Source of the DNA: Alcaligenaceae bacterium
Lineage (GTDB): Bacteria > Pseudomonadota > Gammaproteobacteria > Burkholderiales > Burkholderiaceae_B
DNA length: 64,000 nt
Assembly (NCBI GenBank): GCA_013416395.1
Contig: JACCEP010000003.1
Coordinates: 372,001-436,000 of the forward strand
Direction of reading: 5' to 3'
The translations under genes were made by a program, and so were the position numbers. The notes beneath the pieces are model-generated. The model saw only the letters and a program-made list of their open reading frames with translations. It ran no database searches and was not told where the DNA came from. Shown in pieces: positions 1 to 64,000 of this stretch. Positions within the stretch are counted from its first letter, which is position 1. Every line of letters starts with the position of its first letter.

Positions 1-1497
1 GGCGCGCAAACTGGCGAGCTGTTCTACCGGCTGGTGCGTCGGGCCGTCTTCGCCAAGCGCGATGCTGTCATGGGTGAACACATACACCACATGCAAATGC
101 ATCAAGGCGGCAAGACGGATGGCCGGGCGCATGTAGTCGGAAAAAATCAGAAACGTCGACGCATACGGAATAAAGCCACCGTGTGCGGACAAGCCGTTGG
201 CAATGGCGCCCATGGCGTGTTCGCGTACGCCAAAATGAATATTGCGGCCCTGAAAGCCCCAGCCCCCGCCATCTGAGCCTTGCTCATCTTCGTCTTTCGA
301 TGGGGGTGGGTTGAAGTCGCCCAGCCCCTTTAACGCCGTCTTCGTAGAAGGGTCAAGATCCGCCGACCCCCCTGACAGCGCCGGCAGGCGCGGCGCGATG
401 TCATTCATAACCTGACCGCTGGCAACCCGCGTGGCCATGCCTTTGGCATCAGCGACAAATGACGTAAGGTCTTCATCCCAGCCGCCGGGCAAGTCACTAC
501 GCAAACGGCGCTCCAGTTCGCGCGCGCGCTCAGGACAGGAACCGGCATAGGCTTTCATACGCCCACTCCATGCCTCCTGCTGCTCGGCGCCGCGGTCTAA
601 CGCAGTACGCAAATGCGCGAGCGCGTCTTTGGGCAGAAAAAAGTCAGGCTCGGTAGGCCAACCGAGGTTCTGTTTAGTCTTGCGTACATTATCAACACCA
701 AGTGGTGAACCATGTGCTTTAAAACTGTCTTGCTCAGGCGAGCCGTAGCCAAGATGAGTGCGCACCAGAATGAGCGACGGTCGCGTCGTTTCTGCGCAAG
801 CAGCCTGCAACGCAGCATCGATTGCAGCCAGGTCATTGCCATCATCTACTTTAACCGTATGCCAGCCGTACGCCTCAAAGCGCGCCGCACGATCTTCGGA
901 AAACGTAATGTCAGTTCCCGCAGACAACGTAACGTAGTTATCGTCATACAGACAAGTCAGCTTGCCTAGGCGCAGATGCCCAGCCAGCGACGCGGCCTCG
1001 GCGGCCACGCCTTCCATCAAATCGCCATCGCTGACAATGGCCCAGGTTCTGTGATTGACGGGTAGATGCCCCTCGACGTTGTAACGCGCCGCCAGTTGCG
1101 CCTCGGCCATGGCCATACCCACGGCATTGGCCATGCCCTGACCCAGCGGGCCCGTCGTAACCTCGACACCTGGCGTATGGCCACGCTCAGGATGCCCCGG
1201 TGCCTTGCTGCCCCACTGCCGAAAATGCCTGATGTCGTCCAGCGAAAGTTCGTAGCCAGTCGTGAACAACAGGCTATACAGCAAGGCAGAGCCGTGGCCC
1301 GCCGACAGCACGAAACGATCACGGTCAGACCAGTGGGGGTTGCGCGGGTTGTGCTTAAGGTAACGCGTCCACAGCACATAGGCCATGGGTGCAGCACCCA
1401 AGGGCAGCCCTGGATGGCCGCTATTTGCCTTTTGCACCATGTCCACAGACAGAAAACGCAGTGTATTGATGCACTGCTCATCGAGTTGATCTGTCAT
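1..1497 (-). CDS. tkt: Transketolase (N-terminal 499 residues; cut by window start)
   Basis: Transketolase moves two-carbon ketol units between sugar phosphates in the non-oxidative pentose phosphate pathway, using thiamine diphosphate in the cytoplasm. The reading frame stays open from ATG 1497 to base 1. The protein starts [19 protein letters not shown] and carries the substrate-entry segment [13 protein letters not shown] near residue 27, the diphosphate-binding segment SDGDLMEG near residue 155 and [11 protein letters not shown] in the pyrimidine-binding domain. The C-terminal third lies outside the window. It is the last gene seen in the minus-strand run HAD-tal-pgi-pgm-tkt, 34 nt after pgm, so co-transcription is likely. 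The asparagine usual after DD in the family (DDNxISxDG) is followed by YVTL here, a mild variation. Confidence 0.95.
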
Positions 1498-1531
1498 GAT
1501 CCGTCCTTGAAGTCAGAGCGCCTTCATTGCA

Positions 1532-3178
1532 TCAAGAACGCAGTAATGCGTCGTCGACCATTTCTTGCGCCTGCAGGAGAATCAAGCGCAAGTGCTCCTT
1601 GCCCTTGAAGCTCTCTGCATAGATTTTGTATATGTCTTCAGTTCCTGAAGGCCGTGCTGCAAACCAGCCGTTGGGCGCAACAACCTTAATGCCGCCGATG
1701 GGTGCGCCGTTACCTGGCGCATGATCAAACATGCTGGTTATTTTTTCGCCGGCCAGTTCTGTACTAGCAACCTGTGCTGGCGACAGCTTTGCCAGCATTG
1801 ACTTTTGTGCGGGGGTTGCCGTTGCTTCAACCCGATCGGCAACCACTTCGCCCAATTCGCGGGCCAGCGCGAGATACTGTTCACCCGGATCACGACCACA
1901 GCGTGCGGTAATCTCTGCCGACAGTAATGCGGGCACAATGCCGTCTTTGTCTGTCGTCCACACCGTGCCATCTTTGCGCAAAAACGTCGCGCCCGCGCTT
2001 TCTTCTCCACCGAAACCCAGTGATCCGTCGAACAGGCCATCCACAAACCACTTAAAGCCAACAGGCACCTCAACAAGTGGCCGCCCCAGACGTTGCGCCA
2101 CTCTGTCTATCATCGACGTGCTGACCACGGTCTTGCCCACTGCAGCCTGATTGTTCCATTGCGGTCGATCCCCAAACAGGTAATCAATGAGCACTGACAA
2201 GTAATGGTTGGGCGTCATTAAACCGCAGCTGCGCGCCACGATGCCGTGACGGTCGTGGTCGGTGTCGCAGGCAAACGCCACGTCGTAGTTGTCCTTTAAC
2301 CCAATCAGTCGCTGCATGGCATACGATGACGACGGATCCATGCGGATTTTTCCATCCCAGTCTAGCGTCATGAAGGCAAACTGCGGGTCAACCTCTTCGC
2401 TCACTACCGTTAGATCCAGTTTGTAGCGCTCGGCAATCGACGCCCAATAATGCACGCCGGCACCGCCAAGCGGGTCTACACCAAGACGGATACCGCAGCT
2501 GCGTATCACATCAAAATCAACCATGCTGCCCAGGTCGGCAACATAATTATTGAGAAAATCGTGCTCATGCGTGGTCGTCGCCTTGCGCGCCTGCGCCAGC
2601 GGCAGGCGCTTTACATCTTTAAGACGATTCTCTAGCAGTGCATTGGCGCGGTTCTGGATCCAGTTGGTAATGTCTGTGCTGGCCGGGCCGCCATTAGGCG
2701 GGTTGTATTTGAAACCGCCATCACCAGGCGGGTTGTGCGACGGCGTAATAACAATGCCATCCGCCATGCCTGTTGTACGGCTACGGTTGTAAGCCAAAAT
2801 GGCATGAGACACCGCAGGCGTTGGCGTGTATTCGCCACCTGTCGCAATCAGGGTCTGTACCTCGTTGGCGGCCAGCACTTCCAGTGCGCTATTGAAGGCA
2901 GGCTGGGACAGCGCATGCGTATCGATGCCGATATACAGTGGGCCATTAATGCCCTGGCCGGCACGATATTCACAGATTGCCTGGCTGATCGCCACCACAT
3001 GCCATTCGTTAAAGCTGGTGTCAAACGAAGACCCCCTATGCCCGGAGGTACCAAACGCCACGCGTTGCTCGGGTATGGATGGGTCAGGAACCTTGTTGTA
3101 ATACGCGTCGATAAGACTGGACACGTTCACCAGCAGCTCAGCGGGCGCCAGCTTGCCAGCCAGGGGGCTGATTTTCAT
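1532..3178 (-). CDS. pgm: Phosphoglucomutase, alpha-D-glucose specific
   Basis: This enzyme interconverts glucose-1-phosphate and glucose-6-phosphate through a phosphoserine intermediate. The 548-residue protein matches the length of the E. coli Pgm type. Visible motifs are TSGHRG (44-49), the phosphoserine loop [11 protein letters not shown] with the active Ser near 147, the metal site DTDHDRHG near residue 305, the sugar-binding GEESAG, and the phosphate-binding [15 protein letters not shown] at the C-terminus. It sits between pgi and tkt on the same strand. In this location it would link glucose-1-phosphate released by glucan breakdown (the neighbouring glg genes) to glycolysis. The metabolic link to the glg operon is inferred from proximity. 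Confidence 0.96.
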
Positions 3179-3290
3179 AGATTTAACCTTCTTGTTATTT
3201 TGTTAATGACAGCTGTGTCAGAACCAAGACGCAAGCCTACCCTATAAGCGATTGGCACCAGGCAAAGTGCGTCGTCATGGCCTACCTTCA

Positions 3291-4943
3291 TCATGACGGC
3301 TTCCGAAGCCGGCGATAACGGCGAATCAAGGCATTGGTCGAACTGTCGTGCGTCAATGTGGGCTCTTCAGTGCTTTCAAGCTCTGGGATAATGCGCTGCG
3401 CCAACTGTTTGCCAAGCTCAACCCCCCACTGATCGAACGAATCAATCTGCCAAATTACACCCTGTGTAAAAACACTGTGCTCGTACAATGCAACCAAGCG
3501 CCCGAGCGTTTGTGGTGTCAGGCGTTGGGCCAAAATCGTGTTGGTCGGCCGGTTGCCTTCACATACGCGATGTGGCACTAGCCAGGCGGGTGTTCCTTCC
3601 TTCTCAACCTGCTGCTTAGTCTTGCCAAACGCCAGCGCTTCGGTTTGCGCCAATAGATTGGCAAGCAAAATGTCATGATGATGGCCCAGCGGGTTGAGGG
3701 TCTGGCAAAAGCCAATAAAATCGCACGGAACCAGCCGCGTTCCCTGATGAATAAGCTGATAAAAAGAATGCTGGCCGTTGGTGCCCGGCTCACCCCAGCA
3801 AATGGGTGCCGTTGCCACCTCAACCGGTGAGCCATCAAGCTTGACGTGCTTGCCATTGCTCTCCATCGTCAATTGCTGCAAATACGCAGGAAACCGCTTG
3901 AGATAATGCTCATAAGGCAAAACAGCCAGCGTTTGCGCACCCAGAAAATTATTGTTCCAGATGGCTAACAGCCCCATCAGAACCGGTAAATTGCGCTCAA
4001 ACGGGGTATTGCGAAAATGCTCATCCATCTCATGAAAGCCAGACAGCATTGCAAAAAAATTGTCTGGCCCAATGGCGAGCATGGTCGACAGGCCAATGGC
4101 CGAATCCATGGAATAGCGCCCACCGACCCAGTCCCATATGCAGAACATGTTGTCGGGGTCGATGCCAAACTGCGCCATGCCCTCGGTGTTGCTCGACACA
4201 CCGACGAAGTGCCGCTTCACAGCTTGTTGATCTTTGAGTTTGCCCAGACACCAGACACGCGCGGTATGTGCATTGGTTAAGGTTTCCAGCGTACCGAATG
4301 TCTTGGAACACACAATAAACAGGGTTTCTTCGGGGTTCAGGTCGCGTGTTGCTTCTTCAAAATCAGTACCATCGATGTTGGAAATAAAGCGAAACGTCAT
4401 GTCGCGTTGGCTATAGTGACGCAATGCTTCGTATGCCATGACCGGGCCCAGATCTGACCCACCAATGCCAATGTTGACGACGTTACGTATGGCGCGGCCC
4501 GTATGGCCTAGCCAGCGCCCGCTTCGTACGCTGTCAGAAAACTGTGCCATGTGATCAAGCACCGCACGAACCTCAGGCACCACATTATCGCCATCGACTT
4601 CAATACGCTCACCAGGCTGCGCACGCAGGGCAGTATCAAGGACTGCCCGGTGCTCACTTACGTTAATCTTTTTGCCGGTAAACATCGCCTCAATACAGCT
4701 GGCCAGCCCGCATTGATCGGCCAGCTGCAGTAACAGCGTTAGTGTTTCACCGGTGACACGGTTCTTCGAGTAGTCAAGGTATAAACCTGCACCCTCGGCC
4801 GTCAGACGCTCGCCACGTTGTGGATCGTCAGCAAAAATCTGCCTTAAATGTAAATCGCGAAATTGCCGGTGGTGCGCCTCCAGGGCTTGCCATGCTGGGT
4901 AGTCGGTAAGCTGTGAAGCTGTTTTGTGTGGCGCGTCATTCAC
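3291..4943 (-). CDS. pgi: Glucose-6-phosphate isomerase
   Basis: Pgi interconverts glucose-6-phosphate and fructose-6-phosphate. The 550-residue protein has all hallmarks of the family: [24 protein letters not shown], the signature [29 protein letters not shown] and the C-terminal segment with [14 protein letters not shown]. Its ATG overlaps the stop codon of tal by four bases (ATGA), so the two genes are almost certainly translationally coupled. A 112-nt gap separates it from pgm downstream. Confidence 0.97.
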
Positions 4944-6046
4944 GATGGCCTCCGTTTGACTGGCTGTTTATTTGCTAGCGCTGCACTCTTGCTTGCAATA
5001 ACCGCCAGCAAATCATTCCATGACTTGGTAAATGACTGAGCACCTTCTTTTTGCAAGCGACTTGCAAGCGCGGCATCATCTATGCCTGCGCGGGCAAAGG
5101 CGGCCAAAACCTTTTCACAATCACCGCCGTCCTGCGCCATGCTGCCACTTACTTTGCCATGATCGGCAAAAGCAAACAATGTTTTCTCAGGAATGGTGTT
5201 GATGGTGTCAGGTGCCGCCAACGCTTGCAGGTAAAGCGTATCAGACGCCGCAGGGTCTTTCGTACCGGTGCTTGCCCATAGTAGCGTTTGCGGGCGCGCA
5301 CCGGCATCTTCCAGCTTGCTCCAGCGCGGCGAGTTCAATAGTTCACAATAGGCCATATAAGCGCGTTGCGCGATGGCAATTCCCAGACGATTCTGCAGCT
5401 CTGGTGGAACTTCGTCCTTTACGGCGACATCCCAACGGCTTACAAAAACAGAAGCGACTGAATGAACCACAGGGTCACGCCCCGCCGCAATGCGTCGCTC
5501 AATACCGCGCATGTAGGCATCAGCCGCCGCAAGGTATTGTTCACGTGAGAACAGCAAGGTCACGTTAACCGGCACACCAGCAAAAATCGAGGTTTCAATA
5601 GCCTCCACGCCTGCAGGTGTGCCGGGGATCTTGATAAACAGGTTGGGCCGCGCGGCGCGTGCGTGCAATTGTGCGGCTTCACGTGCGGTGGCGGCGGCAT
5701 CATTAGCCAGCAATGGCGAAACCTCCAGCGATACCCAACCATCCTTGCCATCGGTTTTGGCATAAATGGGGCGAAACAAGTCAGCTGCCCGAGTCAGGTC
5801 TTGCAACGCCAAATTGAAGAACAACGCCTCGCCTGCCTTGCCCGCAGCCGCCTGGTCTCGGATGGCGTCGTCATAGAAGCTTGTGCCCCCGATTGCATGA
5901 TCAAAAATCGTCGGATTCGAGGTAAGCCCGGTAATAGCGAATTCGTTCAGGTAACGCTGCAGCGTGCCCTCGTCCAGCAGCCCGCGTGTAATATTGTCGA
6001 GCCACAAGCTTTGCCCAAGCGTGTGAAGCTGTTCGGTAGCCTTCAT
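4940..6046 (-). CDS. tal: Transaldolase
   Basis: Transaldolase moves a dihydroxyacetone unit between sugar phosphates in the pentose phosphate pathway. The product is 368 residues, the long type-2 class often found next to pgi. [11 protein letters not shown] lies near the N-terminus, and the Schiff-base lysine sits in NLFIKIPGT. The reading frame is open from 6070, but ATG 6046 is the better start because AGGAGG lies five bases upstream on the minus strand and the protein then begins [15 protein letters not shown], as in homologues. The stop overlaps the pgi start (ATGA). Confidence 0.95.
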
Positions 6047-6072
6047 CGTATCCTCCTTGACGTTAACCACTG

Positions 6073-6750
6073 TCAGTCAGCATAAAACAGGCCCGGCTGG
6101 CCATATTGAATTAAGTCTGCAATGCGCTCTACGGTAAGATCCGCCGCAGGATAAGCTGTCGTATTTTCCGGGTCGAGGGCGTAATGCCCCTGACGCGGAA
6201 AAACCGTTGTCAGGCGCTTGCCCATTACCTTCTTCATGGCTGCCAGTATGCGCAGCTTGTCGTCGATTACCACGTAATGGCGTGAAGGATAGCGTTGCTG
6301 GATGTCATCCAGCATTTGTTCCTTATGAACGTAGATCAACACATGGCCATCGACGGCCTGCCACAGCCCGGAACGCTGTATCTTGCGCGGCTGAAGCACC
6401 ACATCACCGTCGGACAGGATGACAGCCTGGCCCCATTGGCTCACGTGTTTGATGACGTCCAGAGCGCCCGGGTACAAGCAATCGGCAAACGGGTAGTCAA
6501 GCAAAAATTGCGACATCAGTAGTAAACGGTGATCGCTGGTCGCTGTAAGCCGGTAACGTTGCAATGCACCCAAATAGTCTGCATAACCCAGTTCGGTGCG
6601 TAATGCTTCAAATATTTCCCAGTAACGATTGCAGCTCGACGCACCGAAGGCACGCTCAAGATGCGCATGTAGATCGTCTTGAACGCGGTCGTTGTCGAGC
6701 AAGGTATTGTCGCAATCGAACAAAAAGACGATCTCGTTGCCTGCCATCAT
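6073..6750 (-). CDS. HAD-superfamily hydrolase at head of the tal-pgi-pgm-tkt operon
   Basis: This 225-residue protein has the HAD fold motif I FDCDNTLLDNDRV near residue 11, motif II ILSDGDVVLQ (Ser/Asp-Gly-Asp) near 118 and the motif IV acidic pair in VVIDDKLRIL near 160, so it is probably a phosphatase or phosphoglucomutase-like HAD enzyme. The substrate cannot be told from sequence. It begins the sugar-phosphate operon, 26 nt before tal, which hints at a sugar-phosphate substrate (inference). ATG 6750 has AGGAGG seven bases upstream on the minus strand. Confidence 0.8.
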   Translation of the reverse strand: MMAGNEIVFLFDCDNTLLDNDRVQDDLHAHLERAFGASSCNRYWEIFEALRTELGYADYLGALQRYRLTATSDHRLLLMSQFLLDYPFADCLYPGALDVIKHVSQWGQAVILSDGDVVLQPRKIQRSGLWQAVDGHVLIYVHKEQMLDDIQQRYPSRHYVVIDDKLRILAAMKKVMGKRLTTVFPRQGHYALDPENTTAYPAADLTVERIADLIQYGQPGLFYAD

Positions 6751-7354
6751 GATGAAGCCTCCTGTGGCACGTCCATGTTACTGCCAGGATGATCTGCAGC
6801 TTGAATTTGGCCACTAAACCAGGTTTGCGAAAACACCAGTGTTCGACTGTGTAGCACCGACGTGCAGCCATGCTTTACAGCCATCTGGCAATGCAAAAAA
6901 GTGATGCTGTCGCGAACTGCCGTAACCGACCTTCATACGATGGACGCTCAAACCATTAGTAGCAAGTTGTGCACGCTATGTCTGTCCGCCAACGCACATT
7001 CAAAGTAACTGCGCCACATACCTGGACAGCGGAGTCCGTCGAGCTTTGTCACTAAGCGGATTAGCCGCGACACCGCATCACTGTGGCACTAACCCGATCA
7101 GCCGCGATCCCGCATAACTGTGTTGCCAACCTGCCCCGCCGCAATCTCGCATAACGGCGTCGCCAACCTGCACAGCCGCCATCCCGCGTCACCGACACAG
7201 CGCGTCACATGCTCAAGAGCGTCCACGAGATAGGAACCCCGATAAACCTGGCCGTTGTGCACGCTAGCGAACAGACAGCACCGTCTCGATATTTATCATT
7301 GAAACAAAGGCTCGCCCGTCGAGCCGCAGTGTACGTGCACATTTAGGAGGCGGT
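6751..7354. other. Intergenic region between divergent HAD/tal operon and PQQ dehydrogenase
   Basis: There is no convincing gene in these 604 bases. The region must hold the divergent promoters. It contains the four-copy 37-bp repeat listed separately. I could not pick a promoter with confidence. Confidence 0.7.
7061..7208. repeat. Four imperfect tandem copies of a 37-bp unit
   Basis: Units occupy 7061-7097, 7098-7134, 7135-7171 and 7172-7208. The shared core reads roughly AGCCGCGATCCCGCATAAC, followed by a variable half ending in CCAACCTGC in units 2 and 3. The copies are diverged and have no unique spacers between them, so this is not a CRISPR array. No function is known. Confidence 0.75.
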
Positions 7355-9817
7355 ATGACAGCAACACGCATGCGGCAGAATTTTGGTGCCCAGCTTCTTT
7401 TGCTTGGTGCATTGATCGGGTTTGCTGTGTCCATATTCGACTATTTCTGGACCGGCAATGGTATCCACGGTACGGCTGGCGTACTGCTGGTCATCATTAC
7501 CAGCGCAGTGATGCTGATTCTTGGCGGTGCGCTCGCACACTGGCGAACGTCGTCTTCCAGAACGCATGGCATCCTGCTCGTGCTTCTGCTCATTGACATT
7601 CTGGGCACCGCCTTTGCCGCGTATATGCTCGAGGCGTGGTGGGTGCTCGGCGGCGTAACACTCGCCTTGATCGGCTGGCTGGTCGACATCGGCAGTGACG
7701 CCACACCGTCGTCAGTATCAACGTCAGGTCTGACTGTTGCCGCTGTTGCCGTGGGCGCATCGCTGGCGGCATTGCTGTCCGGCTACACACCAGACGCCCA
7801 GAGTGCCGAAAACCCACCAAAGCCAGCCACCGCAATGCACGATGCAAGTTCAACGCATGGCGCAAGTCCAACACAGGATGCAAGCTCAGCACAGGATGCA
7901 AGTTCAACACGTGATGTGAGTTCAATGCATGGTGCAAGTTCAGCGCATGATGCAACGCCCACGCCTACAATCAAGCAGGCAAGTTTCCATTACCACGGCT
8001 GGTACACCTTTAATGGCGATCTGATGGCCCAGAAATTCTCCACCGCAGACCAGATTACGCCAAAAAATGTAGCGCATTTGCAGAAGGTTTGGGAGGTTCA
8101 CACGGGTGACGTGTCCACCGGCAAGGGCAAGACCCCGGCCAGCGACTGGTCGGCAACACCGTTGTTCGTTAACGATACCGTATACGTGGGCACGCCCTTT
8201 TACCGCATCTTCGCGATTGCACCCGACACAGGCAAAGTGAAGTGGACGTTTGACTCCCACTCCGCCCTAAAGGCGTTGACCCAGCCCGACATGAAGTCGC
8301 GCGGTGTTGCGTACTGGCAGGCGGCCGACCCGGTGGCACAGAAAGCCTGCCAGAAAATTGTTTACATGGGCACCATGGAGGCCAAACTCTTTGCAGTTGA
8401 CGCCGGTACCGGCAAGCCGTGCGACAGTTTCGCTGATCACGGTGTGCTCGATATTAACCAGTGGAACACCAGCAACAACAAGTGGCCGCTGTCAATACTG
8501 CAGCCCCCTACCGTATACAAAAACCAGCTATTCATTGGCTGGGCCGGCAAAGACTGGGAGGACTCCGAAGCGCCTCCGGGCACAGTCTTTGCCGTCGATG
8601 CACAAACTGGCAAGCTCAACTGGACTTTCCATGCTATTCCCCCGCAGGTTGCCAAACAGACCGGAACCGCCAACGTCTGGGCCAGTATGTCTGTCGATCC
8701 AGAGCACGACCTTTTATATCTTCCTGTGAGCTCGCCCAGCCCCAACTTTTACGGTGGCAACCGCACCGAGAAACTGCCAATTGCGACCTCGGTCACCGCC
8801 CTCGACACCAACACCGGCAAGGTAGTGTGGAGTCGACAGCTTGTACACCACGATCTCTGGGACTATGACACCGATGCCGCACCGACCCTGGTCGACCTGA
8901 ACAGAGACGGCAAGACGATCCCGGCACTGGTGCAGACCAGCAAGATGGGCTTAATTTTCGCGCTTAACCGCCTGACTGGCGAGCCGGTCTATCCGATTAC
9001 CGAGCGTGCTGTGCCCGCCTCAGACGCGTCCGGCGAGAAGGCCTCACCCACTCAGCCCTACCCTGACGTACTTGCGCCAACCGTCGATCAGTTTCCTGGT
9101 ATCTCTACGTTGGCCGACTGGGCCAGCTTTGGCGAATGCTCCAGAACCTATAAGAAACTTCGCCATGACGGGCTATACACGCCTCCCAGCGTAAAAGGCA
9201 GTCTGGCGTATCCATCAACGGCAGGTGGTATAGAGTGGGGTGGCGGTGCCGTGGATCCACGCAGCAATGTCTACGTCGTTAACAGCTCCGCCGTGGCTCA
9301 GATATATCGGCTAATACCTCGTAAAGAGTATGAGCAAGAGACCAAGGACGGGACGCCTGACGGCTACTATGCGCAGACGGGCGCACCCTATGGCTTCTAC
9401 CTGCACAACTTCGTTAATCGCTGGGGCATGCCATGCTGGAAGCCGCCGTACGGAACATTGTCTGCATATAACCTGGACACCGGAAAGTTGCTCTGGCGCA
9501 AACCCTTTGGTGAAGTACAAAAATGGGGCTTTTATATGCCTGAGTCCTGGGGCTCGGTGACCATCGGCGCACCACTCATCACCAAATCGGGGGTGATCTT
9601 TATTGGCGGTTCTATGGATGCACGGGTACGCGCCATTGACCTCAAATCAGGCGAAGTGCTGTGGAAAGCCCAGGTGGATGCACCGGCCGTTGCCAATCCC
9701 TCTACGTATGTTTACAAGGGCCGGCAATATGTCGTGTTTGTGGCGGGAGGCAATTCCATTCTCAAACCGCAGGTATCGGATCAAATAGCGGCCTATGCCC
9801 TGCCCGACTCAAACTAG
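7355..9817 (+). CDS. gcd: Membrane-bound PQQ-dependent dehydrogenase, glucose/quinate/shikimate family
   Basis: Members oxidise sugars or quinate/shikimate in the periplasm with pyrroloquinoline quinone and pass electrons to ubiquinone. The 820-residue protein (E. coli Gcd is of similar size) has about five N-terminal membrane helices (residues 10-165), then the periplasmic eight-bladed propeller starting near FHYHGWYTFNGD. Repeated W-motif-like blades such as GTVFAVDAQTGKLNWTF are seen, along with GGIEWGGGAVDP near residue 625. AGGAGG lies four bases before the ATG. Between the helices and the propeller sits a Ser/Ala/Asp-rich tandem repeat. The glucose assignment is a family-level guess; quinate or shikimate are alternatives. 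No pqq biosynthesis genes are in the window. Confidence 0.88.
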   Translation: MTATRMRQNFGAQLLLLGALIGFAVSIFDYFWTGNGIHGTAGVLLVIITSAVMLILGGALAHWRTSSSRTHGILLVLLLIDILGTAFAAYMLEAWWVLGGVTLALIGWLVDIGSDATPSSVSTSGLTVAAVAVGASLAALLSGYTPDAQSAENPPKPATAMHDASSTHGASPTQDASSAQDASSTRDVSSMHGASSAHDATPTPTIKQASFHYHGWYTFNGDLMAQKFSTADQITPKNVAHLQKVWEVHTGDVSTGKGKTPASDWSATPLFVNDTVYVGTPFYRIFAIAPDTGKVKWTFDSHSALKALTQPDMKSRGVAYWQAADPVAQKACQKIVYMGTMEAKLFAVDAGTGKPCDSFADHGVLDINQWNTSNNKWPLSILQPPTVYKNQLFIGWAGKDWEDSEAPPGTVFAVDAQTGKLNWTFHAIPPQVAKQTGTANVWASMSVDPEHDLLYLPVSSPSPNFYGGNRTEKLPIATSVTALDTNTGKVVWSRQLVHHDLWDYDTDAAPTLVDLNRDGKTIPALVQTSKMGLIFALNRLTGEPVYPITERAVPASDASGEKASPTQPYPDVLAPTVDQFPGISTLADWASFGECSRTYKKLRHDGLYTPPSVKGSLAYPSTAGGIEWGGGAVDPRSNVYVVNSSAVAQIYRLIPRKEYEQETKDGTPDGYYAQTGAPYGFYLHNFVNRWGMPCWKPPYGTLSAYNLDTGKLLWRKPFGEVQKWGFYMPESWGSVTIGAPLITKSGVIFIGGSMDARVRAIDLKSGEVLWKAQVDAPAVANPSTYVYKGRQYVVFVAGGNSILKPQVSDQIAAYALPDSN
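7838..7963 (+). repeat. Seven in-frame 18-bp repeats inside the PQQ dehydrogenase gene
   Basis: The seven units encode six-residue variants of (H/Q/R)-(D/G)-(A/V)-S-(S/P)-(T/A/M): HDASST, HGASPT, QDASSA, QDASST, RDVSSM, HGASSA, HDATPT. They lie at protein residues about 162-203, between the last membrane helix and the propeller, and would form a flexible periplasmic linker. Copy-number change would keep the frame. Confidence 0.9.
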
Positions 9818-9893
9818 ATGAGGCCAGCTAAGACTCATGCGCCATGTCACCGCCTTGCACACCGCGTCAGCCGTAAGCTGTCGCCTGCAAACG

Positions 9894-10610
9894 TTAACAG
9901 GCGTGTTTTGATAGTAAACGGTCAGACTCGGCCTTTACGACTGCGTAGCACTCACAAACACGTGCTTCAAGCCCAGGGCGATCGAGCACGGTAATCTTGC
10001 CGCGGCTGTAGTGAATTAACCCCATGTGCTGCAGCTTTCCGGCGGCCTTGGTAACGCCTGCTCGGCGTACACCGAGCATATTGGCGATGAGGTCTTGCGT
10101 CATGACCAATTCGTTTGAAGGTAAGCGGTCCAGACTTAACAGCAGCCAGCGACACAGTTGTTGATCTACGGAGTGATGCCGGTTGCACACCGCCGTTTGC
10201 GCCATCTGGGTTAGCAAGGCCTGCGTGTAGCGTAACAATAGACGCTGTAGTGGGCCATCACAACGGAATGCATCGATCAATAGCTGGCTCTTGAGTCGGT
10301 AGGCGTGCCCGGCACTTTGCACAACGGCGCGACTGGTTGTGGTTTCGCCGCCCATGAAAAGCTGAACGCCTACAACACCTTCGTTGCCGACAATCGCGAT
10401 TTCGGCTGAACCACCGTCTTCCATAACGTAAAGCAGAGAAACAATGGCCGTGGTCGGAAAATAAACATGATGCAAGGGGTCACCAGGTTCAGACACGACA
10501 TAACCCAGCGGTAGCGGGACGAGTTCCAGTTGAGGGAGCAGGCTCGCGTAGTTTTCGGCTGGCAGCGCAGCAAGCAGATGGTTCAGACCGGGTTCATTTA
10601 TCGTCGACAT
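9894..10610 (-). CDS. Crp/Fnr-family transcriptional regulator
   Basis: This 238-residue protein has an N-terminal cyclic-nucleotide-type sensor domain (LGYVVSEPGDPLHHVYFP and a GGSAEIAIVGNEGVVG jelly-roll segment) and a C-terminal winged helix with TQDLIANMLGVRRAGVTKAAGKL. The N-terminal cysteine cluster of true Fnr is absent, so it is not an oxygen-sensing [4Fe-4S] Fnr. The ligand is unknown. Downstream of the convergent gcd and upstream of arfB, it has no obvious operon partner. Confidence 0.88.
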   Translation of the reverse strand: MSTINEPGLNHLLAALPAENYASLLPQLELVPLPLGYVVSEPGDPLHHVYFPTTAIVSLLYVMEDGGSAEIAIVGNEGVVGVQLFMGGETTTSRAVVQSAGHAYRLKSQLLIDAFRCDGPLQRLLLRYTQALLTQMAQTAVCNRHHSVDQQLCRWLLLSLDRLPSNELVMTQDLIANMLGVRRAGVTKAAGKLQHMGLIHYSRGKITVLDRPGLEARVCECYAVVKAESDRLLSKHAC

Positions 10611-10752
10611 GTTTAATACGGATTGATCAACAGAGGCCTACATACACAGCAAATGCCGTGCCAACAAGACTACATCGCAAAGTGTAGGCGACTTATCGGA
10701 TTCTGTACGCAATGTATCCGTACGTTACATCAAAGATATTCGTCGATATGTT

Positions 10753-11172
10753 TTATGACAGATCCACAGGCTTGCCGCGCAACCGTTTGACCTCGCCGTG
10801 CGAAATTTTGCGCTGAACACGGCGCCGCTGCGACGCTCTGGTTGGCCGGGTTGGTTTGCGTATGGCGGGTTTGTCCAGCGCAGAACGCACCAACTCGATC
10901 AACCGCTCAATGGCATTAGCACGGTTTTTTTCCTGACTGCGAAATGACTGTGCCTTAATGATGATGACGCCATCTTTGGAAATGCGACGGTCTGACAAAG
11001 CCAGCAAAGCGGCTTTGCTTTCATCATCCAGGCTTGATCGAGCCACATCAAAACGAAGATGAACGGCGCTCGATACTTTGTTAACATTTTGGCCTCCGGC
11101 GCCCTGTGCCCGGATCATGGAAAACTCGATTTCGTTTTCGTCCAGGAAAACAGTGTCACTGACATGAAGCAT
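10753..11172 (-). CDS. arfB: Alternative ribosome-rescue factor ArfB (YaeJ-type peptidyl-tRNA hydrolase)
   Basis: ArfB releases nascent chains from ribosomes stalled on mRNA without a stop codon. The 139-residue protein carries the catalytic GGQ in RAQGAGGQNVNKVSSAVHLR and the basic C-terminal tail (RKPTRPTRASQRRRVQRKIS) that probes the empty mRNA channel. Both are typical of the family and distinguish it from the longer RF1/RF2. The window also encodes SmpB at 59.8 kb, so this genome appears to have both rescue routes. Confidence 0.93.
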   Translation of the reverse strand: MLHVSDTVFLDENEIEFSMIRAQGAGGQNVNKVSSAVHLRFDVARSSLDDESKAALLALSDRRISKDGVIIIKAQSFRSQEKNRANAIERLIELVRSALDKPAIRKPTRPTRASQRRRVQRKISHGEVKRLRGKPVDLS

Positions 11173-11330
11173 GGCTTGCTTTACCCTTTAAACCTTAAAG
11201 ACCGTATCTGGGGATGGCTTGTGCGCAGCGGTCTGTGTTTGCGCTTGGCATTTTGCGTATTGGCGCGCGGTGCACAATGGATAGGCATATTACAATATGC
11301 GACTTTCATTCCTTTACCCAGAGAAAATCA

Positions 11331-11744
11331 GTGAGAAAAATAGTAGGCGGAAAACTTCATGGCATACGCGTTACCGGGGCCGATCTTGAATACCACGGTT
11401 CTATTACGCTCGACCCCGACCACTGCGAAGCAGCTGGTATCTTGCCCATGGAATTCGTCGAAATCTGGAACAAAAACTCGGGTGCCCGGATCAGCACCTA
11501 CGTTATTTACGGCGAACGTGGCTCGCGCTGCTGCATATTAAATGGCGCAGCGGCCCGCACTTGCCAGCGCGGCGATGAGGTCATTATCGCTAATTCAATG
11601 TACATAAGCGAAAACGAGCTTGAAAGCGTCAAGCCTGCAGTGCTCACCTTTAACCCTGACAATTCCATTAACGAGCGTCTGGGCTACAGCGTAGGGCGAG
11701 ACGATCAGGGGCGCCTGAAGTTCGATATCGTCAGGTTTGATTAA
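11331..11744 (+). CDS. panD: Aspartate 1-decarboxylase proenzyme
   Basis: PanD converts aspartate to beta-alanine for pantothenate synthesis. It self-cleaves between Gly and Ser to make a pyruvoyl group; the YHGSITLD segment places this site at Gly23-Ser24 or thereabouts. Other family features are the catalytic lysine in [24 protein letters not shown] and ILNGAAAR. The GTG at 11331 was chosen because translation from it aligns with the family N-terminus; the open frame upstream to 11214 has no family similarity. The ribosome binding site is weak. The C-terminus (about 10 residues ending KFDIVRFD) is slightly longer than in E. coli. Confidence 0.92.
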
Positions 11745-11799
11745 ACCCGCCTCTCTAGGCCACGCTAAAGGAGCACCTCGGGCCCAGCGTTCAGGCTAA

Positions 11800-11913
11800 G
11801 GTCCAGATCTAGGTCCAGGTCGAGGCTCTGGTCCTAGCTCTGATCCTAGCTCTAGTTCAGGTGCAGGTTCTAGTTAGGGTTCTAGTTCAGGTTCTAGTTT
11901 GGCTCCTGGTTTG
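11800..11913. repeat. Degenerate 6-bp repeat tract across the malQ 3' end
   Basis: About 19 consecutive hexamers of the types GGTCCA, GGTTCT, AGTTCA and AGCTCT run from the panD-malQ gap into the last codons of malQ. On the malQ strand the hexamers supply its TAG stop codon and repeat TAG several more times in frame. Confidence 0.8.
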
Positions 11914-14455
11914 AGCCGTGATCCAGTTTCTCACCTGATGAGCCTGTAGATATAGCTGTCGTTGCACGCGCTGAGGCGACGCGCGCGGCAATAGCCCGAC
12001 CTTGCCTGATGCTCTCCAGGCTTTTCTGATTTTCGCTGTCGTCAAAAAGCGTTTCAACCGACTGCGGCAGACGCTGAATCCAGCTCGGGTGACCTTTGCC
12101 TTTAACGCCTGCTACAGTCGATGTGTCTGACTGATTGGGTTGTTCATGCGGCCTGATAGCGCCTGCCATGGTCGATGTTCCCGGCGGACTCGGTTGTTCA
12201 AGTAGTCCGACAGCACCCGCCGCAGTCGATGTCCCCGGCAGATTCGGTTGTTCAAGTAGTCCGATAGCGCCCGCCGCGGTCGATGTGCCTGGAAGATTGG
12301 GTTGTTCAAGTAACCCGAGGATGTCTTCGACGGGAATAATAACCAAAGGGCCGGGCGTGGCTGCCACATACTTCAGAATGGCCTGTCTTGGCGCGCCTGC
12401 ACTGTCGGGTGGCACGTCATTGGTTGGCAATCTGGCCAACAATGCTTTTTTTGTCGCGCTTCGGTCAGTACGCTGCTGATCGGCCTGTTGCGCTGTCACG
12501 TGCGCCAATTGCTCGCGCCAGCGTATATCTCGGGCAGCCCACCAGCCTTCTATCGTCGGCAGATCATGGGTGGTCGTGGTTGCCATGGTCCAGTCAGGCC
12601 AGTTACCTTGCTCCTCAAACCACAACACGCTGGTACCCAGCACGCCTTTTTCTTGTAGATGTGCGTTAAAGTCGGGCGGGACCGTTCCGAGATTTTCGCC
12701 GATCACAATCGCACTGTGCCGCCATGCCTCAAGCACGAGCAATCGGAGCATATCCTGGAATGGGTAGCGAAGGTAAACACCTTCGTGGGCTTGCGCGCCC
12801 TTGGGCACCAACCACATGCGCGCCAGGCCCATAATATGATCCATGCGTATGCCCCCGGCATGACGCAAATTAGCGCGCAAGGTTTCAATAAACCCCATAT
12901 AGCCATTGCGCTGCAAAGCATGCGGCGAAAACGCAGTAATACCCCAGCTCTGGCCTTGCGGCTGAAACACATCCGGCGGCGCCCCCACTGATACGTCATG
13001 CAGGATCTCGCGCTGCCGACTCCAGGCGTGGCTGCCTCGCGCGTCGGTGCCAATGGCAAGGTCGGTAATCAGGCCTACTGACATGCCACTGCCGCGTGCG
13101 GCGGCCTGTGCTGCAGCCAGCCCTTGGTCAGCAAGCCATTGCAGAAAGCAATGAAAATCGACGTCGTTACGGTGCTCAGCTGCAAAACGCTGCGCCGCCG
13201 CGCCTTCCGGATCGTGCAGCGCTGCAGGCCAGTCTTGCCAGCCGCTTTCCGGGCCAAGAGTTTGGCAATAGATCGCTGACAGCGCCTCATAGCGCGCATG
13301 GCTTTCAAGCGCTTCACCCCCCTCTGCGCAAAATTGGCGAAAATCGCGGGCCGGCGCGTGGTCACTGCTTTGGTCAAACCGATCAAAGCATTGCCGCAGT
13401 AAGGCCAGATGAGCATGCATGTACACAGGCCAGTTTATGGTGTCAATGTCGCCTTTCGCCAAGTCTTGCATCTGGCCGCCCAGTGCGGGCGCAGTCGAGT
13501 CTGTATGCCCGACGTGGCTGTCCGAGCGAGTGGCAAGCCCTACGCGTGTGGCGCTTTCGGCCGCTTTATTCATTCCGAGCGCTGCGGCATCAGGCCCATC
13601 TATGAATGATGGGTCGGCGTAAGCCACGTTCAAAAACAGGCGACTTGATGGTGAGTACGGGCTGTAGCGCTCCGGCGCGGCAGTAAACAGCGCATGCACT
13701 GGACTGATCGCTACGGCGCTTGCCCCTGTATGCCCCGCCCGCGTGACAAAGTCCGCCAGCACAGAAAAATCACCGACACGGTTACCGGATTTTTGCCCCC
13801 GCAAGCTGTACACCTGTGCCGCGATGCCCCAGGCCAGTGTCCGTGCGCCGTTGCTGTTGCTGGTGATCTGGCTGTTGCCGTTGTCGCGGCTGTTGTCGTT
13901 GCTGCTGGTGAGCTTGCTGTTGCTGTTGTCTGTGCTGGTGCCGCAGCTGGTGCCGTTGCTGATGCCCGTACCGATAACTGTGCTTGTGCCTGCACCTGTG
14001 CTGGGCAGCGGTGCAGGACATCGCAAAGGGCATACAGCAAGCGCGATGCAGCAATCGCCTATGTAAAGATGGTGATAACCTGGCTCGTAAATGGGAGCAA
14101 TACGGGCTACGCCGGGTTCCCGCCATGTTGTTGCGCCGTCAATGCGCAGACCTGATTCAAGTACCAATTGGCTGTTGATATTGCCTCGCCAGGGAAAATC
14201 CAGTATTTGTCCGACATCAATAACCCACAATCTACCAGCTGCGCTGATGAGCTCTGGCGCACCGGCCGCCAACACCCGGCGGTGGCTGTCTTGAATCTGC
14301 GCGGGTGTGGCGCACGGGAACCCCAATGCGACAAGCAAACTGCGTAAACTGTCGTCGCTGACCTCTTGCGTCTGACTAAATACATCTTGCCAAACGGGTA
14401 CCAGACCTGCAGCAACCGCCAGCGTCCGCAATGGATTGTTTGCCTGCCTTGTCAT
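11894..14455 (-). CDS. malQ: 4-alpha-glucanotransferase (amylomaltase) with repeat expansions
   Basis: MalQ disproportionates maltodextrins and releases glucose. The 853-residue protein is about 150 residues longer than E. coli MalQ. GH77 motifs are clear: GIRMDHIMGLARMW (nucleophile Asp), SAIVIGENLGTVPPDF (acid/base Glu) and TTTHDLPTIEGWW. The extra length comes from a Ser/Thr/Asn-rich insert near residues 155-205 and a four-fold tandem repeat at residues 714-784 inside the conserved C-terminal motif. Its ATG directly follows the glgX stop (TGAATG), so it is the last gene of the glgE-treS-glgB-glgX-malQ operon. Whether the inserts impair activity is unknown; the catalytic residues are intact. 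Confidence 0.93.
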   Translation of the reverse strand: MTRQANNPLRTLAVAAGLVPVWQDVFSQTQEVSDDSLRSLLVALGFPCATPAQIQDSHRRVLAAGAPELISAAGRLWVIDVGQILDFPWRGNINSQLVLESGLRIDGATTWREPGVARIAPIYEPGYHHLYIGDCCIALAVCPLRCPAPLPSTGAGTSTVIGTGISNGTSCGTSTDNSNSKLTSSNDNSRDNGNSQITSNSNGARTLAWGIAAQVYSLRGQKSGNRVGDFSVLADFVTRAGHTGASAVAISPVHALFTAAPERYSPYSPSSRLFLNVAYADPSFIDGPDAAALGMNKAAESATRVGLATRSDSHVGHTDSTAPALGGQMQDLAKGDIDTINWPVYMHAHLALLRQCFDRFDQSSDHAPARDFRQFCAEGGEALESHARYEALSAIYCQTLGPESGWQDWPAALHDPEGAAAQRFAAEHRNDVDFHCFLQWLADQGLAAAQAAARGSGMSVGLITDLAIGTDARGSHAWSRQREILHDVSVGAPPDVFQPQGQSWGITAFSPHALQRNGYMGFIETLRANLRHAGGIRMDHIMGLARMWLVPKGAQAHEGVYLRYPFQDMLRLLVLEAWRHSAIVIGENLGTVPPDFNAHLQEKGVLGTSVLWFEEQGNWPDWTMATTTTHDLPTIEGWWAARDIRWREQLAHVTAQQADQQRTDRSATKKALLARLPTNDVPPDSAGAPRQAILKYVAATPGPLVIIPVEDILGLLEQPNLPGTSTAAGAIGLLEQPNLPGTSTAAGAVGLLEQPSPPGTSTMAGAIRPHEQPNQSDTSTVAGVKGKGHPSWIQRLPQSVETLFDDSENQKSLESIRQGRAIAARVASARATTAISTGSSGEKLDHGSNQEPN
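12104..12316 (-). repeat. Four in-frame ~54-bp repeats in malQ
   Basis: Three 18-residue units and one 17-residue unit encode variants of GLLEQPNLPGTSTAAGAI. The third and fourth are more diverged (GLLEQPSPPGT, RPHEQPNQSDT). The canonical MalQ C-terminus has a single GLxEQxNxPGT followed by xHPNWRRRL; here the HPSWIQRL continuation comes only after the fourth copy. Confidence 0.93.
13840..13993 (-). repeat. 6-bp-periodic low-complexity tract in malQ
   Basis: A run of GTTGCT/GTTGTC-like hexamers on the plus strand encodes a Ser/Thr/Asn/Gly-rich stretch (for example NSNSKLTSSNDNSRDNGNS) at about residues 155-205 of MalQ. It lies before the SLRGQKSGNRVGDF motif that begins the conserved barrel. 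Confidence 0.8.
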
Positions 14456-16576
14456 TCAGGCCGCCGCGCCCGGGCCGTCGAGCTCGCCCGCCAGCAACAC
14501 CAGACCATGCGCCCCCACCCTGACTTTAGGGGAAGACGGCTGGCTGGATTCTGGCTGTACCGCTTCCACGCTGGTATCCAACTGCACGGACAAGTGGATA
14601 TAGGTAGATGGCAGGACAAAATCGATGGGTTCTTCGCCTGCGTTAAGCAGAAGAAGCGTGATGTCGATGCTGTCTGACTGCAGAGCAGCACGCTGCAGCC
14701 CCAGAACACGACCCTCGGGGTAGTCCCAGGCGGCCTGTGACATGACATTGCCGTCCATGTCATACCAGCAGATACGTGGCAGCCCCGGCATCAGTTCGTG
14801 GTTACCATCCTCAAAACGGGCAAGACGCAAAGAAGGATGCTGCCGCCGCAACGCGCTAAGCCTGGACACAAAGGCCGTCAGGCGCCTTCCTTCAGCAGAA
14901 TCCGCCTGCGACCAGTCTAGCCATGAGGTTTCATTGTCCTGACAATAGGCGTTGTTGTTGCCATTCTGGCTATTGCCGAACTCGTCACCCGCCAGCAACA
15001 TGGGCGTGCCATTCGAGAAAAAGACGCTGGCCAGCATAGAGCGCAACACCACGCCGCGCACGCGCAAAATATCGGCATCATCGGTGGGGCCTTCATGCCC
15101 CCAGTTATGGCTCTGGTTTTCGCCATGCCCGTCGTTATTATCATCGCCGTTGGCCTCGTTGTGCTTGCCGTCATACGACACAACATCGGCAGCAGTAAAG
15201 CCATCATGCGACGCAATATAGTTAATAGATGCCCACGGACGCCGGTGCCTATGGTCAAAAATGGCGGGTGAGCCTATCAGCCAGTCGGCAAGTTCACCCC
15301 GCAACCCAGCCTCGCCCTTCCAGAAACGGCGCATACCGTCGCGATAGCGGTCATTCCATTCGGCAAACCCCGGTGGATGTTGACCCAGCTGATAGCCATC
15401 CGGGCCAATATCCCAGGGCTCTGAGATCAGCTTCAGGCGTGACAAAACCGGATCTTGCAAGATTGCGTCAAAAAAACCAGAACCCGGATCAAAACCAGTG
15501 CCCTCACGCCCCAGCGTAACGCCCAGATCAAAACGAAAGCCGTCAATACGGTAGCTTTGCGCCCAGTAACGCAATGAGTCCATAACCATTTGCAGCACAC
15601 GCGGGTGGGATAAATTAACGGTGTTACCGCAACCGGTATCGTTAATGTAGTAACGCTCGTCGCCTGCCACCAGCCGGTAATAGCTGGCGTTATCCAGGCC
15701 TCGCCATGACAGCGTTGGCCCCAGCTCGTTACCCTCACACGTATGGTTGTAGACCACATCAAGAATCACCTCAATACCGGCATCCTGAAGCCGGCGTATG
15801 GCCATGCGCAAATCATTACCATAGCCATTGGCAAGATAGGTGAGCTCAGGCGCAAAAAAGGCCAGTGTGTTGTAACCCCAATAGTTTTTAAGGCCCCGCT
15901 CAACCAGAAAATGGTCGTTCAAAAATGCATGAACCGGCAACAGTTCAATAGCCGTTACGCCCAGCGCATGCAGATGATCGATAAAGTGCGGGTGAGCCAG
16001 CCCGTCGCTATTGCCGCGCCACTCAGGGCGCAACGCCTCGCGCCGCTGCGACACGCCGCGAAGATGCGCCTCGTAAATAACCGTATCAGCCCAGGGGGTG
16101 CAAGGGCGCGCCAACTCACCCCAGTTAACGTTATCGTTCGTCACCACACTCTTGGGCACAAAAGGTGCCGAATCGCGCTTATCCAGGCTCAAATCCGCCT
16201 TCGAGTGCCGTACGCGGTAGCCGAACAGTGCATCAGACCAGCGCAACGGCCCTTCAAGCTGGCGCGCATACGGGTCAACCAACAATTTTTGAGGGTTAAA
16301 ACGATGTCCGTTTCTGGGGTCGTAAGGCCCATACGCCCTGTAGCCATAAACCAGGCCAGGCCCGGTGTCGGGCAGGTAGCCATGCCAAACCTCATCGGTG
16401 CATTCGGGCAGCACATAGCGCTTGAGTTCTTTGCGCCCCCGCGCATCGAAAATACACACTTCGATTTTGCTGGCGTTCGCCGAAAAGACTGCAAAATTAA
16501 CACCCAGCCCGTCGCTGGTAGCGCCCATTGGGTAAGGCAAGCCCGGGGCAAGTTTATCGGCAAGTATCGTCCGCAT
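14456..16576 (-). CDS. glgX: Glycogen debranching enzyme
   Basis: GlgX hydrolyses alpha-1,6 branches of limit-dextrin type glucan. The 706-residue protein has an N-terminal CBM48 (GLGVNFAVFSANASKIEVCI), then a GH13_11 barrel with IEVILDVVYNHTCEG, IDGFRFDLGVTLGR (nucleophile), KLISEPWDIGPDGYQLG (acid/base) and INYIASHDGFT. It lies 3 nt after glgB and directly abuts malQ. The pairing with malQ matches the known route in which GlgX releases short maltodextrins and MalQ recycles them. Confidence 0.95.
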   Translation of the reverse strand: MRTILADKLAPGLPYPMGATSDGLGVNFAVFSANASKIEVCIFDARGRKELKRYVLPECTDEVWHGYLPDTGPGLVYGYRAYGPYDPRNGHRFNPQKLLVDPYARQLEGPLRWSDALFGYRVRHSKADLSLDKRDSAPFVPKSVVTNDNVNWGELARPCTPWADTVIYEAHLRGVSQRREALRPEWRGNSDGLAHPHFIDHLHALGVTAIELLPVHAFLNDHFLVERGLKNYWGYNTLAFFAPELTYLANGYGNDLRMAIRRLQDAGIEVILDVVYNHTCEGNELGPTLSWRGLDNASYYRLVAGDERYYINDTGCGNTVNLSHPRVLQMVMDSLRYWAQSYRIDGFRFDLGVTLGREGTGFDPGSGFFDAILQDPVLSRLKLISEPWDIGPDGYQLGQHPPGFAEWNDRYRDGMRRFWKGEAGLRGELADWLIGSPAIFDHRHRRPWASINYIASHDGFTAADVVSYDGKHNEANGDDNNDGHGENQSHNWGHEGPTDDADILRVRGVVLRSMLASVFFSNGTPMLLAGDEFGNSQNGNNNAYCQDNETSWLDWSQADSAEGRRLTAFVSRLSALRRQHPSLRLARFEDGNHELMPGLPRICWYDMDGNVMSQAAWDYPEGRVLGLQRAALQSDSIDITLLLLNAGEEPIDFVLPSTYIHLSVQLDTSVEAVQPESSQPSSPKVRVGAHGLVLLAGELDGPGAAA

Positions 16577-16579
16577 TGT

Positions 16580-18583
16580 CTATCCTTCTGCAATAAAGAC
16601 CACCGTCGCCAGAGGTGGCAGCAGCAATGAAAGTGACTGCGCGTGACCATGTGAGGCAATCTCTTCAGACTGAACACCACCCTGGTTGCCCAAGTTTGAC
16701 CCGCCGTAGTGCTGTGCATCGGTATTGATGGCTTCACGCCACCGCCCGGCACGGGGTACGCCAATGCGATAGGCGCTGCGCGGCACGGGCGTCATGTTGC
16801 TGACGACCAAAACATGCTGATCATGGCTCATCCGTAAAAACGCAAAAACACTATTGCTGCTGTCATCGCCGATCACCCAGGAAAACCCTTCGGGGACCGC
16901 ATCCGTGCCAAACAGTGCCGGGGTCGCGGCATAAAGCTTGTTCAGGTCTCTGACCAGCCGTTGCACACCGGCATGCGGCGTGTCATGATCACCCGCAAAA
17001 TGCAATAACGGGCCGCAGATGGGCGCGATTTGCCCGACCTTAGACTCAGCGTCGTCCTTGCCGCCCCCGGCACCCAGACAGGCCCAGTCGATCTCGCCAT
17101 CGTGATCCCATTCGCGCCACTGCCCAATCTCGTCGCCCATAAAAAGCAATTTCTTGCCCGGATGACCCCACATAAAACCAAGATAAGCGCGCAGGTTGGC
17201 AAAGCGCTGCCAAGTGTCGCCAGCCATTTTGCCTATCATGGAGCCTTTGCCATGCACCACCTCGTCGTGCGACAGCGGCAAAATAAAGCGCTCAGAGTAG
17301 GCATACACCATGCCAAACGTCATGTTGTTGTGGTGATGGCGTCGGTGTATGGGGTCATGCTGCATGTAGTTCAGTGTGTCGTGCATCCAGCCCATGTTCC
17401 ACTTGTAGTCAAACCCCAACCCGCCGTCTTCCACCGAATTGGTGACGCCTGGCCACGCCGTCGATTCTTCGGCAATCATGATGGCGCCCGGGCATTCGTG
17501 GTGGGCCAGCTTATTCAGGTCACGCAGAAACTGCACCGCTTCCAGGTTCTCTCGGCCGCCGTAGCGATTAGGTATCCACCCTCCCGCTTCACGACTGTAG
17601 TCAAGATAAAGCATGGAAGCCACGGCGTCGACACGCAGGCCATCAACATGATATCGGCCCAGCCACTCAAGGGCGCTGGCCATCAAAAAGTTACGCACCT
17701 CATTACGCCCGAGGTTATAGATTAATGTGTTCCAGTCTGGATGAAAGCCCTGACGTGGATCAGCATGCTCATACAGCGCGGTACCATCAAACCACGCCAG
17801 ACCATGGGCGTCAGACGGAAAGTGGGCCGGCACCCAGTCCAGAATCAGCCCCAGCCCTGCCGCATGACAGTGGTCGACAAATGCGGCAAGCTGCTCAGGC
17901 GTACCATAGCGCGCTGAAGGTGCAAACATGCCCAGAGGCTGGTAACCCCACGAGCCCGTAAAGGGGTGTTCGGTGATGGGCAGTAATTCGATATGGGTGA
18001 AGCCCATGTTGACGGCATAGTGAATAAGCTGCTCGCCCAGGGTTTGCCATACGCTGCCCTGCCCCTGATGACGCATCCACGACCCCATATGCACTTCATA
18101 AATGGCAAGCGGCGCGTCAGATGCCTGCTTTGATGCACGGGCAGCCATCCAGGGTTCATCTGTCCAGTTAAAGGCAGTGGAGTTTGCGACCACTGATGCG
18201 GTAGCGGGAGGCAGTTCGGCCTGCCGCGCATAGGGGTCAGCCTTTAGCGGCAACACACGACCATCGGGGCCGTGCAGCTGGTACTTGTAGAGTGCACCGG
18301 GCATGACATCGGGGATAAACACCTCCCACACGCCACTGCCCTGCCGCCGCTCCATGGGGTGGCGCATGCCGTCCCAGTTATTGAAATCGCCGACCACAGA
18401 CACCTTACGCGCATTGGGCGCCCATAAGGCAAACCTGACGCCCTCTTTCGCGTTCAGGCTTGTAACGTGCGCACCCAGGCGGTCGGCGATCTGAAGATGT
18501 TGGCCTTCGCCAATAAGATGCAGATCAAGCTCACCCAACATGGGCGAGGACGAACTGCCCATATGGCCTGTTTTTGTGCTCAC
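16580..18583 (-). CDS. glgB: 1,4-alpha-glucan branching enzyme
   Basis: GlgB introduces alpha-1,6 branches into the glucan made by GlgE. The 667-residue protein has one N-terminal CBM48 ([20 protein letters not shown]) and a GH13_9 barrel with [43 protein letters not shown] and [14 protein letters not shown]. It lacks the extra N1 domain of the longer E. coli enzyme. Its ATG overlaps the treS stop (ATGA), so the two are translationally coupled. Confidence 0.96.
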
Positions 18584-21500
18584 GCAACCACCTCTTTAGC
18601 GCCTGATGCCGATGGTTTCATAATACGGCACACAACGCGATGCAGACCTGCCAGCGGAATAGGCAGCCACTCTGGGCGATGTGCCGCTTCATAACACACC
18701 TCATACGCAGCCTTTTCCAACAGGGCCAGATCAAGCAAACCATGGTCGCCCACCTCAGGCCATGTCGCCATCGCCGATGACGTCGTGACAGGCGTGATGG
18801 CAGCCTGCGCAGCCTGAGGGCCTACCGCCTCATCCAGGGCCTTGGCATAACCGTCGAGAAAGGCACTGCTGGCACTCTGACAAAACCGCTCGAGAAGCTC
18901 GTGCCGCAGAGACTGCAGCGTTGCCGCAGCAGGCCCGGTCTGTGGTTCCTCGGCCATTTCATCCGTCGGGTTCGTTGACGCAGGAACAGCGTCGATGGCC
19001 TGCGCCACAAACGTGGCTGACGCATAATCGAAGGAGCGCAGCATACCCGCCACATCCCGCCACGGGGTTGCCTTGAGCCGGCGCTCGGCCAGCGGGCGCA
19101 CCGGCTCGCCTTCAAAATCAATAAGGTAGACGTCTCCCTGTGCGATCAGCACCTGCCCCAGATGAAAGTCGCCATGAATGCGGATGCGCTGCGTGCCCAC
19201 CAAGTGTTTGACGCGCTGCTCCAGCGTCTTGCGAAGTGCGGGCCGCCAGGCTTGCAGCTCAGTCAACTGAGCCTGCGCGGCAACTGGCAGCGATGCACGG
19301 GCATCCGTCGCATTCTTGATGGCCTGATCCACCATACCTTGTATGGCTTTAAGCCAAACGCGTGCATCACGTTCTGTGGCATTTTCGGGCGCGAATGCTG
19401 CGTCCGACGTGGGTTTCGCCAGAACAGCGTGCATCTGGGCGAGTCGACGCCCCATGGTGGCCGCCACGGCGCGATAGCTCAGCAACTCTTCTTCATAGTC
19501 CGCTTCGCTTTCCAGGGTGAGTGCGGCATTTTCAAGAATGCGCTTAAGGTAGTCTTGAGTCCAGGCCCACGCATCTCCCTGGTTTTCAATGCGCTGATGC
19601 AGCAAGGCCAGGGTGTGGGGCGTACCACTTGCGTCGACACGCCGCATTTCACCCAGTAACGCCGCCACATTTCCAAAGCCGTTCTGGCTTAGCTGGCGTG
19701 TCATCTCGGCCTCAGGGTGCACACCAGGCACGATATGGCGCAAAATCTTCAGTATGGCCTGATCACCCACCAAGACCGAGCTGTTCGACTGTTCGCCATG
19801 AAACCACGACACCTCCAGCGCTTGCGACCAATCCATGGCCTGCAGGGCCGGCTCGGCATTAAACTCTATGCTGTCTTCGCCATCGCTGGTCTCCACAGGA
19901 ATTCGACGCTGCTGGCTAAAGCTCTCGATCAACGCCAGTGCGAAGCCAGGCATGGTGTAGGCATCTGTGACCATACCCACATCAGACACTCTGCGCACGC
20001 GGGCAATGGCATATTGGGCAGCCATACCCCCGGGTGCTTCCGACCAGAACATGGCCAGTGGCAAAAAGTACCGGCTTTTGCCTTCGCCCTGCTCCACATC
20101 AACCTCTGCCAGCCACATCTCGGTTTGCCCAGGAAGCGGCGCCAGGTAAGCAATCGCAGCAGAAGCAGGTTTGATGTCTCCGGGAAACCATCGCTGTCGC
20201 GTCAGATAAAGCGGTAGAACATCTTGAGCCAGACGGCGGCGGGCATCGTCCGCAAACGGGTGGCTGGCTCGCGAGCGCCACACCAGTGTTACGTAGTCAG
20301 GGAGTTGTTCGGGCATGCTGGCGTGCCAGCTAGGCGGTGAGGCGCTTGCACTCAGGTCAAACCAGTAAAAACCGTAGGGAGGCAGCGTCAGCAAATAGGG
20401 AAGCTCGCCAATGGTCGGAAAGGCTGTCCCGCCTAACAATTCTATGGGCACCCTGCCCGCCATAAGCGGCAAATTCAACTCGACCGGCTGAGAGGCATTA
20501 GACAGATTCGCCACGCACAACAACGACACGCCTTCATACTCCCGCAGATAGGCCAGTATCTTACGGTTGCCTGGAAACAGAAAACGCAAACTACCGCGGC
20601 CGAATGCATGCGTCTGTTGACGTTTGGCGAGCATGCGGCGGGTCCAGTTAAGTAGCGAATGGGGATCACGCTGCTGAGCCTCTACGTTGACGGCTTCATA
20701 ACCATACAAAGGCCCCATGAGCACAGGCAACTGCAGGCGCTCCGGGTCAGCACGTGAAAACCCACCGTTGCGATCCGGTGTCCACTGCATGGGGGTGCGC
20801 ACCCCATCTCGATCACCTAAATGAATATTGTCACCCATGCCTATTTCGTCGCCGTAATACAGCACAGGTGTGCCCGGCATGGAAAGCAGCAAGCTGTTCA
20901 TCAATTCAATACGGCGCCTGTCTCTTTCCAGCAGCGGTGCCAGACGCCGCCGTATGCCCAGATTGATGCGGGCCCGACGATCGGCTGCATACACTTCCCA
21001 AAGATAGTCACGCTCGCTGCTGGTGACCATTTCCAGCGTCAATTCGTCATGGTTACGCAAAAAGATCGCCCACTGGCACGAGGCAGGAATCTCAGGCGTC
21101 TGCTGCATAATGTCTGTAATGGGGAAGCGGTCAGCGCGGGCGATGGCCATGTACATGCGCGGCATAAGCGGAAAATGAAACGACATATGGCACTCGTCAC
21201 CCTGACCGAAGTATTCTTGCGCGTCTTCCGGCCATTGATTTGCCTCGGCCAGCAGCAGACGCCCCGGAAACTCCTCATCCATGACGGCCCGAATCTTGCG
21301 TAGTACTGCATGGGTTTCGGGCAGGTTTTCGTTATTGGTGCCCTCGCGTTCCACAAGATAAGGGACGGCGTCCAGACGCAACCCGTCCACGCCCATGTTC
21401 AGCCAATACCGCATCACATTCAGGATCTCTTTAAGCACCTGCGGGTTGTCATAATTGAGATCAGGCTGATGGGAATAAAAACGGTGCCAAAAATATGCGC

Positions 21501-22005
21501 CAGCCACCGGGTCCCATGTCCAGTTCGAGTTTTCGGTATCGCAGAAGATAATACGCGTGCCTGCATAGGCCTGATCGTTGTCAGACCACACGTAGTAATT
21601 GCGGGCAGCCGAACCCGGCTTGGCGCGGCGCGCACGCTGAAACCAAGGGTGTTGATCAGAAGTATGGTTAACGACCAGTTCGGTAATGACCCGCAGGCCC
21701 CGCTCATGAGCGGCCCGGATAAACTGACGAACATCAGCCAAGTTACCGTAACCTTCATGCACACCGCGGTAGTCGGCAATGTCATAGCCATCGTCACGAC
21801 GTGGCGATGGGTAAAAGGGCAACAGCCAAACCGTATTCACACCTAGCTCGGCAATATAGTCCAGCTTGCTGATCAGCCCCTTAAAGTCGCCCTCGCCATC
21901 ATTGTTGGCGTCAAAAAATGACTTAACGTGCAACTGGTAGATGACGGCATCTTTGTACCAAAGCGGGTCATTCTGCTGAACTGTTGTAGGTTTGGCTGAC
22001 TCCAC
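18580..22005 (-). CDS. treS: Trehalose synthase / maltokinase fusion (TreS-Pep2)
   Basis: This bifunctional protein isomerises trehalose to maltose and then phosphorylates it to maltose-1-phosphate, the donor for GlgE. Residues 1-550 are a GH13_16 barrel: [19 protein letters not shown], nucleophile Asp212 in [36 protein letters not shown]. Residues about 580-1141 are the kinase, with [13 protein letters not shown] (catalytic Asp near 946) and [18 protein letters not shown]. The fused 1141-residue form is common in Proteobacteria with a GlgE pathway. It is separated from glgE by 229 bases of repeats and overlaps glgB. Confidence 0.95.
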
Positions 22006-22234
22006 ACTTCGCTCCTGTTGCTGTCGTTAATAAGATGTACCTGCAAGCGGCGTGCCTGCATATCGGTAAACCTGCGAACACGCAGACGGCGGGTACCATG
22101 TGCCAAAACAACTGCGTGGATCCCGCCTGCCTTCAACCACCAGGTATCGCGCACCACAACGCCTACGATAATCCTGCGCACCTTCAGGTAGCGGACACCA
22201 CGTGCCACGACGAACACGTTAAACCTGCGTACAT
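22006..22234. other. glgE-treS intergenic spacer made of repeats
   Basis: This is the only sizeable gap in the glucan operon. It is filled by the 51-bp repeat array described separately. No gene is supported: an open frame through it just translates the repeats. Confidence 0.75.
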
Positions 22235-22271
22235 TTAGGCAGCGGGTACAACACGCCACACTAAATACGGC
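22068..22271 (-). repeat. Four imperfect tandem 51-bp units starting in the glgE 3' end
   Basis: Units are 22068-22118, 22119-22169, 22170-22220 and 22221-22271. The last contains the final codons and stop of glgE; its neighbour (22170-22220) matches it at about 34 of 51 positions, with the best match in the first 40. All share AAxCCTGCGxAC and CAGCGGxxACxACxxGCCAC-like blocks on the plus strand. A weak further copy may lie at 22030-22067. Confidence 0.75.
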
Positions 22272-25200
22272 TGGTCGGGGTTCAGTTCGACAGCGTGGAA
22301 TTTTCCTGACAGGCTGAAGCGGTGATCGTTTAGCAGATCGTGCAGGTAAACCGTGCCATCGTCGGGTATGCCTGCAAGCCACAACGGCAGTTCCAGCGTG
22401 GCTCTCTGGCTTGCGTGAGGGTCCAGGCTTACCGCGACGAGAACAATATTGTCTTTTTCAGCAGTCGATTTCGAATAAAAAATAATTTGGTCATCACTGG
22501 CCTCATGAAACATCACACCCAGGTGTGTCTGCAGCGCCGGGTTATTGCGACGCAGGCGGTTCAACTGGCTAATTTCAGCAATAATATTGCCCGGTCTGTC
22601 CATATCCCAATGGCGCAGTTGGTATTTTTCTGAGTCCAGGTATTCTTCTTTGCCTGGCATGCTAGCCGCCTCACACAGTTCAAAGCCGTTGTACATGCCC
22701 CAAAGCCCAGACAGCGTGCAAGCCAGCGCAGCGCGAATCAAAAACCCGGCTCTGCCTGAGGACTGCAGAAAATACGGGTTGATATCCGGCGTATTCACAA
22801 AGAAATTGGGTCGAAAAAAATCCGCAACAGGTGGCGTCGACAGCTCGGTCAGGTAGCTGGTTAACGCCTCTTTGTCATTGCGCCAGGTAAAGTAGGTGTA
22901 GGATTGCGTAAAGCCCAGCTTGGCCAGTCTGTGCATCATTTTGGGGCGTGTAAAGGCCTCTGCCAGAAACACCGTTTCAGGGTATTTGGCCTGAACCTGA
23001 GCGATCAGCCATTGCCAGAAAGGCAACGGTTTGGTGTGAGGGTTATCTACCCGAAATATTCGTATGCCTTTGCCTGCCCAAAACAACACCACATCACGCA
23101 ACGACTGCCACAACGCCAGTTGAGGCCTATCGCTGCCGGCAGCACCGTAAAAATCAGGGTTGACGATATCTTCATAGCGTTTGGGCGGGTTTTCTGCATA
23201 GCGTAACGAGCCATCAGGTCGCCGACTAAACCATTGCGGGTGTTGTTCCAGCCAGGGGTGGTCAGGCGAACACTGAATGGCAAAGTCCATGGCGATTTCC
23301 AGGCCATGCGCCCCAGCGGCATCGATCAGTGCACAAAATTCGTCCAACGTACCCAGCTCGGGGTGCAGCGCGTCATGACCACCTTGGGCCGAACCGATGG
23401 CGTAGGGGCTGCCCGGGTCATCGGCACCGGCCTGCAAGGCATTGTTTTTGCCTTTACGGTGCGTCAGCCCAATGGGGTGTATGGGAGGAAAATACAGTAC
23501 ATCAAAGCCCATCTGTGCAATGGTGGGCAAACGCCCAAGCACATCGATAAACCGGCCGTGCAGACCGGGCGCTGGGCCCTGCGAGCGTGGAAACAACTCA
23601 TACCAGCTCGCGTAGCAGGCTGCACGCCTATCCACATAGAGCGGATAAACGGCCGAACGGGTTTCAAATGGCCTGCCATCGGCTTGACGCATGGCTTCCG
23701 CCAACGCATCGGAAAGCATAAGATCAATATGGTGTTGTTCGGCTGCAGCAAGGTTGGCACCGGGTGCAACGCTATTCGCGCTTGCCGTGCTGGCTGGCTT
23801 TGCTCCCCGTCCAGCAGCCCGTGCGTCGTTTAGCATCGACGACAACGTAGCGGCTACCGTCGGCAGAGCGTATTTGATGCGGTCGATGGCCAAGGCCACC
23901 AGCTGCCGCCCTTCTTCTACTTCCACCCGCACATCTTGGCCCGCCCTGGCCTTTATCTGCAATTGCTTGCGAAAGGTTTGCCAACCGTCCCACCACGCCT
24001 GCACACAATAAACGTGCCGCCCCAGCCGACGGGGCCGAAATTCAGCCACCCACCGGTCATTATCCAGTTCTTGCATAGTAACCACAGACCACTGCGTCTC
24101 ATCGGCGGCCTTCCATAGCAGGCAGGTGGCAAGCTGATCGTGGCCATCCATCAACACATCAGCCTGCACCGTAACGGGTTCACCAAGACAACGCTTGAGG
24201 GAAAACAAACCATCGTCCACGGCGGGTGTAATACGCTCTATGACGATTCGTGGTCCGTTGAGCGAATGAGAAGACGAAACCAGGCTCGCTTTCGATACTT
24301 CGGCTTGCATTGCCGGCGACAGAATGGGTGAAGCATGCTCTAGCGGTACCAGAACATGCCCCCAAGGCGGCAGTGAAGAGGGTAAGCCATTGACGTCTGA
24401 AAACACAAGATCGTCTGGCAGCCGCGCTTGAAGCATGGGCCAGTCCAGGCTGTCATCGACATGCGGGCCCGGGTTAAACGCCAGCAACCCGGGGGTCGGA
24501 TGCGTGCGTGCCAGTGCCGTGATGCCAGCCAATGGGCCTGTGAGCATACGCAGGCCCGCCACTGAAGACGACGCGGTCGCACTGGGCACACCTGGGGCAA
24601 GATGAGCCGGCCGATCTGGCACTTCATTGCTGGCACTGGCCGAAATCATGATGCCATCTGCGCAAAAGTCTGCAATGACCAATTGTGCTGTGAAATGAAC
24701 CAGCTCTGCTTGCGGGTCAACCGGCGCCAACACGGGTGCAACGCGGCGTAAGCGTAACCTTTCGTCAAGCAACCAGTCTTGCCTGCCATCCCACCACGGC
24801 AGGGACAAAAAGGTGGCGTCAAACCCAACTCCCTCCATGGCTGTCAGTTGCTGCGGTGTGAGCCCGGGTGTCCAGGCCATGAACACAAAGTCTGGATGAT
24901 GCGAACGCACCTGCCTGATAAGGGTCGACCAATCCTCAGCGGCCAGATCGCCGAGTTTGCAGCACCGCACACCCGCCAGTCCCGAATGCGCCCATCGCGA
25001 CAGAGTTTGGGCCCAGGCAGTGATGAGGCCTTGCGAAATACCATCATCTTTTTCGGACAGTGGTTCCCCAGCGGCCTGGTGGTCGGCGCTAGCGTTATGG
25101 CTTTCGGGGGGCTTCGGTTCGAGCGCGCAGGCCGCAATGCGATCAGTAAGTGTGAAATCAAAGAGAAACGCCAGCCCGTTACGCCTGCACGCCGTACGTA

Positions 25201-25453
25201 TCTGCGCCAGCGAGTTCGCCAGCGCGGGCTGGTCTGAAAACGAAATCAGCCTATGGCCCACCAGCCACGCAATGGAAAACAAAACACTATCGCATCCCTG
25301 TTCACTTGCGTGGCGGCAAAGCCTTTCCAGCGCAGCACTACCTGTTAGCCCGGATACTTTTTTACCGGCCTCTGGCAGTTGCTGCATCTCGTAGCTGTCG
25401 CCCACATGAAAGAGGCGACGATAAGGTGGCAAAGAATTGTGTGCTAATTGCAT
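22235..25453 (-). CDS. glgE: Alpha-1,4-glucan:maltose-1-phosphate maltosyltransferase, N-terminally extended
   Basis: GlgE transfers maltose from maltose-1-phosphate onto alpha-1,4-glucan ends. Residues from about 402 (RIVIERITPAVDDGLFSLKR) align with the usual ~670-residue enzyme: nucleophile Asp803 in FRVDNPHTKPLPFW, acid/base Glu832 in VFLAEAFTRPKMM, and Asp890 in FVNTPDINPYFL. The first ~400 residues are an extra domain that reads like a degenerate GH13 barrel. The ATG has no Shine-Dalgarno sequence and is abutted by an inverted-repeat arm; the next in-frame ATG is codon 23, so the exact start is less certain than the function. It is the first gene of the operon. Confidence 0.93.
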   Translation of the reverse strand: MQLAHNSLPPYRRLFHVGDSYEMQQLPEAGKKVSGLTGSAALERLCRHASEQGCDSVLFSIAWLVGHRLISFSDQPALANSLAQIRTACRRNGLAFLFDFTLTDRIAACALEPKPPESHNASADHQAAGEPLSEKDDGISQGLITAWAQTLSRWAHSGLAGVRCCKLGDLAAEDWSTLIRQVRSHHPDFVFMAWTPGLTPQQLTAMEGVGFDATFLSLPWWDGRQDWLLDERLRLRRVAPVLAPVDPQAELVHFTAQLVIADFCADGIMISASASNEVPDRPAHLAPGVPSATASSSVAGLRMLTGPLAGITALARTHPTPGLLAFNPGPHVDDSLDWPMLQARLPDDLVFSDVNGLPSSLPPWGHVLVPLEHASPILSPAMQAEVSKASLVSSSHSLNGPRIVIERITPAVDDGLFSLKRCLGEPVTVQADVLMDGHDQLATCLLWKAADETQWSVVTMQELDNDRWVAEFRPRRLGRHVYCVQAWWDGWQTFRKQLQIKARAGQDVRVEVEEGRQLVALAIDRIKYALPTVAATLSSMLNDARAAGRGAKPASTASANSVAPGANLAAAEQHHIDLMLSDALAEAMRQADGRPFETRSAVYPLYVDRRAACYASWYELFPRSQGPAPGLHGRFIDVLGRLPTIAQMGFDVLYFPPIHPIGLTHRKGKNNALQAGADDPGSPYAIGSAQGGHDALHPELGTLDEFCALIDAAGAHGLEIAMDFAIQCSPDHPWLEQHPQWFSRRPDGSLRYAENPPKRYEDIVNPDFYGAAGSDRPQLALWQSLRDVVLFWAGKGIRIFRVDNPHTKPLPFWQWLIAQVQAKYPETVFLAEAFTRPKMMHRLAKLGFTQSYTYFTWRNDKEALTSYLTELSTPPVADFFRPNFFVNTPDINPYFLQSSGRAGFLIRAALACTLSGLWGMYNGFELCEAASMPGKEEYLDSEKYQLRHWDMDRPGNIIAEISQLNRLRRNNPALQTHLGVMFHEASDDQIIFYSKSTAEKDNIVLVAVSLDPHASQRATLELPLWLAGIPDDGTVYLHDLLNDHRFSLSGKFHAVELNPDQPYLVWRVVPAA

Positions 25454-25521
25454 GGACAGGCTCGCCCTGAATATCGGTTTAGGTGCTGACTGACACCAAA
25501 ATGATACGGTCGAGCCTGTCC
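25454..25521 (-). promoter_or_regulatory. Perfect 11-bp inverted repeat abutting the glgE start
   Basis: Arms GGACAGGCTCG (25454-25464) and CGAGCCTGTCC (25511-25521) are exact complements, 46 bases apart. The first arm directly touches the glgE ATG. On the transcript this could fold into a long hairpin holding the start region, or it could be a pair of operator half-sites. An inner element GGTG-N8-CACC (25482-25497) could extend a stem. Confidence 0.6.
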
Positions 25522-25586
25522 GGCAAGTTTCGTGCCGGAGCCCGGCGAGCGATGCCTCGCGCCTAGGTTATTTAACGGTTTACGGC

Positions 25587-25684
25587 AGCACTTCTGGTCG
25601 TAAATCCTGGTCGTTAACGAAGGAAGAATGCCAGTTAGCACTTCTTGTCGTTAATCCTTGTCATTAATGACGGGAAAATGCCAA
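25587..25684 (-). repeat. 50-bp-period duplication of the cysN 3' end
   Basis: 25637-25684 covers the last ten codons and stop of cysN plus flank. 25587-25634 is a second copy just downstream of the gene, matching at about 39 of 48 positions and sharing AGCACTTCT, AATCCT and AATGCCA blocks. Confidence 0.85.
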
Positions 25685-26988
25685 CCCGCCTCTCTCACCA
25701 TGCCTGCCGCCACGGTTTGATGCGACACCTCATCGATCAAAATGAACGCGCCTGTTGCCGCAAGCACCTCGTAGGGGTCGGTAACCAAGGCATCACTGCT
25801 TGTCAAGGTGACACGACCTATGTCGTTCATGCCCAAGGTAGAGTGATTTGCCGCGTGTACCGCAAGCTGTTGCAAATCCCTGTGTGTATGCACCTGGCTG
25901 ATTTTTGCGGTTGTGGTGCGTGTGCCATGCTTGATCAGGTAGCGTCGTCCAGTGTGGAGGGGCTCGGCGTCCAGCCAGCACAGTTCAGCCTCGATCTGCT
26001 TGCTCACGCGGGGCGCATCGTGCTCATGCGTCAGCCAGTCGCCGCGTGAGACGTCGACATCTTCTTCAAGCTCTACGGTAATAGGCACACCCACACTTGC
26101 CTGTTCGACCAAACCTTGAGAATTTCGCAACGATTTGATGGTGGCAAAAACGCCTGAAGGCCTTACCACCACCCTGTCGCCAACACGCATGATGCCGCTG
26201 GCCGCTTGCCCTGCATACCCGCGAAAGCCATGGGCGTACTGGCCGTGATGGCGTGCCACCCACTGAACCGGAAAGCGCAATGGCTGGTATGACAGGTCAT
26301 TGTCGGCGGGCAGGCTTTCAAGCAGCGTAAGCAGCGCCGGGCCCTGGTACCAGGGTGTATTCGGTGAGGCGTTAACCACGTTATCGCCCTGCAAGGCAGA
26401 AACCGGTATGACATGGTGCTGGACAATGCCGATTTTTCGACAAAGGGCGCTGCACGCCTGAACAAGGTGTTGATAGAGTGTTTCACTCCAACCCATCAGA
26501 TCGAGTTTATTGACGGCAAAAACAATATGCTGAATGCCAAGCAGGTGGGCAATCGTACTGTGGCGTAGCGTTTGGGTCAGTAGCTGCCCGTCCTTAACCT
26601 TGGTGGCATCCACCAGAATAATGGCGGCATGCGCTGTCGACGCGCCAGTGACCATATTGCGTGTGTATTGCACATGGCCAGGGGCGTCGGCCACAATAAA
26701 CTTGCGCTGCGGTGTCGCAAAATAGCGATAGGCCACATCAATGGTAATGCCCTGCTCCCGTTCAGCCTCAAGCCCATCGGTCAGCAAGGCCAAATTTGGC
26801 ATACCGTCTTCGCTGCGGTGATAGCGCGACTTCTGTATGGCTTGAAGCTGGTCGGCAAATACGCCCTTGCTGTCAAAAAGCAGGCGTCCGATCAGCGTTG
26901 ACTTGCCGTCATCCACCGAGCCTGCCGTAATAAAACGCAGCACGCTGCGGCCATGGTCCTGAATAAACTGCTCGTTAATCGCATTCAT
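25651..26988 (-). CDS. cysN: Sulfate adenylyltransferase GTPase subunit
   Basis: CysN is the GTP-driven regulatory subunit of ATP sulfurylase, which activates sulfate to APS. The 445-residue protein has the translation-factor GTPase motifs AGSVDDGKSTLIGRLL (P-loop), DAPGHVQYTRNMVTGAS and AVNKLDLM, then beta-barrel domains. There is no C-terminal APS kinase (CysC) domain, consistent with CysH here being of the APS-reductase type. ATG 26988 overlaps the cysD stop by one base. Confidence 0.96.
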   Translation of the reverse strand: MNAINEQFIQDHGRSVLRFITAGSVDDGKSTLIGRLLFDSKGVFADQLQAIQKSRYHRSEDGMPNLALLTDGLEAEREQGITIDVAYRYFATPQRKFIVADAPGHVQYTRNMVTGASTAHAAIILVDATKVKDGQLLTQTLRHSTIAHLLGIQHIVFAVNKLDLMGWSETLYQHLVQACSALCRKIGIVQHHVIPVSALQGDNVVNASPNTPWYQGPALLTLLESLPADNDLSYQPLRFPVQWVARHHGQYAHGFRGYAGQAASGIMRVGDRVVVRPSGVFATIKSLRNSQGLVEQASVGVPITVELEEDVDVSRGDWLTHEHDAPRVSKQIEAELCWLDAEPLHTGRRYLIKHGTRTTTAKISQVHTHRDLQQLAVHAANHSTLGMNDIGRVTLTSSDALVTDPYEVLAATGAFILIDEVSHQTVAAGMVREAGWHFPVINDKD

Positions 26989-27905
26989 TAAAAATACCCA
27001 TTTCTTTTACGACGCTCCATCGATGCTTCGGAGGTCTGGTCATCCATGCGTGTAGCGCCGCGTTCCGTAAGCGTGCTGAGTGCGGTTTCGGTGATAATGT
27101 CAACGACGGTGCTGGCTTCCGAGGCCACCGGGCAGGTGCACGAAATGTCACCCACGGTACGAAAACGCACAGGTAACTGCTCAACCTGCTCACCTTCAGA
27201 GGGAGGCGTTAGCGGCGTTACCGGCACCAGCAGGCCGCGCCGGCGCACCACAGCACGTTGATGAGAAAAATAAATGGGTGGCAAGGCGATATCTTCACGT
27301 TGTATGTACTGCCATACATCCAGCTCGGTCCAGTTCGAAATCGGAAACACCCTCATGTTTTCACCGGGGTGCACGTGGGTGTTGTACAGATTCCAGAGCT
27401 CTGGACGTTGCGCTTTAGGATCCCACTTGCCCGACTCCCCCCGAAACGAGAACACCCGTTCTTTGGCCCTGGCTTTTTCTTCGTCCCGACGAGCGCCACC
27501 TATGCAGGCGTCAAACCCAAACTCCTCAATAGCCTCAAGCAATGTGACGGCCTGGGCCGCATTGCGAGAGTCTCGCTCGCGCCTGAGCACAACAGTACCT
27601 CGCTTGATGGAGTCTTCGACGTGGCGCACAATCAGCCGCTCGTTCAGCTGGCTGGTGCACGCATCCCTGAAATGAATAACCTCATCAAAATTGTGTCCTG
27701 TATCAATATGCAGGAGAGGAAACGGAAAGCTTCCCGGCCTGAACGCCTTCTCGGCCAAACGCAGCAGCACACACGAATCTTTGCCGCCTGAAAACAGCAA
27801 TACGGGCCGTTCGCACTCGGCGGCCACTTCACGCAAAATGTAAATAGCTTCAGCCTCGAGCCAATCAAGATGGCTATTTATCTGCACGGTTTTTACAGCG
27901 GTCAT
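26988..27905 (-). CDS. cysD: Sulfate adenylyltransferase catalytic subunit
   Basis: CysD forms APS from ATP and sulfate together with CysN. The 305-residue protein has the PP-loop motif FSGGKDSCVLLRLAEKAF near residue 40, HIDTGHNFDEVI, CIGGARRDEEKARAKERVFS and FPISNWTELDVWQYI. The C-terminus ends RRKRNGYF, as in homologues. Its start overlaps cysH by four bases, giving a tight cysH-cysD-cysN operon. Confidence 0.97.
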   Translation of the reverse strand: MTAVKTVQINSHLDWLEAEAIYILREVAAECERPVLLFSGGKDSCVLLRLAEKAFRPGSFPFPLLHIDTGHNFDEVIHFRDACTSQLNERLIVRHVEDSIKRGTVVLRRERDSRNAAQAVTLLEAIEEFGFDACIGGARRDEEKARAKERVFSFRGESGKWDPKAQRPELWNLYNTHVHPGENMRVFPISNWTELDVWQYIQREDIALPPIYFSHQRAVVRRRGLLVPVTPLTPPSEGEQVEQLPVRFRTVGDISCTCPVASEASTVVDIITETALSTLTERGATRMDDQTSEASMERRKRNGYF

Positions 27906-28648
27906 GATGATATCTGCCTGTCTGAGATAGGTTTATGAATGGAATCCTGGCTGCGCTGCAGGTTGATCTCGTGCAGGCCACACTCTTTGGAGTCAGAAGA
28001 CTCCCACCACCATCGCCCGGCCCGGGGGTCTTCGTCTGGTCGCACGGCACGTGTACAGGGTTCACAACCGATGGAAGGGTAGCCTCTGTCGTGCAAGGGG
28101 TTATAGGGAATGTCAAAACGGCGTATGGCCTCCCAGACATCCGTGTCGTGCCAGAGTGCCAGCGGGTTGAATTTGTGCAACCCGAAGTGGGCATCAAACT
28201 CGGCTTCAGGCAGATCAGATCGGGTTGTCGACTGTTCGCGACGCTGGCCCGTCAGCCACGCACCCCTGCCCTGCAGTGCGCGCTGCAGCGGCTCGACCTT
28301 GCGCAGTTGGCAACACGCTTTGCGCAACGCAATGCTCTCATAGAAGGCAAACGCGCCGTGATCACTGACGTGCTGCTCCACAGCGTGGCGCTCAGGCGTC
28401 CACACTTCAACAGCACGCCCATAGCGGGCCACAATGGTGTCGATAAGCCCCAGGGTTTCGGCATGCAGTCGCCCTGTATCCAGCGTAAAAATTGCCAGAG
28501 GTATGTGCTCGGAAAGAATGGCATGGGTTAGCACCATGTCTTCAGCGGCCAGTGAAGACGCCAGCGCTGCCTGCGGGTAATTGGCAGCGATCTGCCGCAA
28601 CCGCGCCGTCAACGTGTTCCATCTTTGGTCGGTGTCTGTAGGTATCAT
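27902..28648 (-). CDS. cysH: Adenylyl-sulfate (APS) reductase, [4Fe-4S] CysH type
   Basis: CysH reduces activated sulfate to sulfite with thioredoxin. The iron-sulfur cysteine pairs are visible (KACCQLRKVEPL and GCEPCTRAV), which mark the APS-using form rather than the PAPS form. The redox cysteine is in SKECGLHEI at the C-terminus. ATG 28648 is preferred over an upstream TTG at 28705 because the protein then starts MIPTDTDQRWNTL, family-like. It is the first gene of the operon and ends in a four-base overlap with cysD. Confidence 0.93.
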   Translation of the reverse strand: MIPTDTDQRWNTLTARLRQIAANYPQAALASSLAAEDMVLTHAILSEHIPLAIFTLDTGRLHAETLGLIDTIVARYGRAVEVWTPERHAVEQHVSDHGAFAFYESIALRKACCQLRKVEPLQRALQGRGAWLTGQRREQSTTRSDLPEAEFDAHFGLHKFNPLALWHDTDVWEAIRRFDIPYNPLHDRGYPSIGCEPCTRAVRPDEDPRAGRWWWESSDSKECGLHEINLQRSQDSIHKPISDRQISS

Positions 28649-29064
28649 GAGCTTCGTGACCTCGAATTGCCTGAAGTCATCATGTTGCGCTTGAACTCTC
28701 CACAACGGAACGATCCGTTTTTCGATTGCTTATGCGTGCGCGGCATAATGACGCCGGAGTGTGCAGCCAAGGCAAGGTCTATGCCCTGGTCACCCGGCAG
28801 AGCGTGTTCTCGTGGCACAAGCGCGCCGTCATCGACGCTCGGCTGAGTGTCTTCTCATAGTGCAAACAGCGTCTCTCAACGCCCCGCTGGGCGCTTTCGG
28901 TAGAATGGGTGATGTAGCGCAAAACACACACCAAGCAATACAGGCTACCCTGTCTTTGCGGCGCACATCCGCGCCGCAAAGCGCTGAAAACACCACGCAC
29001 CTGCAGTGTTCCAGTACTATTTTCTGTGCAATCCAGCTTAATGGTTTTACTGCAAGGAAACGCC
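28649..29064. other. Intergenic region between divergent cysH and hdeD-like gene
   Basis: No gene is supported. A sigma-70-like -10 element TAGAAT is at 28901-28906 on the plus strand, without a convincing -35. The hairpin at 28955-28980 lies in the presumed leader of the plus-strand gene. Confidence 0.5.
28955..28980 (+). other. Perfect 10-bp-stem hairpin in the leader of the HdeD-like gene
   Basis: TTTGCGGCGC and GCGCCGCAAA are exact complements with a six-base loop ACATCC. No T-run follows (GCGCTGAAAAC), so a classical terminator is unlikely. It lies about 85 bases before the ATG. Confidence 0.6.
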
Positions 29065-29646
29065 ATGGTCGATCCCTCTCACCCCTCCCGCCCTGAAAAA
29101 CTGGCTGCGGCCCTCAGTGCGCTAAGCGCACAGTGGGGCTGGTTTGTCGCACTTGGCCTGGTCCTGCTACTACTTGGCATCGTCGCATCAAGTTACGTAC
29201 TGAGCGCAACGCTGGTTAGCGTTCTGTTCGTCGGTATTTTGATGCTGATCGGTGGGGTTTCACAACTGCTGCACGCGTGGCGCATCAAAAACTGGAGCGG
29301 CTTTCTGTTCTGGACGGTCGCGGGTGTGCTCTATGCAGGTGCCGGTCTGCTGGCCATCATCAACCCTATGGCAGGTGCCAGCCTGATCACGCTGCTGCTG
29401 GGCGCCACCCTCATTGGTACCGGCGCGCTCAAGCTATGGATCTGGTACAACAACCGCGGCCAGCAAGGCTGGCAGTGGCTGGCTTTTTCGGGGCTCATCA
29501 CCCTGCTCGCGGGTGTGGTGATCGCCATAGGCTGGCCGGGCAATAGCGCATGGCTGCTGGGCCTGCTGCTTGCTCTGGACCTGATGTTCCAGGGCTGGAC
29601 ATTAATGTTTCTGGGGTTTGCGCTACGCAGGCATCGCCAGCAATAA
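29065..29646 (+). CDS. HdeD-family (DUF308) membrane protein
   Basis: This 193-residue protein is almost entirely hydrophobic, with about six membrane helices in three pairs (for example WGWFVALGLVLLLLGIVAS and TLVSVLFVGILMLIGGVSQL), the DUF308/HdeD pattern. HdeD of E. coli is linked to acid resistance, but the role here is unknown. ATG 29065 follows AAGGA with good spacing; the open frame upstream to 29026 is not needed. Confidence 0.85.
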   Translation: MVDPSHPSRPEKLAAALSALSAQWGWFVALGLVLLLLGIVASSYVLSATLVSVLFVGILMLIGGVSQLLHAWRIKNWSGFLFWTVAGVLYAGAGLLAIINPMAGASLITLLLGATLIGTGALKLWIWYNNRGQQGWQWLAFSGLITLLAGVVIAIGWPGNSAWLLGLLLALDLMFQGWTLMFLGFALRRHRQQ

Positions 29647-29865
29647 CAACTACGCGCCAGGCACGGGCGTAAGTAACGCATGCTCTTTTACCGCATAAAC
29701 AGGCATGATTGCCCCTTTTCATACGCGTCCACACGCCATCATGTCTGCCTGAAAAACTGCGCTTTGCATTCGATCAAGTCTCTATCGTGTCATGCACAGA
29801 CAGCTTGCCTTTGATCGCGGGCGCGATTATCTTTAGACACGTAACGCGTTCAATGGAAGTTTCAG

Positions 29866-30804
29866 ATGAAATACGTTGATTACTATCAGGTACTGGGTGT
29901 CAGTCACGACGCCTCGCTCGACGATATAAAAAAAGCCTATCGCAAACTGGCGCACAAATATCATCCCGACGTTTCCAAAGAGGCAGACGCCGAAGACCAG
30001 TTCAAGCAAATTGCAGAGGCGTATGCCACGCTCAAAGATCCTGAAAAACGGCAGGCGTACGACAACCTGGGCCGTCACCCCCAAGGTGAAGAATTTGTAC
30101 CGCCGCAAGGCTGGCAACAGGGTTTTAACGAAGGCTATGGTGATTTTGCCGACGTCGATCTGGCTGACCTGATGGCGGCGTTTGCCGCTGCCCAAGGAGG
30201 TGGCAAGCATCACACCCGACGCGGCATGCGGGGCGAAGACTTCGAAATCACTGTGCCCGTCACGCTTGAACAAATATATAGTGGCGCCGAAACCGATATT
30301 ACAGTGGCTCTGCCAGAACTGGACGAGCACGGCCTCATGCACCGCAGGCCACGCACATTTCGGGTTCAGGTGCCCAAGGGCGCCGCTGATGGCCAGCGCC
30401 TGCGCCTGCCCGGAAAAGGCGGGCCAGGCCTGAACGGCGGTAAAAACGGCGACCTCTACCTCATTATGCGGCTACAGCCTCACCGCCTGTATCGCGTAGA
30501 CGGCCAAGACCTGTTCATAGACCTTCCGCTGGCCCCCTGGGAAGCCGTATTAGGTGCGGTGGTGCAGGTTCCCACCCCCGGCGGCCAAGTTGAGCTTACC
30601 GTGCCTGCCGGCACAACCTCCGACCGCAAACTAAGGCTGTCTCGCCGCGGCCTGCCTGGCGCCCAGGGCACCCCAGGCAACCTTTATGCACAGGTGCGTA
30701 TTGATGTTCCCAAACAACCGACCGCGCGCGAACTTGAGCTCTTCAGCCAGATGGCAGGAGAGTCGGCCTTTAACCCTCGTGCGCAGTTGTATGCAGGAGC
30801 CTGA
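29866..30804 (+). CDS. cbpA: Curved-DNA-binding protein CbpA, DnaJ-class co-chaperone
   Basis: CbpA is a DnaJ-like co-chaperone and DNA-binding protein. The J domain is at residues 1-70, with the HPD motif in [12 protein letters not shown] Gly/Phe-type linker follows, and then two substrate-binding beta domains ([38 protein letters not shown]). There is no zinc finger, as expected for CbpA rather than DnaJ. The 312-residue length fits. cbpM follows after two bases. Confidence 0.95.
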
Positions 30805-30806
30805 TC

Positions 30807-31133
30807 ATGACACTACACATTACTGAAAGCGTTTGGCTTAATGCGTCTGATATCTGTTCACTAGAGCATATTGCAGAGGTATCGGGGCTCAGCCAGGAAG
30901 ACATCCTTGACCTGGTGCACACCGGTGTGCTGCCCCCCTCCAACCAAGACCGCGGCAACTATTTCTTTCATACAGAATGCGTGGTTATCGCTCACCGGGC
31001 GAGACGCTTGCGTGACGATTTTGAGCTCGACACGCAAGGCCTCGCTGTTGCCATGCGGCTTTTGCGCCGGGTGGATGAACTCGAAACCGAACTCGCCAAC
31101 CTTAAAAGTCGGCTTTTGCGCGCAAAGCGCTAA
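30807..31133 (+). CDS. cbpM: Chaperone modulator CbpM
   Basis: CbpM binds the J domain of CbpA and inhibits it. The 108-residue protein has a MerR-like helical N-terminus (SLEHIAEVSGLSQEDILDLV), followed by the C-terminal helix VAMRLLRRVDELETELANL. Position immediately after cbpA, as in E. coli, supports the assignment. Confidence 0.93.
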   Translation: MTLHITESVWLNASDICSLEHIAEVSGLSQEDILDLVHTGVLPPSNQDRGNYFFHTECVVIAHRARRLRDDFELDTQGLAVAMRLLRRVDELETELANLKSRLLRAKR

Positions 31134-31144
31134 ACCGCTGCTGC

Positions 31145-31840
31145 TTAATCGTCTGACTTCCCGGGCTGATAAATGGAGATTGAAAACCCGTCCCAACCCT
31201 TTACGCCTACGGTTTGTATGGCCGTGCTGTCGAGCCGGCTGTCTTCGGCCATTCGTTTTATAAACCGACGCACACCTTGCACATCGGCCTCGTTATTAGC
31301 CTGGTCAGCGACACCGCCCTTGCGCACCACGTTATCGCCAATAATAACCGCGCCAGGCCTGAGCAGCTTTAGTACGCGCTCAAGGTAAACGTCATTATTT
31401 TCTTTGTCGGCGTCAATAAACACAAAGTCGAAAGGCTGAGCGCCCTGATCGATAAGTAGGTCAAGCGAGTCTACGGCGGCGCCTTCCATAACCTGAACAA
31501 TCTGGGAAAGCCCCGCACTTTTAATGTTCTGGCGGGCCAGTTCGGCATGCAGGCGATTACCCTCAAGAGAGACCAGCGTTCCGCCGCTGCCCAATGCCCG
31601 CGCCAACCAAATGGTGCTGTAGCCTGCCAATGTGCCGATCTCGAGAACACGCTGCGACCCGTGCAGACGCACCAGCAGATTAAGCAGCTTGCCCTGAGTG
31701 GGTGCCACGTGAATGGCAGGCAAGCCATGTTCGGCGCTGCTTCTAAGCACCATATCCAGCACCGGGTCGTTGCCGACCAGGGAGTCTGCAAAATAATCGT
31801 CGACGCGGGACCAGGTTTGCTGAGTAGTGTGTAGATCCAT
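31145..31840 (-). CDS. SAM-dependent O-methyltransferase (methyltransferase family 3)
   Basis: This 231-residue protein belongs to the caffeoyl-CoA/catechol O-methyltransferase-like family. The SAM site is VLEIGTLAGYSTIWLARAL, the acidic loop is FVFIDADKENND and metal-binding DN appears in VIIGDNVVRKG. The substrate is unknown. It converges with cbpM with an 11-nt gap. Confidence 0.88.
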   Translation of the reverse strand: MDLHTTQQTWSRVDDYFADSLVGNDPVLDMVLRSSAEHGLPAIHVAPTQGKLLNLLVRLHGSQRVLEIGTLAGYSTIWLARALGSGGTLVSLEGNRLHAELARQNIKSAGLSQIVQVMEGAAVDSLDLLIDQGAQPFDFVFIDADKENNDVYLERVLKLLRPGAVIIGDNVVRKGGVADQANNEADVQGVRRFIKRMAEDSRLDSTAIQTVGVKGWDGFSISIYQPGKSDD

Positions 31841-32000
31841 GATTCTCTCTTACAGAAAAAAAAGCGCGCATCGGCCGGTGCACTGAAACGACCGTGTCGC
31901 GTCGCCCTATTACTTGTTTACGACTTGATGAAACCAGCTCGCATGAAAATGTGACTATACGTGACCATGCGTAATATTTATGCGCGGGTTATAAGACAGG

Positions 32001-32014
32001 TTGATCTGCATCAA
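32001..32014 (+). promoter_or_regulatory. FNR/ANR-type box upstream of azurin
   Basis: TTGATCTGCATCAA is a perfect match to the TTGAT-N4-ATCAA consensus. It lies 96 bases before the azurin ATG. A weaker second site, CTGAT-N5-ATCAA, is at 32026-32040. A possible -10 TATAGA is at 32048-32053. Azurin genes in other Proteobacteria are known to be Anr/Fnr controlled. Confidence 0.85.
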
Positions 32015-32109
32015 TTGTTATAACGCTGATTCAGGATCAAATGAGCATATAGAATGTTTATGTCTATAAGACCTTATTCTGTACCTTTTTGTTTTATCGG
32101 AGAATTAAT

Positions 32110-32559
32110 ATGCTTGTCAAAGCCACGTTTGCCGTACTACTTTCGGTCATGACCCTGCCCGCCTTTGCCGCCGATTGCGCTGTTACTGTCGAAAGCAATG
32201 ATGCAATGCAGTTCAACACGAAAGAAATCGTGATTGACAAAACTTGCAAAGACTTCACAGTCAAGCTCCTTCATGTGGGCAAGCTTCCTGCAGCGGCCAT
32301 GGGCCACAACTGGGTGCTCACCAAAGAAGCCGACAAGCAGGCCGTGGCCACCGAAGGCATGAAAGCCGGTGCCGCCAAAGACTATGTCGACGATTCAGAC
32401 CCACGTGTTCTGGCACACACCAAAGTTATTGGTGGTGGCGAAGAAACCTCAGTAACCTTCGACGTATCCAAGCTTTCTGCGGATGAAAAATACAACTTCT
32501 TCTGCTCCTTCCCTGGCCATTACGCCATCATGCACGGCGTAGTTAAGCTGTCGGATTAA
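32110..32559 (+). CDS. azu: Azurin (periplasmic blue copper protein)
   Basis: Azurin carries electrons in the periplasm, for example to nitrite reductase or in stress defence. The 149-residue precursor has a signal peptide ([20 protein letters not shown]), then a mature domain starting [11 protein letters not shown]. All copper ligands are visible: His in AAMGHNWV, Cys and His in [10 protein letters not shown] and the axial Met in [11 protein letters not shown] 32110 has GGAG seven bases upstream. Control by the upstream FNR box would place it under low-oxygen induction. Confidence 0.97.
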
Positions 32560-32605
32560 GCTGGCTAGCCCAGTGGCCTGAACGCGTGCTGTCTACGTTG
32601 CGGGT

Positions 32606-33052
32606 TCACTGCTCAGCTGACCCAACCGCCTGGCGATCACACACGTGTACGTCAGGCGTTTTTTTGTCGGCAGCCAAGCCATCGATAATGGGGCAATCAG
32701 GCCTGTTATCGCCATGGCAATGCTCTACCAGGTGTTGTAATTGGTCGCGTATTGACTGCAGCTTGCGTATGTCTTCATCCAGCTCATCAATATGTTTTCT
32801 GGCAAGCTTTTTGACATCGGCGCTTTGTCTGGCTGTGTCTTCCCACAAACCCAGCAGCGTTCGAATACGCTCAAGCGAAAACCCCAGTTCACGCGAACGC
32901 TTAATAAAGCCCAGCGTCTGAACTTCATGGTAGTCGTATACCCTGTAACCCGCAGCCGTGCGCTGCACTGGCCGTATCAGCCCAATGCTTTCATAATACC
33001 GAATCATTTTCGGGCTTATCCCCGAGGCCGTAGCCGCTTCGCCGATATTCAT
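32606..33052 (-). CDS. cueR: Copper-responsive MerR-family regulator CueR
   Basis: CueR activates copper export genes when it binds Cu(I). The 148-residue protein has the MerR helix-turn-helix (MNIGEAATASGISPKMIRYY), a long dimerisation helix and the Cu-binding loop with two cysteines spaced as in CueR (HCHGDNRPDCPIIDGL). It is divergent from copZ and shares the 33080-33110 promoter region; copA lies beyond copZ with its own CueR promoter. Confidence 0.95.
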   Translation of the reverse strand: MNIGEAATASGISPKMIRYYESIGLIRPVQRTAAGYRVYDYHEVQTLGFIKRSRELGFSLERIRTLLGLWEDTARQSADVKKLARKHIDELDEDIRKLQSIRDQLQHLVEHCHGDNRPDCPIIDGLAADKKTPDVHVCDRQAVGSAEQ

Positions 33053-33079
33053 GATGGGTCTCCCGGTACGCTAAAGATA

Positions 33080-33110
33080 TTGACGTTGACACTATGGCAA
33101 CGTTTAAGCT
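33080..33110 (+). promoter_or_regulatory. CueR-type promoter of copZ
   Basis: -35 TTGACG (33080-33085), a 19-bp spacer and -10 TAAGCT (33105-33110). The spacer holds the dyad CGTTG-N9-CAACG (33084-33102). Overlong 19-bp spacers with a central dyad are the mark of MerR-family activation. Confidence 0.85.
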
Positions 33111-33163
33111 TATTTAACCAAATCTGTTGGCATGCTGCCAACGCCTTTCTTCTGGAGCCGTGT

Positions 33164-33364
33164 ATGTTTGAATTCGAAGTTAACGATATGACCTGTGGCC
33201 ATTGCGTCGGCGCAATCACCAAAGCGCTCAACGCCGGTGCACCTGGCGTGGTGCCTGAGTTTAATGTAGAAAGCCATCGTGTCACCGTCAGCGGCGCCAG
33301 TGATGCAGAAGCTATTGCGACAATTATTCGTGAAGCCGGCTACTCGCCAGTGCGGGTTAAGTAA
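33164..33364 (+). CDS. copZ: Copper chaperone CopZ (HMA domain)
   Basis: This is a 66-residue soluble heavy-metal-associated domain protein that hands Cu(I) to CopA. It has the MTCGHC metal motif (VNDMTCGHCVGAITKAL) and the usual ferredoxin-like pattern to the end. ATG 33164 has GGAG upstream. A longer frame open from 32792 is not needed. It sits between cueR and the convergent copA. Confidence 0.95.
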   Translation: MFEFEVNDMTCGHCVGAITKALNAGAPGVVPEFNVESHRVTVSGASDAEAIATIIREAGYSPVRVK

Positions 33365-33391
33365 GCCGTTACACCTTAAATAAAGCACCTG

Positions 33392-33422
33392 GGCCGGGTC
33401 GGGGCATTGCCCTCACCCGGCC
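33392..33422. terminator. Bidirectional terminator-like hairpin between copZ and copA
   Basis: GGCCGGGT (33392-33399) pairs with ACCCGGCC (33415-33422), with further pairing in the loop. On the minus strand it is followed by a moderately T-rich stretch (GTGCTTTATTT), on the plus strand only weakly so. It lies between convergent genes. Confidence 0.75.
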
Positions 33423-33442
33423 TTGTCGTATCCTGCCTTGCC

Positions 33443-35752
33443 CTAAGTATGGCGGTGCGGCACAAAGCGTTTCAGACGCAAGGCATTACCCACAACAAAC
33501 ACGCTAGACATGGCCATTGCGCCTGCGGCAAAAATAGGTGACAGCAACACCCCGTTGATAGGGTACAGCACCCCGGCAGCGATCGGAATTAACGCGGTGT
33601 TGTAGGCAAAGGCCCAGAACAGATTCTGGCGAATATTTGCCAGCGTAGCCCGCGAAATATCAATGGCTGCAGTTACCCCGCCCATATCGCCTGACATCAA
33701 CACCACATCGGCTGCTTCCATGGCAATATCGGTGCCCGTACCAATGGCAATACCGATATCTGCGGCAGCCAGCGCCGGAGCATCATTAATGCCATCGCCT
33801 ACAAAGGCCAGCATGCCATACCGCTGTTTCAGCGTATTAATCGCCTCTACCTTGCCATCAGGCATCACTTCGGCGATGACTTCATCAATACCCAGCTGAC
33901 GGGCAATGGCCTCGCCCGTGCGGCGGCTGTCGCCCGTAACCATGACAACCTTCAGCCCCATGCCGTGCATGGCCTGAATGGCTTGGGCCGTTGAGGCCTT
34001 GATAGGATCTGACACGGCAATCATGGCAGCAAGTTGGCCGTCAATGGCCGCATACACAGGAGTTTTGCCTTCTTCGGAAAGGCGTTGCACCTCAGTTGAA
34101 AATACCGCCACATCAATGTTCAGCGATCGCATGTAGCGTTCAGCCCCGACCTGCACCAGTACGCCCTCGGTTTGTGCAGCGATGCCTGCGCCGGTCTGCG
34201 TGGAAAACGCCGTGGCGGGTGCCAGCGACAGCCCTTCCTGTTGCGCAGCCTGCACTATGGCCTGAGCAATGGGGTGTTCTGAACGGGCCTCAACTGCCGC
34301 AACCTGTCGCAATACAGAAGTACGATCAAAGCCGGCAGCCGTGATGAAATCTGTGAGAGCGGGCTTGCCTTCAGTCAGCGTGCCTGTTTTGTCGACCGCC
34401 ACAACCCGCGCATCGCGCAGTGCCTGCAAGGCGTCGCCCTTGCGAAACAATACGCCCAATTGTGCCGCCCTGCCCGTGCCCACCATAATGGACGTTGGCG
34501 TGGCCAGCCCCATGGCGCAAGGGCAAGCAATAATAAGAACCGCCACCGCGTTAACCAGTGCAAAGGTTAGCGCCGGCGTCGGGCCTATAAGCAACCACAC
34601 TAAAAAAGTTATGGCGGCTGCCGCCATCACGGCCGGAACAAACCACATGGTAATGCGATCAACCACTGCCTGTATGGGCAACTTGTCTGCCTGCGCCTGC
34701 TCCACCATACGGATAATCTGCGCCAAAACAGTGTCAGCGCCCGTCTTGGTAACCTTCAATGTCAACGCCCCGCTCTGGTTTACCGTACCGGCCACCACAG
34801 CAGCACCCTCGTTTTTCTGTGCTGGCACAGGTTCGCCGCTAATCATAGATTCGTCGATATAACTTGAACCCTCTATAACGATGCCATCAACAGGCACGCG
34901 TTCACCGGGCCGTAGCGCCACCGTCTCGCCTCGACTAAGGCTGGATACACTGGCATCCGTCCACTGACCGTCGCGCAGCACTCTGGCCGTATCCGGTTGC
35001 AGCTTCATCAAGCGCTTTATGGCCTCGGACGTACGGCCCTTGGCGCCAGCCTCAAGCCAGCGGCCCAATAAAATCAAGGTAACAATGACGGCGGCTGCCT
35101 CGTAATACACATTAATAGCGCTAGGCGGCAGCAAGAAAGGAAAAAATGTCGCGACGACGGAGTAGGCATAAGCAGCGCCCGCGCCAAGGGCAACCAGCGA
35201 GTTCATGTCGGGCGCACGACGTAGCAACGCCGGGATGCCGACCGTAAAAAATCGGCGACCGGGCAACAAGAGCACCACCGTAGTCAAAACAAACTGCAGA
35301 TACCAACTGTTCTGCATACCTATGGTGTTTGCAAGAAGCCGGTGCACACCAGGAATAAGGTGCGAGCCCATTTCAAGAATAAACACCGGCAACGTCAGCA
35401 GTGCTGCCAGCCACAAGGCTTTTCTGAGTGCGTCCGCCTCGGCATCGTGACGGGCTTCAGCCTCGTCGCTGTGGCGGTTATCGTCAGACAGCACCTGCGC
35501 TTCATAGCCTGCCTTGGCAACGGCCTGAACCAGGAGATCACCGGTAACGCCAGCTTCAGCCTGGATATGCGCCTGTTCTGTGGCTAAATTGACATTGGCA
35601 CGGGCAACGCCAGGTACAGCAGCCAGGGCACGCTCTACGCGTCCAACACAGGAAGCGCAAGTCATGCCCTGCACCGAAAGGTTTATAGCGGCGCCCGTCG
35701 CCATGCCGCTGCCCAGCGGCGCGCGGTCGGGTGTACGCAGAGCTTGATCCAT
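33443..35752 (-). CDS. copA: Copper-exporting P1B-type ATPase CopA
   Basis: CopA pumps Cu(I) out of the cytoplasm. The product is about 769 residues with one N-terminal HMA domain ([15 protein letters not shown]), the translocation motif [13 protein letters not shown], the phosphorylation site [12 protein letters not shown], the SEHP motif and [19 protein letters not shown] 35752 was chosen, with AGGTG upstream; an in-frame GTG three codons earlier is possible. The promoter upstream has the CueR architecture. It forms a copper homeostasis set with cueR and copZ. Confidence 0.97.
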
Positions 35753-35784
35753 ACTATGCACCTGAAAATAACAAGACAGTCTTT

Positions 35785-35815
35785 ACTGTAGACCTTACCA
35801 TCATGGCAAGGTCAA
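35785..35815 (-). promoter_or_regulatory. CueR-type promoter of copA
   Basis: Reading on the minus strand: -35 TTGACC (35815-35810), a 19-bp spacer, and -10 TACAGT (35790-35785). The spacer contains the dyad ACCTTGCC-ATGA-TGGTAAGGT, closely matching known copA promoters controlled by CueR. Confidence 0.92.
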
Positions 35816-35837
35816 GGTCAGACTCGCTTGTTGCGTA

Positions 35838-35872
35838 ATGCCTCTGCGACGTCATTCATGGCGCAGAGGCAT
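35838..35872. other. Perfect 11-bp inverted repeat between copA and the cyd operon
   Basis: ATGCCTCTGCG and CGCAGAGGCAT flank a 13-base loop. No T-run follows on either strand. It may end or process transcripts of the cyd operon reading toward copA. Confidence 0.6.
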
Positions 35873-35945
35873 AGTTAGGTGTACTAGTCGTGATTTAACC
35901 CCGGCGTCTTGCTCTGGCGTGTTGATTTCGCGTGCGCTCTCGCGC

Positions 35946-36027
35946 TTATGGCAGTTGCTGTAATGGGGCTCTTAAGCCCCACGTGATTATGGCGGTTTCC
36001 GTAACGTGGCCCTTAAGCCTCGCGGCT
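35946..36027. repeat. Two imperfect 41-bp repeats with an internal hairpin
   Basis: Copies 35946-35986 and 35987-36027 share TTATGGC and CTTAAGCC blocks. The first copy contains a perfect stem GGGGCT-CTTA-AGCCCC (35965-35980) that decays in the second. The array ends at the stop codon of the small cyd-associated gene. Confidence 0.65.
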
Positions 36028-36275
36028 TATGCGCTCAGGCCAGCAGCGTTCATAAACAATTTGAGCAAACCCGCCACCATGGCCAGCGCGACAATACTGG
36101 CACCCCAGATAAGCACTAGCCAGCCCAGCCGCCGCCACCATGACAATGCAGTGATTCGCTGCGGCGCTGCAAGCTGCGCATTTTGCGTGTCCGGTTGGGC
36201 TCGTTGTGGCCGCATCGATTGCTGCGAGCCGGATTGCGGCCGCTGCGAGAGGTCCGGCGGATCAGTGGTAGCCAT
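36027..36275 (-). CDS. DUF2474-family small membrane protein of cytochrome bd operon
   Basis: DUF2474 proteins are short single-helix proteins encoded after cydAB, thought to play a CydX-like accessory role. This one is 82 residues: a Gln/Pro/Arg-rich N-terminal half followed by WWRRLGWLVLIWGASIVALA. ATG 36275 overlaps the cydB 3' end by 14 bases in another frame (ATGGCTACCACTGA). Family members are usually about 40 residues, so either the N-terminal half is an extension or a later start is used. Confidence 0.8.
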   Translation of the reverse strand: MATTDPPDLSQRPQSGSQQSMRPQRAQPDTQNAQLAAPQRITALSWWRRLGWLVLIWGASIVALAMVAGLLKLFMNAAGLSA

Positions 36276-37269
36276 CGTCAACCGATACCTTGCCGCGAAA
36301 CACGTAATACGACCACCCCGTATACCCAAGTATCATGGGTATGATTAGCAATGCTCCGACCAGCGTAAACCCCTGGCTTTGCGGCGGGCCTGAAGCCTGC
36401 CAGATGCTGATGTCGGGTGGAATAATATTGGGCCAAACACTAATACCTAAACCGCTATAGCCCAGAAAGATAAGGACAAGGGTAAGGATAAAGGGCCCGC
36501 CATGTGGCTCACGCCCGAGACAACGCAATAAATACCATGCAGTCAGGGCAACAAGAATGGGCACCGGCGCAAACCAGAATAAGTTGGGCAGGCTGAACCA
36601 GCGCTGGGCAATGTCTGGGTGTGTAAGGGGCGTCCAGATGCTGATGATGACGATGACACCCAGCAAGGTCCACGTTAAAGGCCGGGCCAGGCTGCGCATG
36701 CGATCGTGCAGCTCACCATGGGTTTTTAACACCAGCCAGGTACTGCCCAAAAGCCCATAGGCCACCAATAATCCCAAGCCGGTAAACACCGAAAACGGGG
36801 TCAGCCAGCCCAGCGTCCCACCGGTATAGTTGCCGTCGACCACCGGGATGCCCTGAATAAAGCCGCCCAGGGTGACACCCTGGAAAAACGTGGCACACAC
36901 CGAACCGAATATAAATGCCTTATCCCACCAATGGCGCCCGGTTTCGTGAGCCTTGAAGCGAAACTCAAACGCCACGCCCCGAAAAATAAGGCCAAGCAGC
37001 ATAAAAATAAGCGGCAACATAAACGCATGCAGAATCACGGCGTAAGCCAGCGGGAAAGCAGCGAGCAAGCCCGCTCCCCCCAGCACCAGCCACGTCTCAT
37101 TGCCGTCCCAGACGGGGGCCACCGTATTCATCATCACATTGCGGTCATGTTCCTCTTTGAAAAAGGGAAACAGAATGCCGATGCCAAGGTCGAAGCCATC
37201 CATGATGACGTACATCAGAATGCCAAACAAAATGATCACGGCCCACACTAAAGCAAGATCAATACCCAT
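36262..37269 (-). CDS. cydB: Cytochrome bd ubiquinol oxidase subunit II (CydB/CioB type)
   Basis: Subunit II of the bd-type terminal oxidase. The protein of about 335 residues has some eight membrane helices and starts MGIDLALVWAVIILFGILMY, with the conserved DGFDLGIGILFPF and VAPVWDGNETWLVLGG segments. ATG 37269 was preferred to GTG 37278, which overlaps the cydA stop; CAGGTG lies in front of it. It is encoded 5 nt after cydA. Confidence 0.95.
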   Translation of the reverse strand: MGIDLALVWAVIILFGILMYVIMDGFDLGIGILFPFFKEEHDRNVMMNTVAPVWDGNETWLVLGGAGLLAAFPLAYAVILHAFMLPLIFMLLGLIFRGVAFEFRFKAHETGRHWWDKAFIFGSVCATFFQGVTLGGFIQGIPVVDGNYTGGTLGWLTPFSVFTGLGLLVAYGLLGSTWLVLKTHGELHDRMRSLARPLTWTLLGVIVIISIWTPLTHPDIAQRWFSLPNLFWFAPVPILVALTAWYLLRCLGREPHGGPFILTLVLIFLGYSGLGISVWPNIIPPDISIWQASGPPQSQGFTLVGALLIIPMILGYTGWSYYVFRGKVSVDDGYH

Positions 37270-37274
37270 GCCGG

Positions 37275-38699
37275 TCACCTGCTGCCAGAAGTAATGGAGT
37301 TATCCAGGTCATCGTCAGCGGCCGACAAGGGGCGCGCCGGGCGATGCACCTCATCGAGGTGGCTGCCTGATGGTTCAGGGTCAATAGCCTGGGGCCCCTG
37401 ACGTATCAGCCGCAGTATATAAACAATACCCGCACCGAAAATGACAAAATATACAATCACAAACAAGGCCAGGGTTAGCCCCACAGCCCCTGCACTGTTA
37501 GGGGTGACGGCATCGGCGGTGCGCATAAGGCCATAAATAATCCACGGCTGGCGCCCGATCTCTGTGGTAAACCACCCAGCCAGCAACGCCACCAACCCCA
37601 TTGGGCCCATATACATGGCAAAACGCAGCAAGGGCCGCGAATCATAAAGCTGGCCACGCCAGCGTGCCCATGCCGCCCAGATGCCCAGCCCTATCATCAG
37701 CACGCCCAGCCCCACCATGACACGGAACGACCAGAACACAATCGGCACATTAGGCCGATCTTCGGGGGCGAATTCTTTCAGGCCCGGAAACTGCCCATCG
37801 AAGGTATGCGTCAGTATCAGGCTTCCCAGATGCGGAATTTCGACCGCAAAATGGTTTTTCTCTTCCTGCATATCGGGCCATCCAAACAGCGTCAGTGGTA
37901 CAGCTTCACCTGGCTGGTTTTCCCAGTGACCTTCGATCGCGGCGATCTTGGCAGGCTGATACTTGAGGGTGTTCAGGCCATGAAAATCGCCCACTACGAT
38001 CTGAATAGGCGTGACGATGAGCATCATCCACATGGCCATGGAGAGCATTTTCCGTATGGCCGGCTTATCATTGCCTCGCAATAAATGCCAGGCGGCAGAG
38101 GCCCCAACCAGAAGCGCCGTAGAAAGAAACGCAGCAATGGTCATGTGCACCAGCCGATAAGGAAATGACGGGTTAAAAATAACCGCCAGCCAATCTAGTG
38201 GAACGACGCGACCATCGATAATGCCGTAACCGGCCGGTGTATGCATCCAGCTATTGGAGGCGATAATCCAGGTAGCCGAAATGAGCGTACCCAGCGCGAC
38301 CATAAGGGTGGAGAACATATGCAGCCCTGGCCCCACGCGTGACCAGCCAAACAGCATAACGCCCAGAAAGCCCGCCTCGAGAAAAAACGCCGTGAGCACT
38401 TCATACGCGAGCAAAGGGCCTGTAATACCCCCTGCAAAAGCCGAAAACTGGCTCCAGTTCGTGCCAAACTGGTAAGCCATGACCAGGCCCGAGACCACAC
38501 CCATGCCGAAATTAACGGAAAAAACCTTGAGCCAATAGTGATAAAGCTCACGGTATTTGGCGCGGCCTGTCTTGAGCCAACAGGCTTCAAGCACAGCGAG
38601 ATAGCTGGCTAGGCCGATGGTAATGGCCGGAAAGATAATGTGGAAGGAAATCGTAAACGCGAACTGGATACGGGACAACATCAGCGCATCAAGATGCAT
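37275..38699 (-). CDS. cydA: Cytochrome bd ubiquinol oxidase subunit I (CydA, short Q-loop/CIO type)
   Basis: Subunit I carries the haems and the quinol site. The 474-residue protein has the family N-terminus LSRIQFAFTISFHIIFPAIT, the axial ligand region LAYEVLTAFFLEAGFLGVMLFGW and GRQPWIIYGLMRTADAVTP near the C-terminus. The length and lack of the long Q-loop insertion fit the cyanide-insensitive oxidase (CioA) branch. The enzyme would support respiration at low oxygen or under copper/cyanide stress. Confidence 0.95.
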   Translation of the reverse strand: MHLDALMLSRIQFAFTISFHIIFPAITIGLASYLAVLEACWLKTGRAKYRELYHYWLKVFSVNFGMGVVSGLVMAYQFGTNWSQFSAFAGGITGPLLAYEVLTAFFLEAGFLGVMLFGWSRVGPGLHMFSTLMVALGTLISATWIIASNSWMHTPAGYGIIDGRVVPLDWLAVIFNPSFPYRLVHMTIAAFLSTALLVGASAAWHLLRGNDKPAIRKMLSMAMWMMLIVTPIQIVVGDFHGLNTLKYQPAKIAAIEGHWENQPGEAVPLTLFGWPDMQEEKNHFAVEIPHLGSLILTHTFDGQFPGLKEFAPEDRPNVPIVFWSFRVMVGLGVLMIGLGIWAAWARWRGQLYDSRPLLRFAMYMGPMGLVALLAGWFTTEIGRQPWIIYGLMRTADAVTPNSAGAVGLTLALFVIVYFVIFGAGIVYILRLIRQGPQAIDPEPSGSHLDEVHRPARPLSAADDDLDNSITSGSR

Positions 38700-38895
38700 G
38701 CGGCACTCCTACATGATGGCGTACACGCGCTGAAAGTGTTGGACATGTTGGCTCAGCGACAGCGCGGCGCCGATCCAGTGTAGCGCAATTGCCAACCGTG
38801 ATCGAACAAGCCCACAAGCCATCATTCCTTGTCGCAGCGCTCGGGCATGACACTTGCTCCACATCCGGAAGCATTGTGAACAAAAGGAGAAAAAC

Positions 38896-39675
38896 ATGCT
38901 ACGCAAAGCAAGCACGCTCTATGGCTACGCCATCCAGGCGACTGACGACGAGCTGGGGAAAATCAAAGATATCTACTTTGACGACGAAAAATGGGGGGTT
39001 CGGTATCTAATCGTGCAAACGGGTTCGTGGTTCTCCCGAAAAAGTGTCTTAGTGTCACCTTACTCTGTGGTCCGCGTCGATGATGTGGATGCGGCTGTTC
39101 AGGTGTCATTAACCTTGGATCAGGTAAAAAACAGCCCTGAAATTGATGCGCATGAGCCGGTTTCGCGGCGGCTTGAGGGCGAGTACTCTGCCTATTACGG
39201 CTATGGTCATTACTGGAGCGGCCCCTATCTTTGGGGCGCATCGGGGTATCCGGAATTACCTTTACGCGAATCGATCGGTATAGCGCCGCCCGAACTGCGT
39301 CCTGATGAAGTTGTGGCACGTGCGAGCGAAAACCCCGAAGACGCCCATCTGCGCAGTGCCGACCATATCAGCGGTTATCACATTGCCGGCACCGATGGTG
39401 AAATCGGCCATCTCGAGGACGTTATTTTTGACGATGAAGCATGGGCAATACGCTACATTTTGGTTGATACTCGCAATTGGTGGCCCGGCGGCAAGAAAGT
39501 ACTGATATCCGCGCAATGGATCACTCGCATAGACTGGACGGACAACGCCGTACAAACCTCGTTAACGCGAGAGCAGATCAAAAATAGCCCTGAGTATGAT
39601 GAGGACGCGCCCATTGATCGCGATTTTGAAACCCGATTGCATGCCTACTACCGCCAGCCAGGCTATTGGGACTAA
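38896..39675 (+). CDS. Tandem PRC-barrel protein
   Basis: This 259-residue protein has two PRC-barrel domains: residues about 5-80 (YGYAIQATDDELGKIKDIYF) and about 160-235 (SGYHIAGTDGEIGHLEDVIF). Both contain the DDxxWxxRYLxV pattern and end in LTxxQxKNSPExD. A Tyr/Gly/Trp-rich linker (YYGYGHYWSGPYLWG) joins them. Such proteins are common but functionally unassigned. ATG 38896 has AGGAG six bases upstream. Confidence 0.85.
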   Translation: MLRKASTLYGYAIQATDDELGKIKDIYFDDEKWGVRYLIVQTGSWFSRKSVLVSPYSVVRVDDVDAAVQVSLTLDQVKNSPEIDAHEPVSRRLEGEYSAYYGYGHYWSGPYLWGASGYPELPLRESIGIAPPELRPDEVVARASENPEDAHLRSADHISGYHIAGTDGEIGHLEDVIFDDEAWAIRYILVDTRNWWPGGKKVLISAQWITRIDWTDNAVQTSLTREQIKNSPEYDEDAPIDRDFETRLHAYYRQPGYWD

Positions 39676-39708
39676 CGCCAGCGACAAGGCTACTGCTTAA
39701 AATGTATA

Positions 39709-39759
39709 AGCGTCGGTAACGCCCTGCGATAAATACGGGTATATTCCCCCGCCGACGCT
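39709..39759 (+). terminator. Possible terminator, long-loop hairpin
   Basis: AGCGTCGG (39709-39716) pairs with CCGACGCT (39752-39759) across a 35-base loop, followed by GCATCTTTT. It is less convincing than the hairpin at 39807. Confidence 0.4.
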
Positions 39760-39806
39760 GCATCTTTTAAACCGTCTCGTTGCTGCATGCTGCAGGCTTC
39801 AACTTC

Positions 39807-39848
39807 GCACCCGTCACGCTGCTTGCTCGTGACGGGTGCATTTATTTA
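39807..39848 (+). terminator. Rho-independent terminator
   Basis: GCACCCGTCACG (39807-39818) pairs perfectly with CGTGACGGGTGC (39828-39839) around a nine-base loop, followed by ATTTATTTA. It ends the PRC-barrel gene and separates it from the convergent toxin gene. Confidence 0.88.
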
Positions 39849-39899
39849 TCACCAAACGGGTAACCCAAAACCAAAACACGGAGCTGCATTTAATGGGTC

Positions 39900-40664
39900 T
39901 TACTCTTGCCGTTTTGTCACAGCGTTACCTTTGTCGCTGCGCCGCCTTTTGGCCTTTTGCACTGAAACCACAGGTGTAGGCGAACCATTCCACGTTAACT
40001 GGTAGGCCGAGCTTTTGCGCACATTGTTCACCAGAGCAGGCCGGAAGCAAACAAGATTGGTGCCCTCTGCATGCCGGACGCTGGGGTAAACAAGCCCCAA
40101 AGAACCGCATTCGGTAAGAAATGCTGCCAACTCCTGTGAGGCAATGTAGCTGACAGGGTTCAGACAACTGCCATAGCCTTTTGCACGGCGTATGTCATGA
40201 AATTGTGCACTGAAATCAGCAAGCATCAGCTGATAGCTAACGCTGTCCTGAAAATAATCGATTTCAGCATATTCCACGGTTTTGTGAAAAATAATTTCGG
40301 CCAGCGCTGTTTCTGCATCAAACGCGCAATACCAAGCCCCACGACTGCCATCATTAAACCGACTGCCTTCGGGGCGCGCGTAGGTAAACGCCGCGTTAAT
40401 AATACGAAAATTAGGCACGCCAAATACCAGTTCATCAATACCAATGCCCGGGCGTGCGCCTCGCTCGGCCGCCAGACGCTGATTGGTGGCATTATCAAGC
40501 TCAAATAATTCTTGTAAATGTGCCTGATTATCAGCCAGCGCGCTTAATACGGAATCTTCTTCGTCAACAAAACGGGAAGGCAGCAAGCGACAGGTATCGA
40601 CCAGCCGCATAGCCGTTAGCGGCGGCTCACGCCAACCTGGTCTGTGTAGGTTAGATGCGGGCAT
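39900..40664 (-). CDS. RES-domain toxin of a RES/Xre toxin-antitoxin system
   Basis: RES toxins degrade or modify NAD+. The 254-residue protein has the RES core with conserved Arg in RFNDGSRGAWYCAFDAETAL, the Glu in ALAEIIFHKTVEY and a downstream Ser (SVSYQLML or CGSLGL region). It belongs to the longer RES subclass with an N-terminal helical part. It follows the antitoxin gene after six bases. The C-terminal tail is basic (QKAKRRRSDKGNAVTKRQE). Confidence 0.88.
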   Translation of the reverse strand: MPASNLHRPGWREPPLTAMRLVDTCRLLPSRFVDEEDSVLSALADNQAHLQELFELDNATNQRLAAERGARPGIGIDELVFGVPNFRIINAAFTYARPEGSRFNDGSRGAWYCAFDAETALAEIIFHKTVEYAEIDYFQDSVSYQLMLADFSAQFHDIRRAKGYGSCLNPVSYIASQELAAFLTECGSLGLVYPSVRHAEGTNLVCFRPALVNNVRKSSAYQLTWNGSPTPVVSVQKAKRRRSDKGNAVTKRQE

Positions 40665-40670
40665 GGGCGG

Positions 40671-41108
40671 TTACATGCCGCCGCGGCGTGCATCCAGCAG
40701 TTGTCGAATAGTTTGCATGGCAGGCAAGCCGCCCTCTAGCATATACGCCAGCGGGGTTTTGCCGCCGAAAAGCAGGTTGCGGTTAGGCATGCCAACCCAT
40801 TGATCCGCCAACTTACTGCCATACAAAATATGCAAGGCTTTGTAGATGCCCAGCAAGTATGAAATGCGGGTGATCCGGTCAACCTCGAGCACACGCGCCG
40901 GCTTTTTTTTCCATTCGTAAAATGTGCTGCTCGAAAGCCCGCCAAGCAACGTGCAGGCGTCTTCATCACGAAGCTGCCAGGCATGGGCAAGCTTGAAAAA
41001 GCCTTTAAGTGCCGAAGCCGACAACCTTTCGCGGGTGGCCCGGTGATTAAGGTCTGGTACAACGGCAGGTTCAAAACGGCTGAGGGGGTATGCGTAGGCA
41101 AAACTCAT
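40671..41108 (-). CDS. Xre/MbcA/ParS-family antitoxin
   Basis: This 145-residue protein has an N-terminal Xre-like domain (LKGFFKLAHAWQLRDEDACTLL) and a C-terminal DUF2384 toxin-binding domain (ALHILYGSKLADQW, FGGKTPLAYMLEGG). This is the usual partner of RES toxins; it neutralises the toxin and represses the operon. Its ATG follows GGAGAG, which is part of the operator arm, so DNA binding would also cover the promoter-proximal leader. Confidence 0.92.
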   Translation of the reverse strand: MSFAYAYPLSRFEPAVVPDLNHRATRERLSASALKGFFKLAHAWQLRDEDACTLLGGLSSSTFYEWKKKPARVLEVDRITRISYLLGIYKALHILYGSKLADQWVGMPNRNLLFGGKTPLAYMLEGGLPAMQTIRQLLDARRGGM

Positions 41109-41115
41109 TATGCTC

Positions 41116-41149
41116 TCCGATTACGGATAGTTTACTCTCCGTAATCGGA
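41116..41149 (-). promoter_or_regulatory. Operator of the RES/Xre operon
   Basis: Two exact inverted 12-bp arms, TCCGATTACGGA (41116-41127) and TCCGTAATCGGA (41138-41149), are centred 22 bases apart, two helical turns. Each arm is itself a near-palindrome TCCG-N4-CGGA. They lie directly upstream of the antitoxin start. Confidence 0.85.
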
Positions 41150-41172
41150 AAACGCCATGCCTATACACCACT

Positions 41173-42042
41173 TCACGCAGCCAGAAGGATCACGCCAGCA
41201 ATGATGATGACGCAGCCCATCATGCGTGCAGGCGACGCTTTTTCCTTGAGTATGAAAAAACCTGCAATCGTGCCCATCATCATCGACATTTCCCGCAGCG
41301 GTGCGATCAAACTGACGTTGCCGCCCATCTGGTAGGCATAAAGCACCAAAATATAGGCCAACGGCGAGAGCAGACCAACAATAAACGCATAACGCCACTT
41401 CCCCTGCATCTGCACCATCATTGTTTTGCGCCGCACAATTGCTCGAGGCGTCATGAGAATGACACTGCCCAACGCTGACAGCCAGTCGAGGACCACCGGC
41501 GCGACCAGCAGAACTTTTACGCTATAAGCATCGACAAGCGTGTACAGGGCGATAAAAAAACCGATGAACAACCCCCAGCGTATGCCCTGCATGGCCGCCG
41601 GCGTCAAAAAGCGACGCAACTGCCCACCTGATGCAATCAGCATAATGCCTGCGACAACGCAGGCAATGCCCAAAAGGCCTGAACCTGATGAATGCTCACC
41701 AAGCAAAATGAATGCGCCCAGGCTGGACAGCAAAGGCCCGGTACCTCTGGCAATGGGATACACGACAGACAGGTCGGCAACCTGATAGCCGCGCTGCAGG
41801 CAAAGGCTGTAGGCCAGGTGCAGCACGCTGGCCAGAACAACAAACAGCACCACCGTGGCATTCCACTGCATGCCATCGAACCACAAAATATAGGCGACCC
41901 ACGGCGCGTAAAGCACCATGGAAATTAATCGATAGCTAAAGACAAAGTCACCGGCAGCACCGGCGGCTTTTTTGGACACAAGATTCCATGTGGCGTGTAG
42001 TGCGGCTGCGCACACAACCAGCAAGAACGCTTCAAGCGTCAT
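41173..42042 (-). CDS. EamA/DMT-family transporter
   Basis: This 289-residue inner membrane protein has about ten predicted helices in two EamA halves, starting MTLEAFLLVVCAAALHATWN, with the second-half signature IVGLLSPLAYILVLYAYQMG. The drug/metabolite transporter superfamily exports amino acids, sugars or other metabolites; the substrate here is unknown. It is transcribed divergently from nothing obvious and sits between the TA system and arsC. Confidence 0.85.
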   Translation of the reverse strand: MTLEAFLLVVCAAALHATWNLVSKKAAGAAGDFVFSYRLISMVLYAPWVAYILWFDGMQWNATVVLFVVLASVLHLAYSLCLQRGYQVADLSVVYPIARGTGPLLSSLGAFILLGEHSSGSGLLGIACVVAGIMLIASGGQLRRFLTPAAMQGIRWGLFIGFFIALYTLVDAYSVKVLLVAPVVLDWLSALGSVILMTPRAIVRRKTMMVQMQGKWRYAFIVGLLSPLAYILVLYAYQMGGNVSLIAPLREMSMMMGTIAGFFILKEKASPARMMGCVIIIAGVILLAA

Positions 42043-42093
42043 AACGAAGTGTCACTAATGGGCTATCAGCCCTTGTTGTCATGAACGGTGCGA

Positions 42094-42438
42094 TTAAAGA
42101 ATTTCATCGACGACCGCGGCCGGCCTGCACAGTCGGCTGCCTTTTTCGGTGCAGACAAAAGGCCTGTTCATAAGAATGGGGTGTTCTACCATGGCATTGA
42201 GCAGTTGCTCGTCGGTAAGGGCCGGATCAGCCAACCCCAGTTCTTCGTATATCGATTCTTTAGCCCGCATGGCTTCACGAACGCTAAGCCCAGCATCACG
42301 AATCAGCGAGGCCAATGCCTCACGCGTTAACGGTGTTTTTAGATATTCAATGATTTCGGGTTGAAGCCCACGGTCTTGAAGGGTTTGCAGCACCGTTCGT
42401 GAAGTGCCACAACGAGGGTTATGATAGATTTTGGTCAT
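42094..42438 (-). CDS. arsC: Arsenate reductase, glutaredoxin-coupled ArsC family
   Basis: ArsC reduces arsenate to arsenite with glutathione/glutaredoxin. The protein of about 114 residues has the catalytic cysteine in YHNPRCGTSRTVLQ and the arginine trio region EHPILMNRPFV. ATG 42438 gives the family N-terminus MTKIYHNPRC; the open frame to 42477 adds unsupported residues. No SD is obvious and no ars regulator is nearby, so a housekeeping YffB-like role remains possible. Confidence 0.88.
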   Translation of the reverse strand: MTKIYHNPRCGTSRTVLQTLQDRGLQPEIIEYLKTPLTREALASLIRDAGLSVREAMRAKESIYEELGLADPALTDEQLLNAMVEHPILMNRPFVCTEKGSRLCRPAAVVDEIL

Positions 42439-42506
42439 GGATGTCGACACACGCTTTTTATTGCTAAAAAAATACATGTTAGCCGAGTTTTACACAAGGA
42501 TCCGCC

Positions 42507-43064
42507 ATGCTGAATGCAACCCGGGTTGTATTTTTAAGAAATGCCCTACTGGCTTGCACAGTGATTTTTGCTGGCCCAGCCGCTGCCGAACTTAAACCTG
42601 GCCAAGCCGCGCCTGGCTTTACACTTGAGGCCACGCTCGCAGGCGAAGCCTTTCCATTCAGCTTGGACGACGCCCTTAAAAAAGGCCCGGTTGTGCTCTA
42701 CTTTTACCCGGCTGCATTCACCAAAGGCTGCACCATCGAGGCGCATAACTTTGCCGAGGCCATGAGTGACTACAAACAGGCGGGCGCAACCGTTCTCGGC
42801 ATATCGGCCGATGATCTCGAAAAACTAAAAGAATTTTCTGTCAGTGCCTGTCGCGGCAAATTTGCCGTGGCCTCAGACGTCGATGCCAAAGTCATCAAGG
42901 CCTATGGTGCCCAGAGTGCTTTCATGCCCGATAAGGCAAGTCGCATTTCATACGTGATTACACCTGACCACAAGGTTTACTATAGCTATCAAAGCGGCAG
43001 CCCAGATGAGCATGTGCCTCGCACGCTGGCAGCTGTCCGGCAATGGGCTGCCGCCAAACAGTAA
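42507..43064 (+). CDS. Exported peroxiredoxin (AhpC/TSA family)
   Basis: This 185-residue protein has a signal peptide (LLACTVIFAGPAAAE), then a thioredoxin-fold peroxiredoxin domain. The peroxidatic cysteine is in YPAAFTKGCTIEAHNFAE, matching the BCP/Prx-Q style F-T-K-G-C-T motif, and a second cysteine is in FSVSACRGKFAV. It probably detoxifies peroxides in the periplasm. It is followed closely by a glutathione-transferase gene. Confidence 0.88.
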   Translation: MLNATRVVFLRNALLACTVIFAGPAAAELKPGQAAPGFTLEATLAGEAFPFSLDDALKKGPVVLYFYPAAFTKGCTIEAHNFAEAMSDYKQAGATVLGISADDLEKLKEFSVSACRGKFAVASDVDAKVIKAYGAQSAFMPDKASRISYVITPDHKVYYSYQSGSPDEHVPRTLAAVRQWAAAKQ

Positions 43065-43111
43065 GCAGCGGCCGTACACGTTTCTCATACCATTACCAGG
43101 AAGCTTTATCG

Positions 43112-43810
43112 ATGATAGACCTGTATTACTGGACGACGCCCAACGGGCACAAGATTACGATGTTTCTTGAAGAAACCGGTCTGCCGTACAAAATCTTTCC
43201 CATCAATATCGGAAAAGGTGACCAGTTTGCGCCTGAGTTTCTGCAGATATCGCCCAACAACCGGATTCCAGCCATTGTTGACCATGAGCCCGACGGCGGC
43301 GGCGCACCCATACCTATTTTCGAGTCAGGCGCCATTCTTCTTTACCTGGCTGAGAAATCAGGCCAGTTTCTTCCCCCCACATTGCGAGCGCGTACCCAAG
43401 TATTGCAGTGGCTATTCTGGCAAATGGGTGGTCTGGGCCCTATGGCCGGCCAAAACCACCACTTTAGTGGCTACGCCGCCGAAAAGCTGTCCTACGCCAT
43501 AGATCGCTATGTGCGCGAAACAGCGCGCCTTTATGGCGTACTGGACAAACAGCTGGCCAAGGGTGAGTTCATTGCGGGCGACTATTCCATCGCCGACATG
43601 GCCTGCTACCCCTGGGTTGTGCCTCACGCACGACAAAGTCAAAACCTGGATGACTTCCCCCATCTGAAGCGCTGGTTCGACACGATCGCCAACCGCCCTG
43701 CCACGCAGCGCGCCTACGCGGTTGCAGAAAAAATCAATACTGGCCCATCGGTCAGCGATGAGGAATCCCGCAAAATCCTGTTCGGCCAAGATGCCACGAC
43801 AGTCAGATAA
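43112..43810 (+). CDS. Glutathione transferase, YfcG/Nu-class type
   Basis: This 232-residue protein begins MIDLYYWTTPNGHKITMFLEE, typical of the YfcG disulfide-bond oxidoreductase group, with the FESGAILLYLAEKSGQFLP glutathione-binding segment and the helical C-terminal domain (GDYSIADMACYPWV). It lies 47 nt after the peroxiredoxin gene, suggesting a joint redox role. ATG 43112 with AGGAAG upstream was chosen over an upstream alternative at 43043. Confidence 0.9.
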   Translation: MIDLYYWTTPNGHKITMFLEETGLPYKIFPINIGKGDQFAPEFLQISPNNRIPAIVDHEPDGGGAPIPIFESGAILLYLAEKSGQFLPPTLRARTQVLQWLFWQMGGLGPMAGQNHHFSGYAAEKLSYAIDRYVRETARLYGVLDKQLAKGEFIAGDYSIADMACYPWVVPHARQSQNLDDFPHLKRWFDTIANRPATQRAYAVAEKINTGPSVSDEESRKILFGQDATTVR

Positions 43811-44014
43811 TTGCGGCCAGCCCAGGAGATGATCTACATGTTGGAAACCTATTTCATGCCGTCAGCCGGCCCGCGATACGGCATTGGCCAGCAGAAACCT
43901 GCTCGCGCCATGGCTTTGCCAGGTGTAAAAGAACACGCCACCGGTTATGCCAGTGTCGGGCTTACAGGAAGGCGCGTGACGCAGCGCTCAATCGCTACCC
44001 TGGGAGCCCTTGGC

Positions 44015-44800
44015 ATGCACCGCATACGCCGACTGGCGCTGGCACTCGCAATGTGCGGCCTGGTTGGCGCCTGCGCCAGCCCGCCATCCAACATCTCACG
44101 CATACCCGTGCTGACAGGCCAGGAAACCAGCAAAGATGGTTTATTCACACAGCCCGTTAAATGGGAGCACAGCAAACCAGGCTGCAAGGGCGACTGCCCA
44201 ACGATAAAGGTCGATTCCATCGTCTTTCCCGGTAACCCAAAACTGAGCGATCTGATCGATAACGCGCTGGCCTATATGACAGGAATCGGCAACAGCACTG
44301 TGCCAGCCTATTCAAACATTGCAGAATACGAACAATACTTCTGGAAAACGGCAGCACCGCGCGACTCTACTCTGCTGTCGGCCCGTACCCGGTATCGCAA
44401 CAGCAGCCTCACAGTCGTTGAGCTCGATACCTGGCAGTACATGACGGGTATGACTCATGGTATATCGGCGACCCAGTTTCTTAATTGGGATAACAAAACG
44501 GCCAAGGTGCTAAGCCTGGCCGATGTATTGCGCCCGGGCCAACGCCAGGCTTACAACGCCGCCCTCAAAGAAGCGCATGCCCGCTGGCTGTCAGCCAACC
44601 CGGAGCTTGTCGGCGACCTGAACACCTTTGTCAGGCAATGGCCGTTTCAGGAAAGCACCAACTATGCCTTTACCGACCAAGGTCTGGTGATCAAATATGA
44701 CTCATACCAGATCGCGCCTTATTCTGCCGGGCAGCCAGAGCTAGTGATTTCGTATGACAGCCTGCGCGGCATTCTCAAACCTGAGTTTTTGCCTTCTTAA
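44015..44800 (+). CDS. RsiV-type DUF3298 lipoprotein
   Basis: This 261-residue protein has a lipoprotein signal (RLALALAMCGLVGAC, cleavage before Cys) and a domain resembling the periplasmic DUF3298/DUF4163 part of RsiV-like proteins (TWQYMTGMTHGISATQFLNWD, FTDQGLVIKYDSYQIAPYS). Its function is unknown. ATG 44015 has GGGAG upstream. The frame is open another 200 bases upstream (to 43811) with a possible start at 43838 after CAGGAG, but the lipobox position favours 44015. Confidence 0.8.
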   Translation: MHRIRRLALALAMCGLVGACASPPSNISRIPVLTGQETSKDGLFTQPVKWEHSKPGCKGDCPTIKVDSIVFPGNPKLSDLIDNALAYMTGIGNSTVPAYSNIAEYEQYFWKTAAPRDSTLLSARTRYRNSSLTVVELDTWQYMTGMTHGISATQFLNWDNKTAKVLSLADVLRPGQRQAYNAALKEAHARWLSANPELVGDLNTFVRQWPFQESTNYAFTDQGLVIKYDSYQIAPYSAGQPELVISYDSLRGILKPEFLPS

Positions 44801-44947
44801 GCCATAAAGTTGGCGGTGGGTTACTGCAGCAGCAGGATTAAGTCAGACCCGCCGGCTTATCTGCCAGGCGGCGTTTCCCCCGCCGACAGATGGTGCACGC
44901 ACTTAATTTGAACAAAAGCAGGCTCAACCTGCACTGTTTTCCAGGGT

Positions 44948-45886
44948 TCAGTGTTCAGCCGGCTTATCGAAGCGATCAAGATTAAAGTACCGGGATGACG
45001 GCGATTCAGCAGATGGCGCTGGCGTATTGGTATCGCTACGCCCCGATGCCGCCTGACTTGCCCCAGACGCAGGCACACTGCCGGGCTGATCACCCATACC
45101 TGTGCTGCCAGGGCCACCGGCCACGGGTGCGGATGCGCCACCCTGGCGTTGAACATTACGGCTAGCCATCTCTGTGGCCGTCAGATCGTCGAGCTTTTTC
45201 GCCAACGACGTGTTTTTTTTGTGCCGTGCCCAGTCTGCAGCATCCCACTTATTGAGATTTTGCATGGTGACATCAGCGCCCTGCTCCAGCAGATAACGCA
45301 CGACGGGCTCACTGCCGGCGTACGCTGCCATCATCAGCGCAGAAGTGCCGTCAGGAGCTTGCGCGTTCACAATGGCCTTGTTGGCGACCAGCATTTTTAC
45401 CGTTTCCAGACGCCCCTTTGAGGCCGCATACTGCAACGGCGTCCACCCGCCAATCCGGTTGACCAGCGCACCACGCCGTATAAGATCTTGTGCTCGCTTG
45501 GTTTCTCCCAGCACGGCCAGATACATCAGCGGGGTTTCGCGATGAATGTTAATGGCATTGAGCACCGTACCCCTATCATTCAGCAGCACGTCATAGACGT
45601 CCCACGCGCCGTCCCGGATGGCCTGCATAATGGCGGGTTGCCCGTCAGGGCTGACGGCGTTGGGGTCTGCCCCCTTGGCCAGCATGGTTTTGACCTCGGC
45701 TGCACGATTGTTGGTGATATTTACCCACCAACCTGACGGGTTTGCACCATACGCGGCCATACACACCAACAGACCAGCCAATGCGAGGCTCGCCCGGGCC
45801 CCCCTAGACAAACGAGCGTGGCGCCCCGTTGCCACGTGGTGTTCTACCTGAAGGTTGGGGTCAAAGGCGGCAAGTTTACGGGTCAT
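44948..45886 (-). CDS. Exported ankyrin-repeat protein
   Basis: This 312-residue protein has an N-terminal hydrophobic segment (ASLALAGLLVCMAAYGA), five or so ankyrin repeats (for example GWTPLQYAASKGRLETVKML and GTSALMMAAYAGSEPVVRYL) and a low-complexity Ser/Gly/Pro tail. It probably mediates protein contacts in the periplasm. ATG 45886 follows GGAG. In related Burkholderiales an ankyrin gene also follows tatD. Confidence 0.85.
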   Translation of the reverse strand: MTRKLAAFDPNLQVEHHVATGRHARLSRGARASLALAGLLVCMAAYGANPSGWWVNITNNRAAEVKTMLAKGADPNAVSPDGQPAIMQAIRDGAWDVYDVLLNDRGTVLNAINIHRETPLMYLAVLGETKRAQDLIRRGALVNRIGGWTPLQYAASKGRLETVKMLVANKAIVNAQAPDGTSALMMAAYAGSEPVVRYLLEQGADVTMQNLNKWDAADWARHKKNTSLAKKLDDLTATEMASRNVQRQGGASAPVAGGPGSTGMGDQPGSVPASGASQAASGRSDTNTPAPSAESPSSRYFNLDRFDKPAEH

Positions 45887-46081
45887 GCGGTCTCCAGAAG
45901 CAAAATAAACCATACAGATAAAACAGTGGGGTAAAAAAACACGTCAGGGTAAAGCGAACAGGGCAGGCAAAACCACCTGCTCGAGCGCACCCGCTAATAA
46001 ACACAGCTTCATCATGCTTTGCACGGCGAAGTGTTGTTCCTGCTTACACAGCCATGTGCCGCGCCTACCTGCGTAGCCCAT

Positions 46082-46147
46082 TATCGGTATCGGTATCGGT
46101 ATCGGTATCGGTATCGGTATCGGTATCGGTATCGGTATCGGTATCGG
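46082..46147. repeat. (TATCGG)11 hexanucleotide repeat
   Basis: Eleven uninterrupted copies of TATCGG. As a multiple of three it would not shift any frame. Confidence 0.97.
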
Positions 46148-46173
46148 CAAGATTAAAAACGACAAGAGCCAGG

Positions 46174-46200
46174 AACAACAACAACAACAACAACAACAAC
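46174..46200. repeat. (AAC)9 trinucleotide repeat
   Basis: Nine perfect AAC copies, 26 bases after the hexamer tract. Confidence 0.97.
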
Positions 46201-46274
46201 AAACAGCAATTGGCAATCGGTAAACAAAAGCCAGATGCTAGATGCCCCAAACCAGAAATTCGGAATCAGAAATC

Positions 46275-46308
46275 AGATACCAGATACCAGATACCAGATA
46301 CCAGATAC
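46275..46308. repeat. (AGATACC)4 heptanucleotide repeat plus partial copy
   Basis: Four perfect copies of AGATACC (46275-46302) followed by AGATAC, preceded by related AGAAATC and GGAATC sequence. It marks the border of the AT-rich island. Confidence 0.93.
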
Positions 46309-46516
46309 ATTAAACTATATAAATCAATGTATTAGACGATATATATAAATTATTACATTAACTTAAACTCATCCAAAAAGTAGGCGCTTAAGAAGCAATA
46401 TCATATAAAATACTTTAGATTATTAACATCAATAATCTGGCATATCCATTTGATTTAAAACAACTTATTTTTTTAAAGCATAGATTAATAATCTACTTTA
46501 AATATTTAACATGAAG

Positions 46517-47287
46517 TTATCTCTTTATCTTATTGAATAACCTAAAGAAATTATCAGTTGTAGCCTGACCTACCTCTGCAGCCGATATACCGCGCAAATC
46601 AGCTATTTTTTCGGCAACATGCATCACCTTGGATGGATCGTTAAGCTTGCCTCGGTGCGGCACAGGTGCCAGATACGGTGAGTCGGTTTCAATCAACAAC
46701 CGGTCCAGCGGCATCTTGCGTGCCAGCTGCTGCAGATCTTCTGCCTTCTTGAACGTAACAATGCCCGACAGCGAAATATAAAAATTAAGATCCATGGCTG
46801 CCTGAGCAACTTCCCACGACTCGGTAAAGCAGTGCATTACCCCGCCCACTTTGTCAGCCCCCTCTTCCTTCATGATGCGTAGCGTGTCTTCACTGGCCGA
46901 CCGGGTGTGAATAATAATCGGCAGCCCGCTCTCACGGCTGGCGCGGATATGGGTACGAAAACGTTCGCGCTGCCACTCAAGTGGCTCTTCAAGGCGAAAA
47001 TAATCAAGCCCGGTTTCACCCAGTGCAGCCACCTTGTCAGACTGCCCCAGCTCAACCAGTTGAGCTACCGTAGGCTCAGGGGTGTCTTGGTAGTCAGGAT
47101 GGACGCCTACCGACGCATAAAGATGATCATGCGGCTCGACCAAAGCCATCAAACCTGGCCAATCAGGCATGCACACGCTGACGACCAGCGCATGGCTAAC
47201 CTGATTTTGCGCCATGCGCTGCAAAATCTCGGGCAAATTAGCTGCAAGTTCAGGAAAATTAAGATGACAATGAGAATCTACGTACAT
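46517..47287 (-). CDS. tatD: TatD-family metal-dependent hydrolase (YcfH type)
   Basis: This 256-residue TIM-barrel hydrolase has the metal ligands YVDSHCHLNFPEL (N-terminus), GETGLDYFRLEEP, IIIHTRSASEDT, GVMHCFTESWE and LIETDSPYLAPVPHRG. The family includes 3'-5' DNA exonucleases and D-aminoacyl-tRNA deacylases. It follows holB after 79 nt, the usual Burkholderiales order. Confidence 0.95.
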   Translation of the reverse strand: MYVDSHCHLNFPELAANLPEILQRMAQNQVSHALVVSVCMPDWPGLMALVEPHDHLYASVGVHPDYQDTPEPTVAQLVELGQSDKVAALGETGLDYFRLEEPLEWQRERFRTHIRASRESGLPIIIHTRSASEDTLRIMKEEGADKVGGVMHCFTESWEVAQAAMDLNFYISLSGIVTFKKAEDLQQLARKMPLDRLLIETDSPYLAPVPHRGKLNDPSKVMHVAEKIADLRGISAAEVGQATTDNFFRLFNKIKR

Positions 47288-47366
47288 AGAAGTGCTTGTG
47301 ACAAAAGGAATGAAAAGAGGCGAATGCCAAGCGTACAGCCTGAAGCACCCTCAGTGTAGGGCTATT

Positions 47367-48416
47367 TTAAGCCTGCGGTGCGCACGCAAGCGCCGCCCGT
47401 TGCAGAGCGCTATGCACAAATAGCTTGGCGTTGAGCGGGTGGCCGGCTACGGCGCGCTGCTGATTCAACCATTTGGCCGTATCGGCCAGGTTGGCGCGGG
47501 AGGCCCGGTCGGCAATACGCACCGTCTGCTTGCTAATGGCCGGGTAGTATCGAACCGAGGCCTGCGACGCCGCCAGCAACAGATCAAGAAACAGCCGCTG
47601 CAGCGCGTCAATCCAGACCTCAGGCGAGGTTTTTTCGAGCTGATCGGCCAACGGCCCGATATCGGCGGTTGGCCCCGACATAACTGCCGCCATAAAATCT
47701 TGCAGCCAAGCCGGACAAGGGCTACCACCCGCCTCGGCCATGGCCTGCGCCAGCAGTGGCGCCCCTCCTGCCGCAGCCAGCCAATCAGAAGCCTGGTCAA
47801 CCCCCTGTTGTTTCAGCCAATTTAAACTCTCCTGCGGGCCCGGCACGGGCAGTGGTAAGCGTCGGCAGCGTGAAACCAGGGTTGGAAGCAGGCGGTCTGG
47901 GGCATCGGCCACCAGCAGAAACACGGTATGAGCCGGAGGCTCTTCGAGCACCTTTAACAGTGCATTAGCGGTAATCTGGTTCATGGCTCTGGCCGGGTAT
48001 ATAACTGCGACCCGCCATCCGCCGCGATGCGTGGCGGTATTAAACCACCCGCCTAGTGCTCGCAATTGATCAACACGGATTTCTTTAGAAGGTGCCTTTT
48101 TAGTGGCCCCCGTCTGCGCGCTTTCTGCGTCATTAAGACCCGCCCCCTCTTCAAAGGCCACGGCGTCGGGACGAATGCGACGCAGATCAGGGTGATTACC
48201 ATGCGCCAACCACTGGCAGGCCACACAATGACCACAGGCCAGGCCCTGCGTCGGCGACTCGCACAGCAAGCTACCCGCAGCAGCCAGCGCAAACTGCCGC
48301 TTGCCAATGCCAGGCAGCCCGTGAATCAGCCAGGCGTGGGCGAAACGCTCGCGCTGCGATAACCATTGTCGTGCAGGGGCTTCATGCCAGGGCAGAAAAG
48401 ACACAAGATCACTCAT
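47367..48416 (-). CDS. holB: DNA polymerase III subunit delta'
   Basis: HolB is the clamp-loader delta' subunit. The 349-residue protein has an AAA+ fold: LIHGLPGIGKRQFALA (Walker A region), the zinc-binding cysteines LLCESPTQGLACGHCVAC, and the SRC motif in LPTLVSRCRRLPLP. ATG 48416 gives MSDLVSFLPWHEAP, typical of the family. In ancestral order tmk precedes it directly, with the ATG overlapping the tmk stop; here a 3.7-kb island separates them, so holB now needs another promoter. Confidence 0.94.
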   Translation of the reverse strand: MSDLVSFLPWHEAPARQWLSQRERFAHAWLIHGLPGIGKRQFALAAAGSLLCESPTQGLACGHCVACQWLAHGNHPDLRRIRPDAVAFEEGAGLNDAESAQTGATKKAPSKEIRVDQLRALGGWFNTATHRGGWRVAVIYPARAMNQITANALLKVLEEPPAHTVFLLVADAPDRLLPTLVSRCRRLPLPVPGPQESLNWLKQQGVDQASDWLAAAGGAPLLAQAMAEAGGSPCPAWLQDFMAAVMSGPTADIGPLADQLEKTSPEVWIDALQRLFLDLLLAASQASVRYYPAISKQTVRIADRASRANLADTAKWLNQQRAVAGHPLNAKLFVHSALQRAALACAPQA

Positions 48417-48430
48417 GGTGTATCGCCTTC
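48391..48430. repeat. Left direct repeat of the tmk-holB island (holB side)
   Basis: 40-bp repeat matching 52126-52165 at 35 of 40 positions. On the minus strand it reads the end of tmk (GAAGGCGATACACC) directly into the first codons of holB (ATGAGTGATCTTGTG). This copy has the functional holB start. Confidence 0.9.
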
Positions 48431-48746
48431 TTGCACGAATCGACCGACAAGCCAGGACACATAGTTGCATTCACCCGCGCCATGCTTTTGTTTAGCTTTC
48501 AATGTAAACCACTGAGAACTTAAATTGGTGAGTGTGGATAGATTAGCAAGAACTCTACTCAACAAAGAGCTCTTCACTTCAAATTTCATTATGCCTACGC
48601 ACATATTCACAGCTAATCGCCTGAAAAACACAAACCCTAAACTGGACCGCCGAAGCTTCTTGGGCATTGTAAACGTAATGAAACCCGTTCTCTGGCCAAT
48701 AGCGACTTGATGCAGCCGCCTCTATGTAAACCGCATGAAAGAGTCA

Positions 48747-48923
48747 TCAATTGGCCAACATGCATGCTTTATGCTGACGATCACTAAGCGACCGCTCGAC
48801 TATGTCTGCGAAAAATGCGCCAATCGCCTCACGAGGTGGCAACATATCGCAATGCTGGGTTCGCTGTGCAACACTGCAATTGACATAGTGCCCGAGTGCT
48901 CCTTGATAAAGCGCGCACTTTTC
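48747..48923 (-). pseudogene. TetR/AcrR-family regulator remnant
   Basis: The minus-strand translation contains ALYQGALGHYVN and, further on, LPPREAIGAFFADIVERSL followed by ACMLAN, the pattern of the TetR C-terminal region just after the DNA-binding domain (family: PPREAIxAFFxxIVERSL ... GCLLVN). The helix-turn-helix part is missing at the start, where yghU begins on the other strand, and a stop follows ACMLAN. It is a truncated fragment at both ends. Confidence 0.6.
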
Positions 48924-48982
48924 CCATCCGACTATCCTCCTGTCGCTTGAGGCAGGCACAGGCATTTATGGAGAATGAAAGC

Positions 48983-49846
48983 ATGACGGATTCCACCGAA
49001 TACACACCACCAAGCGTCTGGACCTGGAACAAACCCAACGGGGGCACCTTTGCGAGCGTCAATCGGCCGATCGCAGGGCCTACCCACGACAAGGCGCTGC
49101 CAGTCGGACGCCACCCGCTGCAGCTCTATTCGCTCGCCACGCCCAACGGCCAGAAAGTCACGATCATGCTGGAAGAGCTGCTGGCTCTCGGGCACACGGG
49201 TGCCGAATACGACGCGTGGCTTATCCGTATCCGCGACGGTGACCAGTTCGGCAGCGGCTTTGTCGACGTTAACCCAAATTCCAAGATCCCCGCCTTAATG
49301 GACCACTCGGGCCCAGAACCTGTGCGGGTGTTCGAGTCCGGTGCCATTCTCGTCTATCTTGCCGAGAAATTTGGCGCCCTGATACCGACGGCGCACCCCG
49401 GGCGCGCCGAATGCCTGTCCTGGCTGTTCTGGCAGATGGGCAGCGCACCTTATCTGGGCGGCGGCTTCGGCCACTTCTATACCTATGCGCCAGTCAAGAT
49501 CGAATACGCTATCGATCGATATGCGATGGAGGTCAAGCGCCAGCTCGACGTGTTGGATCGCCGCTTGGCCGAAAGCGAGTACCTGGGCGGTAGCGACTAC
49601 ACCATAGCAGACATCGCGGTATTTCCCTGGTACGGGGGTTTGGCCAAAGGCTGGCAATACGGCGCGGCCGAATTTCTATCGGTACAGGACTACACGAACG
49701 TACAGCGATGGGCCGACACGATTCTGGCGCGACCCGCAGTGGCCCGCGGGCGCATGGTCAACCGCGTATCCGGCGATCCTGCCAAGCAGTTGCACGAGCG
49801 CCATGACGCCAACGACTTCGACACAAAAACACAAGACAAACTTTAG
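48983..49846 (+). CDS. yghU: Glutathione-dependent disulfide-bond oxidoreductase YghU
   Basis: YghU is a Nu-class glutathione transferase with disulfide reductase activity. The 287-residue protein closely follows E. coli YghU: VWTWNKPNGGTFASVNRP, PVGRHPLQLYSLATPNGQKV, NPNSKIPALMDH, FESGAILVYLAEKFGALIP, and a C-terminus ending QLHERHDANDFDTKTQDKL. ATG 48983 (MTDSTEYTPPSVW) with GGAG upstream matches the family better than ATG 48968. It is the second YfcG/YghU-type enzyme in the window. Confidence 0.95.
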   Translation: MTDSTEYTPPSVWTWNKPNGGTFASVNRPIAGPTHDKALPVGRHPLQLYSLATPNGQKVTIMLEELLALGHTGAEYDAWLIRIRDGDQFGSGFVDVNPNSKIPALMDHSGPEPVRVFESGAILVYLAEKFGALIPTAHPGRAECLSWLFWQMGSAPYLGGGFGHFYTYAPVKIEYAIDRYAMEVKRQLDVLDRRLAESEYLGGSDYTIADIAVFPWYGGLAKGWQYGAAEFLSVQDYTNVQRWADTILARPAVARGRMVNRVSGDPAKQLHERHDANDFDTKTQDKL

Positions 49847-49856
49847 AATGTCAGTC

Positions 49857-49910
49857 ATGAACATCAGCAGCAAACGTATCCTGATCACGGCAGGGGTCCA
49901 TCGAAGATAG
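49857..49910 (+). pseudogene. Short-chain dehydrogenase N-terminal remnant
   Basis: Codons 1-13 read MNISSKRILITAG, the start of an SDR Rossmann fold (family: MNIxGKxILITGG). The frame then ends after four more codons at TAG 49908. The remaining gene is absent. It lies 10 bases after yghU. Confidence 0.5.
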
Positions 49911-49923
49911 GTGGAGTTCTGCC

Positions 49924-51045
49924 ATGACAAGCTGCGTAACCGTACCCGTAAACATTCACCCACCGAGAAGGCACATGCAGGTTTCAGAGTTACCGGCACC
50001 TGATCAGACAATAAGTCGTTCTCTGGCGCAGGCGCTGCTGGCCAGTAAATCCGACTATACCGGCTGTCGTTTGGAGGTAATGCCCGACAAAGGTCTGGCT
50101 CACCAGCATGTGCGCATCGTTGGTACGGGTGTGATCGCACGCATCCCCAAGCAAAGCCAGTTGAGCCTCTGCGCACAGGACAACCTGCGCTACCAAGCGG
50201 CCGCATTCAGACGCGCTTCGCGCGGCGGCCATGCGCCAAAGCTGATCGATATTCTGCTGCCAAGCCCATCGCTACCGCGCGGGGCGTTGCTGGTCGAGGA
50301 AATTATCGGAACCACGCCTTGCCTGCCCGCCGATCTCGGTGCCATTAGCCGCGCCATGGCCAGTTTTCATGCCCTGCCGCTGCCTATTGAGGCCCAACGT
50401 GCGCCACTACGGCACTCAATCGATCCTTTGAAGGATATGCTCGATGAAATCAGTCAGCAGGCGGCATTTCTGGATCAGGCGTGCCTCTCACCCACCAGTC
50501 TTAGGGAAATACGTCAGGGGCTAAAAAACCTGGCGCAGCGATGCGATGCGCGTGCCCGGCCACCCAGGCGTCTGATTTCGTTTGACACGCATCCCGGTAA
50601 CTTTCTAATGACACCCAACCATCTAGCCATTCTGGTGGATCTGGAAAAGGCACGCTATAGCTATCCCTCGTTTGATCTCGCACACGCCACGCTATATACG
50701 TCGACAACCTGGGATACCGAGACCTATGCCGAACTGACCCATGAGCACGTACTATCGGCCTACACCGCCTGGGAAGACGCCATGGATGCCGCCACGGCTC
50801 AGGCCACGCGCGGCTGGCATGGCCCCCTGCGTCTGGCTATGTGGCTGTGGTCTATTACCTGGTGCGCCAAATGGCGCCTGCTCTCGCAGCGCAAATCCGC
50901 CGAGTCAGCCACCGAAGACTGGTCTTATGAACTGAGCTCAGAATCCTTAATCAGCCATGTACGCGGACGCGTCGATCACTATCTCAGTGCAGAAATCGTG
51001 CACCAGGTATGGGCTGAATGCCAGACGCTGGAGCGGGAATTATGA
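49924..51045 (+). CDS. Aminoglycoside-phosphotransferase-fold protein
   Basis: This 373-residue protein belongs to the APH/choline-kinase-like superfamily. It has the N-lobe (GVIARIPKQSQL), the catalytic loop region LISFDTHPGNFLMTPN and the metal Asp in LAILVDLEKARYSYPSFDLAH. The catalytic loop has SFD in place of the usual HGD, with the Asp and Asn kept. The substrate is unknown; resistance is not implied. ATG 49924 has GGAG seven bases upstream; ATG 49975 is an alternative. It is encoded in the tmk-holB island. Confidence 0.8.
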   Translation: MTSCVTVPVNIHPPRRHMQVSELPAPDQTISRSLAQALLASKSDYTGCRLEVMPDKGLAHQHVRIVGTGVIARIPKQSQLSLCAQDNLRYQAAAFRRASRGGHAPKLIDILLPSPSLPRGALLVEEIIGTTPCLPADLGAISRAMASFHALPLPIEAQRAPLRHSIDPLKDMLDEISQQAAFLDQACLSPTSLREIRQGLKNLAQRCDARARPPRRLISFDTHPGNFLMTPNHLAILVDLEKARYSYPSFDLAHATLYTSTTWDTETYAELTHEHVLSAYTAWEDAMDAATAQATRGWHGPLRLAMWLWSITWCAKWRLLSQRKSAESATEDWSYELSSESLISHVRGRVDHYLSAEIVHQVWAECQTLEREL

Positions 51046-51169
51046 AATGCTAAACACTACCAAGTCAGACTATTCCACCTATCCTGGTAACTCATAGCCG
51101 TGCAGACGTGCTTGATACGAACCTGTTGATCGAGCGGTAGAAACACGTCTTCCCTGAAACTCTGGACCT

Positions 51170-51838
51170 TCAACGGGAACCACCACTCGATCGTCTTCGC
51201 CGCCAGTGCGCCACAATGAACCAGCCTACCAGCAGACAGAGCGATATCACCAACGACACCCACAGGGGCAGCGCCATCACGCGGTCCCCCGCCGAGGCAA
51301 GCAAGATGGTCAATGGCAAAATGCCCAGACCCGTGGTCCAGAGAAAGGTCCACCATGACACCTCAGTGAGCGCAGCAGCATAATTGATCAGATTAAAGGC
51401 AATCATCGGAATAAAGCGACTCAGGAGTAAGGCAACAGCTCCCTTATCACGTGACCAATGCTCCAACACCTGTTGGTGTCGGATAGACACAAAACGTCTA
51501 ATAAAGGGTCGCCCCAACGAACGCACCACCCAAAACGCCAGGGATGCACCAATCATGGCACCCGCCCACGTTACGACCGTACCCCAAAGGGGGCCGTAAA
51601 CCATGCCATTAGCGAGTGCAATGACCTCAGCGGGGAACGGCAAAAATGAATGCACGGCCATCAGTGCCATAGAGGCCAGAACACCCCATACTCCCCATGA
51701 CCTGATCAGCGACACCGCCGTATCCACTGAGCCGTCAAACACCGCCAGAGGCTCACCAGACTGCACGCCCCAGAAAAAAACGCCTCCGATTGCCGACAGG
51801 ACGATCAACACACCTACGAAAATTGTAAGCAGCCTCAT
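51170..51838 (-). CDS. TVP38/TMEM64-family membrane protein (DedA/VTT fold)
   Basis: This 222-residue protein has about five hydrophobic segments and the VTT/SNARE-associated domain pattern: FLPFPAEVIALANGMVYGPLWG, GAMIGASLAFWVVRSLGRPF and LLSRFIPMIAFNLINYAAAL. It ends in a basic tail (HWRRRRSSGGSR). The family is linked to lipid scrambling or transport in membranes; its precise role here is unknown. It faces the APH-fold gene within the island. Confidence 0.88.
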   Translation of the reverse strand: MRLLTIFVGVLIVLSAIGGVFFWGVQSGEPLAVFDGSVDTAVSLIRSWGVWGVLASMALMAVHSFLPFPAEVIALANGMVYGPLWGTVVTWAGAMIGASLAFWVVRSLGRPFIRRFVSIRHQQVLEHWSRDKGAVALLLSRFIPMIAFNLINYAAALTEVSWWTFLWTTGLGILPLTILLASAGDRVMALPLWVSLVISLCLLVGWFIVAHWRRRRSSGGSR

Positions 51839-52125
51839 CTAATGTCCCTGCGTACTGTAACAAGTGGCGCGTCCACGTAAGCAGCCTATCCAGTCAGCTT
51901 TATTTCTTTCAACTTAAAAGAAGGATGGTTCGATCTTACGCCTTAGTGAGTGCAGTTTCCGCCCTCTGATGATGAAGGCCCTAAAGAGGCGTTACCCCTC
52001 AAAGGCGGGTTTTTCCTCGCTGGCTTCGAGGACGCCGCTACGCTGACTGTGTAACGTGAAGATTGCTGCGGCATCTGAGCGCAATGCAGTTTTAACTATT
52101 TCGTGCCGAGAACCGATCGATGAAG
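51839..52125. other. Right flank of the island, no clear gene
   Basis: These 287 bases separate the TVP38 gene from the right repeat. A minus-strand stretch at about 52003-52110 reads protein-like (RHEIVKTALRSDAAAIF, ending EEKPAFEG then TAA) but I do not recognise it. It may be another gene remnant. Confidence 0.4.
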
Positions 52126-52165
52126 GGCAGAAATAGCACAAGCTCACTCAGGGTGTATCGCCTTC
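52126..52165. repeat. Right direct repeat of the tmk-holB island (tmk side)
   Basis: This copy contains the real tmk stop and, after it, a decayed holB start: CTG replaces ATG and translation would read LSELVLFLPF before diverging, compared with MSDLVSFLPW in the intact gene. Confidence 0.9.
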
Positions 52166-52807
52166 AATGTCGCGATCATAACGGCTTATGAGCGCATCAA
52201 CCTCTGCAGCGAGGCGCGACCTAACCACTTCGATAGGAAGCGTCGAATCAACCAGATGAAAACGATGCGGCTGCTGCTGCACACGTTGATGATAAGCTTG
52301 ACGCGTGCGCTGGAAGAAGGCTTCGCCTTCCTGCTCAAACCGATCAAGCTGGCGGCTGCGTGCAAGGCGTTCGCGGGCAACCTCAAGGGGCACATCAAAC
52401 AGCCAGGTACGGTCGGGCTGAATACCTGGTATGGCCCATTGCTCAAGCGCATGAACAGCAGACTCACCCAACTGCCGCCCCCCCCCCTGATAAGCATAAC
52501 TGGCGTCGGTAAAACGGTCGCAAACTACCCATTGCCCGGCTTCGAGTGCCGGCAAGATGACTGAATTTACATGCTCGCAGCGAGCCGCAAACATAAGCAG
52601 GGTTTCTGTTTTCAGATGCATGCTGGTTTCCAGCAGTATCTGGCGCAACTGCTCGCCTAGCGGAGTACCGCCTGGCTCGCGGGTGCAGAGCACGGGCAAG
52701 CCTCTGGCCTTTAATTGATCTACGAGCCAGGGCACATGAGTGCTTTTACCGGCCCCATCCAGGCCTTCGAGGGAAATAAAACAGCCTCGCGGGGTGTGCG
52801 TAGTCAT
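52148..52807 (-). CDS. tmk: Thymidylate kinase
   Basis: Tmk phosphorylates dTMP to dTDP for DNA synthesis. The 219-residue protein has the P-loop SLEGLDGAGKSTHVPWL, CTREPGGTPLGE and the DR(Y/F) motif CDRFTDASYAYQGGGRQL. Its start overlaps the mltG stop by one base. The C-terminus IEGDTP ends in the repeat that also lies at the holB start. Confidence 0.97.
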   Translation of the reverse strand: MTTHTPRGCFISLEGLDGAGKSTHVPWLVDQLKARGLPVLCTREPGGTPLGEQLRQILLETSMHLKTETLLMFAARCEHVNSVILPALEAGQWVVCDRFTDASYAYQGGGRQLGESAVHALEQWAIPGIQPDRTWLFDVPLEVARERLARSRQLDRFEQEGEAFFQRTRQAYHQRVQQQPHRFHLVDSTLPIEVVRSRLAAEVDALISRYDRDIEGDTP

Positions 52808-53814
52808 TATTTTTGTCCAAGAATGTACTTGGCAACAGCACGGTTGTGCGAGGCTAGATTGCTTGAAAACTCGCTGGTGCCGTCACCTCGTGACACAAAA
52901 TACAGAAAATTGTGGGATTCAGGGTGAAGCACGGCGGCCAGCGCCGCGCGCCCGGGGCTGGCAATAGGCGTTGGCGGCAAACCGGCACGCGTATAGGTGT
53001 TCCAGGGGGTATCCGTAGTAAGGTCTTTTTTGCGAATACGGCCCTGGTAGGCATCGCCCATGCCGTAGATGACAGTGGGGTCAGTTTGCAGCGGCATGCC
53101 CAGCCGCAAACGGTTGATGAATACCCCGGCAACGCGCCGGCGATCTTGCTCGTGCCCGGTTTCTTTCTCCACAATCGAAGCCAGCACTAGTGCCTCATAC
53201 GGGGAAGTGAGCGGCAGCTTGGGATCGCGCTCGGCCCACAGGGTTGTTAGCATGGTTTCCTGAGCCTCGTAGGCCCGGCGCAGTATTTCAAAGTCAGACG
53301 AGCCCGGAACAAACACATACGTGTCAGGGTAAAACAGCCCCTCGGGTGCCTGCTGCTCGGCGCCCAGTTGCTTAAGCAATTGCTGATCAGTGACGCCTTC
53401 AAGGGTTTGCTTGACTTGAGGAGCCTCACGCAACGCCTGCCGTATACGCTGGTATGTCCAGCCTTCAACCAGGGTGAGCCTGGCCTGCGTCATGTCGCCG
53501 TTAACCATGCGTTCGAGCAGGCGGCGCGGTGAATCACCATGCAAGGCTTCATAGGCGCCAGCCTGAATTTGCTTGTCGAGGCCGCTGAGGCGCGCTAGCA
53601 GCACGAAACCTTCTTCATTGACATCAATACCCGATTTGAGCATAAGCCTGGCAACGGCGCGAGGACTGGCACCCGGAGCAACAATGTAGTCAATGCGCTC
53701 TTGTTGCATGGTAACGGGGCTTGTTGACCAGTACCAGGCTGCAGCACTGACCGCTGCAGCAAGTAACGCCAGCAGAAGCAGCGGGTAGAGAATCAGATTT
53801 TTGATTTGTTTCAT
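52807..53814 (-). CDS. mltG: Endolytic transglycosylase MltG (YceG)
   Basis: MltG cleaves nascent peptidoglycan strands at the inner membrane. The 335-residue protein has one N-terminal membrane helix (NLILYPLLLLALLAAAVSA), a LysM-like region (IVAPGASPRAVARLML) and the YceG catalytic segment with Glu in VLASIVEKETGHEQDRRRV followed by GMPLQTDPTVIYG. It is the first gene of the mltG-tmk unit. Confidence 0.95.
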   Translation of the reverse strand: MKQIKNLILYPLLLLALLAAAVSAAAWYWSTSPVTMQQERIDYIVAPGASPRAVARLMLKSGIDVNEEGFVLLARLSGLDKQIQAGAYEALHGDSPRRLLERMVNGDMTQARLTLVEGWTYQRIRQALREAPQVKQTLEGVTDQQLLKQLGAEQQAPEGLFYPDTYVFVPGSSDFEILRRAYEAQETMLTTLWAERDPKLPLTSPYEALVLASIVEKETGHEQDRRRVAGVFINRLRLGMPLQTDPTVIYGMGDAYQGRIRKKDLTTDTPWNTYTRAGLPPTPIASPGRAALAAVLHPESHNFLYFVSRGDGTSEFSSNLASHNRAVAKYILGQK

Positions 53815-53957
53815 GAATAATTAAGTTTAGCGTAGTCGCTGCGCCGGGCGACAGGCAAAAAGCAGCCCGAGATAACATGGGCAAGGCCGGCAAGGTTTGC
53901 CGAAGCCCGTTATCATAATCGTTGAGCCTTTCTCTGTCTTGGATTATCAATAGCATC

Positions 53958-55079
53958 ATGGACACTACCCCCCCCTTTTTCGTTCCCCTTCCCGAGCTTG
54001 CAGTCATTGAAGCCGTTGGCGCCGACGCGGTTTCATTTTTGCATGGGCAGCTTACACAAGATGTCGAAGGCCTGCCTGATACCCAAGCCAGGCTTGCCGG
54101 TTACTGCACCGCCAAGGGCCGGCTGCTGGCCTCTATGGTCATCTGGAAAGACACCCGCGACGAGGCACCCGTATTACGTGCACTCGTCAGGCGCGACCTC
54201 GCCGACACCCTGGTAAAAAGGCTGACCATGTTTGTGTTGCGCGCAAAGGTAAAGTTAAGCATCACTGAACTCGCCGTCCATGGGCATGCCCCACAAGGCC
54301 TGAGCTTGCCGGCTGTCAACGCCAGTGCAGCGACGCAATCGTCTGACGAGACTGAAGTTATGCAAATCGCTGCACACACACTGGCACCGCATGCCTCCGA
54401 TGCTCAGACAGCTTCTTCAGTAACCGTTTCTGCCCTGCAAGATGCCTTTCCGGGCGACACGAGCATGCCCGACGACGCTGCACCGTGGACACTGGTGCGG
54501 CATGCCACTACTACCTGGATCGCCGCTCCCGCTAAGAAGCACAGCCCAACACGTTGGTGGCTAGTTTCAGAACAGGCCAGCGACAAAGCAGAACCTAAGC
54601 TGGCCCAATCTGCAGGCTTGGCTATCGCCTCCGGTGCTGACCAAGCCTGGCAGGCGGCAGACATCACTGCTGGGTTGCCCTGGGTGCAAGCCAGTACACA
54701 AGACATGTTCATCCCCCAAACGCTTAATTTTGACCTGATCGAGGGGGTTAACTTCACCAAAGGGTGCTACCCCGGCCAAGAAGTGGTTGCACGCGCGCAT
54801 TACCGCGGCACCGTAAAGCGCCGCATGGCCTGCGGCGTATTGCCAGTGCCTCAAGGCCTGGAGCTTGCCAGTTTGCCCGGTACCGACACCTTCAATGCCA
54901 CATCACCCGGCAACCCCTGCGGCCGCATCATTAATGCAGCCCAGACCGACGGTTTGCTGTATGTGTTGATGGAAGTCCAACTCGCTGACCTGGGCCAGGC
55001 CGATTTCAGGCTGGGAACCGCTGATGGCCCCAGTATCCGTGAGCACGCCTTGCCATACCAGCTTGCAGCGATCGCTTAG
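53958..55079 (+). CDS. ygfZ: Folate-binding protein YgfZ (GcvT-like iron-sulfur repair factor)
   Basis: YgfZ uses tetrahydrofolate to support iron-sulfur enzymes such as MiaB. The 373-residue protein has a GcvT-like N-terminus (AVGADAVSFLHGQLTQDV, GYCTAKGRLLASMVIW) and the diagnostic KGCYPGQEVVARAHYRG motif. ATG 53958 was chosen for family fit. It is divergent from mltG, a conserved neighbourhood. Confidence 0.93.
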   Translation: MDTTPPFFVPLPELAVIEAVGADAVSFLHGQLTQDVEGLPDTQARLAGYCTAKGRLLASMVIWKDTRDEAPVLRALVRRDLADTLVKRLTMFVLRAKVKLSITELAVHGHAPQGLSLPAVNASAATQSSDETEVMQIAAHTLAPHASDAQTASSVTVSALQDAFPGDTSMPDDAAPWTLVRHATTTWIAAPAKKHSPTRWWLVSEQASDKAEPKLAQSAGLAIASGADQAWQAADITAGLPWVQASTQDMFIPQTLNFDLIEGVNFTKGCYPGQEVVARAHYRGTVKRRMACGVLPVPQGLELASLPGTDTFNATSPGNPCGRIINAAQTDGLLYVLMEVQLADLGQADFRLGTADGPSIREHALPYQLAAIA

Positions 55080-55381
55080 CGCACATCGCCAGCCCCCAAC
55101 GGTTACAAGCTGGGGCGGCTGATCGCCCCAGTGCTCATAAACAACATCTACTGTACGGGCAAACTGCAAACGTTTAGAGCACGCTCCAAGGCCGCAGCCT
55201 CGGTGCGATAAGCGCTGTGAGCCGCCAAAGCGCACGTCAGTCGCTAACGTTTGCCCTGCCGCGTAAACTTGCAGTGAGCCCCGTTTGCAGGGCCTTATAT
55301 ACAACAAACAGCCAGTCACGGGCTCGACCGGTCAGGCTAACCTTAGCGAGGCTGCTTCAATCGAGCCCAGGCTGGCGCGGC
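55080..55381. other. Intergenic region between convergent ygfZ and mmsB
   Basis: No gene is supported. The first 50 bases contain G/C blocks (AGCCCCC, TGGGGC, GCCCC) that could form a weak terminator stem, without a clear T-run. Confidence 0.5.
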
Positions 55382-56266
55382 CTATTTTTTATACAGATTT
55401 AAAATGCTGGAGAAATCCAGCCCGCCATTTCCCTGGCTACTATGTATTGAATACAGATTGCGGGCCAGCTCACCCAACGGTGTAGCTGAACGGGTATTTA
55501 ATGCCGACTCGGCCGCCAGACCAAGGTCTTTCAGCATCAGGTCAACCCCGAATCCGCCCGCGTAGCTCTTGGATGCCGGCGCATTTTCCATGACACCGGG
55601 CCAGGGGTTGTACAGTTCTGTGGCCCAGTTACGCCCCGAGCTCTTTGCAATAATATCGGACAGCACCTTAGGATCCAGCCCGTTTGCGACACCCAGTGCC
55701 AGGGCTTCAGAGGTGCCCGCCATTAAAATGCCCAACAGCATGTTGTTGCAGATCTTGGCCACTTGCCCCGCACCTGCCGCACCCGCATGGAAAATATTCT
55801 TGCCCATTTTTTCCAGGTAAGGCATGGCCGCTTCAAGATCCGCGTCGGTGCCACCAACGATAAACGTTAACGTGCCGGCCACAGCCCCGCCTGTGCCACC
55901 CGAAACGGGCGCATCAATCATGCGTATACCCTTGGCGGCAGCCGCTTCAGCCACTTTACGGGCAGAAACGGCAGCAATGGTGCTGCACTCCATCACCAGT
56001 GTACCGGCGGCAATGTGCTGCAGCAGCCCGGTCTCGCCCAGGTAAAGGCCTTCAACATGTTTACTGGCTGGCAGCATGGTTACTACAGCATCAACGCCTT
56101 TGACGGCAGCCTGCGCCGACTCGGCAGCACTGGCACCTGCGTCAGTCAGCGTTTTGACGGCGCTTGGCACCAGGTCAAATACAGACAGCGTATGCCCGGC
56201 CTTGAGCAGATTGAGTGCCATGGGCGCACCCATATGCCCCAGCCCGATAAATGCAATATGGCTCAT
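55382..56266 (-). CDS. mmsB: 3-hydroxyisobutyrate dehydrogenase
   Basis: This enzyme oxidises 3-hydroxyisobutyrate to methylmalonate semialdehyde in valine breakdown. The 294-residue protein has the NAD motif IAFIGLGHMGAPMALNLLKAG, the substrate segment DAPVSGGTGGAVAGTL, the catalytic lysine region AGQVAKICNNMLLG and the signature KDLGLAAE. The upstream acyl-CoA dehydrogenase and hydrolase genes on the same strand support the pathway assignment. Confidence 0.93.
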   Translation of the reverse strand: MSHIAFIGLGHMGAPMALNLLKAGHTLSVFDLVPSAVKTLTDAGASAAESAQAAVKGVDAVVTMLPASKHVEGLYLGETGLLQHIAAGTLVMECSTIAAVSARKVAEAAAAKGIRMIDAPVSGGTGGAVAGTLTFIVGGTDADLEAAMPYLEKMGKNIFHAGAAGAGQVAKICNNMLLGILMAGTSEALALGVANGLDPKVLSDIIAKSSGRNWATELYNPWPGVMENAPASKSYAGGFGVDLMLKDLGLAAESALNTRSATPLGELARNLYSIHSSQGNGGLDFSSILNLYKK

Positions 56267-56602
56267 TTTTTGTCTCCTGTGTACGATAAATTTTGTATGG
56301 TTTGTTTCTTAATTCTTATACGCTCAGCAAATTTTTACACGCTAAGCGCGGGCGGGTTTCCAACTCGCACCCCTATGCTTTGGAGGCAGCAAGCACCGAG
56401 CATACTGCCCTTAACCAGCAAGGCTAAACCAACCTGCCCCCTATGCCTTGGGGGCAGCAAACACCAAGCACACGGCCCCTAACCCGCAAGGCTAATACCA
56501 ACCTGCCCCCTGTGCTTTGGGAGCAGCAAGCATCAAGCACACTGCCCCTAACCAGCAAGGGTAAAACGGATGCAGCCTGATCACTGCGGGGCTACAACCC
56601 GA
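56267..56602. other. Intergenic spacer holding 68-bp repeats
   Basis: The stretch between the hydrolase gene and mmsB contains only the repeat array and flanks. No gene is supported. Confidence 0.6.
56371..56567. repeat. Three imperfect tandem copies of a ~68-bp unit
   Basis: Units start at 56371, 56439 and 56508 (68 and 69 bases apart). All share CCCTATGCTTTGG-like, GCAGCAAGCACCAAGCA-like and AACCAGCAAGGCTAA-like blocks; the third copy is cut short. Confidence 0.85.
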
Positions 56603-57757
56603 TTACGAGCTAACTTTAACCTTGCTCGTACCCAGGTCGGCCAGCGGATGATCGGCCGGGTCGCTCCAGGGTGCTTCGAAGAAGCGCTGCACCCATTCGT
56701 GGGTGGCTTCGCCCGACGTTGCCGGATTCCATTTTGGCTGTTTGTCTTTATCGATGATGAGCGCTCGAATGCCTTCTTGCAAGTCACCCTTGACACCACA
56801 TTGCAACGATACGATGTACTCTTCGCGGAACACATCAGCCAGCGACATTAGCTTAACCCGTCGCAGCAACGTAAAGCTCAGTCGCGCCGAACCGGGCGAA
56901 CCCGCCCCAAACGTTTTGGCAGCGCGTTGCAACCAAGGGTCATCATGCTCCGCCCAGCTGGCAATGCTTGCACACACTGCGTCAAAGTCTGCATCACCGC
57001 AGGCCTGGCGTATTAACGAAAAATGCGTTTGCAGCGGCCCTGGCTCGGTCGAAAGCTCGGAGCCTAAGGTCCCCAGCAACTGATGCAACACATGGCTGTT
57101 TTGGGTGCTATCGTCAGACCACGCCGTTTCTTCCATTTGCCCTATCAGCGTGTCCCAGCCACCGGTATCAAGCTGATAGTCAGCCAGGCCCAGGGCCAGG
57201 CAGTCACTTGCACCCAGCTGGGCGCCAGTAAGTGCCATAAACACACCCACACCATCAGGCAGGCGCGAAAGCATCCATGTGCCGCCCACATCGGGAAACA
57301 GGCCTATGGAAATTTCAGGCATGGCATAACGTGTGGTTTCTGTGACGACGCGATGGCTGGCACCCATGATCAGGCCCACGCCGCCGCCCATCACGATACC
57401 GCTACCCCAGCACAGCAAAGGCTTGGGATAAGTATGTATCTGGTAGTCGAGCCGGTACTCAACATCGAAAAACTCACGGGCGTAGGCATTGTTCCAGGCG
57501 TCACCGGTGGTGTTGTCGAGTATGCCTTTATACATACCCTGCAGATCGCCACCCGCACAAAACGCCCTGTCGCCAGCGGCATTTAGCACAACCACCCCGA
57601 TGCTATCGTCGTCTTGCCAGGCTGTCAGTTGTGCGGCAAGCGCTTCGCACATTTCGAGAGTCAGACTGTTGAGCGTTTGTGGGCTGTTAAGCGTGGCAAT
57701 GCCGATTTTTTTGCTGCCGGCTGTGTCCAGAATCTGGAATTGCACCTGGGAAGTCAT
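56603..57757 (-). CDS. 3-hydroxyisobutyryl-CoA hydrolase / enoyl-CoA hydratase-family protein
   Basis: This 384-residue ECH_2-family protein probably hydrolyses 3-hydroxyisobutyryl-CoA in valine catabolism. Crotonase-fold motifs include LNSLTLEMCEAL, AFCAGGDLQGMYKG (oxyanion hole), WGSGIVMGGGVGLIMGASH and EISIGLFPDVGGTWMLSRLP, with the HIBYL-CoA hydrolase-style C-terminus. A four-base overlap with the acyl-CoA dehydrogenase and the nearby mmsB support this. A plain enoyl-CoA hydratase is less likely given the length. Confidence 0.9.
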   Translation of the reverse strand: MTSQVQFQILDTAGSKKIGIATLNSPQTLNSLTLEMCEALAAQLTAWQDDDSIGVVVLNAAGDRAFCAGGDLQGMYKGILDNTTGDAWNNAYAREFFDVEYRLDYQIHTYPKPLLCWGSGIVMGGGVGLIMGASHRVVTETTRYAMPEISIGLFPDVGGTWMLSRLPDGVGVFMALTGAQLGASDCLALGLADYQLDTGGWDTLIGQMEETAWSDDSTQNSHVLHQLLGTLGSELSTEPGPLQTHFSLIRQACGDADFDAVCASIASWAEHDDPWLQRAAKTFGAGSPGSARLSFTLLRRVKLMSLADVFREEYIVSLQCGVKGDLQEGIRALIIDKDKQPKWNPATSGEATHEWVQRFFEAPWSDPADHPLADLGTSKVKVSS

Positions 57758-58908
57758 CGAATGTCTGCTCCTTTGTCCAAAATTTGCCGTGCCAAAATAA
57801 CACGCATGATTTCATTAGTACCCTCGAGAATCTGATGTACACGGGTGTCGCGTACCAGGCGCTCAAGCGGGTAATCTTTCAGATAGCCATAGCCCCCGTA
57901 GATCTGCTGCGCATCCAGACAAACCTGAAAGCACAAGTCGGTGGCAAGTCGCTTGGCCATCGCGCAGTAAGAGCCTGCCTGCGGGTCGCCCTCGTCAAGC
58001 CGGGCAGCCGCCAGCCGCACCATTTGGCGCGACGCCACAATATGCGTAAGCATGTCAGTCAGCTTGAACTGCAACGCCTGAAAGCTTGCCAGAGCCTGGC
58101 CAAACTGCTTTCGTTCGCCCATATAGCGGCGTGCGGCATCGTAGGCACCCTGGGCCGCACCCACCGAGCACGTAGCAATGTTGATGCGCCCGCCGTCCAG
58201 CCCTTTCATGGCAAACTTAAACCCTTCACCCTCTTTACCCAGCAGGTGGTCGGTCGGCACCTCGACATTATCAAAAGTAATAGACCGCGTTGACTGGCTG
58301 TTCCAGCCCATTTTTTCTTCTTTGCGACCATAGGTAATGCCCGCCGTGTCTGCCGGCACGACAAATGCGGAGATACCGCTGGCACCAGGGCCGCCGGTGC
58401 GCGCCATGACGACCAGCACATCGGTATCACCTGCCCCCGAGATAAACGCCTTTGCGCCGTTAAGTATGTAGGCATTGCCGCGTTTGTCAGCGCGGGTGCT
58501 GAGCGACGCAGCGTCTGAGCCTGAACCGGGTTCAGTAAGGCAGTATGAAGCCAGCTTTTCGCCGCTGGCCAGTAACGGCCCCCACGCGTCGCGCACGGCA
58601 TCTGTGGCCCACGAGCCTATCATCCATGCTGCCATATTGTGTATGGTCAAAAACGCCGTGGTTGACGGGTCGTAGGCGGCCATTTCTTCAAACACCAATG
58701 TGGCATCAAGGCGAGGCAACCCAAGACCACCAATGGACTCAGGCGCATAAATGGCGCAAAACCCCATTTCACCCGCACGGGCAAAGGTCTCTTTAGGAAA
58801 GATGCCTTCTGCGTCCCAGCGGGCCGCATTGGGCTCCAGTTCGCCAACGGCAAAATCGCGGGCGGCCTGTGCAAAAGCCTGTTGTTCGTCGCTAAGGCGA
58901 AAATCCAT
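57754..58908 (-). CDS. Acyl-CoA dehydrogenase (probably isobutyryl-CoA)
   Basis: This 384-residue FAD enzyme has the family signatures YCLTEPGSGSDAASL and QIYGGYGYLKDYPLERLVRD, and the catalytic glutamate region ILEGTNEIMRVILARQIL. Substrate inference rests on the operon: with a 3-hydroxyisobutyryl-CoA hydrolase and 3-hydroxyisobutyrate dehydrogenase downstream, isobutyryl-CoA is most likely. Confidence 0.92.
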   Translation of the reverse strand: MDFRLSDEQQAFAQAARDFAVGELEPNAARWDAEGIFPKETFARAGEMGFCAIYAPESIGGLGLPRLDATLVFEEMAAYDPSTTAFLTIHNMAAWMIGSWATDAVRDAWGPLLASGEKLASYCLTEPGSGSDAASLSTRADKRGNAYILNGAKAFISGAGDTDVLVVMARTGGPGASGISAFVVPADTAGITYGRKEEKMGWNSQSTRSITFDNVEVPTDHLLGKEGEGFKFAMKGLDGGRINIATCSVGAAQGAYDAARRYMGERKQFGQALASFQALQFKLTDMLTHIVASRQMVRLAAARLDEGDPQAGSYCAMAKRLATDLCFQVCLDAQQIYGGYGYLKDYPLERLVRDTRVHQILEGTNEIMRVILARQILDKGADIR

Positions 58909-59001
58909 TTTTTTGTCTCCTTGTGCCAGCAGTCGGGGCTGCCGTATACGTGCTATTTAACGAATGCCGTTAACCATAGCGCGTTTGAAGCGCGTGTTTT
59001 G

Positions 59002-59334
59002 TCATGTTTGCGACAATCGGTTTTGTTTATGCTGAGCGCGCCGCCGTCGCGACTCCATGGGGTCGAAATTAAGCGGGCGATAAATTTCAATACGATCACC
59101 ATCGAGCAGCTGGCGTTCTGGCGCACACGTCTTGCCGTATATGCCGACGACCAATGCCTGCCGCGAGTACTGTGGGTGGCAATCAAAAAAGCCGCTTTCT
59201 GAAATAGCCTGCCCTACCGTCGTGCCAAATGCCAGGTTCAGGCTTTTTTGCCAGATGCCGGCGGCTGTTACTGCAGTGTACGCGTCAGCTGGCGCCGATG
59301 CATACACCACGGTTACGGAAATGCGGTTATTCAC
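59002..59334 (-). CDS. rnfH: RnfH/RatB-family ubiquitin-like protein
   Basis: This protein of about 110 residues has a beta-grasp fold (ISVTVVYASAPADAYTAVT, VVGIYGKTCAPERQLLDGDR, IEIYRPLNFDPMESRRRRA). The family is encoded next to ratA and smpB; its role is unresolved. GTG 59334 was chosen because it lies inside the ratA 3' end (eight-base overlap) and begins the conserved VNNRISVTVVY; the frame extends to 59418 through ratA coding sequence. Confidence 0.87.
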   Translation of the reverse strand: MNNRISVTVVYASAPADAYTAVTAAGIWQKSLNLAFGTTVGQAISESGFFDCHPQYSRQALVVGIYGKTCAPERQLLDGDRIEIYRPLNFDPMESRRRRAQHKQNRLSQT

Positions 59335-59761
59335 CGTAGACCACTTGCGCGCGGTGCGTAAACGAGTCAATAAAACTGGTTGCGATGCGATTGAAAATGG
59401 GGCCGACCACGGCTGCAAGCGCCCGACTGGCGAATGCGTACTCCATGGTATAGGCTACTTTGCAGGCATCAGCGCTGAGTTCATGAAACGCCCAGGTACC
59501 CTTGAGCTGTGAAAATGGCCCGTCGACCAGACTGACAGTAATAAGGTTTGGGTAGTCATGTTCGTTGCGGGTGGTAAAGGTTTGCTTGATACCCGCCAGG
59601 CTGATCGTAATCGAAGCCTCCATGCCGTGTTCATCGTGCTGATGCACAACCGTGCCGCCGCACCAGGGCAAAAATTCGGGATATCGGGCCACATCGGCCA
59701 CCAGGTCGAACATTTGGGCCTTACTGTAGGGCACCAGAACAGATCTTTCTACTTTATGCAT
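59327..59761 (-). CDS. ratA: RatA/CoqH-type START-domain (SRPBCC) protein
   Basis: This 144-residue protein of the polyketide-cyclase/COQ10 family starts MHKVERSVLVPYSKAQMFDL and has the characteristic FLPWCGGTVVH segment. E. coli RatA was described as an anti-ribosome-association toxin, but homologues act in ubiquinone binding; the latter seems more likely as a general role. It is divergent from smpB with a 62-nt gap. Confidence 0.93.
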   Translation of the reverse strand: MHKVERSVLVPYSKAQMFDLVADVARYPEFLPWCGGTVVHQHDEHGMEASITISLAGIKQTFTTRNEHDYPNLITVSLVDGPFSQLKGTWAFHELSADACKVAYTMEYAFASRALAAVVGPIFNRIATSFIDSFTHRAQVVYGE

Positions 59762-59823
59762 GCATGAGAGTTGGTTAGTCGATAGAATGTACTGATTTTA
59801 CCGTTTATGGCCGTTTCAGATTC

Positions 59824-60285
59824 ATGAGCATCGTTGACAACCGAAAAGCATCCCACGACTACTTCATCGAAGACCGCTTCGAAGCGGGCCTCGTGCTTGA
59901 AGGATGGGAAGTAAAAGCCATACGTGCAGGGCATGTACAGCTTAAAGAAGCCTACGTCATCGTTCGCGATGGCGAACTGTGGATTATAGGCATGCACATC
60001 AGCCCGCTATCCACGGCATCCACGCATATTCACCCCAACGCCACCCGCACCCGCAAACTGCTGCTGCGCGCCGAAGAGATCAGCAAGCTCATCGGCAAGG
60101 TAGAACAGCGCGGCTATACGCTGGTGCCGCTTAACCTGCACTACAAAAACGGGCGCATCAAACTCGATTTTGGCCTTGGGCGTGGCAAAAAGCTGCACGA
60201 CAAGCGTGATACGTCGCGCGACAAAGACTGGCAGCGTGAAAAAGAGCGCATCATGAAGCACGATACGCGCGCAAAGCCTCAGTAG
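59824..60285 (+). CDS. smpB: SsrA-binding protein SmpB
   Basis: SmpB delivers tmRNA to stalled ribosomes. The 153-residue protein has the family N-terminus [39 protein letters not shown] and the basic C-terminal tail ([19 protein letters not shown]). No tmRNA gene is seen next to it. Confidence 0.97.
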
Positions 60286-60658
60286 GCTCCTCGCAAACGG
60301 CGGCATATGGTGTGTTCTACGTGCCCAACCATTAACCGCCACGTGCACCCGCGAGACGAGATCCCCGTTCTGCGCACAAGCGTGGGCGCGCAGGCGCGCG
60401 TCACCGGTCACCGGTCACCGGTCGCAGGTCGCAGGTCGCAGGTCGCAGGTCGTAGGTCGTAGGTCGTAGGTCGTTAATAGCATGAGGCACCGAGCACCAC
60501 ACGTGCAAAGCACCGCTAAGCAGGCAGCGCTGCGTTGGCAGCCAAATGCGGCCGTGCAAACTTGCGCGTTATTCACACCCCACCTTAATTGGCTGATTTA
60601 TTTTCAAGCAATAGGGGGGGTACTTGCGACATACCGCATAGCTTTGGCGTACAGGCCA
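60286..60658. other. Intergenic region between convergent smpB and ogt
   Basis: No gene is supported. It holds the ten-copy heptanucleotide array at 60401-60470, and inspection for tmRNA-like ends showed none. Confidence 0.65.
60401..60470. repeat. Ten-copy 7-bp repeat in three sequence blocks
   Basis: TCACCGG three times, TCGCAGG four times, then TCGTAGG three times, with no interruption, followed by TCGTTAA. Adjacent blocks differ by one or two bases. Confidence 0.96.
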
Positions 60659-61465
60659 TCAATACACGTCAAACCCTTCAATTTCAAGCAGCGTGACCTT
60701 GCGATCAAGGCCACCAGAATAGCCATTGAGTCGGCCCGTGCCCGACAGTACTCGATGACAGGGCACCATGATGCTAATGGGGTTTTGCCCGACGGCCTTG
60801 CCCACCGCCCTGCTGTGCTGTCGTGTAAACCCGGCAGCCACGGCCACATCGCCGTAGGACACATACTCGCCGTACGGGATAGTCAGCAGCGCCTCCCAAA
60901 CCCGTTTTTGCAACGACGAACCTTGCAACAACATGGGAACGGTAAACACTTCACGCCTACCCTCAAAATACGCTTGCAACTGACTGTGCACCTCACAGAA
61001 CATGTCATGTGTCGCCGCCGGGGTGTTGTCTTGCAAGGGCACAATAGCCCCCTGCTTTACGGCAAGCGGTTTATCAGGCGTCTCACCGCTGGTTCGCAGC
61101 ATGTTTTCACGGCTGAACAGGTCATGGTTCAGGTCGCGGCGGCGTATCTTGAAATCTTTGATGGGCATGCCCGCATGCATGCCTGAACTCGGGCCCGAAC
61201 CATCTGGCCTGCCAGACTGACCAGCTATTGCTCCATTCATGCCCGCCCGCACAGCCTTCTCACAGGGCACGTCGCCCTCTTTTCCCGCCTCAGCGGCTTC
61301 AAACATATCAATGGTCGAAGATCGGTCGAGCCCATCAATTACCGGGCAATCACTTTGCCCGATAAAATACAGGCCGGTCAGCTGATCACGCTCGGCACTC
61401 AGTAAAATCGGACCCAACAGCGAAATAAATTGAGCATGTAATGCCACCTCTGTAACTCCTGTCAT
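60659..61465 (-). CDS. ogt: Methylated-DNA-protein-cysteine methyltransferase with a large insert
   Basis: Ogt removes O6-alkyl groups from guanine. The C-terminal catalytic domain is intact: GSSLQKRVWEALLTIPYGE, SYGDVAVAAGFTRQHSRAVG, and the acceptor Cys236 in IMVPCHRVLSGTGRLNGYSG. The N-terminal domain begins normally (HAQFISLLGPILLSAERDQL, LYFIGQSDCP), but about 105 residues (roughly 44-150) separate it from SQLQAYFEGRREVF. The 268-residue total compares with about 170 usual. Confidence 0.9.
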   Translation of the reverse strand: MTGVTEVALHAQFISLLGPILLSAERDQLTGLYFIGQSDCPVIDGLDRSSTIDMFEAAEAGKEGDVPCEKAVRAGMNGAIAGQSGRPDGSGPSSGMHAGMPIKDFKIRRRDLNHDLFSRENMLRTSGETPDKPLAVKQGAIVPLQDNTPAATHDMFCEVHSQLQAYFEGRREVFTVPMLLQGSSLQKRVWEALLTIPYGEYVSYGDVAVAAGFTRQHSRAVGKAVGQNPISIMVPCHRVLSGTGRLNGYSGGLDRKVTLLEIEGFDVY

Positions 61466-61501
61466 GGCGCGGCAACGGGTACACCCCGCAAGCCGGCCTT
61501 A

Positions 61502-62809
61502 TCAATGCAATTTCACGCGGGGCGCGCCCCGTTTCATCAGCAAGCGCCCAAGTGCCAGCGATGCGGTGCGCACCGGACCCAACACGGCCTTGTGATGCAG
61601 CAGATGCAGGCTCATGTACATGAACCGCGCCAGCAACCCCTCAACAAACCAGCTTTTGCCCGACAGCACCCCCATCAAACTCCCCACCCCGCGACTGTGC
61701 CCTACTGACACCAGTGAACCGTAGTCTTTGAATTTGAAGACAGTGTCCGGCTCGGGCTGACCAGCAATACGCGACTTGATAAGTTTGAGCATAAAACTCG
61801 CCTGCTGGTGCGCTACTTGTGCACGCGCCGGCAAGTAGCCCTCTTGGCCCAGCCATGGGGCCTGCGCGCAGTCACCTATCGCGAAAATATCGGCGTCTTG
61901 GGTGCGAAGCTGTGCGTCAACCACCAATTGCTGGATACGGTTGGTTTCAAGACCAAGCCCGGTCAGAAACAGCGGAGCCTGGATGCCCGCTGCCCAAACA
62001 CACAAATCAGCGGGGTAACGCCCTCCCTCGCTGTCGATCAGGTGTTTTTCTTCAACCGCAGCAACGCGTACTGACGTATAAACGGTGACGCCGCGCTCTT
62101 CAAGTAGCGAGCGTGCAGCGGTGGACATTTTGGGAGGAAGGTTGGACAGAATACGATCGGCCCCTTCAAGCAAGGCGATATGGCAGTCATGGCCTGGATC
62201 AAGCTGGTCAAGCCCGTAATAAGTAAAGCTGGCGTAAGCCTCAAGCAGCTCGGCAGCCAGCTCAACGCCGGTTGCACCTCCACCCACGATAGCGATGTTT
62301 ATAGGCTTGCCTTCGCCCATCGCCTTGTTGCGATTAGCCATGCTGAGCGCATGCAGCAGCTTTAAGCGAAAATGCTCAGCCTGCTCGGTAGAATCAAGTG
62401 CGGTGGCATATTGGGCGGCGCCCGGTGTTCCGAAAAAATTTGACTTGCTGCCCACTGCCATCACCAAGGTGTCGTACGCAAGCACGCGCTCAGGCAACAC
62501 CTCATCGCCTGTGTCGGCATGAACTGGCCCTATCGTTATGTGTTTGCCAGCACGATCCAGGCTCTGCAGCGCCCCATGCACAAACGAAAAGCCGCAGTCT
62601 TTGGCCAGCATAAAATACGAAAGCCCTTCGCGGTGTATATCGAGTGTGCCTGCGGCAACCTCATGCAACGATGGCTTCCAGATATGGGTATCATCTTTGT
62701 CGACCAAAAATACATGCCTGGGCCCGTATCGCCTGCCCAGATTAGCCGCCAGTTCGAGGCCGCCGGCGCCTCCGCCGACAATGACTACACGGTGTAATGG
62801 TTGCGTCAT
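61502..62809 (-). CDS. ndh: Type II NADH dehydrogenase (NDH-2)
   Basis: NDH-2 passes electrons from NADH to quinone without pumping protons. The 435-residue flavoprotein has the FAD motif VVIVGGGAGGLELAANLGRR, KPSLHEVAAG, the NADH motif IAIVGGGATGVELAAELLEA, IFAIGDCAQAPW and a C-terminal amphipathic region (LLARFMYMSLHLLHHKAVLG) for membrane attachment. It would feed the cytochrome bd oxidase encoded at 36-38 kb in a non-pumping chain. Confidence 0.94.
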   Translation of the reverse strand: MTQPLHRVVIVGGGAGGLELAANLGRRYGPRHVFLVDKDDTHIWKPSLHEVAAGTLDIHREGLSYFMLAKDCGFSFVHGALQSLDRAGKHITIGPVHADTGDEVLPERVLAYDTLVMAVGSKSNFFGTPGAAQYATALDSTEQAEHFRLKLLHALSMANRNKAMGEGKPINIAIVGGGATGVELAAELLEAYASFTYYGLDQLDPGHDCHIALLEGADRILSNLPPKMSTAARSLLEERGVTVYTSVRVAAVEEKHLIDSEGGRYPADLCVWAAGIQAPLFLTGLGLETNRIQQLVVDAQLRTQDADIFAIGDCAQAPWLGQEGYLPARAQVAHQQASFMLKLIKSRIAGQPEPDTVFKFKDYGSLVSVGHSRGVGSLMGVLSGKSWFVEGLLARFMYMSLHLLHHKAVLGPVRTASLALGRLLMKRGAPRVKLH

Positions 62810-62973
62810 TACGCACCTAGCCCTTGGAAGTAGAAGTTGATATTAAAACACGAGGTTTCGCGGTTGCACGCGCTTTGCGGCACACAGATCAAATGCGTTA
62901 CGGGGCCGCATATTACCGCACCTTGGGCGTATATCTCGCCACAAACGCTGGTTTTTGGTGTTCAATACCAGAC

Positions 62974-64000
62974 ATGACAATCCGCCACGCCTCACCCGAC
63001 GCCATTGAATCGCCTTATGCGTGGGCGCGGCTATTTGTTTCGCTGCTTATTATGACGATAGGCAGTTCTGGCATGTATACGATTACCGTCGTATTGCCAC
63101 AAATTGAAACCGAGTTTTCGGTGAGCCGGGGCGACGCATCCCTGCCCTATATGCTGACGATGATAGGCTTTGGCCTGGGTTCGGTGCTCATGGGCCGCTT
63201 TGCCGATATGTTCGGCATTTTTCGCACCATTATCTTTGGCGCAGTGTGCTTGGGCGGCGGGTACTGGATGGCGGGTGCTGCACAAAGCCTGCTGGCTTTT
63301 TCCATAGCCCAGGCTTTGCTTATCGGCATTGGTGCAGCGGGCAGTTTCACACCACTGGTTGCCGACACGTCACAATGGTTTTACCGGCGTCGTGGCATAG
63401 CGGTGGCCATTTGCATGAGCGGCAACTACCTGGCAGGTACGCTTTGGCCACCCGTCGTACAGCATTTTATTGAATCCGCAGGCTGGCGCCTGACCTATCA
63501 AGGTACGGGTCTGTTCTGCCTGGTCAGCATGCTTGCGTTGTCATGGATGTGCAGGCTTCGTCCACCTGTGAGCAGCACAGGCCTTAAAACGCACAGCAAT
63601 GGCCCTGTTCGTCGTTTCGCCCAGGAAGCCGCCAGTTCAAACCCGGCACGACCGCTAGGCTTTAGCCCCGGTGCTCTGCAGGCACTGTTATGTATTGCAG
63701 GCGTTGCGTGCTGTGTAGCCATGGCCATGCCTCAGGTGCATATCGTGGCCTATTGCATGGATTTGGGTTTTGGCGCGGCACGCGGCGCACAAATGCTGTC
63801 ACTGATGTTGGGTCTGGGCATAATCAGTCGCCTGGGCTCAGGCTGGATCTCCGACCATATTGGCGGTCTGCGCACGCTATTGCTTGGTTCCGCATTACAG
63901 GGGCTGGCACTATGCATGTTTTTGGCAGGCAACGGCCTAGTCTCGCTTTATGTAATCTCAGGCATGTTTGGTTTGTTTCAGGGCGGCATCGTGCCCGCCT
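62974..64000 (+). CDS. MFS transporter (N-terminal 342 residues; cut by window end)
   Basis: The frame is open from ATG 62974 to the end of the window. It has multiple membrane helices and the MFS motif between helices 2 and 3 in GLGSVLMGRFADMFGIFRTI, repeated in the second half as LGSGWISDHIGGLRTLLLG. It resembles the monocarboxylate/oxalate-formate-type transporters, but the substrate is unknown. Confidence 0.9.
   Translation, partial: MTIRHASPDAIESPYAWARLFVSLLIMTIGSSGMYTITVVLPQIETEFSVSRGDASLPYMLTMIGFGLGSVLMGRFADMFGIFRTIIFGAVCLGGGYWMAGAAQSLLAFSIAQALLIGIGAAGSFTPLVADTSQWFYRRRGIAVAICMSGNYLAGTLWPPVVQHFIESAGWRLTYQGTGLFCLVSMLALSWMCRLRPPVSSTGLKTHSNGPVRRFAQEAASSNPARPLGFSPGALQALLCIAGVACCVAMAMPQVHIVAYCMDLGFGAARGAQMLSLMLGLGIISRLGSGWISDHIGGLRTLLLGSALQGLALCMFLAGNGLVSLYVISGMFGLFQGGIVPA

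Follow-up and report, generated by a model that had tools for sequence, protein, structure and literature searches.

The 3.7-kb segment between the two copies of the tmk/holB junction in the 64-kb stretch of DNA analysed here (the window) is very probably what erosion has left of the right part of an integrative island, one that landed in the Walker A codons (GGNGCN) of tmk, the native tmk being regained by recombination with an empty-site relative. The window retains an island right end with a motif spaced 21 nt from the break, a tmk relic starting at Walker A, and cargo. The left end, the foreign tmk (xtmk) and the recombinases were presumably lost through recombination with the empty-site relative; how the native tmk returned, or whether it was ever lost in the lineage, is something we infer.

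The tmk-holB interval of the window

The two junction copies form a 42-nt direct repeat (identity 37/42, start-to-start spacing 3735), whereas the best match to the 42-mer did not exceed 27 identities in 200 base-shuffled windows, a single strand being scanned. The preliminary description had proposed a duplicated tmk-holB junction, and the repeat bears this out. Its reading of the two copies also agrees with the sequence: on the holB side the working ATG overlaps the TGA (ATGA), and on the tmk side the stop TGA is kept, CTG stands in place of ATG, and LSELVLFLPF follows. The empty site that it had suggested looking for in relatives exists in the sister species G004, where the tmk stop overlaps the holB ATG. 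The copies are 28/42 and 27/42 identical to G004. Besides the duplicated stretch, the scar includes a tmk relic, directly upstream of the holB-side copy.

Table 1. Features of the tmk-holB locus, in window coordinates.
Feature	Position	Strand	Basis
mltG, upstream neighbour of tmk operon	52807..53814	-	ORF; syntenic in relatives
Intact native-type tmk, 219 aa	52148..52807	-	Pfam PF02223; 89% aa identity to sister genome G004
tmk-side junction copy: last tmk codons, TGA and 28 nt of dead holB start (CTG...)	52124..52165	-	repeat comparison
Decayed fragment, RadC-like reading (HEIVKTALRSDAAAI...)	52015..52106	-	80% DNA match to G235 (L059)
VTT/DedA-like membrane protein gene	51170..51838	-	Pfam PF09335, E 1.8e-31
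Apparent ABC-transporter ATPase C-terminus remnant (named by eye)	51064..51141	+	78% DNA match to L062:3371-3294
APH-family phosphotransferase gene	49975..51045	+	Pfam PF01636; 92% DNA identity to G004, different locus (C57)
Glutathione-dependent disulfide-bond oxidoreductase, GST family, YghU-type	48983..49846	+	NCBIfam NF008731, 519 bits vs cut-off 325
TetR-like regulator remnant (named by eye; beside GST gene in relatives)	48751..48923	-	78-81% DNA match to L060, L058
Right end of probable tmk-landing island, inner limit approximate	48482..48760	-	48474-48685 = 70% DNA match to L063 of G169; end comparison
tmk relic, Walker A onward (GAGECNYVSWLV vs GAGKSTHVPWLV)	48446..48481	-	26/36 nt identical to intact tmk
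holB-side junction copy: relic's last five tmk codons and working holB start (ATGA)	48389..48430	-	repeat comparison
holB, DNA polymerase III delta prime subunit	47367..48416	-	Pfam PF13177
tatD, downstream neighbour	46517..47287	-	ORF; syntenic in relatives

The relic is a second, broken tmk just upstream of holB, cut at the Walker A codons and joined there to the leader. Compared with both strands of the whole window, it matches intact tmk best apart from itself (26/36; next 22). The end of the relic matches intact tmk at 14/14 positions and its start at 26/36, a difference that no single event explains well. When used as a query, the leader was found in 2 of 268 family genomes, that of the window (G000) and G169, the match to G169 being 70% in DNA and 45% as protein. 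Of the six exact GTTTACA/TGTAAAC copies in the window, three lie in the right end (48503, 48668 and 48725), and the tmk side has none. The final motif is an exact match and stands exactly 21 nt from the tmk break. Thus the window has an island end (leader) abutting a broken native tmk (relic) next to holB, with the break falling at the Walker A GGNGCN and TGTAAAC lying 21 nt inside it. A left end, consisting of a truncated native tmk start followed by a foreign tmk, is absent from the window; tmk is intact there and overlaps the end of mltG.

A Pfam scan of the five ORFs of the insert returned GST, APH and VTT matches and two ORFs without a match; neither an integrase nor a transposase was among them. 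Moreover, 15 recombinase-module proteins from related islands gave a single tblastn match to the insert (E <= 0.1), 22 aa long with an E value of 0.019 and located within the kinase gene, in line with the earlier statement that the insert has no integrase or transposase. The insert also lacks a second tmk as spare kinase: the intact gene is the only tmk match in the window's genome at E <= 1e-8, and a dNMP-kinase-like match lies on a separate contig (G000:C22). Two names in Table 1 are our assumptions: the fragment at 52015..52106 is taken to be RadC-like from its motif, and the GST-family gene is presumably of the YghU type. Among the matches listed for 268 family genomes, pieces of the whole insert match only other loci. 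In G004, the 12 kb around the kinase gene share only scattered pieces with the window's genome, and the insert therefore looks like patchwork cargo rather than one conserved block. The counterpart of the ABC-ATPase-like remnant in L062 sits ~3.4 kb downstream of the kinase homologue there; an internal deletion would explain how the remnant came to join the kinase gene at 51063/51064. Upstream of holB (48380-49000), the number of sigma-70-type sites was 0, against a mean of 0.8 in shuffles, a result that speaks neither for nor against the loss of the operon promoter stated in the preliminary description.

Islands at the Walker A codons of tmk

In G169, the leader forms the right end of an island that interrupts tmk at Walker A and brings in a foreign tmk. 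The order there is a 17-codon native tmk fragment, the junction of GGCGCG with TTATT..., xtmk, a recombinase-like ORF, efflux-like cargo, the leader, GGCGCG, the native tmk 3′ part and holB. A foreign tmk behind the same Walker A break was found in six more genomes from other genera. The left break falls at Walker A in 7 of the 10 xtmk loci inspected, G169 included. The native tmk 3′ piece was recovered in five of ten genomes searched (nine of the ten inspected xtmk loci plus L114), and in four of these five it begins at Walker A.

TGTAAAC lies exactly 21 nt inside the break, as an exact copy, at 10 of 13 Walker A ends and with at most one mismatch at 12 of 13; these ends come from 8 islands, and hence are not 13 independent cases. 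The exception is L084, which is off by one base. Excluded from the count are L112/L166, which represent a second tmk site, together with L083 and L086, where no native tmk fragment was seen. Breaks were placed by alignment to the Walker A Gly-Ala codons, a choice on which the 21-nt spacing depends. The background frequency of the motif is 0.001 per position per strand. It was first noted in G169 and the window, and 9 of the 10 later ends fit with at most one mismatch.

The Colwellia island spans 27.8 kb on one contig, from an attL core at 26611 to an attR core at 54435. The proteins of its module (663, 681, 329 and 431 aa) comprise two Phage_integrase proteins, the 663-aa protein without a Pfam match and one with a weak HTH match; of 398 genomes sampled from the phylum, one has the 681-aa recombinase. 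For the recombinase-like ORF of G169, plasmids gave no match and no Pfam or PHROG family was assigned, and a search of 399 genomes of the order, run without a positive control, returned nothing. Homologues of this ORF occur in 5 of 72 foreign-tmk loci (G169 included), with a weak one in Rheinheimera L171; the peptide-pattern scan for such loci used two short patterns and is not exhaustive.

Native-type tmk adjoins holB in 24 of 30 family loci, which cover 30 of 61 genomes. The six others hold a foreign tmk (two), a dNMP kinase (two), ~15.5 kb of other cargo between native tmk and holB (G019), and the window's segment. The suspicion of a recurring hot spot is thus supported for the locus. As for the 42-bp junction itself, it was rejected as the hot spot, because the G019 cargo sits at the same place without the repeats; nor was other cargo between two 42-bp copies, which the preliminary description had suggested looking for, seen among the loci fetched.

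Proposed history and alternatives

We propose that an island landed in the Walker A codons of tmk and split the gene. Fuller members have their own xtmk immediately after the break, where it should allow the host to survive, and the best-preserved member carries a tyrosine-recombinase operon along with cargo. The right end of these islands adjoins the displaced native tmk 3′ part, followed by holB. DNA of an empty-site relative (mltG, tmk and the start of holB) may subsequently have recombined in, by homology in mltG on one side and by an illegitimate join after the first 28 nt (nine codons) of holB on the other. This would remove the left end, xtmk and the recombinases, restore a native tmk and leave the dead holB start as a tail, while the displaced tmk 3′ part would be reduced to roughly 12 codons at its start and 5 at its end. 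A mirror event, in which island DNA enters an empty-site cell via holB homology, would fit equally well. Identity to G004 is 84.5% for mltG, 82.3% for tmk, 80.8% for holB and 85.6% for tatD, with no step marking an imported tract, and sliding identity to G004 gave no clear recombination breakpoint. The last 60 nt of tmk drop to 57% identity, which could reflect import or a fast-changing tail. Counting against the island reading, the window lacks the left end, spare kinase and recombinase, the relic is short and decayed, and the leader has a moderate match in one genome only.

Alternatively, the island itself may have carried a native-type tmk and holB start, so that its insertion at Walker A recreated tmk at full length without a seam and the intact gene is mostly island DNA. 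We consider this unlikely. A single step would account for the intact tmk, for the tail made of the holB start and for the absence of a left scar. The junction copies are also nearer to each other than to G004, and therefore both derive from the window's species or a very close one. However, at the seven Walker A left ends seen the spare kinase is a foreign ORF of its own, placed behind a truncated piece of native tmk, and tmk is rebuilt in none of the members fetched. Identity to G004 cannot decide the point because only ~50 nt of tmk precede Walker A.

The preliminary description had offered a target-duplicating element or a tandem duplication followed by replacement; neither is supported, as the holB-side flank matches an island right end aimed at the tmk Walker A and not at the tmk/holB junction. 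A simple tandem duplication of the junction, its inner part then replaced by accessory genes, would agree with the identity of the copies and with their like divergence from G004, but gives no reason to expect the leader, the GTTTACA motifs or the Walker A break common to G169; we regard it as very improbable. Still less credible is a target-duplicating transposon, or an integrase using the 42-bp junction as attachment site: direct repeats do flank the segment, but they differ at 5 of 42 positions, no transposase (five ORFs) or integrase was found in the insert, G019 has its cargo without such repeats, and related islands use Walker A. An assembly error joining distant segments, which the different position of the kinase gene in G004 might suggest, is highly unlikely, since the contig around the segment is 640 kb long, the genome contains a single match to the segment, and its end structure matches islands of other assemblies.

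With the segment read as an eroded island, an odd duplication becomes the readable fossil of an island living inside an essential gene, and an apparent case of a genome with its native gene back. The end signature (break at GGNGCN, TGTAAAC 21 nt inside) is testable and may serve for finding and bounding such islands, which suggest a route for swapping an essential gene to a foreign version without a lethal gap. More tentatively, such islands may belong to a general class of mobile islands that carry, ahead of the recombinase operon, a foreign spare of the housekeeping gene they break, and that land in the conserved catalytic codons of that gene. The cases cited are seven genomes of different genera, and the window, for tmk at Walker A; Rheinheimera L112 for a second tmk landing site; and G732 for a yfbR-like gene, whose truncated native start and a foreign HD-domain gene precede a related operon. 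If so, every landing would replace an essential or core enzyme with a foreign allele in one stroke. Alcaligenaceae in which a foreign tmk sits between mltG and holB would then represent domesticated outcomes; the window would represent the opposite one, in which the native gene came back and the scar stayed.

Comparison with known islands

GInts are described, in the available passages, as site-specific islands that encode three proteins of the tyrosine-recombinase type, carry variable cargo, and have imperfect direct repeats and a short AT-rich distal end; all four genes of their ginABCD operon are needed for movement, and their sites are an ABC-transporter gene, ssb and a ribonucleotide reductase gene, the latter called "duplicated" in one passage (PMC5385486). 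By description only, the Colwellia module looks different in order from these. No ginABCD-type gene was found in the window's insert, and "tmk" and "thymidylate" do not occur in the GInt text. The same two words are absent from the text on a further published element type, which as far as its available passages go has terminal inverted repeats and two catalytic tyrosine recombinases, along with a third, related protein that lacks the catalytic motif; the Walker A islands are set beside it by description only. Gamma-Mobile-Trio islands are defined by three proteins. Passages of PMC12039261 mention them as mobile islands with cargo.

A literature search for tmk islands with recombinases gave only PMC10653934 on the point. 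In the passages available, a 65-kb island of Pseudomonas putida KT2440 with tyrosine recombinases splits tmk next to holB, and a phage-type dNMP kinase, its last gene, takes over the essential function; stand-alone tmk replacements between mltG and holB are reported for other species, Alcaligenaceae included. These passages hold no description of foreign-tmk islands. Unlike the KT2440 island, the window has a native-type tmk and no kinase of its own replacing it, as G169 and others have, and would therefore be a remnant rather than an intact member of the tmk-landing islands; tyrosine recombinases, none of which were found in its insert, are present in the Colwellia island. The Walker A islands resemble that of KT2440 in splitting tmk beside holB and in bringing a kinase and tyrosine recombinases, but use a foreign tmk instead of a dNMP kinase and break the gene at Walker A instead of after 294 bp. 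Thus a tmk-splitting island with a spare kinase is already published for P. putida, and, as judged from these passages, the Walker A target, the foreign tmk and the end signature are new.

Duplicated tmk/holB junction and relic of a second tmk

In the window, tmk and holB are separated by 3.7 kb, whereas in the sister species G004 the two genes share an ATGA overlap; the empty site that the preliminary description had proposed to look for is present in this relative. The 3.7-kb segment is flanked by a 42-nt repeat with 37 of 42 positions identical. This is far above chance, as shuffled controls (n = 200 windows, one strand) gave at most 27 identities; the duplication of the junction is real. 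Both copies run from the final codons of tmk into holB, of which they include the first 28 nt; a start codon for holB is found only in the holB-side copy.

The preliminary description had recorded the duplication but missed the relic of a second tmk, located directly upstream of the holB-side copy. The relic starts at the Walker A motif (GAGECNYVSWLV versus GAGKSTHVPWLV in the comparison with intact tmk). Its 36-nt front matches intact tmk at 26 positions, the best non-self match window-wide (next best, 22); the relic then jumps to the final five tmk codons.

Features of the window and of related loci (G, genome; L, fetched locus; C, contig)
Feature	Location	Description
YghU-type GST		Between repeat copies
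APH-family kinase		Between repeat copies
VTT protein		Between repeat copies
TetR-like piece		Between repeat copies; decayed, named by eye
Piece like ABC ATPase C-terminus		Between repeat copies; decayed, named by eye
Presumably RadC-like piece		Between repeat copies; decayed, named from its motif
Leader	Window 48474-48685	Ahead of the relic
TGTAAAC, right end	Window 48503, 48668, 48725	Exact copies
Microsatellites	Window 46082-46308	Three different, perfect and adjoining inside 230 nt, tatD to ankyrin-like gene (named by eye): (TATCGG)11, (AAC)9.7, (CAGATAC)5
dNMP-kinase-like match	G000:C22:411869-412429	Other contig of the window's own genome
Tmk-holB insert	L150 (G019:C1:102000-121500), L032	Native tmk, no duplicated junction; ORFs look like Ku, LigD, GalU, glycosyltransferases (named by eye)
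dNMP kinase replacing tmk	L031 (G027) 2690-4887	OrfB_IS605-type gene adjoining; genome without tmk match
Inverted foreign tmk	L082 1008-5353	Gammaproteobacteria MAG; flanked by holB and mltG
Rheinheimera soli foreign tmk	L112 / L166	Behind second-site break, resembling the P. putida split; tmk halves on separate contigs
Relative of the Colwellia tmk-island operon	L168 (G732:C10) ~4490-14309	RecD-like helicase (named by eye) and 145-aa protein also common to both

Islands at the Walker A codons of tmk

The leader DNA matches the family genome G169 at 70%; used as a protein query, it found matches only in G169 and the window's own genome among 268 family genomes. In G169 this leader likewise abuts tmk at its Walker A codons; the native tmk there is otherwise long and is followed by holB. 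Going inward from mltG, the first element in this genome is a native tmk start of 17 codons, cut at GGCGCG. The left end of the island comes next, then a full-length foreign tmk, an ORF resembling a recombinase and cargo of efflux-like type; the leader, a second GGCGCG and the 3′ portion of native tmk close the series. This foreign tmk groups with those of G021 and G023 (61-65% mutual identity, 35-41% to the native type). The ORF behind it, which reads as recombinase-like from its sequence, has no Pfam or PHROG match and is homologous to a 663-aa protein of Colwellia whose gene adjoins a Phage_integrase gene.

In the species-genome collection, 72 loci were recovered by a pattern-based scan that used the foreign tmk. 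holB comes after the match within 600 nt at 56 and farther at 6, is in the other orientation at 1 and falls outside the fetched stretch at 9; many of the 56 are Alteromonadales, where the matched tmk may simply be the native gene. The left side was examined at the 9 loci without holB and in G169. The native tmk start is cut at Walker A in 7 of these 10 (Herminiimonas, Gallionella, Polarisedimenticolaceae, Colwellia, Glaciecola, Pseudoalteromonas denitrificans and G169) and near residue 98 in Rheinheimera, close to the 294-bp tmk site known from P. putida; no native tmk fragment was seen at L083 and L086. Five of the 10 genomes searched yielded a displaced 3′ piece of tmk, which starts at Walker A in four of them and at the second site in one.

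The Colwellia island lies on a single contig (27.8 kb core-to-core). The operon behind its foreign tmk encodes Phage_integrase proteins of 681 and 431 aa, a 329-aa protein with an HTH match under the cut-off, and the 663-aa protein, for which no Pfam match was found. In G732, a native gene start, which we take to be yfbR-like, is truncated after HDATEVITGD and followed by a foreign HD-domain gene and an operon; the proteins of this operon share 26-38% identity with those of Colwellia over alignable parts.

With breaks set by alignment to the Gly-Ala codons and spacing counted from there, TGTAAAC starts exactly 21 nt inward of the break at 10 of 13 Walker A ends from 8 islands, the window's own end included, and at 12 of 13 when one mismatch is permitted. 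At the thirteenth (L084) the motif is shifted by one base and its final base is T. The motif was noticed first in G169 and the window; 9 of the 10 ends seen later fit within one mismatch. Its background in the window is 0.001 per position per strand, with six exact copies in 64 kb, three of them in the right end.

Variation and history of the locus

The locus is a recurring hot spot. Among 30 fetched family loci (from 30 of 61 genomes), 24 have a native-type tmk (59-89% identical) adjoining holB, two a foreign tmk and two a dNMP kinase (PF21448) in opposite orientation. In G019 an insert of ~15.5 kb without repeats separates tmk and holB; the window is the remaining locus. No tmk match was found at E ≤ 1e-8 in the dNMP-kinase genomes G005 and G027. 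This agrees with the P. putida paper (PMC10653934), which names Alcaligenes faecalis and Parapusillimonas granuli as dNMP-kinase cases.

The window holds the island right end, the tmk relic, cargo, and an intact native-type tmk trailed by a dead holB start; neither a left end nor a spare kinase or recombinase was found there. We propose that an island formerly split tmk, and that DNA of an empty-site relative would later have recombined in via mltG. The incoming tract would have broken off illegitimately 28 nt into holB, replacing the left part of the island. Because the junction copies are nearer to each other than to G004 (28 and 27/42), the donor would be a member of the window's species or of one very near to it. 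A transfer the other way round, with island DNA entering an empty-site cell via holB homology, fits as well. Two observations count against a tidy account: the relic tail is identical to intact tmk at 14/14 positions while its front is not, and no clear step is seen in the comparison with G004, except in the last 60 nt of tmk (57% identity).

Comparison with known islands

Relative to the open-licence PMC literature searched, the likely extension of this kind of island to yfbR in G732 is new. The same holds for the targeting of Walker A, for a foreign tmk serving as spare gene, for the 21-nt end signature and for a genome with a native-type tmk beside the scar. A tmk-splitting island that sustains its host via its own kinase is already described (PMC10653934).
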